Assembly: GCA_029865225.1 (NCBI GenBank)
Contig: JAOUHJ010000024.1
Span: 1 to 43,521, forward strand
Direction of reading: 5' to 3'
Length of the DNA: 43,521 nucleotides
Source: Nitrospira sp.
Lineage (GTDB): Bacteria; Nitrospirota; Nitrospiria; Nitrospirales; Nitrospiraceae
Shown: positions 1 to 43,521 of the stretch, piece by piece
How positions within the stretch are numbered: position 1 is the first letter of the stretch
How the letters are laid out: the number at the start of each line of letters is the position of its first letter
Position numbers and translations under genes: made by a program
Notes under the pieces: generated by a model
What the model was told of the DNA's origin: nothing
Seen by the model: the letters and a program-made list of their open reading frames with translations, nothing else
The model's database searches: none

Positions 1-104
1 ACGCCTTAAAGAATATTCGCGAGGCCATTGAGCTATATTTAGAACCGGTCGAAGACGACTTAGCACTCAGTCCTGATGCAGAGCAGATCGAACTCGCGGT
101 ATGA
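1..104 (+). CDS. hicB: HicB-family antitoxin, C-terminal end only (cut by window edge)
   Basis: The frame opening at base 3 reads ALKNIREAIELYLEPVEDDL and ends at TGA 102-104. It is nearly identical to the C-terminal half of the complete HicB antitoxin at 311-514, differing by Asp for Asn near the end. HicB antitoxins neutralise the HicA mRNA interferase and usually autorepress the operon. The 5' half lies outside the window. The stop overlaps the ATG of a hicA stub at 101 in the same GTATGA arrangement as the complete pair, so this is the tail of an upstream copy of the same module. Many synonymous differences between the copies show the duplication is not recent. Confidence 0.8.
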   Translation, partial: ALKNIREAIELYLEPVEDDLALSPDAEQIELAV

Positions 105-172
105 GCAAAGTTTCTAGCGTCTCCTATACGGAGGTGATTCACAATGGAGCGTATCGTCAATTTACACATTGA
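101..172 (+). pseudogene. Truncated hicA toxin stub (first module)
   Basis: ATG 101 begins MSKVSSVSYTEVIH, matching the first 14 residues of the complete HicA at 511 (MSKVPSLSYTEVIR). The homology then stops and the frame ends at TGA 170-172 after 23 codons. The RNA-binding core and the catalytic Gly-Ser-His region of HicA are missing, so the product cannot be an active toxin. The break falls exactly where the ribosome binding site of the next gene starts, suggesting that the two modules were joined here by recombination. Confidence 0.75.
130..139 (+). promoter_or_regulatory. Strong ribosome binding site inside the hicA stub
   Basis: GGAGGTGATT lies 4 nt before ATG 144 and is a near-perfect complement of the 16S rRNA 3' end. 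The intact hicA copy has GGAGGTCATT at the same codons, so one base change relative to that copy strengthens the site. It fixes the start of the mini-HicB gene at 144. Confidence 0.7.
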
Positions 173-314
173 AAAGCTTCCCAAAGGGATGTACCTCGCC
201 ACATCGGATGCGATACAAGGCCTCGTCGCGCAAGGACGATCGATTCAAGAAACAATCGACATCGCGCAGGATGTCGCCAAGAAGATCCTCAAAACCAAAG
301 AGGAACAGGTATGA
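144..314 (+). CDS. Mini-HicB / DUF1902-like antitoxin component
   Basis: This 56-residue protein starts MERIVNLHIEKLPKGMYLAT and continues with a SD..QGLVAQG segment and a helical tail. The layout (two strands, the YLATSD turn, then a helix) is that of DUF1902/HicB-like partial RNase-H-fold antitoxins. It is too short for a separate DNA-binding domain. The start is set by the strong ribosome binding site at 130-139. Its TGA (312-314) overlaps the ATG of hicB at 311, so it is probably translationally coupled to the hicBA pair. A second antitoxin-like subunit in front of hicB is unusual. It may bind HicA, HicB or neither; only the fold resemblance is visible. Confidence 0.65.
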   Translation: MERIVNLHIEKLPKGMYLATSDAIQGLVAQGRSIQETIDIAQDVAKKILKTKEEQV

Positions 315-514
315 AACTCCGCATTGTGCTCGAACCCAGTGAAGACGGCGGCTATACGGTCTTTGTTCCGACCCTTCCTGGCTGTATCAGCGAAGGAGAG
401 AATAAAGAAGAAGCCCTCAAGAATATTCGCGAAGCCATCGAGCTCTATCTAGAACCCGTTGAAGACGACCTGGCCCTGAGTCCGAATGCCGAGCAGATTG
501 AACTCGCGGTATGA
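311..514 (+). CDS. hicB: HicB-family antitoxin
   Basis: This 67-residue protein has the HicB core: MKLRIVLEPSEDGGYTVFVP, then the LPGC.SEG.N.EEAL.NI.EAI.LYLE signature. HicB sequesters the HicA mRNA interferase and may repress its own promoter. It lacks the longer C-terminal ribbon-helix-helix or HTH domain of large HicB proteins, so it is the short form. Its stop overlaps the hicA ATG by 4 nt (ATGA), giving tight translational coupling. The order antitoxin then toxin is typical of short-HicB operons. The product is presumably cytoplasmic. Confidence 0.85.
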   Translation: MKLRIVLEPSEDGGYTVFVPTLPGCISEGENKEEALKNIREAIELYLEPVEDDLALSPNAEQIELAV

Positions 515-738
515 GCAAAGTTCCCAGCCTCTCTTACACGGAGGTCATTCGGGCATTGCAGCGCGATAGCTGGGTCGTTGTTCGGCAAAGAGGTAGTCAT
601 CTCCGCCTCCAGAAACATCTTGCCACCGAAGTGCTGAAGGTCACTGTGCTGGCCCACCGGCCAATCAAGCGATCAACGTTGTCTCATATACTGAAACAAG
701 CGCGTTTGTCTGTCGACCAATTCAATGAGCTTTTGTAA
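511..738 (+). CDS. hicA: HicA-family mRNA interferase toxin
   Basis: This 75-residue protein has the small double-stranded-RNA-binding-like fold of HicA. It has YTEVIRALQRDSWVVVRQRG, the catalytic Gly-Ser-His followed by LRLQ, and a conserved VTVLAHRPIK..TL..ILKQA.L tail. HicA enzymes cut mRNA and tmRNA during stress when HicB is degraded. Length and motifs are normal, so this copy looks intact, unlike the stub at 101. It starts within the hicB stop. The gene is followed by a GCCGG/CCGGC inverted repeat (739-755) with no T run, so that repeat is not a convincing terminator. Confidence 0.87.
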   Translation: MSKVPSLSYTEVIRALQRDSWVVVRQRGSHLRLQKHLATEVLKVTVLAHRPIKRSTLSHILKQARLSVDQFNELL

Positions 739-804
739 GCCGGTGAGCCTCCGGCACCGCATCCGCTTCCCTGTGTTGGATCGCAGGATTTGACAGTCAT
801 TTTT

Positions 805-823
805 AAAGTAGCTGTCCCCTTTT
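805..823. repeat. Copy 1 of a short transposon-flank repeat
   Basis: AAAGTAGCTGTCCCCTTTT is nearly repeated at 4374-4393 as AAAGTAGAATGTCCCCTTTT. The second copy precedes the N-terminal remnant of a REP-associated transposase. Motifs of the type AAAAGGGGACA next to such transposases are common in environmental genomes. Here it abuts the point where the IS630 reading frame loses homology, so it probably marks an insertion or deletion junction. Confidence 0.5.
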
Positions 824-828
824 CTTCT

Positions 829-1206
829 CCGACTCACCCCGCTCCGCTGCGCCATGCCGCGCGTGCTCCAGTGGGTCGCATGGACGGGCGTCGTCTCCAG
901 GGTGTAGGTGACAATGCGTTCAATGGCCGCATCTGTCACGGTCCGCGGAGCACCAGGGCGCGGGTCATCCAGCAGCCCATCGAGGCGGTGAGTCACAAAG
1001 CGCTGCCGCCATTTACAGACCGTTGGCGGCGCCACCCGCACGACACGGGCGACAGCGGTATTCGGCTGCCCTTCAGCACAGGTCAAAATAATCTGCGCCC
1101 GCTGCGCCAACGCCTGAGCGGTCTTCGGGCGGCGTACCCACTGCTGCAACGTTTCTCGTTCGGGCATCGTCAAGGTCAGCGGGGTCATCGGTCGTCCAGT
1201 TCGCAT
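829..1206 (-). pseudogene. Truncated IS630-family transposase (N-terminal helix-turn-helix part)
   Basis: Reading on the minus strand from ATG 1206, about 125 residues resemble the N-terminus of IS630/Tc1-type transposases: MRTGRPMTPLTLTMPERETL, an AQRAQIIL.CAEG..NTAVAR helix-turn-helix region, KWRQRFV..RLDGLLDDPRPGAPRT, and TTP.HATHWSTRGMA. Homology ends near 829, and the following frame is unrelated. The DDE catalytic domain is absent; full transposases are about 340-360 residues. The element is therefore dead. It lies between hicA and the 3' end of the calpain-like gene. Confidence 0.75.
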
Positions 1207-1277
1207 GGTGTCCTCCTTTCGATACCTGAGAACACCAGCGGTGCACAACTTATTCCAAGGACTTCAGAGACAGGACA

Positions 1278-2243
1278 CTAGGGGGTCCCATAGTATATCG
1301 CCTCAAAGTTGCTCGAGAATTCCTTGAGCGGAATCTTTTCGGGCTTCCCCCACGGATTATAGAGCTCGATCGTAGAACCTTGGATACCCAATACGGCATA
1401 GCCGTGGTCAGATTCCACGCGGGTGGCATCAGTGCTATCAATCTTCGGAACATCATCTCTGGTAGCACCAATGGTCGGAACCTTGGATGCAGCCATTGCA
1501 GCAGCGCGAATCTTCTGTTCGGTCATGTTGCCGTCCCTGATCACGACCGGTTTCTTACCCACCAGAACTTCCCAGAACTCTTCCACGGTATGCTTCTGGT
1601 CATCAAGCTCTTGATAGCTCTTTAATTTCACCGCATAGGCCTTTTCGATGACGCATGGCCAAAGAACCTGATTCGGCGAATCCATGTAGACTAGATCCAT
1701 ATCCCCACCGGACTGCCCCGTCTCTTTAACATAGAACGCGTCACTCACCTCAATAAGTCCTTTGAGGTTCACGGCAAAGTAGCGACTTGAGAGAATCTCC
1801 TTATTCTGAGGGGAATAATCGGGATTATCGGCCTCTCTGGATAAAATTGTTGTCATGACGTCATGAGCGACTGTCGTCTTGATATTTGCACCCAGATACT
1901 CGGTAATCATGCCGTCTAATCGCTTTCGGCCGCTTGGCGTGTGGGCCAATGCCGAGAGAATTGCTGCGATCGGACAATTGGCAAGCTCCCCCTGCTGTAC
2001 ATCACCCCACGCTGGGACCCTCTTGGAGAGCTTCCACGAGACTGTGCGCAATCGCATGATCGTGCTACTCCCCTTCGACGGTGGTGGCATTGCCAGCGTC
2101 TTAATTGACTTCGTTGCTCCCTGCTGTTTGGTCAAGTCCTCTTGTCCAAAACGCAGCGGTCCGGGGAGTCGTCCTCCTAATATCTCCGGTGATAGCCCCA
2201 ACGGTCCGGGAAAGCGAGCGCCGCCTTTGTATTGAAGTGTCAT
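1278..2243 (-). CDS. Calpain-type (papain-fold) cysteine protease, candidate T6SS cargo
   Basis: From ATG 2243 (preceded by GGGAG 7 nt upstream; an in-frame start at 2270 has less support) this encodes 321 residues. Residues 78-101 read as a calpain catalytic block, with WGDVQQGELANCPIAAILSA giving oxyanion Gln84 and nucleophile Cys90. WPCVIEKAYA (195-204) matches the conserved calpain WP..EKAYA. Catalytic His280 lies in SDHGYAVLG and Asn296 in LYNPWG. Calpain-family (C2) enzymes are proteases. No calcium-binding or membrane domain is visible. The first 35 residues carry a repeated GPL motif (PGPLGLSPEILGG, LPGPLRFG) of unknown role. There is no signal peptide, so an extracellular target would need a specialised route such as the adjacent T6SS; that is inference. 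The gene ends 72 bp from the IS630 scar, and no immunity gene is obvious beside it. Confidence 0.72.
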   Translation of the reverse strand: MTLQYKGGARFPGPLGLSPEILGGRLPGPLRFGQEDLTKQQGATKSIKTLAMPPPSKGSSTIMRLRTVSWKLSKRVPAWGDVQQGELANCPIAAILSALAHTPSGRKRLDGMITEYLGANIKTTVAHDVMTTILSREADNPDYSPQNKEILSSRYFAVNLKGLIEVSDAFYVKETGQSGGDMDLVYMDSPNQVLWPCVIEKAYAVKLKSYQELDDQKHTVEEFWEVLVGKKPVVIRDGNMTEQKIRAAAMAASKVPTIGATRDDVPKIDSTDATRVESDHGYAVLGIQGSTIELYNPWGKPEKIPLKEFSSNFEAIYYGTP

Positions 2244-2378
2244 GTCCGACTCCCTTTGCGTCAGGGCCACTACGCCACAACCTCAAAACCAACGCCAGCA
2301 ACGTTTACCGGAGAGAGCCGCGCCGGCTGCAGTTGAATATTGGCCTGAGCAAGATCCGACCCAAGAGCGTGCTTTAGA

Positions 2379-3437
2379 TCAAATATTGCTCAGGTAGATC
2401 TCGACTCGCCTGTTCTTTGCCCGCCCTTCGACTCTGGTATTCGGTGCCACAGGCTGGTTCTTACCGAAGCCTTGAGTTTTCACCATAGCAGGCGTGAGAT
2501 AGCCACGTCGGTAGAACCATTTTGCGACTTCTTCTGCGCGTTGTTGCGATAGCAGCAGATTGTGGCCGTCAGTTCCGGTGCTGTCCGTGTGACCATTGAT
2601 GTAGATGGATCGTCGGCGGGGGTTTGATTTGATCTTGCCCCACGCCTGTTCGAGCGGTTTGTCGGCGGCAGGTTTGAGATCGGCTTTATTCAGTTCGAAC
2701 AAGACGTCGCTGGTCAGCACCACGACAAACGAGTCATCCTTTGCAGTGATCCGGACGGGTTCCTCATACGGAACGGGCATGCGCTCCATATCGAGCAAGA
2801 GTTTAAGCGTCGCAAGTGTGGCGTCGTTGGCAAACCAGAAGTCACTGTAAATCATTCCCGCGTACGTACGGTCAGCGCCTGGTCGAGAAGTGGCCTTATA
2901 CTCCCCTTCTTTGCGAAGAATGTAGTGGATGTAGGGGAATAGCTCGTCATCTTCTTTGCAACCGCGTTTACTCCATTCCTCGACCATCGAGGCCTGCTGC
3001 TCCAGGTTATAGGAAGCCCACGGATCGCTCGCGGTGAAGTGGTAACCCGCCCCGAGATTTTGTGCATACACGCAGCGAAGCGCAATTTCCCAGGCCTTCG
3101 CATAGGGTCGCGAATACTGCCACACATGGGTCAACTCATGGATGAACACATCACGGGCGTTATCGGAGTAGCCGGGCACATAGCGACCAAGACTTACTCC
3201 CGGCACAGAGAGATCAGCGTTCGCCGCGTCGCCGAAATTGATGTAATATCGGACAGGCGAACTGAGGGCTCCGTTGAAAGGGATCATTGAGCGCGTCATA
3301 GTCCACACCGTGTCGTCTTTGCCCAGTCCGTCGGTGATGCCGATTTGCGGCCAGGGCGGCAACGCTGTGTGAAAGACTGTCTTGACGTATTCAATCTCGG
3401 TCGGCTTGAGGTGCCGAGTAAAGCTTGCGTTCCTCAT
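2379..3437 (-). CDS. Zincin-like metallopeptidase fused to an OmpA peptidoglycan-binding domain
   Basis: This 352-residue protein starts at ATG 3437 with GGAGGA about 9 nt upstream. Residues 97-107 contain VFIHELTHVWQ, a HExxH zinc site (His100, Glu101, His104). YNLEQQASMVEEW (143-155) supplies a likely third ligand, Glu146. The C-terminal 115 residues form an OmpA-like domain, with LFELNKADLKPAA, INGHTDSTGTD, LLLSQQRAEEVAKWF and GFGKNQPVAPN. OmpA domains bind the diaminopimelate of peptidoglycan. No signal peptide or membrane segment is present, so the protein is made in the cytoplasm although its C-terminal domain expects the cell wall. This suggests delivery by the nearby T6SS into prey periplasm, though a cell-wall anchor role for the secretion machine is an alternative. 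The gene lies 135 bp upstream of the calpain-like gene on the same strand, possibly in one transcript. Confidence 0.75.
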   Translation of the reverse strand: MRNASFTRHLKPTEIEYVKTVFHTALPPWPQIGITDGLGKDDTVWTMTRSMIPFNGALSSPVRYYINFGDAANADLSVPGVSLGRYVPGYSDNARDVFIHELTHVWQYSRPYAKAWEIALRCVYAQNLGAGYHFTASDPWASYNLEQQASMVEEWSKRGCKEDDELFPYIHYILRKEGEYKATSRPGADRTYAGMIYSDFWFANDATLATLKLLLDMERMPVPYEEPVRITAKDDSFVVVLTSDVLFELNKADLKPAADKPLEQAWGKIKSNPRRRSIYINGHTDSTGTDGHNLLLSQQRAEEVAKWFYRRGYLTPAMVKTQGFGKNQPVAPNTRVEGRAKNRRVEIYLSNI

Positions 3438-3638
3438 GGTCCCAACTCCTCCGTCGACTCAAAACGCATACGCAGTGGGCTCACTACTATTTGGACGGAT
3501 CCTCATATGTTGACCTCTCCCACGTTCACAAGAGAGCGTACTGAAACACAATGTCGGTAATGATCATCAGGGCACGCTCGCTACGACCCTTCTTCGACTG
3601 ACTGGCACGCTAAAGACTGATGTGGTATCGTCGATACG

Positions 3639-3932
3639 GTGGAATTCGAATGGGACCTTGCAAAAGACCTCCAGAACATCCAAAAGCACGGAGTCAGTTT
3701 CGCAGAGGCCGTCGAATCTTTTCTTGATCCACATGGGCTTCAACTGGCGGACAGGAAACATTCTAAGTCGGAAGCGCGGCTGTACTGGGTTGGCCGCATC
3801 GCAACGGGGCGCATCGTGACCACTCGGGTTACCAGACGCGGGAAGAGCATCCGCATCATTGGTGCCGTGAAGTGGAGAAAGTTTCGGAGGCTCTATCATG
3901 AAAGAACCAAGTCTTCGTCATCTCAAGATTGA
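3639..3932 (+). CDS. brnT: BrnT-family ribonuclease toxin
   Basis: The frame starts at GTG 3639 and encodes 97 residues with the BrnT pattern: VEFEWDLAKDLQNIQKHGVS, FAEAVE.FLD, D.KHS.SEARLYWVG, then RIVTTRVTRRGKSIRIIGA and a basic R..Y tail. BrnT is a RelE-like ribonuclease that blocks translation, paired with a BrnA antitoxin made from the next gene. The length is near the usual 90. Its TGA (3930-3932) overlaps a TTG start of the downstream gene by 2 nt. It is the first plus-strand gene after the two proteases and is divergent from them, with 201 bp between. Confidence 0.8.
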   Translation: MEFEWDLAKDLQNIQKHGVSFAEAVESFLDPHGLQLADRKHSKSEARLYWVGRIATGRIVTTRVTRRGKSIRIIGAVKWRKFRRLYHERTKSSSSQD

Positions 3933-4126
3933 CCAAACGGGCACGAAAAACATTCGTAACGGCTCTCCGGAAGAAACGCCAGGTGACCATCAGCGTCAAC
4001 GTCAGCCCGGCAGACCTTCGAGGAGAAAAGAACCGCTCCACGAAAGCTGGAATCCCCTACCAACAACTCGTCTACACGCTCCTCACCACGAGTGTACGGC
4101 AGCAAGAGTCGATGCAGTCGAGATGA
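3929..4126 (+). CDS. brnA: BrnA/CopG-like antitoxin, probably shortened by an in-frame stop
   Basis: The frame from TTG 3929 (TTGA overlap with brnT) encodes 65 residues. KKRQVTISVNVSPADLRGEK and KAGIPYQQLVYTLLT match the ribbon-helix-helix end of BrnA/CopG antitoxins, where the usual text is close to GIPYQTLI.S.LHKY. The frame ends at TGA 4124-4126. After it, the same frame stays open for 16 more sense codons reading DRLEQELRKLKRHVAA before TAA 4175-4177. This charged, coiled-coil-like segment looks like genuine protein. A nonsense change, TGA read-through or a natural end are all possible. No good ribosome binding site is seen, so expression probably relies on coupling to brnT. Confidence 0.55.
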   Translation: MTKRARKTFVTALRKKRQVTISVNVSPADLRGEKNRSTKAGIPYQQLVYTLLTTSVRQQESMQSR

Positions 4127-4288
4127 GATCGACTCGAGCAGGAACTCCGAAAACTTAAACGCCACGTCGCCGCATAATCGCAACGGGCTCAATGACGGTT
4201 CTTCAATCCCGCTTCGCTGAAATATTCCACTCCGCATCCCTACCGCACCGTGTGAGATCGCATCACTGGCCTCCAACTCTCCGGATTC

Positions 4289-4333
4289 CTGATAACAGAT
4301 CTCCTCGACCGAAGCCCGTGCGGTGCGTGGCAT
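4289..4333 (-). pseudogene. N-terminal remnant of a REP-associated tyrosine transposase
   Basis: From ATG 4333 on the minus strand the frame begins MPRTARASVEEICYQ. This is the characteristic start of REP-associated (Y1, IS200-like) transposases, usually MPRxARxxV...YHVxxRGN. Homology stops after about 15 residues, and the HUH and catalytic Tyr motifs are missing. The flank repeat at 4374-4393 sits just upstream, as expected for the 5' side of such genes. The stretch 4178-4457 otherwise holds no gene. Confidence 0.55.
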
Positions 4334-4373
4334 GGGCAGTACCGTAGGGAAACGTGAGACTCATATCAGTAAT

Positions 4374-4393
4374 AAAGTAGAATGTCCCCTTTT
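4374..4393. repeat. Copy 2 of the transposon-flank repeat
   Basis: AAAGTAGAATGTCCCCTTTT matches 805-823 except for an inserted or altered base pair in the middle. It stands 40 bp upstream (minus-strand sense) of the REP-transposase remnant and 65 bp beyond the end of the T6SS-linked gene at 4458. It marks the downstream border of the T6SS module. Confidence 0.5.
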
Positions 4394-4457
4394 ATTTCTC
4401 AGAAGTGCAAAGTCAAGAACCGACCCCACCTATCCTTCGACCCCACTTATTTCCTTT

Positions 4458-4982
4458 TCAGTGGCTCCCCGACGGTTTCAAACGCCGATCGACGGATCGA
4501 ACGAGGCGCTCTAATCCTCGCGTCTCTTCTTTGGAAACCAAGAAGGCGTCGCCGTGCTCGATGACGAAACGTGCCACCCTCCCAAGGGCTGACACACATG
4601 CGTCGTTTAGGTGCGGCGAGGCGATGTCCGTCCAAAAACCTGGAGATGCCAGAGCGTATATCGTGTGAGAGAGCGTCTTAATCTCGATAGGAAAACCGAC
4701 TTCTTCCTGGATTTGGAATCCTCGAAGGATGGAAACGAGGTAGGGTCCCAGATAAGCCGCCGCCGCATGGGCGGGCAACTCGAGAAGTGGAGTTGCTACC
4801 CTGAAGCCGGCGGAATCGATATCGACATCGACCGGTCGGACACCGACAAAGGCAACCACAGCGTCCTCGCCATATTCCCAGTTCATGATCGCCATGTCGG
4901 CGGGAGGTGGTGCATCTAGCCCGGCCCAAGCTGTCTTGACCTCGGCCATCAGATCTTGCGGGGTAGGTGTTGCCACGGTCAA
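4458..4982 (-). CDS. Unknown protein coupled to the DUF4150 effector; candidate immunity or chaperone
   Basis: The frame starts at TTG 4982 (or GTG 4976) and encodes 174 residues that I do not recognise. It begins MTVATPTPQDLMAEVKTAWA and is soluble, helical and acidic in the middle, with a hydrophobic LPAHAAAAYLGPYLVSILRG segment and a basic Arg-rich end. No signal peptide is seen. The start lies inside the stop of the DUF4150 gene (TTGA overlap), so the two are translationally coupled. A small gene directly after a spike-tip effector is the usual place for a cognate immunity protein, but loading chaperones occupy the same place. The gene is the last of the T6SS run. Confidence 0.55.
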   Translation of the reverse strand: MTVATPTPQDLMAEVKTAWAGLDAPPPADMAIMNWEYGEDAVVAFVGVRPVDVDIDSAGFRVATPLLELPAHAAAAYLGPYLVSILRGFQIQEEVGFPIEIKTLSHTIYALASPGFWTDIASPHLNDACVSALGRVARFVIEHGDAFLVSKEETRGLERLVRSVDRRLKPSGSH

Positions 4983-5773
4983 TATCGCCCCATCTTCTTT
5001 ATCCGATGCACCATCGCGTAATATTCCCCCCAGTGTGCTGTTCGCCTACCCTTTGCCGTCGGATGTTTGGGATCGGGCCATGGGATATCGTCGCAACCCA
5101 TCTCGATGTACTTTTTTCGTTCCTCACAGAGATCGTGTAACTTTTCAATCTTCTCATTATTGATCTGATGAAAGGTACTCCGCTCGGAAAGGGTTAGAAG
5201 CACCGGCTTGATTAGCATTTTTGATTTGATCTCCTCCTCCACCTTCTTTAGCAAGGCGTCATACTCAGCTTTTCGATGATTTGCTTCCTCGTCCTGAATC
5301 GCCTTGTACTTGTCGTGTTGCTCGATGCACTCCTTCCACTTTTTTGGCGAGACGCCAAGGGGTGGATTGTCTGGATCGAGGTTGCCGCCTAGATCGACCG
5401 TGTTCTGGTTGTTATGGAATTTCTTGTCCGTGTGGCGGCAAGCATTCTTGCCGTCCATTTTTACGTCGAAGGAATAGGTAATCCAGTCTGTCGCTTTCAT
5501 GTTAACGCTGGATTTCACGCCGCCCGCGGTTCCCGCCTCATCGCCGTTCGAGCGTCCGTACTGCGACTCTTTCACGGCAATCATCTTGCCGTGGGCTTTG
5601 ACCGAAGTTGTTCCGTTCTTTAGTGAGGATTGATCTGCAATGTTAGGGTACGGAATCGGCACCGGGCCACCTGGCGATGGCGTTTTGCAAACATCAGGAA
5701 TCGTCGCGGTTGAGATGCCGATAGTACCCTTGTAAGTGAGGCCCAGGCCGTTGACAAAAACATCCGAAGGCAT
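4979..5773 (-). CDS. DUF4150 (PAAR-like) T6SS tip protein with C-terminal effector-like extension
   Basis: The preferred start is ATG 5773, overlapping the previous stop as TGATG; an in-frame ATG at 5788 is an alternative. The product is 264 residues. The first 125 match DUF4150: VFVNG, IPDVCKTPSPGGPVPIPYPN, KESQYGRSNGDEAGTAGGV, SFDVKMDGKNACRHTD. DUF4150 folds like PAAR and caps the VgrG spike. The remaining ~140 residues are a charged helical region ending in CEERKKYIEMGCDDIPWPDP, then RRTAHWGEYYAMVHRIKK. I cannot assign a toxin family; the conserved-looking His, Trp, Glu and Tyr near the end are candidates for an active site. The gene follows the DUF2169 adaptor and the ketosynthase-like gene, the usual loading module for such tips. 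Confidence 0.8.
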   Translation of the reverse strand: MPSDVFVNGLGLTYKGTIGISTATIPDVCKTPSPGGPVPIPYPNIADQSSLKNGTTSVKAHGKMIAVKESQYGRSNGDEAGTAGGVKSSVNMKATDWITYSFDVKMDGKNACRHTDKKFHNNQNTVDLGGNLDPDNPPLGVSPKKWKECIEQHDKYKAIQDEEANHRKAEYDALLKKVEEEIKSKMLIKPVLLTLSERSTFHQINNEKIEKLHDLCEERKKYIEMGCDDIPWPDPKHPTAKGRRTAHWGEYYAMVHRIKKMGRY

Positions 5774-6822
5774 CAGGCCGTTCCCCATCGGCTGAGGATA
5801 GCAGCTGCGCGCAATCCCCCTTCCGAACTCGCCCAGATTAGGCTCAGCGGTCCCGGAGAGTAGCCCCGCGCCTCAGCTTCGATAACAAGGCCAGCATACA
5901 ATGGTCCCGCTGCTGCACCCACATCGCCCCAACAATCCGCCGGTGCTTCAAATGCAGCAGCGTTCTTGAATAGTCCGGACGCCTTCAGGACGGCAAAGCC
6001 ATATTCATTTCCGCGATACCTCTCGCCGTTCATGTCGCAGATGATGCGATCGATCGTTGCAGTATTGCGAACCGCCTCTGCAGCCGTACGTAAAGCGGCA
6101 GAGAGCCCCTCACCAAGGCAGATATCCTCGGTCTTAATCAAGTTTTTCTCAATCCCGGATCCTATTGACACTAGGGTAACGAGCGGTGCTAAACCCAGAC
6201 GGCGCGCCGTTTCCATCCGAGCGATCAGTACGAAGCCCGCTGCTTCACCAGGGCAGAAACCATAGATGTTTCCCTCGGAATGGAGCTGCTCGATATCATC
6301 CAGCCATTCCAACGTGTCGCGACAGATATAGCTATCGGTTCCCCCTGCAAGTACAAGTTCAGCGTCGCCCTCGACGATCATCCGACGACCTGCCTCCATC
6401 GCTAAGATGCCCCCGGCATGACCTTCCATCGAGTGCGATCGCTCTCCTACACGGATCTTGTCGCTCAATCTGTCACACAATGCGTCGGCTAGCCGCGCGC
6501 CGGTGTGGCGATCCTGGCCCGGCCGCTCTTCTCCTAGACTGATTACGGCCGCGACTTTCGGCACGGTGCTGAGTCCATCGAGAGGCGCAAGAGCTTCACA
6601 GGCCGCTGAAAGGGCAAGTTCGAATAACCGTTCGGGCCCAGTCAGTGCCGGGCCCAGGCTGGCATCTCGCGCCACTTTCATCGGCTCACCGAACCGATCA
6701 ATCATAAACGGATGGTCGGTAATAGATGCAATGCCCGCGCGTACAGCTGCAGCGCTGGACCGACGGTCGAAACCGACGGAGGTTCTGGCGCCGCAACCAA
6801 CGATGACCAGCTGAGTACTCAT
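5773..6822 (-). CDS. Thiolase-fold, ketosynthase-like protein lacking the catalytic triad (T6SS accessory)
   Basis: This 349-residue protein has the outline of a beta-ketoacyl synthase: LVIVGCGARTSVG at the N-terminus, EGHAGGILAMEAGRRMIVEG and DAELVLAGGTDSYI where the nucleophile elbow should be, GFCPGEAAGFVLIA, and GDVGAAAGPLYAGL near the end. In active enzymes these blocks carry Cys, His and His. Here the Cys position aligns with Gly134, the last GH motif reads GD, and the middle His motif is replaced around DMNGERYRGNE. It is therefore probably not a condensing enzyme. Such proteins recur between DUF2169 and DUF4150 genes in T6SS loci. A structural, chaperone or ligand-binding role in loading the tip is inferred. 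It starts directly after the DUF2169 stop. Confidence 0.75.
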   Translation of the reverse strand: MSTQLVIVGCGARTSVGFDRRSSAAAVRAGIASITDHPFMIDRFGEPMKVARDASLGPALTGPERLFELALSAACEALAPLDGLSTVPKVAAVISLGEERPGQDRHTGARLADALCDRLSDKIRVGERSHSMEGHAGGILAMEAGRRMIVEGDAELVLAGGTDSYICRDTLEWLDDIEQLHSEGNIYGFCPGEAAGFVLIARMETARRLGLAPLVTLVSIGSGIEKNLIKTEDICLGEGLSAALRTAAEAVRNTATIDRIICDMNGERYRGNEYGFAVLKASGLFKNAAAFEAPADCWGDVGAAAGPLYAGLVIEAEARGYSPGPLSLIWASSEGGLRAAAILSRWGTA

Positions 6823-7878
6823 CTAATCTGCACTCCAAACACCGGTCCGAGAAATAGAGGGCGGAGTGCCAATCCGCTTGCGGATCAGCACGGTGGTTCC
6901 AATGAGCTTCTCTTCTCGCCCCAGTGGTACCTCCAGCGCCGACACGTAAATGATTTCGAATCGTCGCCGGTCCGGCATCAACCAGAGTGTGTGGATTGAC
7001 GGCTTCTGCTGGATATCGCCGTAACGCCTGAACGTTGTGATGAAATTGAAGCTGATCCGGGGCAGGGTGAAGCTCAGAGTCCCGTCAGCTGTCATGCCCC
7101 TAAGCGACACCTCTTCGTAACCAATCAGAGGCGTGTGCGTCTGTTGGTCCGCCGGGGCACACCGGAAATATCGTCGGTCGAAATCCTCCGGAACAAGGGG
7201 ATCCCGTGTCTGTTGCCACTGCTCATCATAGGTCCCGCCATATTGCACCCGCGGCTGCCAATGCTGGGCCACAGGGCCAAAGGCCGCAGGCCGGCCAGAC
7301 TTGGCCCCTCGATACGGCACACTCGGATACTCCCAGTTAGGTGCGATCGTTCCATCAAGGTGCGACCGATCGATGGCGAAGCCCTTTCCAGCGGGATTTG
7401 ATGGCACCCACTCTTCTTTATCTCCATCGCGATCCCACCCCCCATACGTATGCTCCCATGTCATCGGCATTTCGAGAAATGGCTTAGGTCTCGTCATCGA
7501 GAGGCCGAACAAACCCTTGGAGATGCGCCGCTCCCCTACGACATTGACCGTCTTATCGACAGTATGAACCTTCAAACTCACGCTGCATCTCCTCGTTGGG
7601 CGACCTTCAGGCGCATACGCACACCCCTCGACCAAGATGTCAGTCCCAGACTTCTCCAAAACAAAATCACTGTCGCGGAGAAGGCCTGTCTTTAAGGGGT
7701 CTCCTACAAAGACAGGGGCTCGCTGTACTTCAGTCTGTATCAACGCTGGAGACTGGCGCCCTTCATGATCAATCTCGAAGGAGGCCCTGACTGCGACTAA
7801 CCAGAACTCTGCTCCACGTTCGTCACGCGTCCATGACGTTTCAGCAGGGAAAGGTGTCGTGTTCCTCAACATCCACAC
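6823..7878 (-). CDS. DUF2169-family T6SS adaptor for the PAAR-like tip
   Basis: The start is GTG 7878, with AGGGGA 8 nt upstream; the ATG at 7872 is second choice. The product is 351 residues. It opens NTTPFPAETSWTRDERGAEF, then WLVAVRASFEID, APVFVGDPLKTGLLRDSDFV, an EMPMTWEHTYGGWD box and a NPAGKGF motif, all typical of DUF2169. Proteins of this family are cytoplasmic adaptors that help mount DUF4150 effectors on VgrG. It heads a four-gene set (DUF2169, ketosynthase-like, DUF4150, unknown) with 0-4 nt junctions. A 127-bp gap separates it from the DUF6484 gene, so it may have its own promoter. Confidence 0.8.
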   Translation of the reverse strand: MWMLRNTTPFPAETSWTRDERGAEFWLVAVRASFEIDHEGRQSPALIQTEVQRAPVFVGDPLKTGLLRDSDFVLEKSGTDILVEGCAYAPEGRPTRRCSVSLKVHTVDKTVNVVGERRISKGLFGLSMTRPKPFLEMPMTWEHTYGGWDRDGDKEEWVPSNPAGKGFAIDRSHLDGTIAPNWEYPSVPYRGAKSGRPAAFGPVAQHWQPRVQYGGTYDEQWQQTRDPLVPEDFDRRYFRCAPADQQTHTPLIGYEEVSLRGMTADGTLSFTLPRISFNFITTFRRYGDIQQKPSIHTLWLMPDRRRFEIIYVSALEVPLGREEKLIGTTVLIRKRIGTPPSISRTGVWSAD

Positions 7879-7884
7879 AATCTA

Positions 7885-7900
7885 ATTCCCCTAGGGAAAT
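7885..7900. promoter_or_regulatory. Near-perfect palindrome over the DUF2169 ribosome binding site
   Basis: ATTCCCCTAGGGAAAT pairs in 7 of 8 positions around its centre. On the minus strand it contains the AGGGGA ribosome binding site of the GTG start at 7878. It could be an operator, or an RNA hairpin masking translation. There is no T run, so it is not a terminator. Confidence 0.35.
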
Positions 7901-8005
7901 GGCCAAATTCTTTCTGTTACCAAGACACTAATAGTAAATAGATGTCACTAGAGCAGCACCTTCAACGCTATCAGTGATCTGACCACATGATCTCAAAAAA
8001 ACACT

Positions 8006-8557
8006 TCAGTTGATTTGAACTGATCCTCCCTTAACATGATTCACTCCTGACGATCGGCTGACCACATAGGTGCCTTTGATCAAGATCTTACCGGCCCGGG
8101 TCAGAGTAATACTCGCGTCGCCACAGCGAAGGACGATCTCCCGTTCAGCGGAAATGACATGCCGTTGGTCATCCACCTGAACCGATAGAGGATGGCTTTG
8201 TCTCTCAACACTACCTGCATTCGGCTGCTCGTCCTGCAACACACCGATGATGATCGGACGCTGAACGTCGTTCTGTTCGCAGAGCACAACGACACCAGCC
8301 CCTATTTCCACTCCTTCAAGTGACATCGTCGTTCGCGCCGGTATGACACCCTCATAGTTACTGGACAAACCCGATAAAATCGGCCGGTTCATTGAATCGA
8401 AACCTTCAAAGCGGGCGGTAAGAGCCCCCACCCCTTCTCGTTGCTCCGGCTGCAGTACCACCGGACTCGCTGTCAGCACATCCAGAACACTCGCCTCGCG
8501 ATCCTCCACCAACACTTCAAACTGATTCTTTACGGTTTCCATGGCCCCTCGCCTCAT
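8006..8557 (-). CDS. DUF6484 protein, VgrG accessory with a VgrG-like beta tail
   Basis: The frame from ATG 8557 (ATGA overlap with vgrG; an internal ATG at 8542 is also usable) encodes 183 residues. Residues 40-110 match the DUF6484 pattern: GALTARFEGFDSMNRPILSG, PARTTMSLEGVEIGAGVVVL, and EQNDVQRPIIIGVLQD. This resembles the OB-fold/spike region of VgrG. The last 40 residues (ASITLTRAGKILIKGTYVVS, then SGV...GGSVQIN) repeat the strand pattern found at the VgrG C-terminus (ASIIMKKDGTVQIKG, then KVGIN). It is probably a companion that extends or modifies the spike tip. It is cytoplasmic until loaded. The exact function is not established. Confidence 0.75.
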   Translation of the reverse strand: MRRGAMETVKNQFEVLVEDREASVLDVLTASPVVLQPEQREGVGALTARFEGFDSMNRPILSGLSSNYEGVIPARTTMSLEGVEIGAGVVVLCEQNDVQRPIIIGVLQDEQPNAGSVERQSHPLSVQVDDQRHVISAEREIVLRCGDASITLTRAGKILIKGTYVVSRSSGVNHVKGGSVQIN

Positions 8558-10812
8558 GGATTGATTCCCACCTTGCTACCCTTAATGACGATGTCACTCG
8601 ATGCCTTGATATTGATCTTCCCGCTCCCATCCAGTGAAATATCCTTGCCCTTAATCTGGACAGTTCCGTCTTTCTTCATGATGATACTGGCGCTACCGGT
8701 CTTTATGGTGATCTCATCACCTGCATCGATGAGCATCTTTTTTCCTGCCTTGATCATCACATCTTTCCCGGCATTCTCACTGATATTGTCCCCAGCATCG
8801 GCGGCAATGTTCTTGCCGGCATTCATGGAGATGTTCTTTCCGGCACTTTCCGAAATGTCACCACCCGCATCGACAGACTTATTCACCCCAATGTTTTCAC
8901 TGCTACTCAGTCCAACATTCACGGACTTGGCCGCTCCGATCTCCTCCGCCTTCGCCGCACCGATCGTTTCGTTCATTGCCGCGCCGACACTCACCTGATA
9001 GACCGCGCCGATCGTCAAAGCTCGTGCGAGCGCAATGGTGTGAGCCGAAGCAGTACTCACTGTGATCGTTTCGTTTCCGCTGATGCTTTCTGTATGGTTG
9101 CCGCCGACTGTGAGCGTCTTGTTTGCATCGATGGTCTCGGTATGGTTCGCCCCGACATGGATGGTTTTGTTCGCCCCGACATCTTCGCTTTGATCAACTC
9201 CAACTTTCTTTGTCCGATTGTTCCCGACCGTCAATGACTCGTCATGGCCAATCGATTGGCTCTTATCGTTCTCGATGACGATGTTCCAGTCCTTCTGCCC
9301 GTGCAGATAGATCTCCTCCGAGCCTGCTTTATCCTCGAACCGCCATTCATTCGACCCCCCACCCCCTTTGGAACTATTCGACTTCACCCCACTCTGCGTC
9401 TGATTGGCAGGCAAGGCATACGGCGGCATCTGCTCGGCGTTGTAGAACCGGCCTGTGATGATCGGCCGATCGGGATCGCCTTCCAGAAACTCCACGATCA
9501 CTTCCTGGCCGATGCGCGGGATGAACACACCGCCCCATTGTTTACCGGCCCAGTTTTGGGAGGCTCGCATCCAACAAGAACTGTTTTCGTCGTTCTTCCC
9601 TTCCCGGTCCCAATGAAACTGCGCCTTCACCCGCCCATATTTGTCCGAATAGATCTCCTCCCCGCTTGGTCCTACGATCACCGCGGTCTGTGGACCCTGG
9701 ATGATCGGCTTCGGTGTGATCTGCGGCGGACGGAACGGTACCTTGTGCGGGATACAAACGAAGGCATTGGTATAGGCGGACGACCCATCGGAAGTTTTAC
9801 CGGTCGTGTAGGTATCGCCCACGGTCGCGCTGTGGGAGATGGCCGTGAGCACATAGGTTTGATTGAGATCGGCGCGGCTGTAATCTTCGAAGTCGAACCG
9901 ATAGCCCGTGGCAAAGGCCCGACAGGAGCTCGTGCCGGTGACGGACAAGTGCTTCACTTCCTGCTCTTCCATGCGGAGCTTCACCAGTGTCTTGCCTTGC
10001 GCCTTCTTCTCGTATTCGCCCGGATAGTCGTAGACCTCGTACTTCGTATTGCCGCCCACCGTAATCGTCGTATCGATTTCAGAGAGTAAGCTCGTACTCG
10101 GCGTTTCGAAATTGTAGTCAGTGAGCGCGTACTTGCCGGGCCGGAAAATCTTTTCGACTTCCAAGGTCGTGACGACGTCTTCCGTGAGGCTCTTACTCCC
10201 CTGCGGATTCCACTTGGCTTTGGGCTGTTCGGGACAGGGTTGGTGCGCATCGGGATTGTCCGTCAGCACCAGCGTGTGTTTCTCTTTCTCGTGTTCGAAG
10301 AAGTAGAAGATGCCGTATTGTTCCATCAGACGGGCCACGAAGTTGTAGTCGGTCTCACGGTACTGGACGCAGTAGTCACGCGGTTCATAGGTGCCTTGTA
10401 GCTTGGCCTTCACGTCGGTGAAGCCGTACTCCTTGAAGATCTGCTGCACGATGTCGGGGATGGTCTTGTTCTGAAAGATCCGGCAGTCGGTCGTCTTCGT
10501 CAAGAACCAGAGCCAGGGCACCATGGTCGCCCGGTAGTTCGCCATGCCTGTCTGGGCGCCGGACTGCACGAACCGGCTGATGAAGCCGTTGAAATAGCGT
10601 TCCTTGTCCTCACTGAGCGTCACCCGCAGCGTGACCCGCTTGCCGATGATGTCTTCGAACTTGATTTCGGGATCTTTCGACAGCAAATCGAGATCGAAGG
10701 CCGAGAGTTGGGACATACTCTCCCGTCCGCTGAACCCCCGGAGTAACAGGACGTCTTTCCCCAGCGGGGTCGTGATCCCGATCAATCGCGTGTCTTGTGT
10801 ATAGGCTGGCAT
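8554..10812 (-). CDS. vgrG: VgrG/TssI spike protein with long C-terminal repeat needle
   Basis: The 752-residue product is a full VgrG. The gp27-like base includes VTLRVTLSEDKERYFNGFIS, QNKTIPDIVQQIFKEYGF and RETDYNFVARLMEQYGIFYF. The gp5 OB-fold includes DKYGRVKAQFHWDREG, SCWMR.SQ.WAG..WG, PRIGQEVIVEFLEGDPDRPI and GRFYNA. A Gly/Ser linker (KGGGGSNEW) leads into a beta-helix of about 200 residues built from 7-8-residue units such as VGANKTIHVGANHTETI and ESAGKNISMNAGKN. It ends GSKVGINP. VgrG trimerises, tops the Hcp tube and carries the PAAR-like tip. No extra enzymatic domain is attached, so effectors must ride on the tip. It follows clpV by 34 nt and overlaps the DUF6484 gene. Confidence 0.95.
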   Translation of the reverse strand: MPAYTQDTRLIGITTPLGKDVLLLRGFSGRESMSQLSAFDLDLLSKDPEIKFEDIIGKRVTLRVTLSEDKERYFNGFISRFVQSGAQTGMANYRATMVPWLWFLTKTTDCRIFQNKTIPDIVQQIFKEYGFTDVKAKLQGTYEPRDYCVQYRETDYNFVARLMEQYGIFYFFEHEKEKHTLVLTDNPDAHQPCPEQPKAKWNPQGSKSLTEDVVTTLEVEKIFRPGKYALTDYNFETPSTSLLSEIDTTITVGGNTKYEVYDYPGEYEKKAQGKTLVKLRMEEQEVKHLSVTGTSSCRAFATGYRFDFEDYSRADLNQTYVLTAISHSATVGDTYTTGKTSDGSSAYTNAFVCIPHKVPFRPPQITPKPIIQGPQTAVIVGPSGEEIYSDKYGRVKAQFHWDREGKNDENSSCWMRASQNWAGKQWGGVFIPRIGQEVIVEFLEGDPDRPIITGRFYNAEQMPPYALPANQTQSGVKSNSSKGGGGSNEWRFEDKAGSEEIYLHGQKDWNIVIENDKSQSIGHDESLTVGNNRTKKVGVDQSEDVGANKTIHVGANHTETIDANKTLTVGGNHTESISGNETITVSTASAHTIALARALTIGAVYQVSVGAAMNETIGAAKAEEIGAAKSVNVGLSSSENIGVNKSVDAGGDISESAGKNISMNAGKNIAADAGDNISENAGKDVMIKAGKKMLIDAGDEITIKTGSASIIMKKDGTVQIKGKDISLDGSGKINIKASSDIVIKGSKVGINP

Positions 10813-10846
10813 CGCGTCTTACCCTCAGTGACCGACCGGTTCTGGT

Positions 10847-13561
10847 TTATCCCACGTCATAGGCGAAGCTCCCTTGCGGCGTGACAGCAATATGCACCTT
10901 GGACACCGGCTGTCCGGTCGCCATGCGAGCGAGAAACTCTTTCGACAGCTCCGGCAGCAACGTGCGCGTGAGAATGTGATCGACGTTGCGTGCGCCGCTA
11001 TCCACTTCGGTGCAGCGCTTGGCGATGGTGTCGATCAGCGCCTCGTCGTACGAAAGGGCTGCTCGGTGATTCTCTCGGATGCGGTTCCGAATGCGACCTA
11101 TCTGGAGCTCGATGATCCGACGCATGATCTCTGGCGCAATCGGATAATAGGGCACCACGATGGTTCGGCCGAGAAACGCTGGCTTGAAGAACTTCAGTAA
11201 ATCGCCGCGAATGGCGTCAGCGAGTCCTTCGGGATCCGGTTTGGTGTCCGGATCGGCGCAGAGTTTCATGAAGGTGTCGGTACCGGCGTTCGATGTCATG
11301 ATGATGACGGTGTTCTTGAAGTCGATGTCTCGCCCTTCCCCATCCTTCATGCTCCCCTTGTCGAAGACCTGATAGAAAATGTCCTGCACCCCGATATGGG
11401 CCTTCTCCATCTCGTCCAGCAGCACGACACTGTAGGGCTTGCGACGCACCGCTTCGGTCAGGACTCCGCCTTCCCCGTAGCCGACATAACCGGGCGGTGA
11501 GCCCATAAGGAGCGAGACTTTATGTTCTTCCTTGTATTCGGACATGTTAATGGTGGTGAGGTTGTGGTCGCTGCCGAAGAGCAGCTCTGCCAAGGCCAAG
11601 GCCGTTTCCGTTTTCCCCACGCCGCTCGGCCCGACGAACATGAAGACCCCGATGGGCTTGCGCGGGTCTTCGAGCTTGGCGCGTGCCGTGCGCAATCGTT
11701 GACTCAGCGCGTCCAGCGCATGGTTTTGACCGATGACTCGTTTTTCAAGATGATCTTTCAGGTTCAGGACCGTATTGATTTCATCCTTCACCATGCGGCC
11801 GATCGGAATCCCGGTCCAGGCTGAAATGACCTGGGCGATGGCCTGCCCATCCACACAGGGTTGGAGCAAGGGATTCTCTCCCTGTAAGGTGGACAGCTCT
11901 GTATTCAGGCGAGCCAGGTTTGTTTGCAGCTTCGTGACCTCGTCTGGCGAGAGCCGTTGCGGCGGTGCAGCGGTTCCGTTCGAAGTTTTTTCCGCCTTCC
12001 CGTTTGCTTTCGCCTCCGTTTTGGGCGGCTGAACCTGCCCTTCGAGTTGAGAACGAATGGAGGCTATCTGTGTCACCAACTGCTTTTCTTGCTCCCATTG
12101 CTTCTGCAGGGCTGCGAGCTCGTTCTCTTCCGTGGTCTTTTCCTGCGCCAGCTCGTTCAATCGTTCCTGATGTTGCCCCCCCGTCACGGTCTCTCGTTCG
12201 AGAATGCCGATCTCTGTGTAGATCAGCGAAATGCGACGCCGCGCATCCTCGATGGCCGGGGGATCTGCTACCAGACCCAGCGCCACGCGAGCACAGGCCG
12301 TATCCAGCACACTGACCGCCTTGTCAGGCAATTGCCGACCGGAAATATAGCGATGGGAGAGCTTCACGGCGGCCTCCACCGCTTCATCGAGGACACGGAC
12401 TTTATGGTGCTCCTCCATCGTGGCCGCCAGTCCCCGCATCATATTGATGGCGGTCGCTTCCGTTGGCTCTTCGACCTTTACCACTTGGAAACGTCTGGTC
12501 AGCGCGGGATCCTTCTCGAAGTACTTCTTGTATTCGGCCCAGGTCGTTGCGGCAATCGTGCGCAGCTCGCCCCTGGCCAGCGCCGGTTTCAACAGATTTG
12601 CCGCGTCGCCCTGTCCGGCCTGCCCACCGGCCCCAATCAGGGTGTGGGCTTCGTCGATAAAGGTAATGATGGGGGTCGGCGAGGCCTTGACCTCGTTGAT
12701 CACCGACTTCAGCCGATTTTCAAACTCGCCCTTGACGCCCGCCCCGGCTTGGAGCAAGGCCAGATCGAGCACACGAATCGTGACATGCTTCAACGGCGGC
12801 GGCACATCTCCCGCGACGATCCTCAGCGCCAAGCCTTCGACGACTGCGGTTTTGCCGACGCCGGCTTCTCCGGTCAGGATCGGATTGTTCTGCCGGCGGC
12901 GTGTGAGGATGTCGATGACTTGGCGAATCTCCGCGTCTCGGCCCAGCACCGGATCGACCTTACCTTCTTTGGCCTTGGCCGTGAGATCGATCGTGAATTG
13001 ATCGAGTGCGGGTGTCTTCGACCCATGCGGCGCAGCACCCTCCTGTGTCGGCATCTCGCCGGCGCCGGTGGAAAATTGTTCGAGTCCCTCGATCGACTCT
13101 GCCACGACATCGCGGAATTTGGCGTGGAAGTCTTCCAGCGAGATTTTCTGAATCTCTTCGGACACATCGCGCATCATGCGCGCGAAATCCGGTTCATTCA
13201 GGAGGGCCAGCAACAGATGACCGGAACGCACGCGATTGGCATCGTATTCAACAGAGGCCAAGGACCAGGCCTCATTGATCAGGCGTGGGAGCCGGGGCGA
13301 CAAGGTCGGGGTGCGGGCATTGCCGGTCTTCAACCCATCGAGCACCCTGGTCAGGTCGCGAGACACCCGCGAATGGTCGATCCCATAATACCGAAAGATT
13401 CGATGGAGATCCGTATCCGGCATCTCCATCAATTTCGTCAAGAAATGTTCGATGTCGACGTCATAATGGGTTCGGCTCAGACAGAGCCCAGCCGCCCCCT
13501 CCAGCGCCCGACGGCTTGTGTCATCCAACTTCCCGATGAGCCCTTTGAGATTGATGTTCAT
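10847..13561 (-). CDS. clpV: ClpV/TssH, AAA+ unfoldase of the T6SS sheath
   Basis: I place the start at ATG 13561, with AAGGA 8 nt upstream, giving 904 residues. The longer frame upstream only shadows tssG. The N-domain begins MNINLKGLIGKLDDTSRRAL, the usual ClpV region that recognises contracted TssC. The first AAA module has Walker A GEAGVGKT (231-238) and Walker B FIDEAHTLIGAGG. The second has GPSGVGKT near residue 645, then LLDEMEKAH. Between them lies the coiled middle domain with an unusual Lys/Pro/Ala-rich linker (PPKTEAKANGKAEKTSNGTA). ClpV disassembles the contracted TssBC sheath for recycling. It is followed after 34 nt by vgrG. Confidence 0.96.
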   Translation of the reverse strand: MNINLKGLIGKLDDTSRRALEGAAGLCLSRTHYDVDIEHFLTKLMEMPDTDLHRIFRYYGIDHSRVSRDLTRVLDGLKTGNARTPTLSPRLPRLINEAWSLASVEYDANRVRSGHLLLALLNEPDFARMMRDVSEEIQKISLEDFHAKFRDVVAESIEGLEQFSTGAGEMPTQEGAAPHGSKTPALDQFTIDLTAKAKEGKVDPVLGRDAEIRQVIDILTRRRQNNPILTGEAGVGKTAVVEGLALRIVAGDVPPPLKHVTIRVLDLALLQAGAGVKGEFENRLKSVINEVKASPTPIITFIDEAHTLIGAGGQAGQGDAANLLKPALARGELRTIAATTWAEYKKYFEKDPALTRRFQVVKVEEPTEATAINMMRGLAATMEEHHKVRVLDEAVEAAVKLSHRYISGRQLPDKAVSVLDTACARVALGLVADPPAIEDARRRISLIYTEIGILERETVTGGQHQERLNELAQEKTTEENELAALQKQWEQEKQLVTQIASIRSQLEGQVQPPKTEAKANGKAEKTSNGTAAPPQRLSPDEVTKLQTNLARLNTELSTLQGENPLLQPCVDGQAIAQVISAWTGIPIGRMVKDEINTVLNLKDHLEKRVIGQNHALDALSQRLRTARAKLEDPRKPIGVFMFVGPSGVGKTETALALAELLFGSDHNLTTINMSEYKEEHKVSLLMGSPPGYVGYGEGGVLTEAVRRKPYSVVLLDEMEKAHIGVQDIFYQVFDKGSMKDGEGRDIDFKNTVIIMTSNAGTDTFMKLCADPDTKPDPEGLADAIRGDLLKFFKPAFLGRTIVVPYYPIAPEIMRRIIELQIGRIRNRIRENHRAALSYDEALIDTIAKRCTEVDSGARNVDHILTRTLLPELSKEFLARMATGQPVSKVHIAVTPQGSFAYDVG

Positions 13562-13581
13562 CACACAGTCCTTTCTGCAGA

Positions 13582-14649
13582 TTACGCCGTGCCGGATCGA
13601 CCAAACGTGGTTGCTCCCGAAAACACGACATCTTCTGCATCCTGCACTGCCGGCTTGGTCTGCAGCCAGGTCGTCCATCCAAGCTGGGGTCGATAGGTCC
13701 CTCCCGTCGTCGTCAATCGGCAGGCGGGAACCTCCTCGGCCTTCAGGACAAGATTGAGGTCGAAGTCCGATTCGGGACCGGCAAACCATTTCGTCCATTG
13801 CACCAACACCGGATAGGCCGTTCCGGACGGCAGCAACCCTCGATAGGTCTCGTAGTCGAGCGGACCCAACCGGACCCGAAAGCGCGCCTGTTGATCCCAG
13901 ACTTTCGTCCCAAGCAGGCTCGTGGACCCCAGTCGACTCTGTCCACCCATGGAACTCAAGCGACTCCAATCTTGCTCGGCCACCTCGTACCAGGCCCCTA
14001 TGAACTGCTCCACCTGGACTGGGACCTCAAAATAGTCGGCCAGGCATTGCCGCAGCGCATCCGCCGAGTGGCGGTGCGAGACCAACAGTCCCGTGTACTG
14101 GAGCAATCCCCGTTCAGGAATGAGGAGTCGGTCCCGGAGTCCATGCGTCCCCATACCCATCAAGGAAAAGAGGTCCTCCGCAAAGGGATCCTGTGTTCCA
14201 CGGAGACCGGCACGCTCACAGCCCACGACGATCCGATGCTTCTCCCATGCACGATAAAAGAGCGTAATCAGCCGGTGGTTCAGCAGATCCAAAAAATCGC
14301 GTAACGTATAATCTTTTTCACGAATGCGATCGAGAATCAGTTCCGTGTAATACCGAGGCAACACACCCTGGGGACCGGTCAAGCCCATGAAGGCCACGGT
14401 CATGTCCGACGGCCGTCCCGCGGTCTCGGCCTCTTGCACCTCGTAAATTTCACTGGGCGGGAAACTGAGTGACTGGTGAGCTCGGAACCGAACGGCCTCG
14501 TCTCCCAGCCGATCCGTGCGACCAACCGGCCGGCTCGCACACTGCCCCCGCTGGAGCAATCGCACCGCCTGGAAGAATCGGAACCGGTAGCCTTCCTGAA
14601 ACAACTGTTCTTTCAGAGAAGGATTTGTTCGCCTGCCCTCGGGGGCCAT
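13582..14649 (-). CDS. tssG: TssG baseplate protein
   Basis: This 355-residue protein shows the TssG (ImpH/VasB) signatures: EGYRFRFFQAVRLLQR, VRFRAHQSLSFPPSEI, VAFMGLTGPQGVLPRYYTEL, and DFLDLLNHRLITLFYRAWEK. The C-terminal half has the FRVRLGPLDYETYRGLLPSG block. TssG binds TssF, TssE and TssK to form the baseplate wedge. The ATG at 14649 lies inside the 3' end of tssF (37-nt overlap) and has no strong ribosome binding site, so translation is probably coupled. clpV starts 20 nt after its stop. Confidence 0.93.
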   Translation of the reverse strand: MAPEGRRTNPSLKEQLFQEGYRFRFFQAVRLLQRGQCASRPVGRTDRLGDEAVRFRAHQSLSFPPSEIYEVQEAETAGRPSDMTVAFMGLTGPQGVLPRYYTELILDRIREKDYTLRDFLDLLNHRLITLFYRAWEKHRIVVGCERAGLRGTQDPFAEDLFSLMGMGTHGLRDRLLIPERGLLQYTGLLVSHRHSADALRQCLADYFEVPVQVEQFIGAWYEVAEQDWSRLSSMGGQSRLGSTSLLGTKVWDQQARFRVRLGPLDYETYRGLLPSGTAYPVLVQWTKWFAGPESDFDLNLVLKAEEVPACRLTTTGGTYRPQLGWTTWLQTKPAVQDAEDVVFSGATTFGRSGTA

Positions 14650-16433
14650 TGTTTGAGCGCTTTCTCGCGTTGACGCGTCTTGACCGTCAATTGCGTGAAT
14701 GAATTCAAGTTGGCGTAGAGCCCAAAAAATCGCTCTAGGACCGTTGCAAACAGGAACACCCCGCTGCCGACATACTTGTCCTCATCCAATAGGAGCGTGA
14801 TGCCCAACCCCCGGCAGAAGCCGTGCCATCCCATCGACGTCGGACGCCGCACGACCCGCTTGGTGGACAGTTCCATGATGCCTTCAATTTGTTGTCGCAC
14901 GCCCGATGAGTCGGAAAAGTCGTACAGGCGTAGAATCTCTTGGAGTGCCTCGGGAGATTCCGTGAGGGACAAGTAGTTCAGCGAGAGATGCGAGATGAGT
15001 CGCCACTGATTCGCGGCACTCAACGGTGGACGAACCGTCGGGGTAGGCTTGACCAGCGCCTTGATTCTTGCCACCGGCGCGGCCTCCTCCAATTCGAAAT
15101 CTCCCCGCCCGTCATCGAGCCGCAGCCGACCAGGCAAATCACGGTTGGTGCAGGTCACGTCGACCACGAGCGTGTCTCCCGACGGCTCCGTCAATTCTAG
15201 ATCTACGTCGACCAGCGACAGGTACAAGTCGGTGCCGGGATCATCCTTCCGTGCGGAGGTACGTCGCGCCGCATGCCAATACTCGGCCTGCCGGTCTTGC
15301 GCATGCCGATGGTTCAAGGAATAGATCGGCTGAATCGGCCTAACCTGGTCTCCATGGGCATTGGTCACCGAGACCTCGTTGATCCGATAGACTTCGTGTG
15401 CGTTCGGCCGACGCACATCCGGCACGACACGATATTCCATCTGCGTATGGTCCAGTCGAATCGGCTCAGCCACCTGTTCGAACAAATTCACCACAGGGGT
15501 ACAGCCGAGCCTGAAATGCTCGGACCCAATCGCGGAGGCTAGACGCGGGACCTCCTCCAATCCTATGAGGAGATCCAGCCTGGTCCCCATCGTTCCACGG
15601 CAGGTCTGCTGGAACCCGGAGATGTCGACAAAGAGAAATTTCTGTGGAAACGTAAAGTACTCGTGCAACAGACGGTAGCCGAGCTGGGCCTGTGAGGGAT
15701 AGGGCAGCATCCCCTCGTCCGTCTCAAACCCTACGGCTCGAATCCGGTCCGGCGGGAGCACGATGTCTCGAAGAGAGCCCGCATCTTTCCCACCGACCCC
15801 ACGCATGCGCACCCCTTTGACCTGGTTGAGCAGCACCTCGTAAAGGGCGTAGGCGATCTGGCTCTCCCCCTGGAGATAGATCCGCAGCGTGTCCAACTGC
15901 AGTTCCTGAAACGATGTCCCTCCGGTGCACTGCAGCTGAAGCCGCAACACGGACTTCACCTGCTTGCCCCACAGCGGGATGTCTTCCGACTCGATCCGGG
16001 CTGCGGCAATCTCGATCGGCCAGAGCGTCACAGGGTAGGCCGTCCGAAACCGGCATTGCACGCCATCGACCGGACGGGAAAATAATTGCGTATGGCGGGG
16101 AATGGTATAACCGGACGTAACCTTCCCCTGTTCGGGGTCCAGTACGAACTGGGCAATCGACATCGATGGAATGGGCGCGAGGTAATGGGGATACAGAATG
16201 CCGAGGAGGGCGTCGGTGATTTCCGGGAATTCGTCGTCGAGCTTCCGCTGCACTCTGGCGGTCAGGAAGGCCACGGCTTGGATGAGCCGTTCAACATGCG
16301 GATCCTCGCACTTGCCGGCCTCGAGCAACAGCCGCCCCGCTACCTTCGGATACGCTTGGCCGAACTCCTGTCCGAGCGCGCGCAGGTAGGACAGCTCCCG
16401 CTCGTAATAGGTCAACAGGGCGTCATGTTGCAT
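14613..16433 (-). CDS. tssF: TssF baseplate protein
   Basis: The start is ATG 16433, two bases after the tssE stop, with GGGAG upstream. The longer frame to 16529 overlaps tssE and is rejected. The 606-residue product begins MQHDALLTYYERELSYLRAL and continues GQEFGQAYPKVAGRL, ledger-like AFLTARVQRKLDDEFPEITD, ALLGILYPHYLAPIPSM: the classic TssF (ImpG/VasA) start. Two TssF and one TssG chain build each baseplate wedge, which docks to TssK. The length is normal for the family. Confidence 0.95.
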   Translation of the reverse strand: MQHDALLTYYERELSYLRALGQEFGQAYPKVAGRLLLEAGKCEDPHVERLIQAVAFLTARVQRKLDDEFPEITDALLGILYPHYLAPIPSMSIAQFVLDPEQGKVTSGYTIPRHTQLFSRPVDGVQCRFRTAYPVTLWPIEIAAARIESEDIPLWGKQVKSVLRLQLQCTGGTSFQELQLDTLRIYLQGESQIAYALYEVLLNQVKGVRMRGVGGKDAGSLRDIVLPPDRIRAVGFETDEGMLPYPSQAQLGYRLLHEYFTFPQKFLFVDISGFQQTCRGTMGTRLDLLIGLEEVPRLASAIGSEHFRLGCTPVVNLFEQVAEPIRLDHTQMEYRVVPDVRRPNAHEVYRINEVSVTNAHGDQVRPIQPIYSLNHRHAQDRQAEYWHAARRTSARKDDPGTDLYLSLVDVDLELTEPSGDTLVVDVTCTNRDLPGRLRLDDGRGDFELEEAAPVARIKALVKPTPTVRPPLSAANQWRLISHLSLNYLSLTESPEALQEILRLYDFSDSSGVRQQIEGIMELSTKRVVRRPTSMGWHGFCRGLGITLLLDEDKYVGSGVFLFATVLERFFGLYANLNSFTQLTVKTRQREKALKQWPPRAGEQILL

Positions 16434-16435
16434 TC

Positions 16436-17275
16436 CTACGCTCCCCGCACGTCGTACTGATGGTTGGTGACATGAAGCGCGGCGTCGAAGGTGACGGGCT
16501 CCGCGAAGGACTCCACGCGCAAGAGGCATTCGATCCGGAATCGCAAGACCTGAGAAAACTTTTCTTCCGCTTCAAGGGACACCCGCACGCTCTTGAGCCG
16601 TGGCTCGGCTTGTGCGATTGCCAGCTCGACTTCTCGCCTGATTCGTTTCCGATCTTCGTTGCTCGACAAACTGTAGGCGGTAAAATCCGGCACGCCGAAT
16701 TCAAGCAGCGAGCCCCGAAGTTCTTTAAAGGCCTCCGGGACCCCCTGTTGCATCTCCTGACGCGAGTTCAGCAACGCGGCCAGATCCCTCGCCACATCAT
16801 CTTTCAGCTGTCGCACCGAATAGGTGGGCTGCGCTTTTCTCAATCGGTAAATCTCGTCGACATAGGCCTCATCGAGCAACATGCGATTCAGGTAGGGGAC
16901 GTTGACTCCCCGAGGAGTATCCTCCACCAAACGCATCACCTCTTTCGGCAAGCGGACGGATTTGAAACGCTCCGTCTCATACAGACAGCCCTGACGGATC
17001 GCCTGGTTGAGCGCCTCCACCACATGATCCAGGAGTTCGGCAGGCACCTCTTGCCCCGGGCTCCACTGGTCGATTGCGTCTATCGTGTCAGGTGGAACCT
17101 GGGCGGCGATGAAGGCCGAGAGCGGATCTTTCCGCTGCCGCAACCTGTCGATCAGCAGCTTCGGGTTTTTGATCTCGTCACGGTCGAGCAACGGGGTTCC
17201 GACTCGTGGATCGTAATCCAACAGCCGATCCAGCACCGACGCGACTAAGTTGTTGTCGGAGGAGAGAGTGGCCAT
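16436..17275 (-). CDS. tssE: TssE (gp25-like) baseplate protein with a ~115-residue insertion
   Basis: The start is ATG 17275, with GGAG 9 nt upstream; TTG 17281 is too close to that site. The product is 279 residues, although most TssE proteins have 130-180. The usual opening (SVLDRLLDYDPR, near residue 15) is present. The conserved gp25 core (DDVARDLAALLNSRQ, near 160; FGVPDFTAYSLSS; RREVELAIAQAEPRLKSVRV) begins over 100 residues later than expected. The insert includes RLRQRKDPLSAFIAAQVPPD, VVEALNQAIRQGCLYE, and LVEDTPRGVNVPYLNRML. TssE closes the wedge beside TssF/TssG and starts sheath polymerisation. The insert is helical and of unknown role. Confidence 0.87.
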   Translation of the reverse strand: MATLSSDNNLVASVLDRLLDYDPRVGTPLLDRDEIKNPKLLIDRLRQRKDPLSAFIAAQVPPDTIDAIDQWSPGQEVPAELLDHVVEALNQAIRQGCLYETERFKSVRLPKEVMRLVEDTPRGVNVPYLNRMLLDEAYVDEIYRLRKAQPTYSVRQLKDDVARDLAALLNSRQEMQQGVPEAFKELRGSLLEFGVPDFTAYSLSSNEDRKRIRREVELAIAQAEPRLKSVRVSLEAEEKFSQVLRFRIECLLRVESFAEPVTFDAALHVTNHQYDVRGA

Positions 17276-17318
17276 ACGCAATCGCTCCGTGAGTGCTGCA
17301 AACTCCTGGTCTGCTTCT

Positions 17319-17774
17319 CTAGGCTCCGACGTTCTGCTTCAAGTCATAACTGGCCACTTCCGTTCCGCGCTTCCACTCGGCCTTGCGATAGTCCAGCGAG
17401 ATGGTCTCCGTCGGCTTGGTCTCGCCGCTGTGGAAGCCCACGCTCACATTGCTGATCTGGCAATCGTTCAGCGTCACCTTGAAATATTCTTTGTTACTGC
17501 CGTCTACGAAGGTGATGGTCGCTGTCTTAAACAGTTTTTTCTCGGCGCAGGCTTTAGAAATCGACGGACTGGATTGATCCATTTCCTTGACGATGACCGC
17601 CGGGGAGAAATTTGTGATACGGGCGTTCTTGCTGCTGTCCTCATCGAATTCTCCCGCCTGCGTAATGGAATAGGAGAGCGATTGAACAACAATTTGACCT
17701 TCGAACCCACTGGTCGTGGCTTTTCCCTTTAGGCCCATATCCAAAAAGCAATTCTCATTGACTCCCTGTGCCAT
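17319..17774 (-). CDS. hcp: Hcp/TssD inner-tube protein
   Basis: This 151-residue protein starts at ATG 17774 behind AAGGAGGA. It has the Hcp beta-barrel pattern: CFLDMGLKGKAT, EGQIVVQSLSYSITQ, SKNARITNFSPAVIVKEMD, SPSISKACAEKKLFKTATIT, and GETKPTETISLDYRKAEW near the end. Hcp hexamers stack to form the expelled tube and can carry small effectors in the lumen. It is the first gene of the second half-operon. The 301 bp upstream carry a sigma-54-type promoter at 17844-17859 and a shared 20-bp motif at 18000-18019, suggesting separate, high-level control, as expected for the most abundant T6SS subunit. Confidence 0.95.
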   Translation of the reverse strand: MAQGVNENCFLDMGLKGKATTSGFEGQIVVQSLSYSITQAGEFDEDSSKNARITNFSPAVIVKEMDQSSPSISKACAEKKLFKTATITFVDGSNKEYFKVTLNDCQISNVSVGFHSGETKPTETISLDYRKAEWKRGTEVASYDLKQNVGA

Positions 17775-17843
17775 ACTCGTCCTCCTTGAAATGAGTGTAG
17801 TGCGATTGTCTCCTCGATCTGATGATCGACATGCGTGCTACGA

Positions 17844-17859
17844 AGCAATCGGCATGCCA
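17844..17859 (-). promoter_or_regulatory. Sigma-54 (-24/-12) promoter of hcp
   Basis: On the minus strand the site reads TGGCATGCCGATTGCT. It has GG and GC separated by exactly 10 nt and matches TGGCAC-N5-TTGCW at all but one consensus base. Transcription would begin near 17833, leaving a leader of about 59 nt before the hcp ATG. Hcp operons in several T6SS-bearing bacteria are known to use sigma-54 and a bacterial enhancer-binding protein. Confidence 0.65.
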
Positions 17860-17999
17860 CCAGCGTACAAGAACCCCTGATGACCTCTTTCTGACACTAA
17901 GTACTTCCCACAGTGAAGAAATCTCCTGCTAGTATCCTCGCGAGACCAACCGGATTTCTGTTTAGTCGTCGCGCCATAAGTATCCAAAAGGATTCTCCC

Positions 18000-18019
18000 C
18001 GTATCTAAACCGATTCACC
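18000..18019 (-). promoter_or_regulatory. 20-bp motif upstream of hcp (candidate activator site)
   Basis: On the minus strand this reads AGGTGAATCGGTTTAGATAC, 19 of 20 identical to the two tandem copies at 31921-31961. It is 226 nt upstream of the hcp ATG and about 140 nt upstream of the -24 element, a normal distance for an enhancer-binding protein. A weaker partial match (TCTGTTTAG) lies on the plus strand at 17956-17964. The region 17775-18075 contains no gene. Confidence 0.6.
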
Positions 18020-18075
18020 TGCCCGTCTGTCTCGCTCCTCGGCACATCGAGACAGGTGCATGGCACACGTTGCCA

Positions 18076-19560
18076 TCACTTCGCCGGCGGAGGCAATTCA
18101 GCCACCAGCCGCAGGGAGATCGTAATCTCGTCCAGTTGGAAGTGCGGTTTCAGATACGACACGGCCTTATAGCATCCTGGCTTCCCAGGAATTTCCGAGA
18201 CTTCTATACGCGCCTCTTTCAGAGGATATTTGGCCTTTAACTCCTGACCAGCGTCCTCCGTGCTGATCACATAGTTCTTGATCCAGCGATTCAGGAAGTC
18301 CTCACAATCCTTTCTTGTCATAAAGCTGCCGATCTTATCCCGCATGATCGACTTCAAATAATGCGCAAACCGCGACATGGCCATCATGTACTGCAGCTGT
18401 GTCGAGAGCCGAGCGTTCGCAGTCGCCGCCGCAGTGTCGTACTTCTTTCCCTTCTGGGTTGATTGCGCGCCGAAGAAGGCGGCGAAGTCGGTCCCCTTAC
18501 AATGGACCAAGGGAATGAACCCAAGATCCGACAACTCCTTTTCCCGACGGTCGGTAATGGCGATTTCGGTCGGACACTTGAGGGCGATTTCCCCCTCGTC
18601 CGTCCGAAAGGTGTGGGTCGGCAACCCATCGACGCGCCCTCCCCCTTCTACGCCTCGAATGGCAGCACACCAGCCATACTTGGCGAAGGCATCGGTCAGC
18701 CTCGCGCCGAACGCATAGGCGGCATTGCCCCAGCAGTACTTACTGTGATCTTTGCCGTCCACGTCCTCTTTGAAGTCGAACGCCTCAACGGGAACCGTAT
18801 CCGGACCATAGGGCAACCGCATGAGCACATGGGGGAGGGTCAACCCGACGTACCGGGAATCTTCGGATTCTCGGAACGACTTCCACATGGCGTAATCGAC
18901 GGCCTCGAATTTTTTCGCCAGATCACGGGGGTTCGGCAGATCCGTGAACGTATCCAGACCAAGTAGGCCCGGTGCCGCAGCCGAAATAAATGGGGCATGG
19001 GCCGCAGCCGCGACATTGGAAAGCTTCTCTAACAGGGAAAAATCTTGGGGATGTTTTCCGAATTCATAGTCCCCGATCAACGCGCCATAGGGCGCACCGC
19101 CAAACGTCCCATATTCCTCTTCATAGACTTTCTTGAACAGGGCACTCTGGTCGAACTCGACCGCCTTCTCGAGGTCTTTCACGAGATCGTTTTTGCTGAC
19201 GTTCAGGACCCGAATCTTCATCGTGGTCGACGTCTCCGACTGCATCACCAGGTAATGGAGACCGCGCCAGGACCCTTCCAGTTTCTGGAAATCGGGCGCA
19301 TGCATGATGGCATTGAGTTGATCGGTGAGGAGGCGATCGATATCGGCCACACGAGCCTTGATCGTCGCCTCAACATCTTTGGACACGCGAAACGTCCCCT
19401 TGAGCGCTTCCTCCACGACCGTGGCGATCTGGCGTCTGGACTGTTCCCGCTCCCAATCGTTCTTGGCGATCTTGGTGACTTCCAGAATCTGATCGAGCGT
19501 GCCGCTTTCGACCGTTGCCGCCGCCGATTCCGCTTCTGCCTGTTTTGCCTCGTCAGCCAT
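18076..19560 (-). CDS. tssC: TssC large sheath protein
   Basis: The start is ATG 19560 behind AGGAGGG; the longer frame to 19668 shadows tssB. The 494-residue product has the TssC (VipB) hallmarks: LNAIMHAPDFQKLEGSWRGL, HYLVMQSETSTTMKIRVLNV, VYEEEYGTFGGAPYGALIGD, YEFGKHPQDFSLL, and AHAPFISAAAP. TssC pairs with TssB to build the contractile sheath; its N-terminal helix is the ClpV handle. The gene is the last of the first half-operon, before the 301-bp promoter gap of hcp. Confidence 0.96.
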   Translation of the reverse strand: MADEAKQAEAESAAATVESGTLDQILEVTKIAKNDWEREQSRRQIATVVEEALKGTFRVSKDVEATIKARVADIDRLLTDQLNAIMHAPDFQKLEGSWRGLHYLVMQSETSTTMKIRVLNVSKNDLVKDLEKAVEFDQSALFKKVYEEEYGTFGGAPYGALIGDYEFGKHPQDFSLLEKLSNVAAAAHAPFISAAAPGLLGLDTFTDLPNPRDLAKKFEAVDYAMWKSFRESEDSRYVGLTLPHVLMRLPYGPDTVPVEAFDFKEDVDGKDHSKYCWGNAAYAFGARLTDAFAKYGWCAAIRGVEGGGRVDGLPTHTFRTDEGEIALKCPTEIAITDRREKELSDLGFIPLVHCKGTDFAAFFGAQSTQKGKKYDTAAATANARLSTQLQYMMAMSRFAHYLKSIMRDKIGSFMTRKDCEDFLNRWIKNYVISTEDAGQELKAKYPLKEARIEVSEIPGKPGCYKAVSYLKPHFQLDEITISLRLVAELPPPAK

Positions 19561-20089
19561 TGGCACCCTCCTTGGTTCCTTCCGCAGAAACTCCGATTTC
19601 CTTCCCGATCTTTTGCTGCAACTCCGTGTTACTGAGGATCTCCTGGAGCTTGTCGGCCAGACTGTCATTGCCGTCCGTCTTGGCCAGCAATGCCGTGAGT
19701 TGCTGACGAATTTCCACGAGCTTCTTCAACGCGGGCACTTGATTGGCCACTGCCTCCGGCGAGAAATCATCCAAGTGGGTAAACTTCAGCTCCGCACCGA
19801 TCTTGCCTCCGTCTGGGCTGAGTTTATTCTCCACCTGATACGCCAGGCGCGGGGTGATGCCCTTCATCACATCGTTGAAATTATCCCGGTCGATCTCCAC
19901 GAATTTCCGCTTGGGGTCCTTGAGGGGGCCCAGCGGGGTTTCCGGCTTGCCCGAGAGATCCGCCATGACGCCAACCACGAACGGCAGCTCTTTCATCTCG
20001 ATGGCGCCTCCGGTTTCAACATCATAGGTAATCTGAACCCTTGGCGGCCTGACCCGGCTGAGCTTTTGCTGTGTACTTTCCCTCGCCAT
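19553..20089 (-). CDS. tssB: TssB small sheath protein
   Basis: This 178-residue protein begins MARESTQQKLSRVRPPRVQI, then TYDVETGGAIEMKELPFVVG and VMADLSGKP, the standard TssB (VipA) opening. It continues RKFVEIDRDNFNDVMKGITP and the LKFTHLDDFSPEAVANQVP block. TssB handshakes with TssC in the sheath. The C-terminal ~40 residues are charged and helical. Its 3' end overlaps the tssC start by 8 nt, so both are made in balanced amounts. It starts 30 nt after tssA. Confidence 0.95.
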   Translation of the reverse strand: MARESTQQKLSRVRPPRVQITYDVETGGAIEMKELPFVVGVMADLSGKPETPLGPLKDPKRKFVEIDRDNFNDVMKGITPRLAYQVENKLSPDGGKIGAELKFTHLDDFSPEAVANQVPALKKLVEIRQQLTALLAKTDGNDSLADKLQEILSNTELQQKIGKEIGVSAEGTKEGANG

Positions 20090-20119
20090 ACGTTTCCCCC
20101 CTTTTCGTCCGTGCGGTGA

Positions 20120-21244
20120 TTACGACTCTCTCGACGCGTCGGAGTCCTGCGTCAACCCCAACGTCTCTTTGACTGCACTCAACACACTTGCGTCCTTAAT
20201 CAACTCCTGTAACCACTCCTCTAACGGCATCTCCTGCCATCGCACCGCCCGCTGTACCAAATAGGGCACCGGGCTATGCGGTTCAGTTCGACGGAAAAAC
20301 TCAGCCACACGCTGCAGTTGCCTGATGGCATCCGCCCGCGTTCTCAGGTCTCCCGACACCGCAGATGACTCGGTCTGTGTTGTCGTCACAACAGACTCCT
20401 CCTGTGGGTGTTCCTGGACAGGATCTTGACGTAACCCCACCCCGCCACGCTTTCGGACCAGCTCATCCAACAGATCTCGGCAGCTTTCCATCATTTCCTG
20501 AAGCGGCCGAAGCGTAAATCCCTCCGCCCCATATTTCTCGGTGGCGATGCGGTTGAGCGATTGAAACGCATCCCATGCTTCACTCATCATGTCGCGGAGC
20601 GATGAGAAATGTGACAGCGGGGTGGCCGCAACCACACGATCGATTTTTTCACCTAATTGCGTCGCTTCATCCAGCGCGGCTTGCGCATGCCCTCGCTGCT
20701 CTTGTGTCTGTGCCGCCTGGACCGCCCCTTTCAATTTCTCGATCTCATCGTGCCCCTTGCCGTAGTCGTAGCAGGAATAGATCACCCCGCCAGACTGGTG
20801 CATGATCGGAACCGTCTGAATCGCTCGAGGCAGAATGGTATTTAAAGCTTCCAGTTTCGTGGCACGGGCATCCAGATCCCCGTCTTCCTCGATCGCCGGA
20901 AGAAGATCGTTCCAACATTTCTCATGGGCGAGCGTCATGACTCGCAGCCCATCGCGCAATCCGACAAACCCGTGTTTTCTGGTCAGTCCTTCGACCAACC
21001 AGACCATGACACCCAAATCCTTCCCTTCTTCGGTCAGAATCTTCGTCGACAGCTGAACGACCTTCTGCCAATCTGCGCTCTTCCCCTGGCTCTGGATCGG
21101 TCCATTAGTCACCGGGTCTTCGTGACGCATCGCGTCTTTGATGGCGCGGTACGTCGCCCCGTACTGCACGTTCGGGTCAGGCTTTGCGCCCTCTTTGAAC
21201 GGCCCTACCAAGAGCTCGCAATCGATCGTCGACGACAGTGCCAT
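20120..21244 (-). CDS. tssA: TssA, ImpA-domain sheath assembly protein
   Basis: This 374-residue protein carries the ImpA N-terminal domain in its first half: LVGPFKEGAKPDPNVQY, SADWQKVVQLSTKILTEEGK, DLGVMVWLVEGLTRKHGFVG and GLRDGL, then a WNDLLPAIEEDGDLDAR stretch. The C-terminal third holds RTRADAIRQLQRVAEFFRRT EPHSP-type text and WLQEL, common to short TssA proteins. TssA caps the growing tube and sheath and links them to the baseplate. It starts 3 nt after the tagJ stop, so the two are coupled. Confidence 0.9.
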   Translation of the reverse strand: MALSSTIDCELLVGPFKEGAKPDPNVQYGATYRAIKDAMRHEDPVTNGPIQSQGKSADWQKVVQLSTKILTEEGKDLGVMVWLVEGLTRKHGFVGLRDGLRVMTLAHEKCWNDLLPAIEEDGDLDARATKLEALNTILPRAIQTVPIMHQSGGVIYSCYDYGKGHDEIEKLKGAVQAAQTQEQRGHAQAALDEATQLGEKIDRVVAATPLSHFSSLRDMMSEAWDAFQSLNRIATEKYGAEGFTLRPLQEMMESCRDLLDELVRKRGGVGLRQDPVQEHPQEESVVTTTQTESSAVSGDLRTRADAIRQLQRVAEFFRRTEPHSPVPYLVQRAVRWQEMPLEEWLQELIKDASVLSAVKETLGLTQDSDASRES

Positions 21245-21247
21245 GGT

Positions 21248-22048
21248 TCAGTTCACTCCCTCGTGGTTAATCTGTATGTCGCGAATCTCCAGCAATGAAC
21301 ATTCCGCGTCGTCTACCAGGAACATCTTCAGCCCCAGGCCACCGACCAGACCTGCTCCGAGGTCGATCCATTCGGTGATCCGACCAAGGCGCACTTGCTC
21401 GTTATCGTGCGCATCACTCCCCGGATAGAGCGCAGGCAGATACACATCGCCCTGCTGCCCATCGTGGCACTCCACACGAGCAGGAACCCACAGCAGATCC
21501 CGGAGAAAGTGGGGAGGTGAAAGCTCCAGCATCTTGATCTGTTCCATCGGCAGCCACATGTAGGTGCCGTTGACGAAGACCTCCAGCACCTGTCCGAAGC
21601 GATCGTCCGAATCGGCAAGAGTCTTGAAGGCCGTTCCGTTCAGCGTGCCGGTGATCGGAGGTGTCAGGGATTTGGCCCGTGCGATAGCCTCTGCTGCCTG
21701 ATGAGCATCGCCCCGCTGCAAGCAGGCAATCGCCGTGAGGTAGTCTTTCGCATAGGCGGGAGGGGCTGCCATAAATTCGGGAGCCTTCCCCCCTGACAAA
21801 CACGTTCGCCGTGCAGCATCGGCTTGCAGGAGCTTTCGGTAAACTTCAACCCCGATCCCGGCTTTGTCATCCTGCGCACCCAGCACATCCAGTTGACGGG
21901 AAGCCCGTTCATGGGCACCGTCAAAACACAACAGCTCGAAGAGAAACGTACGAATCCGGAGATCGGTGGGATGCTGTTTGACTTCTTGATTCAGCTCAAG
22001 GATTGCAGCTGACAGTTGATTGGCATCAAGTAGTTCTTTGGCCTTCAT
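21248..22048 (-). CDS. tagJ: TagJ/ImpE accessory protein
   Basis: This 266-residue protein begins MKAKELLDANQLSAAILELN with a TPR-like repeat (QEVKQHPTDLRIRTFLFELL). The C-terminal half holds the ImpE block: DDRFGQVLEVFVNGTYMWLP, MEQIKMLELSPPHFLRDLLW and VYLPALYPGS. TagJ homologues bind TssB and ClpV and tune sheath disassembly. They are found only in some T6SS subtypes, usually those whose ClpV binding differs from the Vibrio type. It starts within the 3' end of tagF (23-nt overlap). Confidence 0.87.
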   Translation of the reverse strand: MKAKELLDANQLSAAILELNQEVKQHPTDLRIRTFLFELLCFDGAHERASRQLDVLGAQDDKAGIGVEVYRKLLQADAARRTCLSGGKAPEFMAAPPAYAKDYLTAIACLQRGDAHQAAEAIARAKSLTPPITGTLNGTAFKTLADSDDRFGQVLEVFVNGTYMWLPMEQIKMLELSPPHFLRDLLWVPARVECHDGQQGDVYLPALYPGSDAHDNEQVRLGRITEWIDLGAGLVGGLGLKMFLVDDAECSLLEIRDIQINHEGVN

Positions 22049-23015
22049 GTGACCCTCCTACGGAATCAAGATATTGCAGCAGAGACATATGCCCATCAGT
22101 ACCCGCGTACGTCGGACAGTCGACTGAACAACTCGCAACAGTCTCCTGGGCATCAGGCGGCCACACTCTCCCGTTTCCCCACGAGTCATCTCCGAGTTCT
22201 GGTGAGATAATGAATCTCGCCAAATTCGGGGATGGGCACCCCACAGAGACAAGAATACAGGGCGCAACCTTCGAGGGACCGCGATTCCAGAACGCTAGAG
22301 TTGTCGACAGGGGATTCGGCCTCGTCGCAGACCACCGTGCATGGTATTCCAACCAAAACGGTACGTCGTAGGTTTCTCCTATGCTCCCTTTCAATAAGGG
22401 ATGGCACCATCCCCAACCACTGACCTGGCTGCAGGATTTACTCGAAACGTGCCGCCCTGCATCGTTGGCTGGTTCAGTCGTGTCCTCGCCCTCGTCACCC
22501 AGACCGTTTCGAAACTCAGTGACGGTCGTGCGTGATAAATAGTCGTGAAACCCTGCCTCACCCCCCCCATCCCGGTCGACCTCGTTCTCGAGCAACTCCG
22601 CACGCGCGCGAAAAGCCTCCCAATCCAGATCCAGGCGAAGTTGATGCAGCAACTGTCTGGCTGTCTCGAGGAACAGCCGGCATTGCAAGGGAATCAGCCA
22701 GGGAGCCGGCGACACACGCCGACCCTCCAGGAGCAGAAACGTGAGAAACGGAAACGACCGCCCAGCTCGATCGCGACTGGCAAAGACGGCTCCACAGACG
22801 ACTCGCCCCTCTCCCTCCGGCACAAACAGGAAATTCCAAACATCGGCTTGAGACACGAGCGTCGGCCACTCGGATCCAGCCCGTGTCTTGGCATACTGAA
22901 TCCCACGCTCGAACCACTCGTCGAGTTCGCGCACTTCAGGTCCAGCGGCATGGAAACGGAGAAACTCTGGTGACACGGGGAGTTTTCCGTAATAGCCGCA
23001 CACCGCCTCAGGCAT
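22026..23015 (-). CDS. tagF: TagF-domain T6SS regulator
   Basis: This 329-residue protein shows the TagF (DUF2094) start CGYYGKLPVSPEFLRFHAAG, then LDEWFERGIQYAK, WNFLFVPEGEGRVVCGAVFA, and SRDRAGRSFPFLTF. TagF represses assembly post-translationally, in known systems by binding Fha, and is relieved by other cues. In this window the Fha partner is present, but no complete PpkA kinase or PppA phosphatase gene is seen. It starts 9 nt downstream of tssM. Confidence 0.85.
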   Translation of the reverse strand: MPEAVCGYYGKLPVSPEFLRFHAAGPEVRELDEWFERGIQYAKTRAGSEWPTLVSQADVWNFLFVPEGEGRVVCGAVFASRDRAGRSFPFLTFLLLEGRRVSPAPWLIPLQCRLFLETARQLLHQLRLDLDWEAFRARAELLENEVDRDGGGEAGFHDYLSRTTVTEFRNGLGDEGEDTTEPANDAGRHVSSKSCSQVSGWGWCHPLLKGSIGETYDVPFWLEYHARWSATRPNPLSTTLAFWNRGPSKVAPCILVSVGCPSPNLARFIISPELGDDSWGNGRVWPPDAQETVASCSVDCPTYAGTDGHMSLLQYLDSVGGSHEGQRTT

Positions 23016-23024
23016 GGCTCTCCT

Positions 23025-26000
23025 TCATAGATGCTCCACACACCGGAACTGCTCGAACAACCCCGGTCTGAACGGATTCTTATGAGTGGCCGTTCGCAGG
23101 TCATATTGCACCTTCACCGCTTGGCCATCCGCAGCAGGAAGGTCCCACTGCACGCGATATTGCGCGTCTCCCGCGACAGACGACACCCGTCCCGCTTCGA
23201 TGAGGCGGAAGAGTCCCCACAGGTCCTTCACTTCCCGCGTAATCCAGGTTCCGTTCATTTGGACTTGCAGCAACGCTCCGGCTGCCGGCGTAGGTCCCGG
23301 CCATTTCACCTCTTCCCATTCCTGCGGCCCATTCTGATATCGGAGTGCTTGTCCGCCCACTTCGAGACGAATCTCCGTAACAGACCGGACCCCACCGAGC
23401 ACCGGATGCGGATACACCTCAAACGAGATGCCAGGACTCATGCTGCCCCGTGGGAACAAGCTTTCTGAGAGCATCCTGGCATGGGTCAGGGACTCCACAA
23501 ACTCCTCGGAAAGGTTCATGCCGACGTTTGCCCACTGCTTCAGCTCCCAATGATCCGCACCTTCCACGATGAACGGCTTGAGTTCAGCTTGATAGAATTT
23601 CCACAGCAGACCGTTTTCGGGATGGAACACGTCCGACAAGTCCGCGATGGGCGCATCCCCACCGACCTGACGAAACGGGTAATGTCCTTCCACATTGCGC
23701 AGGCACGCAGGGTACACTTCCGCTTCCCACCGCTTGGCAGCCTCGGCTTTGGCCCGTTCCAGCACACCCCTCATCGTCATCATCCACGGTTCGCCCAGGA
23801 GTGGCGCAACGATCTCTCGTGTTTCCGGATCAAGCTTTTGCAACAAACCATCCGTCCCGTTCATGGCCTGAAGGATATCGTTGGGCTTCCCCGATACGAT
23901 GCTTTCAGCCAAAGCCTTCATATCCGCCGCCGGACTTTCCGCACGCAAAATCGGACGGACGGCTTGTTGGACTTTCCTGACATCGGTGAGGTACTTGATC
24001 AGCGGAGCCTCCTCTTTCGCATCCTTCGGAGCATGGAGTAGCCGATCCAGTCCTTTGAATCGAAGCGTGACCGAGCCTGAGAAATCATTGGGGTCGGCCA
24101 AGCGGCGAATCAGTTCTTCTGTATCCTTCACCGAACCACCGATAGCACTGCTTCCCTCGATACCGAGTTGCTGTTTGATCTTGCTCAAGATCCCTGTCGC
24201 CGTCTCCTGGAGCTTCGACAGCCCTTCAGGCTCAGGAACTGTGTTCTGCACGACCGCCTCGAACACCCGTTGAATGGGCGAATCACCGGACGCCAACAGA
24301 CTGAGTTCCTCATCGACATTACTCGGCGTCACAACGGGTTTCATGCGGAGCGAACGGAGAAATTCTCGCCAGTGACGAACGTAGTCTCGGAAATACTGCT
24401 GTTTGATTCCTTTATCAAGCTGGGCCACCTCGACTTCCGGTTCTCCGATAATCCAGCCTTCGTCTCCCGATTCTTCCAAGATTTTTGCGACACTGGCCTG
24501 AAACGGACCTTTCCACCCGGCCATCGTATAGACCCCTGGGACCTCATAGTCACTCGTAATCGTGCCTTGGAGAGGTCCCTGAAGCACGTGATCCACCGTG
24601 AATGGCTTCACTAGGTCTTCGGCTTCGCGTTTGCTGAGCGAATAGATACGCTGCATCCTCGGAACCTGCCTAAGCTGCTCCTGCACCTCTCGAACAAGTC
24701 GAACATCCAAGACCAACCGTTCGGCATGCTCTCTTGCTAAATAATGACTGTAGAGGAACATCTGCTTGAACACCCGCTGTTCAAGCTCCTCCGGAACCGG
24801 CTCCTCAGACACCATCGCCTTCAACCTGTCCCCCCAATACTCGTTTAACCAACGGTTCAGATACTGCGCTTTGAGGTGATGAGGATCGCCCAGCATCAGA
24901 TAGGCCTTGAGTAAGGAGTACGCCTCGTCATACTCTCCTCGAAGGGCTCCCGTCCCTTCGGATATCACCGTCATCTGTTTCAGACGTGCCTCCATCTCAC
25001 GCTTCGTCTCCGCCAAAAATAGTCGTGAGAAGTACCGCCCATACACTTCACCCACCTCTTCCCTCAGACGATAGCCTTGATAAAATTCAGCCAGATGCAG
25101 CGGAACACCCTGCTGTTCGATGTCGAGCAGTTCCTTGAACCGATCACCCAGTTCCCCGATGTACTCGATACTTTGCTGAAAGTGGTCAGGATCGAGCGCG
25201 AAGTCCGGTGGTTGAAGAGCGGCTGACAATGTAGAGTTCAACAGCCGCTTGTTGCCGATGAATGAAATCGAGAGCCCACCAATCGCCACCACCGCGAACA
25301 ACACTGAGATCGCCAATGCCCCCACCCGCAGATACCCACGCTGGCGAAACACCATGGAGGAGGGATTGACGAGATGTTGGTCCGGGAAAATAATGTCCAA
25401 GAACAATTCCTTGAGAAAATAGCTTTTGGGTTCCTTCGGCATGACGGACACCAGATTCGTGTCGGATAGGCCGGAAGCGCGACTGACCGCCCCAAGGATT
25501 CGATCGATCGGCGTTCCCTCCTGCGTGCCGCTCGTAAAATAGAATCCACGAAATAGCGGGCTCTCCTGGTACGCGTTGCCATGAAACAAGGTGTCAATGA
25601 ATCGTGTCAGTCGATCAGTGGCGGAGGCCATTTGAAGCGGAAAGCCGAAAATGTTGACTTTCTGGCTGCCTCGGGTCGTCGACATTCTCGGCAACCGGCG
25701 CTCATGGAGGACCGACAACAATCGCTCAAACTCTCGTTGAAATGATGCTGCCGGTGTCTGATTGCTACGGTCTGATTTTGCGAAGGTGCAGCCCCAGATG
25801 CGCTCTCGCTCGGTTCGATTCAGTTCCTCGAAGAATTCGACAAACCCTTGAACAAGGTCACACTTGGTAAACATGACATACACGGGGCACACCACGCCGA
25901 GCCGCTTGATGAGTTCCTCAATGCGCGCCCGTATCTGCTTGGCATGTGCTTGAACGTCTTCATCGCTCCCCTGAATCACGTCGGCGATAGAAATGGTGGC

Positions 26001-26657
26001 AATGACTCCGTTGAGAGGTTTCTGACCCCGATGCTTCCGAAGCAGGTCGAGGAATGCGAGCCACTCCTCCTGGTCTTCAGTCTGGGTGACATATCGACCT
26101 GCCGTATCCAGTAAGACTCCCGCGTTCGTAAACCACCAATCACAATTCCTCGTCCCCCCCAAACCCTGAAGTCCCTGCCCATCCCGACCCAACGCCGGGA
26201 ACTGGAGGCCAGAATGCCGAAGGGCCGTGCTTTTCCCCGATGCCGGCGGGCCGATGAACATATACCAAGGAAGCGAGTAGAGAGCCGATTTCCCGTTGAC
26301 CCCGTTCCCGAGTTTGGATTCTTTGAGTGCCGCAATTCCCTTTTCAAATTGAATGCGGACCGCTTCAATGTCTTCCCTTCTATCCGATCTCCCACGTTGA
26401 CTCTCTTTTCGTAGCGAGGCCTCCAGTCGTGCGGCTCGCTTTTGAGCCACCAGGTGCCGTACAACATAGACAGTCGCCCGCAGCACCACGAGTCCGATGA
26501 TGGCCTGAACCCGCGAATCGACCGACTCGAGTCCGATCCACGGGCCAGCAAACCACACCAGCGCCACAAGACACACGACGGCGAGTTCTGCAGCCAGTTG
26601 CGGCTGCCTCAAAAACGCGAGCACCGACGATCTGATCACAGCAAAGAGGCGTTTCAT
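23025..26657 (-). CDS. tssM: TssM (IcmF) inner-membrane complex protein
   Basis: The 1210-residue product has two N-terminal membrane segments (about 22-40 and 50-68) and a third near 440-463. Between them is a cytoplasmic nucleotide-binding domain with Walker A GPPASGKST (136-144) and NCDWWFTNAGVLLDTAGRY, the classic IcmF text. The long periplasmic part ends in the beta-rich FEVYPHPVLGGVRSVTEIRL region and a GPTPAAGALLQVQ segment, the TssJ-contacting C-terminus. TssM spans the envelope with TssL and TssJ. No peptidoglycan-binding domain is attached. Its ATG overlaps the tssL stop as ATGA. Confidence 0.96.
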   Translation of the reverse strand: MKRLFAVIRSSVLAFLRQPQLAAELAVVCLVALVWFAGPWIGLESVDSRVQAIIGLVVLRATVYVVRHLVAQKRAARLEASLRKESQRGRSDRREDIEAVRIQFEKGIAALKESKLGNGVNGKSALYSLPWYMFIGPPASGKSTALRHSGLQFPALGRDGQGLQGLGGTRNCDWWFTNAGVLLDTAGRYVTQTEDQEEWLAFLDLLRKHRGQKPLNGVIATISIADVIQGSDEDVQAHAKQIRARIEELIKRLGVVCPVYVMFTKCDLVQGFVEFFEELNRTERERIWGCTFAKSDRSNQTPAASFQREFERLLSVLHERRLPRMSTTRGSQKVNIFGFPLQMASATDRLTRFIDTLFHGNAYQESPLFRGFYFTSGTQEGTPIDRILGAVSRASGLSDTNLVSVMPKEPKSYFLKELFLDIIFPDQHLVNPSSMVFRQRGYLRVGALAISVLFAVVAIGGLSISFIGNKRLLNSTLSAALQPPDFALDPDHFQQSIEYIGELGDRFKELLDIEQQGVPLHLAEFYQGYRLREEVGEVYGRYFSRLFLAETKREMEARLKQMTVISEGTGALRGEYDEAYSLLKAYLMLGDPHHLKAQYLNRWLNEYWGDRLKAMVSEEPVPEELEQRVFKQMFLYSHYLAREHAERLVLDVRLVREVQEQLRQVPRMQRIYSLSKREAEDLVKPFTVDHVLQGPLQGTITSDYEVPGVYTMAGWKGPFQASVAKILEESGDEGWIIGEPEVEVAQLDKGIKQQYFRDYVRHWREFLRSLRMKPVVTPSNVDEELSLLASGDSPIQRVFEAVVQNTVPEPEGLSKLQETATGILSKIKQQLGIEGSSAIGGSVKDTEELIRRLADPNDFSGSVTLRFKGLDRLLHAPKDAKEEAPLIKYLTDVRKVQQAVRPILRAESPAADMKALAESIVSGKPNDILQAMNGTDGLLQKLDPETREIVAPLLGEPWMMTMRGVLERAKAEAAKRWEAEVYPACLRNVEGHYPFRQVGGDAPIADLSDVFHPENGLLWKFYQAELKPFIVEGADHWELKQWANVGMNLSEEFVESLTHARMLSESLFPRGSMSPGISFEVYPHPVLGGVRSVTEIRLEVGGQALRYQNGPQEWEEVKWPGPTPAAGALLQVQMNGTWITREVKDLWGLFRLIEAGRVSSVAGDAQYRVQWDLPAADGQAVKVQYDLRTATHKNPFRPGLFEQFRCVEHL

Positions 26658-27343
26658 ACGGCAGACTCCTGGAGGATCTTCTTCAGCTGGTCCAACACCT
26701 GACCAACATCCTGATTAATCACAAAGGCAAGCGCGAGATAGAAGAGCAAGACAATGCCGGCGCTTGTCGCCAATACCACCCAGGCGGGCAACTCACGTTT
26801 TACGAGTTCCATCAGCTCTTCTGGACGTCGCCCGTGAGGAGATAACTCCAGCGCATCCCCCCGCTTTGCTTGCACTTCTCTCGTCACATCTTCAATCAGT
26901 CCTCGCAATCGCTCCCGCTCATGCAAGCGATACTGGCCCTCGAACCCGAAGATCAGACACAGACCGTACACTTCCAGCAAGTTTGCATCGAGAGGAGATC
27001 CTCGCCTGATAGTATCCAGACGTCTAAAAAATCCCTCTCCGGCCACAAACTCCCCGAAGAAATCGTATTGGAGCGGTCGCGAGGCCCACTGTTCCCGGTA
27101 GGTCCATTGAGAGTTGATGATCATCTCATCGAGATACGCCGCAACGGCATAGCGCGCATGAGCCACCGTATCCGAAGGAATTCCGTTCTTCTTCGCAGCT
27201 TCGTCAGCCTGCTGAAAGAGATGGTGTAACCTCGTCCGAAGATGATCAGGACTCCCAATGTCTCTTGTCTCCTTGAGATAGGAGCCGAGGACCAATAGAT
27301 CGCTGAAGACTTCCGTGATGCGTTTTGTTCGCTCTTCCGACAC
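26654..27343 (-). CDS. tssL: TssL (DotU) inner-membrane protein, short form
   Basis: The start is GTG 27343, with GGAG 9 nt upstream; the product has 229 residues. The cytoplasmic domain has the DotU signatures: ARYAVAAYLDEMIINSQW, PLQYDFFGEFVAGEGFFRRL, and LEVYGLCLIFGFEGQYRLH. A single C-terminal membrane anchor (LPAWVVLATSAGIVLLFYLA, near 186-205) follows. The OmpA-like peptidoglycan-binding extension of long TssL proteins is absent, as is TagL, so anchoring to the wall must use another factor. It lies 13 nt after tssK. Confidence 0.94.
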   Translation of the reverse strand: MSEERTKRITEVFSDLLVLGSYLKETRDIGSPDHLRTRLHHLFQQADEAAKKNGIPSDTVAHARYAVAAYLDEMIINSQWTYREQWASRPLQYDFFGEFVAGEGFFRRLDTIRRGSPLDANLLEVYGLCLIFGFEGQYRLHERERLRGLIEDVTREVQAKRGDALELSPHGRRPEELMELVKRELPAWVVLATSAGIVLLFYLALAFVINQDVGQVLDQLKKILQESAV

Positions 27344-27356
27344 GTCTGGATCTCCT

Positions 27357-28697
27357 CTATTCTTTCACTGCGACCAGCTGGACACGGATGCTTTGGACAC
27401 TCTCCGGAATGTGTAGCGCCACAACCTGCGACTTCTTGATCTCCTCCCAAAAGACCCCCCGATCGTCCATTCGGAAGTACTGCGTTCCGTTTTTCATGGG
27501 GAGCGCGATCGGCGGACGAGGCGTATGGAACAGTTTGACGCCCGGCATGGCCGCGGCGACGATTTCTTTGAGTTTGCTGGGCGACCCGACCCTCACCTGA
27601 TTCGGCACGAGGTGACGGACCTGATCCTCTGACATGTCGCCTGAGGCCATGACAAAGAACTGCGCAGACGCGAAGAGTCGGCTCTCCGGCACACGGCCTA
27701 CCCACACATTGTCGCCGCTGCTCTCCAAGGGGATTGAGATATACCGAGTCGGTGTGACCCCCTCGACGATGGACCGAATGCGCTTGTCCAAGGCATCAAA
27801 GGTTCTACCCAAATTCTCGTGCTGATAGGCCGGAAGATCCGGCGACTCCCCAGGTGGAAGCAGTATCTGCAAGTGACCGGCAAGCCGAACCAAGGCGGTG
27901 TAGAGCGTCTCAGGATGGACGCGTTCGATCTGACTCAAGTGCTGCAGCACGGGCAAATGCGTCGACACGGCTGTGACCAGCGTGAATTTTCCGAGGTCCG
28001 TTCCAATCAGCTCCAGGACCCCGCGCTGGGCATCGGAGAAGGTCGCTCGTTTGGCAACCAGCAGTTCGATGAGTCCCCTCAAGAGTCGCAATAGATAGGG
28101 GGACGCGCTCACCCACACACAGGGCGGGATATACGTCTCCCGCAGTCCCACGGTGCCACTTGGGAGACGAACTACTTCACCAATCTTGATGGCCGCCGTG
28201 TCGGCGGTTTCTTCTCCGCTGAAGAAGATCCGCAGATTCTTCTTCGCCACGAGCACTTCACGAGGATTGTCACCCGTAGTGGTATCAATGACTTCGATGT
28301 GCTCCGCAAGAAATCGTGGCAATCGCGAGCCGGATTCCTTGCCCAGTTGGCAGGCCATACTGTCGGATCGCTCCACAGGAATTCCCAAAAAGACACTGAG
28401 ACTCTCCATCGCCGGTTGAAATAGCTCGGTAAACACCCGGGTCGACGGCGCCCCGTCTTCGTCCGGGATTTCGATCACCAGTCCATCCGGCAAGACGACA
28501 CAGCACTTCAGTAACGTGAGGCGCCCATTGGCCAGTCCGTCATGATCGATGTCGAGACTGGTCACGCCCCACGCAAAGGGATCATGAATTCTGAACCGAT
28601 CGGTGATCAGCCCTTCCGTATGCCTGTCCCATTGTTGAAAGTGCTGCGGAGTCAATAACAACCCCTCACTCCACACCACGCGTCGATTCATCGTCAT
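27357..28697 (-). CDS. tssK: TssK baseplate-membrane connector
   Basis: This 446-residue protein starts MTMNRRVVWSEGLLLTPQHF, then QQWDRHTEGLITDRFRIH, the usual TssK opening. Further marks are FELLEQ-type P.LRLLRGLIELLVAKRATF, LYTALVRLAGHLQILLPPGE, and FFVMASGDMSEDQ. TssK trimers link the baseplate wedge to TssL/TssM and resemble phage receptor-binding proteins. The ribosome binding site AGGAGGG is 14 nt from the ATG. It follows tssJ by 23 nt. Confidence 0.95.
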   Translation of the reverse strand: MTMNRRVVWSEGLLLTPQHFQQWDRHTEGLITDRFRIHDPFAWGVTSLDIDHDGLANGRLTLLKCCVVLPDGLVIEIPDEDGAPSTRVFTELFQPAMESLSVFLGIPVERSDSMACQLGKESGSRLPRFLAEHIEVIDTTTGDNPREVLVAKKNLRIFFSGEETADTAAIKIGEVVRLPSGTVGLRETYIPPCVWVSASPYLLRLLRGLIELLVAKRATFSDAQRGVLELIGTDLGKFTLVTAVSTHLPVLQHLSQIERVHPETLYTALVRLAGHLQILLPPGESPDLPAYQHENLGRTFDALDKRIRSIVEGVTPTRYISIPLESSGDNVWVGRVPESRLFASAQFFVMASGDMSEDQVRHLVPNQVRVGSPSKLKEIVAAAMPGVKLFHTPRPPIALPMKNGTQYFRMDDRGVFWEEIKKSQVVALHIPESVQSIRVQLVAVKE

Positions 28698-28720
28698 GGC
28701 AGTGCCGTCTTCCCTCCTCG

Positions 28721-29245
28721 TTAGTTGGCGACCTTAATCATGTTCTTATCGACCTTCACTTTGACCTTCGGCGTGAACGGATTGAGCGAGGACGATGTGG
28801 CTTCAGCCACCTGTCGCCACCCTTCCACATCTGGCTGCCGAAACAATGCCATCACACCGATATAGGCAGCCCCATGCTTCACATCGAGATCGATATACAA
28901 GTCGGCCTTTTTCTCTGGATGAACCATGAGTTCCTTCCGATCCAAGAGGTCGTCCTCGAGTACTTCCTTGTCGCCCTTCCAGAGGGCTTTAAACGTCGCC
29001 TGTTGGAATCGCTCTCGCTCCTTCAACTGATACACGCGCACCAGCACCGGCTGCGAGTCGCCGGCATCATTGAGATTGATCTTGTCCGTCGGCACCATCT
29101 GCACACGCCATTTCTTCGTCTCACTGCTGCAACCCATGCCAAGCAGCAGCACGAGCAGACACAGGACGCCGGTACTAGGAACGCGTCCTCGTTTTGTGAA
29201 CCGACAAATACCCTTTCGCAAAATAGGGAGCCAGGATCCGTTCAA
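28721..29245 (-). CDS. tssJ: TssJ outer-membrane lipoprotein
   Basis: The longest frame starts at TTG 29245, inside the end of the fha gene. The true start is uncertain, as a shorter non-ATG start before the signal peptide is possible. A hydrophobic signal (TGVLCLLVLLLGMGCSS) ends in a lipobox with Cys39. After it come DSQPVLVRVYQLKERERFQQ, FKALWKGDKEVL, DLLDRKELMVHPEKK, and AAYIGVMALFRQPDVEGWRQ, all TssJ (SciN) text. The lipoprotein sits in the outer membrane and binds the TssM C-terminus. The length is normal. Confidence 0.9.
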   Translation of the reverse strand: MNGSWLPILRKGICRFTKRGRVPSTGVLCLLVLLLGMGCSSETKKWRVQMVPTDKINLNDAGDSQPVLVRVYQLKERERFQQATFKALWKGDKEVLEDDLLDRKELMVHPEKKADLYIDLDVKHGAAYIGVMALFRQPDVEGWRQVAEATSSSLNPFTPKVKVKVDKNMIKVAN

Positions 29246-30437
29246 AGACTTTCACCTCCTCTTCGCACAGTTGTCGATGTGTGTCCTTATAGCGGCGCCA
29301 GGCAGCCGCCTCGGTACGAACCGTTCTGCCACCCAACAGGCCAAGGCCTTTCTCCTTCGATCGATTGCCTGTCCCTTTTTCCAACTTGTCGGGGTCTAAC
29401 TCTTTGAGTAGCCCGCGAATGCATTCCCGAAACCCAGCCATGAGCCCAAGCTGATGCACCGTGAGATCATGAAACGCCTCGGTGAGACTCGCCGTCGCTT
29501 GCTCATCCGAGAGTCCCTTGGACCTGGGATCCAGGAGAATACTGGCAATCTCCTCGGCGTCCTCTGCGGATTTGATAGGATTCGGTGTCCAAGCCAGGAT
29601 CCGCGTCGCTTCGACTTCGAACTCTTTTTGAAATGCTCTTCGCCCCCGCACAGCATCCGCCAACCCGGCACAGACGACTTGAAGTACGGCGGCCAGCTGG
29701 GACGCCAGTTGTTCCGAGTTGAGTGTGCTTCCGAACAAGGCCAGCTTTTCACCGACCCTGCTCGCAGCATCGTCAGTGAGCCACTTCCGGCCACGACTGA
29801 GCCGACGAGCCTGCCCGGATGCGACGTCGACGTTCGACACCGGTGTTGGTTTCTCCATCGCGACAGCATCACCGGTTGAGGAGCACAGAGCCGTCCGTAG
29901 AGACTGAATGGCAGCCCGTGCTCGGCCATCGTCATATCCATCAATGGCCCGACAGAGCACATGATCGAGGTACTGTTCCACATCGGTGTCCGATGCTGGG
30001 TCCCACTTTCCATAGGCTCGCTGCAGGAGATAGCGGAGCCGCTCAGAGTCGCTCGCTGGTCCCTCAGAGGATGAGCTTGTGCACGGGACATCCGCAGAAC
30101 CAGCCGGAGGCGTCGCCACCCCGGTGGCACATCGAAACAACAACTCATACGAGCCGACAGCGATCCGGTCACCGTCGTGTAGCGGATGCTCCTGGCTCGG
30201 GATAATTCGTGCTCCGTTGAGCATGGTTCCATTGGTACTTCCGACATCGATGAGGTTCCAGACGCCATGTTTCTCACGAAGTTCAGCATGTTTCGTGGAT
30301 ACCACCCGCGTGGGATCCTTCAACACACAGGTATTCCCCCCACCCCGCCCAATCGTGATTCGATGTTGATCGAGCGTTTGCTCCGCCGTTTGCTCCCGTC
30401 CATCTTCCACCCATTGGGTAATTAACTTGCAGTGCAT
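29175..30437 (-). CDS. fha: Fha/TagH, FHA-domain T6SS scaffold
   Basis: The preferred start is ATG 30437, just after the previous stop (TGACGGCATG); GTG 30461 would overlap that gene. The product is 420 residues. An FHA domain fills residues 20-100: RITIGRGGGNTCVLKD, VVSTKHAELRE, IDVGSTNGTMLNGARII. The C-terminal 200 residues carry the VasC/ImpI-type domain: LTEAFHDLTVHQLGLMAGFR, ECIRGLLKELDPDKLE and FERILAPYFAKGYLS. FHA domains read phosphothreonine; Fha proteins switch on assembly and are opposed by TagF. A partner kinase is not obvious here except for the odd gene upstream. Confidence 0.87.
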   Translation of the reverse strand: MHCKLITQWVEDGREQTAEQTLDQHRITIGRGGGNTCVLKDPTRVVSTKHAELREKHGVWNLIDVGSTNGTMLNGARIIPSQEHPLHDGDRIAVGSYELLFRCATGVATPPAGSADVPCTSSSSEGPASDSERLRYLLQRAYGKWDPASDTDVEQYLDHVLCRAIDGYDDGRARAAIQSLRTALCSSTGDAVAMEKPTPVSNVDVASGQARRLSRGRKWLTDDAASRVGEKLALFGSTLNSEQLASQLAAVLQVVCAGLADAVRGRRAFQKEFEVEATRILAWTPNPIKSAEDAEEIASILLDPRSKGLSDEQATASLTEAFHDLTVHQLGLMAGFRECIRGLLKELDPDKLEKGTGNRSKEKGLGLLGGRTVRTEAAAWRRYKDTHRQLCEEEVKVFERILAPYFAKGYLSVHKTRTRS

Positions 30438-30441
30438 GCCG

Positions 30442-31689
30442 TCACGAGACACAGACCGCACGGCGGTTCATTGCGTGCTCGCACACACGAAGAATCATCG
30501 CATCACGCTGGTCGGCTTCGAATAGCTCAGTGCGCGCCCGCCTCGCCAGCACCTCAAGCTCCCGTGCTAACCCTCGCGCGGGACTCGGATCGTACGTCGC
30601 CGCCTCACTCGCATAACTAAATCCCTGAATAGTGGAGCAGGCTCGCAACACGGCCACCACCGCATCCCACCAGATGGCCTCAGGAATCTGAGCTTCGGCC
30701 TTGAAACAGTGCGTCGATTCGCTCACTCGATCTTTCACCCGTACATACCTGGCGTAATGATCGTCTTCTTCAAGCCCCTGGACCACCGGCTCTAACCCCT
30801 GGACGATCGAAGGAAGATATTCGCAGGCTCGTGTCCAACACTGCTCATCCGATCCGAGGAGCGCCCGTAACAACAACATGCCGCAACTGTAAACATCATC
30901 GGCGGGTGACACAGCACGATACACCGCAGCTTCCACCGACGAACGCACCGTACCAACCGCACCAGTCACCAACTTCCATTCTTCGAGCGACAGGCAGTCG
31001 GTCCGACCGGTGACGATAATGCCGCGCTCCGGCGATTCAATTTTTCTGGCCCAGAGGTCCATACATCTTCCCCGCTGCTCTCCGATCGGGAGTGAGAGTC
31101 GAAACACATCATGATCGGAGAACTCTTCGGCTTGGAGGCCATCGGCGATCACATGCACACGAATCAACCCCCTCATATGGCCCGGATCATCTTCCGGTAT
31201 CGGATCTATTGATTGAACAAGCGCTGTGACCGAGATCATCTTGCCCATGGGCCAATCCCTCACTCGAGGTGACACATAAGCAAGGTTCATACTTGCAGGG
31301 AGCATCGTGAGGCTGGATGCCATTTCGGCAGGCATATTTTCAAACACCACATGATGCTCGGACTCCCTTGCTACCAGCGACACGGTGGCGTTCCAGTACA
31401 TCGGTAACATGCTCGTACGACGCTCTGGAAACTGGACAATGACCTGTTCTGGATCGATCATCCCACGAGCACTATGGATACGTTCATGTTCATCGGCCAG
31501 GTTGGAGCAGAGTGCATGCATGCCACTGACTTTCAAACACCATACCTCAAGCAATCGTTTTTCCGGGTCGGCCTCGAAAAAGCACCGATCAGAAACCATG
31601 GCATTAGAGCGCGACCGATCGCGCCAGGAGCCATCGAGCAGACCGCAAAACTCATCCCAGGTGAGCGATGAGGGTCCTGTGTCGGACAT
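30442..31689 (-). CDS. Unknown T6SS-linked protein with a kinase-like segment
   Basis: The first gene of the T6SS run encodes 415 residues that I do not recognise as a whole. The first ~230 residues are soluble and mixed in structure (DEFCGLLDGSWRDRSRSNAM, MNLAYVSPRVRDWPMGKM). Near residues 259-276, AVSPADDVYSCGMLLLRALL resembles subdomain IX of eukaryotic-type protein kinases (sDVYSLGxLLyeLL). No glycine loop, VAIK Lys, HRD or DFG motif is visible, so at best it is a kinase relic. Its position directly before fha, where kinase or FHA partners are often encoded, makes a regulatory or scaffolding role plausible. The stop is 4 nt before the fha start. Confidence 0.5.
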   Translation of the reverse strand: MSDTGPSSLTWDEFCGLLDGSWRDRSRSNAMVSDRCFFEADPEKRLLEVWCLKVSGMHALCSNLADEHERIHSARGMIDPEQVIVQFPERRTSMLPMYWNATVSLVARESEHHVVFENMPAEMASSLTMLPASMNLAYVSPRVRDWPMGKMISVTALVQSIDPIPEDDPGHMRGLIRVHVIADGLQAEEFSDHDVFRLSLPIGEQRGRCMDLWARKIESPERGIIVTGRTDCLSLEEWKLVTGAVGTVRSSVEAAVYRAVSPADDVYSCGMLLLRALLGSDEQCWTRACEYLPSIVQGLEPVVQGLEEDDHYARYVRVKDRVSESTHCFKAEAQIPEAIWWDAVVAVLRACSTIQGFSYASEAATYDPSPARGLARELEVLARRARTELFEADQRDAMILRVCEHAMNRRAVCVS

Positions 31690-31729
31690 AGGATTAAAGC
31701 CTCAAGGTTCAGCAATCACAAAACAGAGA

Positions 31730-31745
31730 AGCAAATCCGATACCG
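31730..31745 (-). promoter_or_regulatory. Possible sigma-54 promoter of the first T6SS half-operon
   Basis: On the minus strand the site reads CGGTATCGGATTTGCT. It has GG-N10-GC spacing and a perfect TTGCT -12 element, but a poor -24 box (CGGTAT for TGGCAC). Transcription would start near 31719, about 30 nt before the ATG at 31689. Support comes mainly from the paired motif upstream at 31921-31961 and from the stronger hcp promoter. Confidence 0.4.
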
Positions 31746-31920
31746 GTGTGCCCCGCACAGGGTCCAAGATTCTGATTGGAGAATTTCACAATGCTGACTA
31801 CGTAGACGAAATGCGGCGCCAGACTAAGCGTTCTCATGAGAGAAAGCAAGATGACGTGAGATCATTCTCACGTATTTTTTCACTGAGCGCGGTACTTGTT
31901 TCGTCGCTCAAGTATGAGCA

Positions 31921-31961
31921 AGGTGAATCTGTTTAGATACCAGGTGAATCTGTTTAGATAC
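31921..31961 (+). promoter_or_regulatory. Two tandem copies of the 20-bp motif
   Basis: AGGTGAATCTGTTTAGATAC occurs at 31921-31940 and again, identical, at 31942-31961. The 21-bp period puts both on the same face of the helix. Each contains an imperfect inverted repeat (GAATCT-GTTT-AGATAC). They lie 232-272 nt upstream of the first T6SS gene and also upstream of the divergent gene at 32301. The orientation relative to the T6SS genes is opposite to that of the hcp copy. The rest of 31690-32300 shows no gene. Confidence 0.6.
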
Positions 31962-32214
31962 TATCGTCGGACGCCAAACCCTCCTCGTTTTTCTCAATCA
32001 ACATCAGCGAGTCGTTACAAAACCACTGGATTCCCGGTTTCTGTCCAAGTGAAACCACGTAGCATAGATTTTGCTTTGTGGTTTGCCCAAGCGATCGAGA
32101 GATCAAGGAAACAAGAGCTCTCGCTTCTGCTTAACGTAGGAGACACTAGGTCTATTTTAGACTAGGGCCACTTGGGGAAGATCATTAACACACATGTCCC
32201 TATTCTGAAGAGGG

Positions 32215-32262
32215 ATGGGGGTGTCCCAATTAATCTGCTAGGCTCCGCCCCCATTTTGGGAC
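32215..32262 (+). promoter_or_regulatory. Interlocking hairpins in the leader of the gene at 32301
   Basis: ATGGGGGTG (32215-32223) can pair with CGCCCCCAT (32246-32254), with one G-U pair. GTCCCAA (32223-32229), inside that loop, can pair with TTGGGAC (32256-32262), just outside it. The order of arms is that of an H-type pseudoknot or of two competing hairpins. It ends 38 nt before the ATG at 32301. The first stem followed by TTTT may instead act as a terminator. Confidence 0.35.
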
Positions 32263-32300
32263 GCGAAAGGACTCGTGATATTCACTAGAGGAGCCATCGA

Positions 32301-33662
32301 ATGAAGAAGACATGGTCGATCGGGAGAAAGTTGTGGTTTGTCCTTCTCCTCCTGGTGATTGTTTACTCCTCACCAGCGCAGGCACAGGTTCTCGATCAGC
32401 AGATCAATGCGCTGCTCGCCAATAATTGCGCTAACTTGGGAACTGGCGGGCCCCCGACTCCTGACCTCACCGGGCTCGGCCCGAATCTCACCGCTCTCTG
32501 TCAGACACCGATCACAGGGGGAGCAAGTTCAGCGGGTGGTGGTGCTGCTTCTCTGCAGGGATCCACTGCGTCGATCTTGAACCGCACTGTGCTGGGACGG
32601 CTGGAAGAGTTACGACAGGAAGATCGTGACGAATCAACTACACAACCATCCACTTTCCGCTTCAATCCTCTTGGCTTGATGGCCATGGCGGGCATGGGCA
32701 ACCTCAATGTGTCATCGCCGTTCTACGCAGCCACGGCGATTAGTGGAGGATCCGGAACTTCGGTGGTCATGAACAGCCCCAGTCGCTGGAAGGGACTGGG
32801 CTTCTTTGCCTCGGGCCTGGTCGAATCGCTGAATCGAGACGTCACCACCTTTCAGGATGGGTACAAATCCAGGATTTTTGGTGCGTCGGCTGGTGTGGAC
32901 TACCGCATCACCAGGCGGTTTGTCGTGGGAGTTGTAGGAAACTTTTCCAATACCGACGGAGATTTCAGGACTGGTGGCGGGACGTTCAGCACCAACTCCT
33001 ACGGTGGTCTTGCCTTCGCCCAGATCCTCCCGACCGATAAGACTTTTATTCAGGTCACTGGCGGCTACACGCGCAACAACTACTTGATCTCCCGACTCGC
33101 CACAGCCGAGATCAGCGGTGTGATTCCCCCTCGAACCGTAAATGCATTCGCTTCCAGCAACTCCAATGGTGATGTGGCAAGCGCTGGGTTTCTCGCCGGG
33201 TATGACCATCAAATCGGCCGATATCTCGTCGGGCCACGCGTGGGGGTCAACTATAGTCAAACTCATATCGGCAATTATGCGGAAGATGGTGGCAGCGGAA
33301 TCGGCTTGCAGTATGACGCGCAAACCATTCACTCGCTCCAAAGCATCGCCGGCATTCAAGCTTCGACGGTCTACAGCACGGGATTCGGCGTCCTTGTTCA
33401 TCAGATCAATGCCGACTACATCCACGAGTTCGCGAACGACCAGCGGCATATCACCGTGCAATTCACGGAAGACCTGCGGACGAATCCCACGCGATTTGCC
33501 TTCCAAAATGAGGCGCCTGCGCGCAACTACGCCTACGTGGGAACGGGACTGGTTGCCGTGCTGCCTAATGGCTGGCAGCCGTTTGTCAATTTCCGAGCCA
33601 TGGTAGGCAACAGCCAATTCGATAACTACACAGGCACGTTTGGGCTACGCATCGAGCTGTAA
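32301..33662 (+). CDS. Autotransporter-type outer-membrane beta-barrel protein
   Basis: The start is ATG 32301, with GAGG 9 nt upstream; the product has 453 residues. A signal peptide (KLWFVLLLLVIVYSSPAQAQ) is probably cut after residue 28. A short Gly/Ser/Pro-rich stretch follows, and from about residue 160 a beta-rich domain of alternating strands (FGASAGVDYRITRRFVVGVV, GYDHQIGRYLVGPRVGVNYS, YAYVGTGLVAVLPNGWQPFV) ending GTFGLRIEL. This matches the autotransporter beta-domain. The passenger is almost absent, so it is likely a pore or barrel rather than a secreted adhesin. It is divergent from the T6SS operon. Confidence 0.77.
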   Translation: MKKTWSIGRKLWFVLLLLVIVYSSPAQAQVLDQQINALLANNCANLGTGGPPTPDLTGLGPNLTALCQTPITGGASSAGGGAASLQGSTASILNRTVLGRLEELRQEDRDESTTQPSTFRFNPLGLMAMAGMGNLNVSSPFYAATAISGGSGTSVVMNSPSRWKGLGFFASGLVESLNRDVTTFQDGYKSRIFGASAGVDYRITRRFVVGVVGNFSNTDGDFRTGGGTFSTNSYGGLAFAQILPTDKTFIQVTGGYTRNNYLISRLATAEISGVIPPRTVNAFASSNSNGDVASAGFLAGYDHQIGRYLVGPRVGVNYSQTHIGNYAEDGGSGIGLQYDAQTIHSLQSIAGIQASTVYSTGFGVLVHQINADYIHEFANDQRHITVQFTEDLRTNPTRFAFQNEAPARNYAYVGTGLVAVLPNGWQPFVNFRAMVGNSQFDNYTGTFGLRIEL

Positions 33663-33707
33663 GGGGACGAGAGGATTCAACGTGTCATTTCAGCAAGAGG
33701 GATCGCC

Positions 33708-35864
33708 ATGAATGTGCTCCGCTCGACCTATGCCGCTTATCTCACCATCGCGTTCATGGCTCTCTCCGCCTGCTCAGGTGGAGAGGGCGCGCCCGACACC
33801 ACAATACCCGGTGCTGCATCGAGCCTGGTCGCGGACGCGGGACGTGATCAGAGTGTCTTCGTCGGCACATTTGTCACGCTCAACGGCAGCAAGAGTATCA
33901 ACACCAACCAAACAGGTCTGACCTATGCCTGGACCCTCGCCAAACCGGCAGGCAGCAACGCAACCTTGAGCAACCCCTCTATTGTCAATCCTACCTTGAC
34001 CGTTGATGTCGAGGGAACGTATGAAGCGACCCTTCTCGTGCGAGATGCCCAGCAGACAAACCTGTCAAGCGCACCGGATACGGTGCTTGTCCTCGCGTCG
34101 AAAACGAATCCTCCGCCAGCGGCGAACGCCGGTGATGACCGGAGCGTGTTTGTCCACCAACCAGTTGTTTTGAGCGGAAGTGGAAGCCGCGATGCCAATA
34201 ACGACCCATTGACCTTCAATTGGAACTTCACCAGTGTGCCGGCTGGGAGCAACACGACATTGTTCGATTCTGCAACTGTGGCACCTTCTTTTGCGCCTGA
34301 CGTTGAGGGCCCCTACACGCTCCAATTAGTGGTGAACGACAAGGCGAACAACAGCACGCCGGATTCGATCACCATTACTGCATCGCACAAACCATCTCCT
34401 ACAGCCAACGCAGGAGCTGATCAATTTGTTCCTGTGAACCACCCTACACTAATTACCTTGAAAGGCAACGGTAGCCGCACCAATCCCCCGACCAATCCTC
34501 CAAATCTTGATTATACGTGGACCATAAACTCTTCCACATTCCCCGTCGCGCTGACGGATGCAGATAAGTCTGAAGCGACGTTCGGCATCCCAGCAAATAC
34601 TGCCGGTACCGTGACCGCACAGCTCAAGGTGACAGACAAAGGCCATCCCGACCCTAATCCCAAAAGAAATAGTCGTTTCGATACTGTAAATGTCAACGTA
34701 GGGCCGCTCGCGACGATCAGTGTGTCAAGGCTCAACCCGTCGACCATCCTCTCGACCTGTACCATTACCAGTTGTGAGCCTATCAAAGTCCAAGAAGGCT
34801 CTTCGATCCAGCTGGATGGCAGCGCAAGCCAAGGTCAACCTTCTTTGATCTATGAATGGGTTGGTGCAACTCCGGCCGGACGAAACAGCGCGGTAGCCAG
34901 ATTCGAGTCAACCAATACGGGCGACTTCATGATTACGCTCACCGTGCGAGACGGACGCAACGAAGACAAACGACAGGTCACCCTCAGCGTTGTGACTGGT
35001 CCGATTATTGACTCGTTCACAATTGCGTCTTCCGTCTTGCCTAACACAATTGTTCCCGTTACGGCAAAAATCAGTGGTGTGACAGGTCTCTCTCCAGAAT
35101 GCACCTGGGAGCCATCTCATCCGAATGTGGTCATAACAGACGGCTCATGCACGCCAACTGAAGCCACGGCCACTATCAGCGCGTCAACATCAGGGTCTTA
35201 TTTACCGAGATTAACCGTCAGTGATTCCGTCGGTGGGTCTGGAAAGTCATTTTCATTCTATGTGAACGTCCCACCCACTGTCACAGTAAGTGCAGCTGCT
35301 CAGGCGAACACACCAGCGACTGGCTGTACAACCGTTCAGCTGTCAAGTGTTGTCCAATCGCCGGATGGATTTCCTTTGACTGGCTCCACCTTAAACTGGA
35401 CAAGCGTTCCAACAGTATCGCTTACGCCCAGCGCATCCGTCGCGAATCCCACGTTTGAGTTGGAAGCGACCGAAGGCGCGGCCGATGACGGCAAATACTC
35501 CTTTACACTCACGGTGACAGACATTGGGGCTCCGACTGGCACTGGATTCGCAACAGCATCAACCGACATCTCATTCACTAGTGCCAACGCGGGGCACAAC
35601 CTTTATCACTCCGGCATCAGTGGTGTAACGAACGGAGGCTGTGTTGGGTGCCATCGAGCAGGTACGCACGACATCATTGAGCTCAGTGGGGCGACTAATC
35701 TCCTCAATAAAGCCAAAGCCGACATTTTCAACAAGCTGCAAAATGGCACTGCCCACGGAGGGCGCTTGGGAACAGGGTCCGCGAGCGATACACAAGCAGA
35801 GCAACTAGCTGCGTTTTTTGCCACGGTCGGTTGCCTTGCCCGAGGCTCAACAGTAGGGCACTAG
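33708..35864 (+). CDS. PKD/Ig-repeat lipoprotein with a C-terminal c-type haem motif
   Basis: This 718-residue protein starts at ATG 33708. The signal ends in a lipobox, FMALSACSGG, with Cys22. Several PKD/Ig-like repeats follow: ADAGRDQSVFVGTFVTLNGS, NAGDDRSVFVHQPVVLSGSG, and ANAGADQFVPVNHPTLITLK, each with the YAWT/FNWN-type core. The last ~90 residues contain NGGCVGCHRAGTHD, a CxxCH haem-attachment site near residue 644, and a cytochrome-like helix (EQLAAFFATVGCL). It would be a membrane-anchored surface or periplasmic electron carrier held on a rigid stalk. It follows the beta-barrel gene by 45 nt and is likely co-transcribed. Confidence 0.77.
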   Translation: MNVLRSTYAAYLTIAFMALSACSGGEGAPDTTIPGAASSLVADAGRDQSVFVGTFVTLNGSKSINTNQTGLTYAWTLAKPAGSNATLSNPSIVNPTLTVDVEGTYEATLLVRDAQQTNLSSAPDTVLVLASKTNPPPAANAGDDRSVFVHQPVVLSGSGSRDANNDPLTFNWNFTSVPAGSNTTLFDSATVAPSFAPDVEGPYTLQLVVNDKANNSTPDSITITASHKPSPTANAGADQFVPVNHPTLITLKGNGSRTNPPTNPPNLDYTWTINSSTFPVALTDADKSEATFGIPANTAGTVTAQLKVTDKGHPDPNPKRNSRFDTVNVNVGPLATISVSRLNPSTILSTCTITSCEPIKVQEGSSIQLDGSASQGQPSLIYEWVGATPAGRNSAVARFESTNTGDFMITLTVRDGRNEDKRQVTLSVVTGPIIDSFTIASSVLPNTIVPVTAKISGVTGLSPECTWEPSHPNVVITDGSCTPTEATATISASTSGSYLPRLTVSDSVGGSGKSFSFYVNVPPTVTVSAAAQANTPATGCTTVQLSSVVQSPDGFPLTGSTLNWTSVPTVSLTPSASVANPTFELEATEGAADDGKYSFTLTVTDIGAPTGTGFATASTDISFTSANAGHNLYHSGISGVTNGGCVGCHRAGTHDIIELSGATNLLNKAKADIFNKLQNGTAHGGRLGTGSASDTQAEQLAAFFATVGCLARGSTVGH

Positions 35865-35977
35865 ACACACGGATACGCAACAAGATGTAGGTTGTCTAAA
35901 TAGAAGGTGTAAGTTCAATCAAAACTGAAAGTATTTCTCAATGGTGTAGTTTGAAGAGAGTTTAATGGAGGTTTTGC

Positions 35978-38308
35978 ATGTTGCACGTTAAACGACCAAT
36001 GCTGATGGCAACTCGCTTGCTTGGGATCTTGCTGAGCACCATCACCCTCACCTCCTGTAGCGGCGAGACAGACACCACTTCTTCAACGAATACAACACCC
36101 CCTCCGCTTGGCACGACCGTGCAGGTCTCCGTTGAAGCTACCGACCCCGATGGCGATCAGCTCCACTATCGCTGGGCCGCGACGGATGGCACGATTACCA
36201 ACATCGATGCCCCCAAAACGACCTGGGTAGTGCCGCGAGGTTCAGGCCTTCAGTTCGCCTATGTGGTCGTCTCCGATAACAAAGGCGGTTACACAGAGCA
36301 CCGTGCGGCCGCGCTGACCTTTGACCCACCGGCTGTCACTTCTCCCCCGGCCCATTCAATTCCCTCTGCTGCCCCGACGGGGAATTCTGGGTTTGTGTGG
36401 GGCTCCGTTTATTCTCCATCATTCGGACGAAACGTCTATCTTCCCGGTGTAACCATCACGCTTTCAAATGGAAAATCAACCGTCACCGACATGAAAGGAC
36501 AGTTCTTTATCTCTAACCTCCCCGATGGTCCGTACCCGGCTACCTACCAAGTTCCTGGCCGACCAGCAGTATCATTTGGCGCCCCCCCCATCACTGTGAA
36601 CAGCGCTACTCTACCAACGAGTCCAAGCACTGCTTCCTACTTTTCCAGGCCGGTGGAGCTTCCGGGCACACTCCAGGTTGCAGGCAGTGTTCGGCTCGCC
36701 GACCGTTCCTTCTGTGGAATCCGGAACGAATTCTTTACTCATTCGAGTGACCCCAATCTGTTCCCTGGACCCATTTCTGGAACAGCGGAGCTGCTGGATG
36801 CAGCCAATAATCCACTTAGCTCCCCTTTTTCTATCAATCACTACGGAGACTTTTTGATCGTACGAGGCCCAGTTGGTTCGGGTACCGCCGCAAAGGTCCG
36901 CATTACGTGTGAGGGAACGGTACATGATTCCACCACATTGACGTTACCGGCTACCGGCGTTGTCAAATTCCCCTTGACCGTTCTCAACAATAGTCGACCG
37001 ACCGTGGATCGCATGACCGTGCTCCTGAATGGCCAAGATGTCGGACGACCGGATCTCCCCAAGCCAAGGACTCTCTTTACAAGTGTAAACGGCACACCTG
37101 CGACATTTGGAGACGAGGATCTGATTGCAGAAATTATCCATACACCGGGAGACGATGCGTTCTTTACGTATAAAGGCATCGACACCAGGAAAAGCGCCTG
37201 TGCCTACTATAAGGCGATCGGGGCAGTTGAAGGATGTGACGCCGACGGTTACCCGACTGGTGCGCAACTGACACTGGCGCAATGGCGAAGCAAGTTCAAT
37301 CTCACTCCGTTTTCGAACGGCAATCCTTCCAATCCCATCGCCTCCGACGGGCAAGAAGTTCGGCTCCAATACATTAACCGCAGCGACCTAAATCTGGGTC
37401 GCGATATGCAAGCGGTCAAACTCAACAACGGTGACATTGCGTACAACACCTGTAATTATCCCGGTCCACAAAATGTGAATGACCCCCTCGGAGCACCGGC
37501 CGAAATTGGCCCTCAAACGGAACCCGATGTGCAGGCCAACATTGACCTCGCCATTGACAACGCCCGCCGCGGCATCGGCATGATTGCCTGCGTCGCCATG
37601 GACTATTCCGCGATTCCTGGCATCAATGGAGATCGGCCCTTTACAAAGTTCTATACGTTCGGTCCAACGGGACAACTATTGTTTTCCATCAGTCTTGATG
37701 GGCGTCGCGAGAAATTCATGCCGGGCACCTGCACCACATGCCACGGTGGGGACGCGTATGGGGGCCAATTCCCGGAAGATGGAAGCGGACGGCCCGACCT
37801 CAAATCACGCTGGCAACCGTTCGATATGGCGAACCTGAAGGTCAGCTTCAGTTCCAGTCAGGATCTCGACGCAGCTAATGCGGCAGTGAAGATTCTCAAT
37901 CAGCGAATGGTCGGACCTGGATTGGAGTCAATCACGACTGCCCGGACAAAGGCCTTAATTACTGGTTGGTACAAAGATGACCGAATAGTCCAAAATTCGA
38001 ACTTCATTCCCCCATTAAGCTATATAGCTTCCTCACTCCTGACTCCACCTGGGACACCAACTCAGGCGGAAAAAGACCTGTATCAACATATCATCCAGCC
38101 TGGCTGTCAGACCTGTCATGCCGCCCAAAAAGTAGATGAAAATATCGCGGACAATGTCAAAGTCTGCGGTGGCTCAAACGTCTTAGAACAGAATCACACG
38201 ATGACCAACTCGCTTGTTCCTTTTGAACGGTTTTGGCTCGATCCGACTGTTCCACCGCTCTTAAACTTGGGGTGCAATGACAAACCTCTCAAACATCCAA
38301 GCCTGTAG
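35978..38308 (+). CDS. Large lipoprotein with two c-type haem motifs
   Basis: The start is ATG 35978, with GGAGG 7 nt upstream; the product has 776 residues. The lipobox TITLTSCSGE gives Cys27. Residues 45-110 are a PKD-like module (EATDPDGDQLHYRWAATDGT). Residues 128-190 resemble a carboxypeptidase-regulatory-like fold (VTITLSNGKSTVTDMKGQFF). The C-terminal half has two haem sites, GTCTTCHGGD near residue 584 and GCQTCHAAQ near 708, within a cytochrome-type region that I cannot name further. Like its neighbour it combines a stalk with haem. An enzymatic role, for example as a peroxidase-like dihaem protein, is possible but not shown. Confidence 0.73.
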   Translation: MLHVKRPMLMATRLLGILLSTITLTSCSGETDTTSSTNTTPPPLGTTVQVSVEATDPDGDQLHYRWAATDGTITNIDAPKTTWVVPRGSGLQFAYVVVSDNKGGYTEHRAAALTFDPPAVTSPPAHSIPSAAPTGNSGFVWGSVYSPSFGRNVYLPGVTITLSNGKSTVTDMKGQFFISNLPDGPYPATYQVPGRPAVSFGAPPITVNSATLPTSPSTASYFSRPVELPGTLQVAGSVRLADRSFCGIRNEFFTHSSDPNLFPGPISGTAELLDAANNPLSSPFSINHYGDFLIVRGPVGSGTAAKVRITCEGTVHDSTTLTLPATGVVKFPLTVLNNSRPTVDRMTVLLNGQDVGRPDLPKPRTLFTSVNGTPATFGDEDLIAEIIHTPGDDAFFTYKGIDTRKSACAYYKAIGAVEGCDADGYPTGAQLTLAQWRSKFNLTPFSNGNPSNPIASDGQEVRLQYINRSDLNLGRDMQAVKLNNGDIAYNTCNYPGPQNVNDPLGAPAEIGPQTEPDVQANIDLAIDNARRGIGMIACVAMDYSAIPGINGDRPFTKFYTFGPTGQLLFSISLDGRREKFMPGTCTTCHGGDAYGGQFPEDGSGRPDLKSRWQPFDMANLKVSFSSSQDLDAANAAVKILNQRMVGPGLESITTARTKALITGWYKDDRIVQNSNFIPPLSYIASSLLTPPGTPTQAEKDLYQHIIQPGCQTCHAAQKVDENIADNVKVCGGSNVLEQNHTMTNSLVPFERFWLDPTVPPLLNLGCNDKPLKHPSL

Positions 38309-38331
38309 CCTATAGAAACGGAGGGGTCTGG

Positions 38332-38351
38332 TTCCTCTCTATCGAGAGGAA
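38332..38351. terminator. Perfect hairpin between convergent genes
   Basis: TTCCTCTC (38332-38339) and GAGAGGAA (38344-38351) form an 8-bp perfect stem with a TATC loop. It lies between the stop of the plus-strand gene at 38308 and overlaps the stop of the minus-strand gene at 38339. It has no flanking T runs, so it may be a weak bidirectional terminator. Confidence 0.4.
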
Positions 38352-40309
38352 GTGGCCACGGGCACGAAGACGAAATCTCCAAACCCTTCGTGCCCCGCCA
38401 TGTGGATCGGCCCATAGGTAGGAATCTGCTCGAACTTCATTCGCTCTGCCGCTTGAACGACACGCGAGCGTACGGTCCAGTACAATCGCTCAGTTTCTAG
38501 AGCCTCATTGTTTTCGGTTAAGACGCCCAGCATGGCCGTCGCAAAGACCGAATGCCCCGCCCCGCCCTCATCCAACACCGGTTTGGCTCCACCAGATGTT
38601 AACGTCGCGCGAATTTTCTTTTGCGCCATGGTTTTGAGAAGTGCCTGCCTCGCCTGTTCGTCGGCCTCTGGATTCACACGCCCCATGGCGGAACGGGTCA
38701 ATTTCCCAGCGAAGCACGAATCGGCAACGACAAGAATTTGTCGAGCAGGAATCAGCTCGAGCAAATCGGTGACGGCGGGAAACTCAATCCAGTCGCTATT
38801 GTCGAAGAGATCGCCTTCCACTGGGATCCAGTAGCCCCGATCAATTTCTGGCTCGAGAAACCCGTGCCCGGCGTAATACACCAGGAGATGATCCTGATCG
38901 GAGAGCGTCTTCCGATAGTCATTGAGCGATTTAAGAATTTGCCTCCGGTCGGCATCCTTCAACACCGTCACGCGAAACCCATAGCGGTCTTGGAGAATCT
39001 TCGACATGGCTTCCGCATCCGCCACGGCCGTACTCAACGGCGTCCACTGACGATACTGATCATTCCCGATGACCAACGCATGATAGCCACCGGCACGACT
39101 GGTCGTGGGAATTGCGCCATCCTTCGCTGCTGGAATTTCGCCCGTACTGACGAAGAGTTTTCGACTTCCTTGCTTGCCCTGTCGATCAACAGCCACGATA
39201 TCGACCGACACGCCTTTCGTCGCCCCCTTCAAAGACTCCAGCTGGACCACGAACGTCCCTTGTTCATCGAACTGGGCTGGCGCGCCATTAACCTCTAGAC
39301 TTTGAATTCCGGCCTCAGCTAGGACACGCCCAGTGAGTCGATGTGGCCTCCCGCGTGGAATCACGACAGCTACTCGCCCCTCTTCCACACGGATACCTCG
39401 TGTCATCACCACGAGTGGATCGATAATTTGAATGGAAGGCCCTCGCAGCTCCTTATCGTGGGACGATGTTGTCTGTGTCCGAGCCAGTTCTCGTTGCACA
39501 GACTCTTTGAGAGAGGTCACCTGTGCTTGAAGCTTGGTCACTTCTTCTTGCCGGACGTGGGCGACACGTTCTTGCTTGGCAACAACCTCAGCCGTTACGG
39601 CACTCGCTGTGGATGAACCAAGCTGTTGTTTCAGATGCTCCACCTGACGGCGCTCGTCCTCGAGGAGACTCATCCGCTCGGTCAGCTTTGCACGGGCATC
39701 GGCCAGCTCTTGCTGAGCCGTTGCTCCTGAGCCCAGCCCACTCGCCGTTCCTCCATCTGTCGTCTCCACAGTGCCGTTTGCTTTCGCATACCACTTGCGC
39801 GCTTCGGTCTCGTTCCTTTCAAGGCCTAAGCCCTGCTCATACAGCCGTCCCAGATTGATCGCGGCTCGTCTCACTCCGCGATCAGCAGCTTTGCGATACC
39901 ACTCAGCCGCTCTTGCATAGTTCGGAGATCCTTCCGCGCCCTTTTCATACAGCACACCGGCATAGTATTGGGCATCCGGATCGCCCCCTTGTGCGGCGCT
40001 CATCCACACCTTTAACGCGGTACCATAATCGGCGAGGTCCATTGCCACGTATTCGCCGCCTCGGATGGCACAATCCTCTGCCGTCGTTCTAATCGGACGC
40101 CGTTCCGTCACATAGGTGACTTGCGTTCCAAGCTGCCTGATTTGACCAGGAAGGAGGCAATTCACCACATCGAAGGGATCCGCAGATCGCGGATCTTTCA
40201 ACTCCAGCTGGGCCTGATCAAGCCCTCCATCTGAAACACACCCGGCACCAAAGTAGATGGCACAACACAGCATACTGACCTGGCACAAGCGAGATGAAGT
40301 CATGTTCAT
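38339..40309 (-). CDS. Lipoprotein with Sel1 repeats, coiled coil and caspase-like (C14) peptidase domain
   Basis: This 656-residue protein begins with a lipoprotein signal (MLCCAIYFGAGCVSD, Cys24). Sel1-type repeats cover about 95-175 (ALKVWMSAAQGGDPDAQYYA, AAEWYRKAADRGVRRAAINL, ARKWYAKANG). A coiled coil covers about 195-280. A beta-sandwich-like stretch follows. The caspase-like domain runs from near 410 with YHALVIGNDQYRQWTPLSTA, catalytic His482 in VYYAGHG and Cys532 in VVADSCFAGK. Bacterial C14 peptidases (metacaspase-like) cut after basic residues; the substrate here is unknown. The lipid anchor places it on the outer side of a membrane, which is uncommon for the family. It converges with the haem lipoprotein gene. 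Confidence 0.82.
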   Translation of the reverse strand: MNMTSSRLCQVSMLCCAIYFGAGCVSDGGLDQAQLELKDPRSADPFDVVNCLLPGQIRQLGTQVTYVTERRPIRTTAEDCAIRGGEYVAMDLADYGTALKVWMSAAQGGDPDAQYYAGVLYEKGAEGSPNYARAAEWYRKAADRGVRRAAINLGRLYEQGLGLERNETEARKWYAKANGTVETTDGGTASGLGSGATAQQELADARAKLTERMSLLEDERRQVEHLKQQLGSSTASAVTAEVVAKQERVAHVRQEEVTKLQAQVTSLKESVQRELARTQTTSSHDKELRGPSIQIIDPLVVMTRGIRVEEGRVAVVIPRGRPHRLTGRVLAEAGIQSLEVNGAPAQFDEQGTFVVQLESLKGATKGVSVDIVAVDRQGKQGSRKLFVSTGEIPAAKDGAIPTTSRAGGYHALVIGNDQYRQWTPLSTAVADAEAMSKILQDRYGFRVTVLKDADRRQILKSLNDYRKTLSDQDHLLVYYAGHGFLEPEIDRGYWIPVEGDLFDNSDWIEFPAVTDLLELIPARQILVVADSCFAGKLTRSAMGRVNPEADEQARQALLKTMAQKKIRATLTSGGAKPVLDEGGAGHSVFATAMLGVLTENNEALETERLYWTVRSRVVQAAERMKFEQIPTYGPIHMAGHEGFGDFVFVPVATSSR

Positions 40310-40457
40310 TCAGCCACCCTTACTACGTATTGATCGTAGTGTACTCGAATTCAATGTCTGTTCCAATGCGTTCCTGAGGTTGAGCCATACTGGCACATAT
40401 AGCTGCAACTGCTTGGATTGTCGATGTGCTTGTACGCGGATATGGAGCCGGCATGGT

Positions 40458-41144
40458 CTAGTGGACGTTAAGGTTGGTTGGCGCGGACGGGTGCATGGAA
40501 TCGGAGGGCATATCCCCTGTGACCCGTATATGAACTGTTCCGAGAACAACCGACGGTAATGGTCCACCAGTCAAATTTGTGGAATTATTCGTGCTATTCT
40601 CGTTGCTCGTGATGGTAATCCTAGCAATACCATCATTTATAGGATCCGTATCTTTTTGAATAAAGAGGTTATTCGAACTTGAATTTCCAGCAAGTTGTGA
40701 CACTGATCCCCCAACGGTAAAGCCGGTGCCAGAAAGTTTTTCAATGCTCGCGGTTAATGTCGAAGGGCTGATGCCCACAGCTGATAAAAGGGTGCTCGCA
40801 GATGTGGGGTTCACGGACCCAACTCGGCGTGCAGGTCCATCATTCAGTATATTTATGCGCAACTGCGTTCCAGGGGGATGAGCCGTTGTAAAATTAATCG
40901 CCGTTGGGTTAATAGCTGCATTCGCTCTGGCAATCTCTATTGCAACTTCCTTACCACGAGCGTTTAGGGAAGTTCCGGCACCTTGGTCATGGCAGCCATT
41001 ACAGTTCATGCGATTGTCTCCAAACGTATTCATAATGGCCGGAGTTGCATAGAGATGGGGGTTGGCCGTAAATAGGGACATAACCATATATATGACGAGT
41101 ACGCTAAAACCCACACGCAGCGTTTGGAATTTTAACCGTGCCAT
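40458..41144 (-). CDS. Exported mono-haem c-type protein of unknown function
   Basis: The start is ATG 41144, with GGGAGG about 9 nt upstream; the product has 228 residues. The N-terminus (FSVLVIYMVMSLFTANPHLY) is a signal peptide or anchor. MNCNGCHDQG supplies one CxxCH haem site (Cys48, Cys51, His52). The remainder is Ser/Thr/Asn-rich and beta-like (TASIEKLSGTGFTVGGSVSQ). It resembles small surface haem proteins with a choice-of-anchor type body, but I cannot name a family. It lies 148 bp upstream of the caspase-like gene on the same strand and joins the local group of haem proteins. Confidence 0.68.
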   Translation of the reverse strand: MARLKFQTLRVGFSVLVIYMVMSLFTANPHLYATPAIMNTFGDNRMNCNGCHDQGAGTSLNARGKEVAIEIARANAAINPTAINFTTAHPPGTQLRINILNDGPARRVGSVNPTSASTLLSAVGISPSTLTASIEKLSGTGFTVGGSVSQLAGNSSSNNLFIQKDTDPINDGIARITITSNENSTNNSTNLTGGPLPSVVLGTVHIRVTGDMPSDSMHPSAPTNLNVH

Positions 41145-41442
41145 TTGCCATTTCCTCCCGTTGGACTCATTCTTTGGTTCTTCTTAAGACATGTGAAGTT
41201 TTGAGTCAAGGAAGGAAAATGTCATGTTCCTCGTGTTGGAAGCCGATTCCTATCGGTACGCGACGGCGCAGTATGAGAGGAACTGACAGCAAAGTCTACG
41301 TCGAGCCGCCTATCCCCACAGGTACAAATGAGTGATTCAATGGCTGAGAAATTCTTCTGGGCGATGAGCAGACGAGGATAACGGAGAAAGGATGTGACGT
41401 GAGATAAACCAACCCCTGAGGTCAACGCCTTCCTCAGGCCTG

Positions 41443-41508
41443 CTAGGGTGCTTTCAGCTCGCCCAGATCCACCGTGACCGTGTTCGTCCGTTTCGCACGC
41501 TGCCCCAT
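41443..41508 (-). pseudogene. Stub of a possible small DNA-binding protein
   Basis: From ATG 41508, with GGTGA 6 nt upstream, the frame reads MGQRAKRTNTVTVDLGELKA then Pro and TAG, only 21 codons. The NTVTVDLGEL text resembles the first strand of ribbon-helix-helix or mobilisation accessory proteins found in plasmids and integrative elements. The ribosome binding site and start are good, so it may be a truncated gene rather than chance. The assignment is weak. Confidence 0.3.
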
Positions 41509-41623
41509 CAGGTCACCTGCGCCAGCCCAAATTGAGACATCCAACTCCCCTCACCGACCGGTGGCTGATTCTGGACATTGGAGGGTTAGAAAACCTAGGC
41601 ACAAGAATACGATAAACCCATAA

Positions 41624-41719
<96 letters not shown>

Positions 41720-41999
41720 CCATGCCTACGACGACACGGATATAAGACCACCGGTCAACCGGTCGCAACGGGCTCAGGACGTCAGAAACCGGCCCCGGAC
41801 GGCCGGTCAGTGGGGTGGCCTTGTACGATGCCGCGACACAACGGCTGTACTGTGCGGCCCTTAACCGTGTCAGGACCACCAGCTTTCTCTTTCTCGGTAC
41901 GAAGGAGTAAGTTTCACCGATTCACTGTGCCGTCAGAGTGTCCTGTGTTGACGTAAGCATGATCGCAACACCTCATGCTCTGTGAACAGATCAACGAGA

Positions 42000-42428
42000 T
42001 CACGGGGACAGGATCTCTCGCGCCGCAGTGGAGGCAAAGAAGCCTTGATCTCGGAGCGTGGCAAACCAAGCTCGGGCAAACTCCTGCAAGTCCTGATTCA
42101 GCGCGGGCAGGACAGGGGTGCGCCTGCCCACTTCGTCATACCGATAGACTTCCTGAAAGATCCCCAGATAGTCGTTACTATATGACACCGGTTCGGCTGC
42201 CGGGCCGTCGGGCAAGTCGGTGAACAGGAACACAAGATCGGGATCACGCATGAGGTCGCCGCTCTGTTCATCGTATTGGCAAAGCGAGACCAATCGGTGT
42301 CCGTCTTCACTGGATCCAATCTTTTCAACCAACAGTGGCATGAAGCCGGGTACCGTGATGCGAACGGCCTGGGCGCCGCCAAGCAGCTGCTCGAGATGCG
42401 TTGCAAATTCCTGGTCGTGCTTCATCAT
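42000..42428 (-). CDS. DUF6908-domain protein, mobile-element associated
   Basis: This 142-residue protein reads MMKHDQEFATHLEQLLGGAQ, AVRITVPGFMPLLVEKIG, DGHRLVSLCQYDEQSGDLMR, DPDLVFLF, and PVSYSNDYLGIFQEVYRYDE. The LxVExI...VSLxHYxEQNGDLMxDPEMxF pattern is that of DUF6908, a family of unknown function common on plasmids and integrative elements. It is soluble, with no catalytic motif. It is followed upstream (minus-strand sense) by another small conserved gene, with 63 nt between. The two appear to be part of an integrated element whose remainder lies outside the window. Confidence 0.7.
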   Translation of the reverse strand: MMKHDQEFATHLEQLLGGAQAVRITVPGFMPLLVEKIGSSEDGHRLVSLCQYDEQSGDLMRDPDLVFLFTDLPDGPAAEPVSYSNDYLGIFQEVYRYDEVGRRTPVLPALNQDLQEFARAWFATLRDQGFFASTAAREILSP

Positions 42429-42491
42429 CTTGTTCCTTTCGTGAGGTGAAGGAAGCCCCCAGCACCGAGGCCGGAGGCTCCTTCACGGCGG

Positions 42492-42734
42492 TCAGCGACT
42501 CGACCGCTCGGTGACCCAGAGTTTCGCCTGGTGGGCGACTGCCACGAGTGCGTCAAGGTCCGCCAGTCCGAAAGATTCGGAATTCTTCCAGACTCCATCC
42601 CGGTCCTTGTACGAGCGGGCCACGGTCACGTTGTAGAACTGGCCTTTCATGCCCTCGTTCTTCCAGATGCTCGCCTTGATGCTGCTGCATCGAAGCGTGG
42701 TGACCGGCGTGGGGTTCTTGTCTTGAGGTGCCAT
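42492..42734 (-). CDS. Conserved small protein of plasmids and integrative elements
   Basis: This 80-residue protein has the text VTTLRCSSIKASIWKNEG, GQFYNVTVARSYKDRDG, and VWKNSESFGLADLDALVAVA. Proteins of this pattern (IKAxIWxNExxxGxFYNVTxxRSYKDxDxxW) recur next to DUF6908, antirestriction and replication genes. Their function is unknown; the beta-rich basic core would fit nucleic-acid binding. The start is ATG 42734. Its role may be tied to that of the DUF6908 gene, as the two are in the same direction. Confidence 0.65.
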   Translation of the reverse strand: MAPQDKNPTPVTTLRCSSIKASIWKNEGMKGQFYNVTVARSYKDRDGVWKNSESFGLADLDALVAVAHQAKLWVTERSSR

Positions 42735-43368
42735 GGTGTTGTCTCCTTGAGTTAGAGTTGATGTGTTGGCCTCTCACCAGGCGTGGAGGCCACACAGCGA
42801 CGACAAAGGAGACAGAGAGGCCGTCGCATCCTGGCGGGCTGGCGGGCCGGCGGGCGCGATGCGGAGGAATGACCGCGAAAAAGAACTGCCTTAGAGGCGG
42901 CGCGCGGGCATGATCGACGCAGCCCGCCGGTGAAAAGCCAGGGCGACGGCCGGATGCGCACCGGCACCGGACCTGAAGCCACAAGCTGGCCCCCGCTCAT
43001 TGACAGCAAAGCACTACAGAGCGGATTCAACGGACGAGGCAGAAGGTCCTCCTCAGATAGACCGAAGAGACCAAGCCAGTTCGCCACGGTGGAAGAGGGT
43101 CAACGAGTCAGCTTCGAGATGGTCATGAGCTTGACGCGCTTGTCGGCCAGCAGGCGACGATGCGCCCGGCTACATGGTTGCTGAATGCGGTGGAACGCCG
43201 AACGGCCTGACTGGGTTGCAGGGCACATGTACCATCTATCGAGGTGGGTGAGATTGAGGGAAGCGGCAGGTCGTGCAGACGGATCCGATCTCAGACGGCA
43301 TGTACATACTAGTGCTTAGTTGCATAAGTAATCGATAAGGCGTACCGTCTTGGGCAAGGAGGCCGACC
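42735..43368. other. 634-bp stretch without a supported gene
   Basis: A 111-codon minus-strand frame (GTG 43087 to 42752) begins MANWLGLFGLSEEDLLPRPL, but it has no ribosome binding site and becomes Arg/Pro-rich, so I do not call it. The sequence is GC-rich. From about 43300 it approaches the left end of an IS630-type element; TAGTGCTTAGTTGCATAAG near 43313 could be its terminal repeat, but the other end is outside the window. Confidence 0.4.
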
Positions 43369-43521
43369 ATGTCCAAGACGTCGCACAGGTTGCGGTGTTC
43401 CGAGCCAGACCGGAAGACGCTGGAGGAGTGGGCGCGGAGCCGCACCCAGGAAGCGCGCCTGGTGGAGCGAGCCAAGATCATCCTGCAATGCGTGCAAGGA
43501 CACTCGGTCAGCGACATTGCG
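43369..43521 (+). CDS. IS630-family transposase, N-terminal part (cut by window end)
   Basis: From ATG 43369, with AAGGAGG 6 nt upstream, 51 codons read MSKTSHRLRCSEPDRKTLEE, WARSRTQEARLVERAKIILQ and CVQGHSVSDIA, open to the last base. This is the helix-turn-helix start of IS630-type transposases. It differs clearly from the fragment at 829-1206, so it is another member of the family. Whether the gene is intact cannot be seen. Confidence 0.72.
   Translation, partial: MSKTSHRLRCSEPDRKTLEEWARSRTQEARLVERAKIILQCVQGHSVSDIA

What the first reader, a model, noticed from the sequence alone, without database searches (positions are those of the whole stretch)
1278..2243. Calpain-type protease without a signal peptide near the T6SS
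All key calpain residues (Gln84, Cys90, His280, Asn296) and the WP..EKAYA motif are in place, while the protein lacks the calcium-sensing and membrane parts of classic calpains. A GPL-rich N-terminal repeat could be a loading signal. It could be a T6SS effector acting in the cytoplasm of prey, including eukaryotic predators.
Basis: partly seen in the sequence, partly recalled or inferred. Interest (0 to 1): 0.62.

Follow-up and report, generated by a model that had tools for sequence, protein, structure and literature searches.

The report
Calpain protease beside bacterial injection machine
A bacterium carries, at the end of the genes for its type VI injection machine, a small protease of the calpain family with a recurring N-terminal tag, and it is probably cargo injected into rival or predator cells, though neither delivery nor its target has been shown.

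Summary
Window 1278-2243 (-) encodes a 321-aa calpain-family protease with Gln84, Cys90, His280 and Asn296 in place (PF00648, 42.6 bits). Its predicted fold (pLDDT 80.9) matches calpain cores at Z 21.6. It has one domain and no EF-hand module.

Calpains are otherwise absent from the sampled phylum (1 of 395 genomes), so the gene looks acquired. With four proteins from two distant genomes it forms one clade (100/99) whose N-termini share a PGPLG-type segment: doubled in three, single or degenerate in two. The segment is predicted disordered and was found on no other convincing gene. All three genomes have a T6SS sheath gene; two genomes whose calpains lack the segment do not. One relative lies between ClpV and VgrG of another T6SS cluster.

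Best reading: T6SS cargo that cleaves proteins in the target's cytoplasm. Delivery, substrate, toxicity and prey kingdom are untested. No immunity gene was found, but an IS remnant abuts the gene's 3' end. Two of the five clade members are not near T6SS genes. I found no paper describing a T6SS calpain: a new variant of a known kind.

The parts
1278..2243 (-). calpain-family (C2) cysteine protease, 321 aa
   Evidence: Pfam PF00648 42.6 bits; fold match to calpain cores Z 21.6
2118..2243 (-). N-terminal segment (residues 1-42), predicted disordered, holding the double PGPL repeat (residues 9-36, nt 2136-2219); candidate loading tag
   Evidence: pLDDT about 40 in residues 1-42; recurs in clade relatives
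1281..2114 (-). catalytic core, residues 44-321: Cys90 at nt 1974-1976, His280 at 1404-1406, Asn296 at 1356-1358
   Evidence: residue check, structural range 44-321
2379..3437 (-). HExxH metallopeptidase-like domain plus C-terminal OmpA domain; second candidate effector
   Evidence: OmpA PF00691 68.8 bits; weak sequence match to the VgrG2b effector domain, E 0.044, over HELTH and YNLEQQ
4458..4982 (-). 174-aa protein of no known family, possibly an immunity protein or adaptor for the DUF4150 protein (inference)
   Evidence: overlaps the end of the DUF4150 gene; no Pfam or NCBIfam match
4979..5788 (-). DUF4150 (Tox-PAAR-like) spike tip with C-terminal extension
   Evidence: PF13665 129.7 bits
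5773..6822 (-). ketoacyl-synthase-like accessory protein
   Evidence: PF00109 32.2 bits
6823..7878 (-). DUF2169 protein (adaptor type, by recall)
   Evidence: PF09937 284.3 bits
8006..8557 (-). DUF6484 protein
   Evidence: PF20093 48.2 bits
8554..10812 (-). VgrG
   Evidence: PF05954, PF22178
10847..13969 (-). ClpV/TssH
   Evidence: PF07724, PF17871, PF10431
13582..30461 (-). T6SS core: TssG, TssF, TssE-like gp25, Hcp, TssC, TssB, TssA, ImpE, TagF, TssM, TssL, TssK, TssJ, FHA protein
   Evidence: Pfam
673..1248 (-). transposase HTH fragment (IS630-like by recall) abutting the 3' end of the calpain gene
   Evidence: PF13551, PF13565

Best explanation
The gene encodes a minimal calpain protease carried as cargo by the type VI secretion system of this window. 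The disordered N-terminal PGPLG segment acts as a docking tag that couples the protease to the spike/adaptors or the Hcp tube. After injection the calpain core, which lacks EF-hand regulation and has a shortened second calcium loop, is active in the target cytoplasm and cleaves one or more proteins by Cys90/His280/Asn296 catalysis. Shown here by computation: calpain family and fold, catalytic residues, single-domain architecture, T6SS neighbourhood, and a clade sharing the N-terminal tag in T6SS-bearing genomes. Inferred: secretion, tag function, cytoplasmic activity, toxicity. The target kingdom is open.
For: Catalytic residues and fold. Same-strand position at the end of a complete T6SS cluster, after a VgrG-DUF6484-DUF2169-KS-DUF4150 cassette. 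In three congeners the slot behind that cassette holds other, varied genes, as expected of an effector slot. Neighbour 2379-3437 weakly resembles the VgrG2b effector domain. A relative lies between ClpV and VgrG in another genome. The GPL clade is one group, 100/99, and its 3 genomes all have the sheath gene, against 0 of 2 genomes with calpains lacking the tag. Calpain absent from the other 394 of 395 phylum genomes. The GPL profile finds no other convincing gene in 5 genomes or in a 220-genome order sample.
Against: Only five clade members are known here, in three genomes, two of them draft MAGs. Both copies in the Rhodocyclaceae MAG (L021, L022) have no T6SS gene in the 20 kb and 14 kb examined. 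No dedicated immunity gene was seen at any of the five loci, which an antibacterial effector would need; in the window an IS remnant lies where one might have been, and L022 ends 298 bases beyond the gene. The VgrG2b match of the neighbour is weak (E 0.044). Position 296 is D or E in three of the four closest relatives, so activity may vary. No secretion or toxicity data.
Confidence: 0.6

Rival explanations
1. The calpain stays in the producing cell and processes T6SS parts or cargo, such as the DUF4150 protein or VgrG, before firing.
For: Gene lies in T6SS clusters; no immunity gene found, as expected if it is harmless to its maker; calpains typically make limited cuts (general knowledge).
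Against: Congeners with the same VgrG-DUF2169-KS-DUF4150 cassette were found without any calpain, so those parts do not need it; the gene is rare and patchy.
Confidence: 0.13
2. The gene is an unrelated acquired protease that happens to lie at the end of the cluster, next to an IS remnant.
For: IS remnant directly downstream; slightly lower G+C (0.522 against 0.557 for the window); two of five clade members are away from T6SS genes.
Against: An independent relative sits between ClpV and VgrG; the second copy in that genome (L024) has downstream a 122-aa protein related (30%, 2e-17) to one encoded in the first, T6SS locus; all three genomes have T6SS.
Confidence: 0.15
3. A narrower form of the best explanation: it is an antibacterial T6SS effector of the same working type as Cpe1, whose immunity gene was lost, displaced by the IS, or lies elsewhere.
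For: Papain-like proteases are established T6SS/CDI antibacterial toxins (PMC12136450, section 6 read); a papain-like protease toxin/immunity pair and a CDI toxin are among the best non-calpain fold matches (9l5u Z 10.2, 8ssm Z 9.9).
Against: No candidate immunity gene at L021 or L023, where both flanks are complete.
Confidence: 0.3

Closest known systems
Bacterial calpains of peptidase family C2 (Rawlings 2015, PMC4631099)
   Same: Catalytic core and residues; often single-domain; no calcium-regulatory EF-hand domain; rare and patchy
   Different: That paper notes secreted, membrane and WXG100 (T7SS) forms; no T6SS association appears in the passages and section read, and the string T6SS occurs 0 times. 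The GPL N-terminus and T6SS context are additional.
Animal calpain protease cores (CAPN1, 3, 9)
   Same: Fold Z about 21, Cys/His/Asn triad and Gln
   Different: No PEF domain; the loop after NPWG, where the second calcium site of animal calpains lies (recalled), is only a few residues; about 19% identity in the structural alignment
Cpe1/EvpQ/TsaP papain-like T6SS and CDI toxins (PMC12136450)
   Same: Cysteine protease with a Cys-His-Asn/Asp triad in a T6SS setting
   Different: Related to ABC-transporter peptidases, shorter domain, usually followed by an immunity gene; fold match only about Z 10
Tce1/Tce2 Hcp3-loaded T6SS cysteine proteases (PMC13323088, passages read)
   Same: Tce1 is a cargo of about 300 aa with a flexible N-terminal part and a C-terminal cysteine protease
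   Different: Toxin-type cysteine protease fold by that paper, not calpain
Calpain-like proteins of the phylum of G397 (Myxococcota by recall and title; 57 of 195 genomes)
   Same: Related catalytic domain, 21-28% identical in alignment A5
   Different: Open frames of about 350-750 aa with other N-terminal parts; no double PGPL segment in 29 of 29 examined

Membership tests
Calpain (C2) peptidase family, catalytic domain | Gln, Cys, His, Asn active-site residues in calpain order | tested here: met
   Q84, C90, H280, N296
Calpain (C2) peptidase family, catalytic domain | Profile score above the curated cut-off | tested here: met
   PF00648 42.6 bits, cut-off 23.8
Calpain (C2) peptidase family, catalytic domain | Two-part PC1/PC2 protease core fold | tested here: met
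   AF2 model pLDDT 80.9; Z 21.6 over 230 residues to 6bjd_A; Foldseek E 3e-10
Classical calcium-regulated calpain | Penta-EF-hand and CBSW domains after the core | tested here: not met
   The protein ends at the core; one Pfam domain only
Classical calcium-regulated calpain | Calcium sites in the core | tested here: inconclusive
   Loop after NPWG is shortened, while D81, matching a first-site ligand by recall, is kept; calcium dependence not assayed
T6SS cargo effector | Encoded in or beside a T6SS cluster in independent genomes | tested here: met
   Window and L023 only; 2 of 5 clade members
T6SS cargo effector | T6SS-dependent secretion or delivery | not testable with these tools
   needs an experiment
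T6SS cargo effector | Known N-terminal marker or carrier domain (PAAR, VgrG, Rhs, MIX, FIX, RIX) | tested here: inconclusive
   No Pfam or NCBIfam domain in the N-terminus; MIX, FIX and RIX profiles were not run individually
Cpe1-type antibacterial protease | Adjacent cognate immunity gene | tested here: inconclusive
   None seen at five loci, but the window 3' side is an IS remnant and L022 is near a contig end
Cpe1-type antibacterial protease | Closest relation to ABC-transporter peptidase (C39-like) domains | tested here: not met
   Calpain cores Z 21.6 against 10.2 for 9l5u_B and 10.0 for PCAT1; profile A5 hits calpains at 6e-32

The most novel reading that the evidence does not exclude
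A T6SS-dedicated calpain clade, defined by a disordered PGPLG-repeat N-terminus that is a new type of T6SS loading signal, is shared by horizontal transfer among distant environmental bacteria and is aimed at eukaryotic grazers, so that bacteria inject a member of the eukaryotes' own regulatory protease family; the absence of immunity genes follows from the prey being eukaryotic.
Probability: 0.18. Interest if true: 0.8.

Novelty: new variant of a known kind. Interest (0 to 1): 0.52.

Why it matters
To my knowledge bacterial calpains have no established function. A clade tied to T6SS would give some of them one, add a protease class to the T6SS arsenal, and offer a short, testable candidate loading tag. 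It would also bear on the idea that calpains moved between bacteria and eukaryotes through cell-to-cell conflict.

Tried and rejected
Close-relative search of genome contigs with the window protein gave no relative; the same protein found nothing in plasmids or phages, the L024 and L005 proteins found nothing in plasmids, and alignment A1 found nothing in viral contigs. Of 10 loci from the degenerate motif scan, 4 proved calpain-like (L003, L005, L007, L010) and 6 looked like chance matches. L010 (Nodosilinea) appears frameshifted; it was read in three frames only and was not used in the tree or alignments.

Rejected: truncation of the calpain by the IS. The relatives end within a few residues of the same point. 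Rejected: a contig foreign to the genus. ClpV and VgrG of two congeners are 63-85% identical to those of the window. Tested and not found: a defence-system role (PADLOC), a phage family (PHROGs), a dedicated NCBIfam model. Not found: the GPL segment on other convincing genes; of the weak extra matches, the three that I could see were short unrelated-looking frames (four loci looked at; L074 printed none).

Limits: the tree holds 34 rows: the five GPL proteins and 29 others, one for each locus L082-L110 that handed out (57 genomes matched; the other matches were left out); L007, L025 and L010 were not in it. Counts at position 296 use these 34 rows. The T6SS sheath was checked in 5 genomes only and not in the other genomes. 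The first structure model (7 sequences, pLDDT 58.2) was replaced by the second (29 sequences).

Full report
WHAT IS THERE. The ORF at 1278-2243 (-) encodes 321 aa from an ATG with an upstream AAAGGGAG. Pfam gives PF00648 Peptidase_C2, 42.6 bits against a cut-off of 23.8, and no other domain. There is no hydrophobic N-terminal stretch. With a 29-row alignment AlphaFold2 gave mean pLDDT 80.9, with residues 1-42 mostly below 50 and most of the core above 90. Foldseek's top 39 PDB matches are calpains by their titles (best E 3e-10); VIA-align gives Z 21.6, rmsd 2.6, 230 residues with calpain-3, and 24 calpain rows before the next kinds, a papain-like toxin/immunity pair (Z 10.2), an ABC-transporter peptidase (10.0) and a CDI toxin (9.9). 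A profile of the 29 rows finds calpain structures at 6e-32; a profile of the five closest proteins alone reaches them only at 8e-5; the window protein alone reaches none.

SURROUNDINGS. The window is one whole contig. On the same strand lie FHA, TssJ, TssK, TssL, TssM, TagF, ImpE, TssA, TssB, TssC, Hcp, a gp25 (TssE-like) protein, TssF, TssG, ClpV, VgrG, DUF6484, DUF2169, a ketoacyl-synthase-like protein, a DUF4150 (Tox-PAAR-like) protein, a 174-aa protein, an HExxH/OmpA protein and the calpain. A BrnT toxin gene lies on the other strand in between, and a transposase HTH fragment abuts the calpain's 3' end. The HExxH/OmpA protein's first 230 residues match one PDB sequence, the VgrG2b effector domain, at E 0.044, over the HExxH helix and the YN[LI]EQQ stretch. 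VgrG2b's C-terminal domain is a T6SS-delivered zinc metallopeptidase toxic in the periplasm (PMC6899460, passages read). The match is weak and I use it only as a lead.

DISTRIBUTION. The window protein finds only itself in 395 genomes of the phylum, and PF00648 likewise 1 of 395. DUF4150 relatives occur in 7 of 77 genomes of the genus, the own genome included; in three of them (L059, L060, L061) the VgrG, DUF6484, DUF2169, KS and DUF4150 genes are present and what follows them differs from the window. So the calpain occupies a variable slot. A motif scan of genome contigs gave 10 loci, of which 4 are calpain-like. Whole-genome searches of those four genomes found a second copy in the Rhodocyclaceae MAG (G395), the Deltaproteobacteria MAG (G396) and the Myxococcales MAG (G397) (for G398 the two matches are pieces of one locus). 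In the order of G395 1 of 300 genomes has a relative (alignment A1), in the phylum of G396 1 of 297 (A3), in the phylum of G397 57 of 195 (A3), there with matches over the catalytic part only (profile positions from about 38 on in the rows listed).

A CLADE WITH A TAG. The window protein is 41% identical over 308 positions to the G395 copy and 31% over 327 to the G396 T6SS copy, and 45% in the alignment to the second G396 copy. The N-termini of window, L024 and L003 hold two PGP[LT]-type repeats 15-16 residues apart; L005 has one, L022 a degenerate form. In 29 of the more distant relatives no double repeat is seen; two have a single PGPL. The five form one group with 100/99 support in a tree of 34 rows (several branches are long, and the tool warns about this). 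The repeat profile found the five calpains and no other convincing gene in 5 genomes, and in 220 genomes of G395's order only G395's calpains plus two weak short frames.

LINK TO T6SS. The sheath gene PF05943 is present in G000, G395 and G396, the genomes with tagged calpains, and absent in G397 and G398, whose calpains lack the tag (3 of 3 against 0 of 2). In G396 one copy lies between ClpV and VgrG, followed by a DUF4123 gene. The second copy lies near a TGL-domain (transglutaminase-type) gene, and between them is a 122-aa protein 30% identical (2e-17) to one encoded in the first locus. Against this, both G395 copies lack T6SS genes within the 20 kb and 14 kb fetched. So 2 of 5 members are inside or at the end of a T6SS cluster; leaving out the window, which was chosen for it, 1 of 4. 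I take this as moderate evidence.

IMMUNITY. At none of the five loci is there a convincing dedicated immunity gene. For L021 and L023 both flanks are complete (in L021 an upstream same-strand gene encodes a DUF4405-like membrane protein just below that family's cut-off, which I take as unrelated); for the window an IS remnant adjoins the stop codon; L022 is 298 bases from the contig end; L024's downstream gene has a relative that does not adjoin the calpain of the first locus. This fits anti-eukaryotic use, or no toxicity to the maker, but proves neither.

MECHANISM. Most likely the disordered N-terminus docks the protease to Hcp or the spike adaptors, and the calpain core acts in the target cytoplasm. 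EF-hand regulation is absent and the loop after NPWG is shortened, so calcium control of the animal type is unlikely at that site, though D81 is kept; the roles of these positions are recalled, not looked up. A flexible N-terminus expected outside the Hcp ring has a precedent in Tce1 (PMC13323088, passages read).

NOVELTY. Searches for calpain with type VI secretion and effector, bacterial calpain with type VI secretion, type VI secretion with cysteine protease, immunity protein and calpain-like, calpain evolution in bacteria and T6SS with calpain or peptidase C2 listed no paper on a T6SS calpain; titles and beginnings of abstracts were seen, and only six of the listed papers were opened at passages or sections (PMC12136450, PMC4631099, PMC3482391, PMC4821854, PMC9380684, PMC13323088). 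Bacterial calpains themselves are known and rare, with a T7SS suggestion for WXG100 forms (PMC4631099). Hence a new variant of a known kind.

Noticed in passing
window 2379-3437 (-): HExxH metallopeptidase-like domain fused to an OmpA domain, weakly similar to the VgrG2b effector domain (E 0.044); a second candidate effector, possibly acting in the periplasm. In a search of 77 genus genomes the matches listed outside the own gene cover the OmpA part.
   Followed up: partly
window 4458-5788 (-): DUF4150 protein with an unassigned C-terminal extension and an overlapping 174-aa gene of no known family: a possible effector/immunity pair.
   Followed up: no
window 3639-3932 (+): BrnT-type toxin-antitoxin toxin gene on the opposite strand inside the effector end of the T6SS cluster.
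   Followed up: no
window 3-550: Two 138-nt direct repeats (84% identical, 410 nt apart) with small HicA/HicB-like frames (named by recall) at the contig start.
   Followed up: no
L003 435-1331 and L024 5615-6739: In the Deltaproteobacteria MAG, an HExxH protein gene downstream of a PAAR-like stretch (PAAR seen by eye), and a TGL-domain gene near the second calpain copy; both could be further T6SS cargo.
   Followed up: no
L005 1764-2672, L024 7551-8471, L022 299-1243 (-): Position 296 of the triad is Asp, Glu and Asp in three close relatives, and Trp298 is lost, while Gln, Cys and His stay.
   Followed up: partly
genomes, loci L082-L110: 57 of 195 genomes of one phylum carry calpain-like frames, some with up to nine matches; an unexplained expansion.
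   Followed up: no

Follow-up and report, generated by a model that had tools for sequence, protein, structure and literature searches.

The nearest described parallel to the elements reported here is the PrsK-PrsR/PEP-CTERM regulon of Proteobacteria, in which a short upstream motif, sometimes repeated, stands at a fixed interval ahead of a -24/-12 box and is scattered before many exported-protein genes, with the kinase and the NtrC-type regulator tied to it by phylogenetic profile (Haft 2006, PMC1569441). Motif 1 of the PrsR regulon has 17 nt and ends in TTTACA, and its spacer averages 63 nt (PMC1569441). The hcp promoters of T6SS and orphan islands are driven by RpoN and Sfa2 (and VasH), and both activators are encoded inside T6SS clusters and largely T6SS-directed (PMC8855297). 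By our literature search, few papers deal with sigma-54 regulation in Nitrospira, bacteria of key importance in nitrite and ammonia oxidation, and the sole functional hint found for the Nitrospira T6SS was that the cluster of Nitrospira marina rises under low oxygen (PMC8115632). No description of the motif treated below, including one with RpoN or enhancer-binding context, was found in this search.

The window, meaning the whole stretch of 43,521 nucleotides analysed here (contig JAOUHJ010000024.1 of Nitrospira sp.), carries the 20-mer AGGTGAATCTGTTTAGATAC at 31921-31940 and 31942-31961 on the plus strand and AGGTGAATCGGTTTAGATAC at 18001-18020 on the minus strand. With at most 3 mismatches allowed, 3 matches were obtained in the window and 0 in 100 shuffles (chance expectation 0), which confirmed the repeated 20-bp motif of the preliminary description; its coordinates were right for the copies at 31921-31961 and off by one for the minus-strand copy, placed at 18000-18019, while its distances to the first genes hold (31689 to 31921, 232 nt; 17774 to 18001, 227 nt). 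When the genome was scanned at the same tolerance, exact copies were found in the window only, together with three copies of 3 mismatches. The preliminary description had overlooked a degenerate dyad beside the minus-strand copy (Table 1). The unit of the motif is a 16-bp dyad, GWATC-N6-GATWC, which forms a tandem pair with a 21-bp period at both loci, and the exact dyads in the whole window are these four only. The 20-mer has the same strand as the T6SS genes at hcp and the opposite strand at the other locus, which matters little because the site is the dyad. As for the helical phasing claimed earlier, 21 bp is indeed the commonest spacing noted, but the orthologous autotransporter promoters use 23 or 24 bp, so exact phasing is not essential.

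Table 1. Dyads, promoter-like sites and genes at the two loci of the window
Feature	Position	Strand	Remark
Distal dyad of hcp pair, GAATCGGTTTAGATAC	18001-18016	-	Core of the 20-mer at 18001-18020
Proximal degenerate dyad of hcp pair, GAATCCTTTTGGATAC	17980-17995	-	21 bp from distal dyad
Sigma-54 -24/-12 promoter, GTGGCATGCCGATTGCT	17844-17860	-	120 bp downstream of left pair, before hcp
hcp (TssD), 151 aa	17319-17774	-	First gene of left half-operon
gp25-type baseplate protein (TssE)	16436-17281	-	After hcp, 37-nt gap; presumed cotranscribed
VgrG	8554-10812	-	Later gene of left half-operon
First dyad of right pair, GAATCTGTTTAGATAC	31925-31940	+	Core of the 20-mer
Second dyad of right pair, GAATCTGTTTAGATAC	31946-31961	+	21-bp period
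Probable sigma-54 promoter, GTAGCATAGATTTTGCT	32059-32075	+	AG for GG in -24 element; 98-99 bp from pair
Autotransporter beta-domain protein	32301-33662	+	Most likely target of right pair
PKD-domain protein	33708-35864	+	Second gene of right operon; follows autotransporter in G016 and G018 too
776-aa protein	35978-38308	+	Third gene of right operon; 69% identical in G016
Weaker -24/-12-like site toward T6SS first gene, CCGGTATCGGATTTGCT	31730-31746	-	Gap 179
First gene of other T6SS half-operon, 415 aa, no Pfam match	30442-31689	-	Probably not under right pair

The dyad GWATC-N6-GATWC had 64 matches in the own genome of the window and only 4 for a reversed-pattern control, and about a dozen 21-bp pairs were present there (15 places at up to 3 mismatches, 1 in the control). 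Pairs were detected in 53 of the 79 genomes of the same genus, with up to 17 in each, and the reversed control gave 0 in all 79; at the level of the family, 118 of 175 genomes and 14 of 22 genera had them (control 0). The sites are diverged and mostly intergenic, and are not copies of a mobile repeat. Genes beside the pairs in the own genome encode a FadL-type outer-membrane protein, an outer-membrane autotransporter, a multicopper-oxidase (NirK-like) protein, an LPP20-type lipoprotein, an FHA/transglycosylase protein, a repeat protein and Hcp. Such a list agrees with the broader picture of sigma-54 as governing the exterior of the bacterial cell (PMC3162934).

A total of 42 nonredundant pairs were scored for -24/-12 boxes, which were counted at a score of at least 10. 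An outward-facing box at 60-140 bp was found for 24 of the 42, against 2 with an inward-facing box and 2 with one at 220-300 bp, so the dyads lie upstream of -24/-12 promoters facing away from them, as at hcp. The aligned consensus of the pair dyads was TGWATC-N6-GATWCA. The set distance to the -24/-12 boxes, together with a candidate regulator on another contig, supports the preliminary description in its proposal that the motif looks like a binding site for a sigma-54 enhancer-binding protein whose gene lies elsewhere. The pair is real and widespread, a probable sigma-54 activating element of an ordinary kind that has apparently not been described.

The own genome contains 23 strong sigma-54 activators. 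The best candidate among them, and the probable one, is a pair of kinase-linked NtrC-type response regulators on contig C13 (L100:2728-4158 and 12559-13998). Both paralogs have REC, sigma-54 activation AAA and HTH_8 (Fis-type HTH) domains, each gene is directly downstream of a histidine kinase gene, and their C-terminal 53 residues, the DNA-binding region, are identical. The domain architecture and the paired dyad upstream sites are like those of the NtrC family. The NtrC site is of the GCACC/GGTGC type, whereas the dyad letters here are not, and the C13 regulators scored 411 for the NtrC equivalog, under its cut-off of 558.6. With PrsK-PrsR the same logic of motif, spacer, -24/-12 box, kinase and NtrC-type regulator is shared, but the motif here is a GWATC-N6-GATWC pair with a spacer of about 60-140 bp instead of the 17-nt TTTACA motif, and the scores of 395-398 bits to TIGR02915 (PrsR) are below the cut-off of 502.6, which places the C13 regulators outside PrsR. 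Unlike Sfa2 and VasH, the candidate is a two-component regulator encoded outside the T6SS clusters, whose targets would be mainly non-T6SS.

The C13-type regulator was counted as present when the C-terminal HTH query reached at least 80 bits, which was the case in 39 of the 79 same-genus genomes. At least three pairs were present in 37 of these 39 genomes and in 5 of the 40 without it (Fisher 1e-14, a statistic which ignores kinship). The five exceptions were G013, G024, G046, G057 and G059, and G024 carries a fragment of the candidate with a stop; G071 has the candidate and zero pairs. In neighbourhoods of up to about 10 kb on each side of the gene, pairs were found near the C13-type gene in 16 of 20 cases and around a universal control EBP in 0 of 20 (Fisher 1.5e-7, again ignoring kinship, and with orthologous sites recurring among the linkage cases). 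At least two GAATC-type halves were present in 36 of 51 sites where the candidate is present and in 1 of 32 in other genera, and each window dyad holds one GAATC-type half. Around L185-L190, which hold remoter Nitrospira/Nitrospirae relatives of the regulator, no tandem pair was found. The relatives that carry names assign the family of genomes to Nitrospira.

The explanation which we favour, and hold with reasonable though not full confidence, is that the pairs are upstream activating sites of the C13-type sigma-54 activator, the left one serving hcp and the right one serving the autotransporter operon. As deduced from sequence, two dimers of the NtrC-type response regulator are predicted to bind each dyad pair side by side, and the activator, once phosphorylated by the neighbouring histidine kinase, would reach the sigma-54 RNA polymerase some 60-140 bp downstream, where promoter opening would follow. 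The left pair would thereby activate hcp and probably the tssEFG-clpV-vgrG half-operon, and the right pair the divergent autotransporter-PKD-776aa operon, the extents of both operons being presumptive. Such an activator would probably switch on sigma-54-driven surface and secreted-protein genes.

It is unlikely that the window sites belong to a different sigma-54 activator, be it the C12 paralog or whichever regulator reads the GTATC-type pairs found across the family. In genus g14 each genome has 1-9 pairs, many of GTATC type, without a C13-type regulator, while the LQRTYL recognition region is common to the C12-type paralog, whose locus has its own 17-bp-spaced pairs; on the other side, the GAATC-type half in each window dyad belongs to the class tied to the C13 type, the presence of the C12 paralog predicts 21-bp pairs poorly, and the linkage test favours the C13 type. 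Pairs made almost wholly of GTATC/GATAC halves are common in a genus that lacks the C13-type regulator (other genera of the family, e.g. G095-G123), so that one or more further activators recognising a similar site are to be expected. Pairs with 17-bp spacing were observed at L099:6664-6696 and 7632-7664, L101:4313-4345 and L098:4029-4061, next to genes of TonB-dependent receptors or multicopper oxidases, two of them with a -24/-12 box 173 bp away, and this suggests a second spacing class that may be read by another activator (C12). We tentatively propose, at somewhat less than even confidence, that the Nitrospiraceae have an undescribed family-wide sigma-54 network. Its paralogous two-component activators would recognise different versions of a single tandem dyad code (half-site GAATC or GTATC, spacing 17 or 21-24), each governing its own group of genes for cell-surface and secreted proteins, and a gene such as hcp would join by gaining a site.

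Returning to the C13-type activator, its action at the left pair would likely be on hcp, from which the gene order leftward is tssE, tssF, tssG, ClpV and VgrG. Another sigma-54 box, TGGCACACGTTGC at 18060-18090, was read by eye and dismissed for its wrong spacing. No pair was present in the tssC-hcp interval of G016 and G010, and the contig of G001 ends before hcp. Since the window Hcp is only about 42% identical to the Hcp of the T6SS relatives, compared with 56-82% for most neighbouring T6SS proteins, hcp and its promoter may have been replaced as one unit in the window lineage. In another species (G068), hcp has a pair and, 105 bp away, the near-perfect -24/-12 box ATGGCACCAGCCTTGCT; the 19.5 kb examined around it showed no T6SS cluster. 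At L047 and L052, sites occur near the other Hcp type but outside hcp promoters, and these were set aside.

The right pair is located between the first gene of the other T6SS half-operon and the divergent autotransporter gene. The autotransporter orthologs in G016, G018 and G012 have a pair and a conserved AGCAT-N5-TTGCT upstream, with AGCATCGCTCTTGCT at a gap of 104-105 in these three genomes and AGCATAGATTTTGCT at a gap of 98-99 in the window. Neither G018 nor G012 gave a match to the T6SS first gene of the window. The T6SS of G016 is followed first by an autotransporter copy that lacks a pair and next by another that has one upstream, after which the PKD, 776-aa and caspase-type genes come as in the window; the copies adjoining the T6SS in G016, G010 and G001 all lack the pair. 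Because the pair follows the orthologs of this autotransporter while the T6SS-adjacent copies are without it, the right pair most likely belongs to the autotransporter operon and not to the T6SS first gene. That the right promoter has AG where GG is expected at -24 speaks against the C13 explanation, as does the lack of a clear box at 18 of the 42 pairs scored. A sigma-54-like promoter with this AG is kept in four species (window 32059-32075; L268, L269, L272). The T6SS-autotransporter locus is also accompanied by a caspase-domain/Sel1-repeat gene, at 38339-40309 in the window (L265, L266), which is 80-82% identical in relatives and so as conserved as the T6SS core proteins.

The preliminary description had read the motif as the site of a dedicated T6SS activator upstream of both half-operons. 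That such an activator co-activates both of them, perhaps with the right pair acting in two directions, seems improbable to us, even with the similar distances to both first genes, the independent pair and promoter at the hcp of G068, and the weak -24/-12-like site directed at the first gene of that half-operon at 31689. The pair fronts many unrelated genes across genus and family, with a FadL-like porin, a multicopper oxidase and an autotransporter among its targets, so "dedicated" does not apply, and the G068 hcp itself lies outside any T6SS cluster in the stretch examined. "Both half-operons" fails as well, since the right pair and its promoter are kept with the autotransporter in three relatives, two of them without a match to the T6SS first gene. 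The weak T6SS-facing site was not seen in the T6SS relatives, so conservation gives no support to a two-way role of the right pair. Loss of the motif in relatives that retain the same operons had been named at the outset as the sign against the reading, and the pair is missing from those T6SS promoters of G016, G010 and G001 that were open to examination; by that sign a T6SS-conserved site is refuted. The T6SS-dedicated reading is thus wrong in scope and correct for hcp at most. Much the least probable is a reading of the dyads as sites for a transcription factor outside the sigma-54 system, or as a repeat that plays no part in regulation. Although a convincing -24/-12 box is missing from the expected place at 18 of the 42 pairs and two pairs are near IS-type transposase genes, the strong outward bias and fixed distance to the boxes, the diverged and intergenic sites, unlike those of a mobile repeat, and the linkage to a sigma-54 activator gene all stand against it.

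If the C13-type activator is the reader of the pairs, the hcp half-operon could answer to a general regulator of surface genes in one lineage while in relatives it does not. The right pair is also a warning that a site in a divergent intergenic region should not simply be credited to the more famous neighbour. The pair would provide a readable cis code with a named candidate activator, by which the target set could be listed from sequence. Some single loci may be mentioned. A pair at L111:3999-4035 is upstream of a NirK-like multicopper protein gene, giving a possible tie between the regulon and nitrogen oxide metabolism. The repeat protein at L106:3902-4609 (GVHVNSGPPGFVNGGGHANFDPASRFNLGDVGRA repeats, no Pfam match) is behind a 22-bp-spaced pair and could be a peptide precursor, and a gene for an SpvB/TcdB-like protein (L107:1-4008) is 207 bp from a dyad at 4215-4230. 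At L112:1563-2042, a pair and a near-perfect -24/-12 box (GTGGCACTAAGTTTGCT) are aimed at about 300 nt without a called ORF, which run toward the 3' end of an activator gene and might contain a small RNA or a small protein gene.
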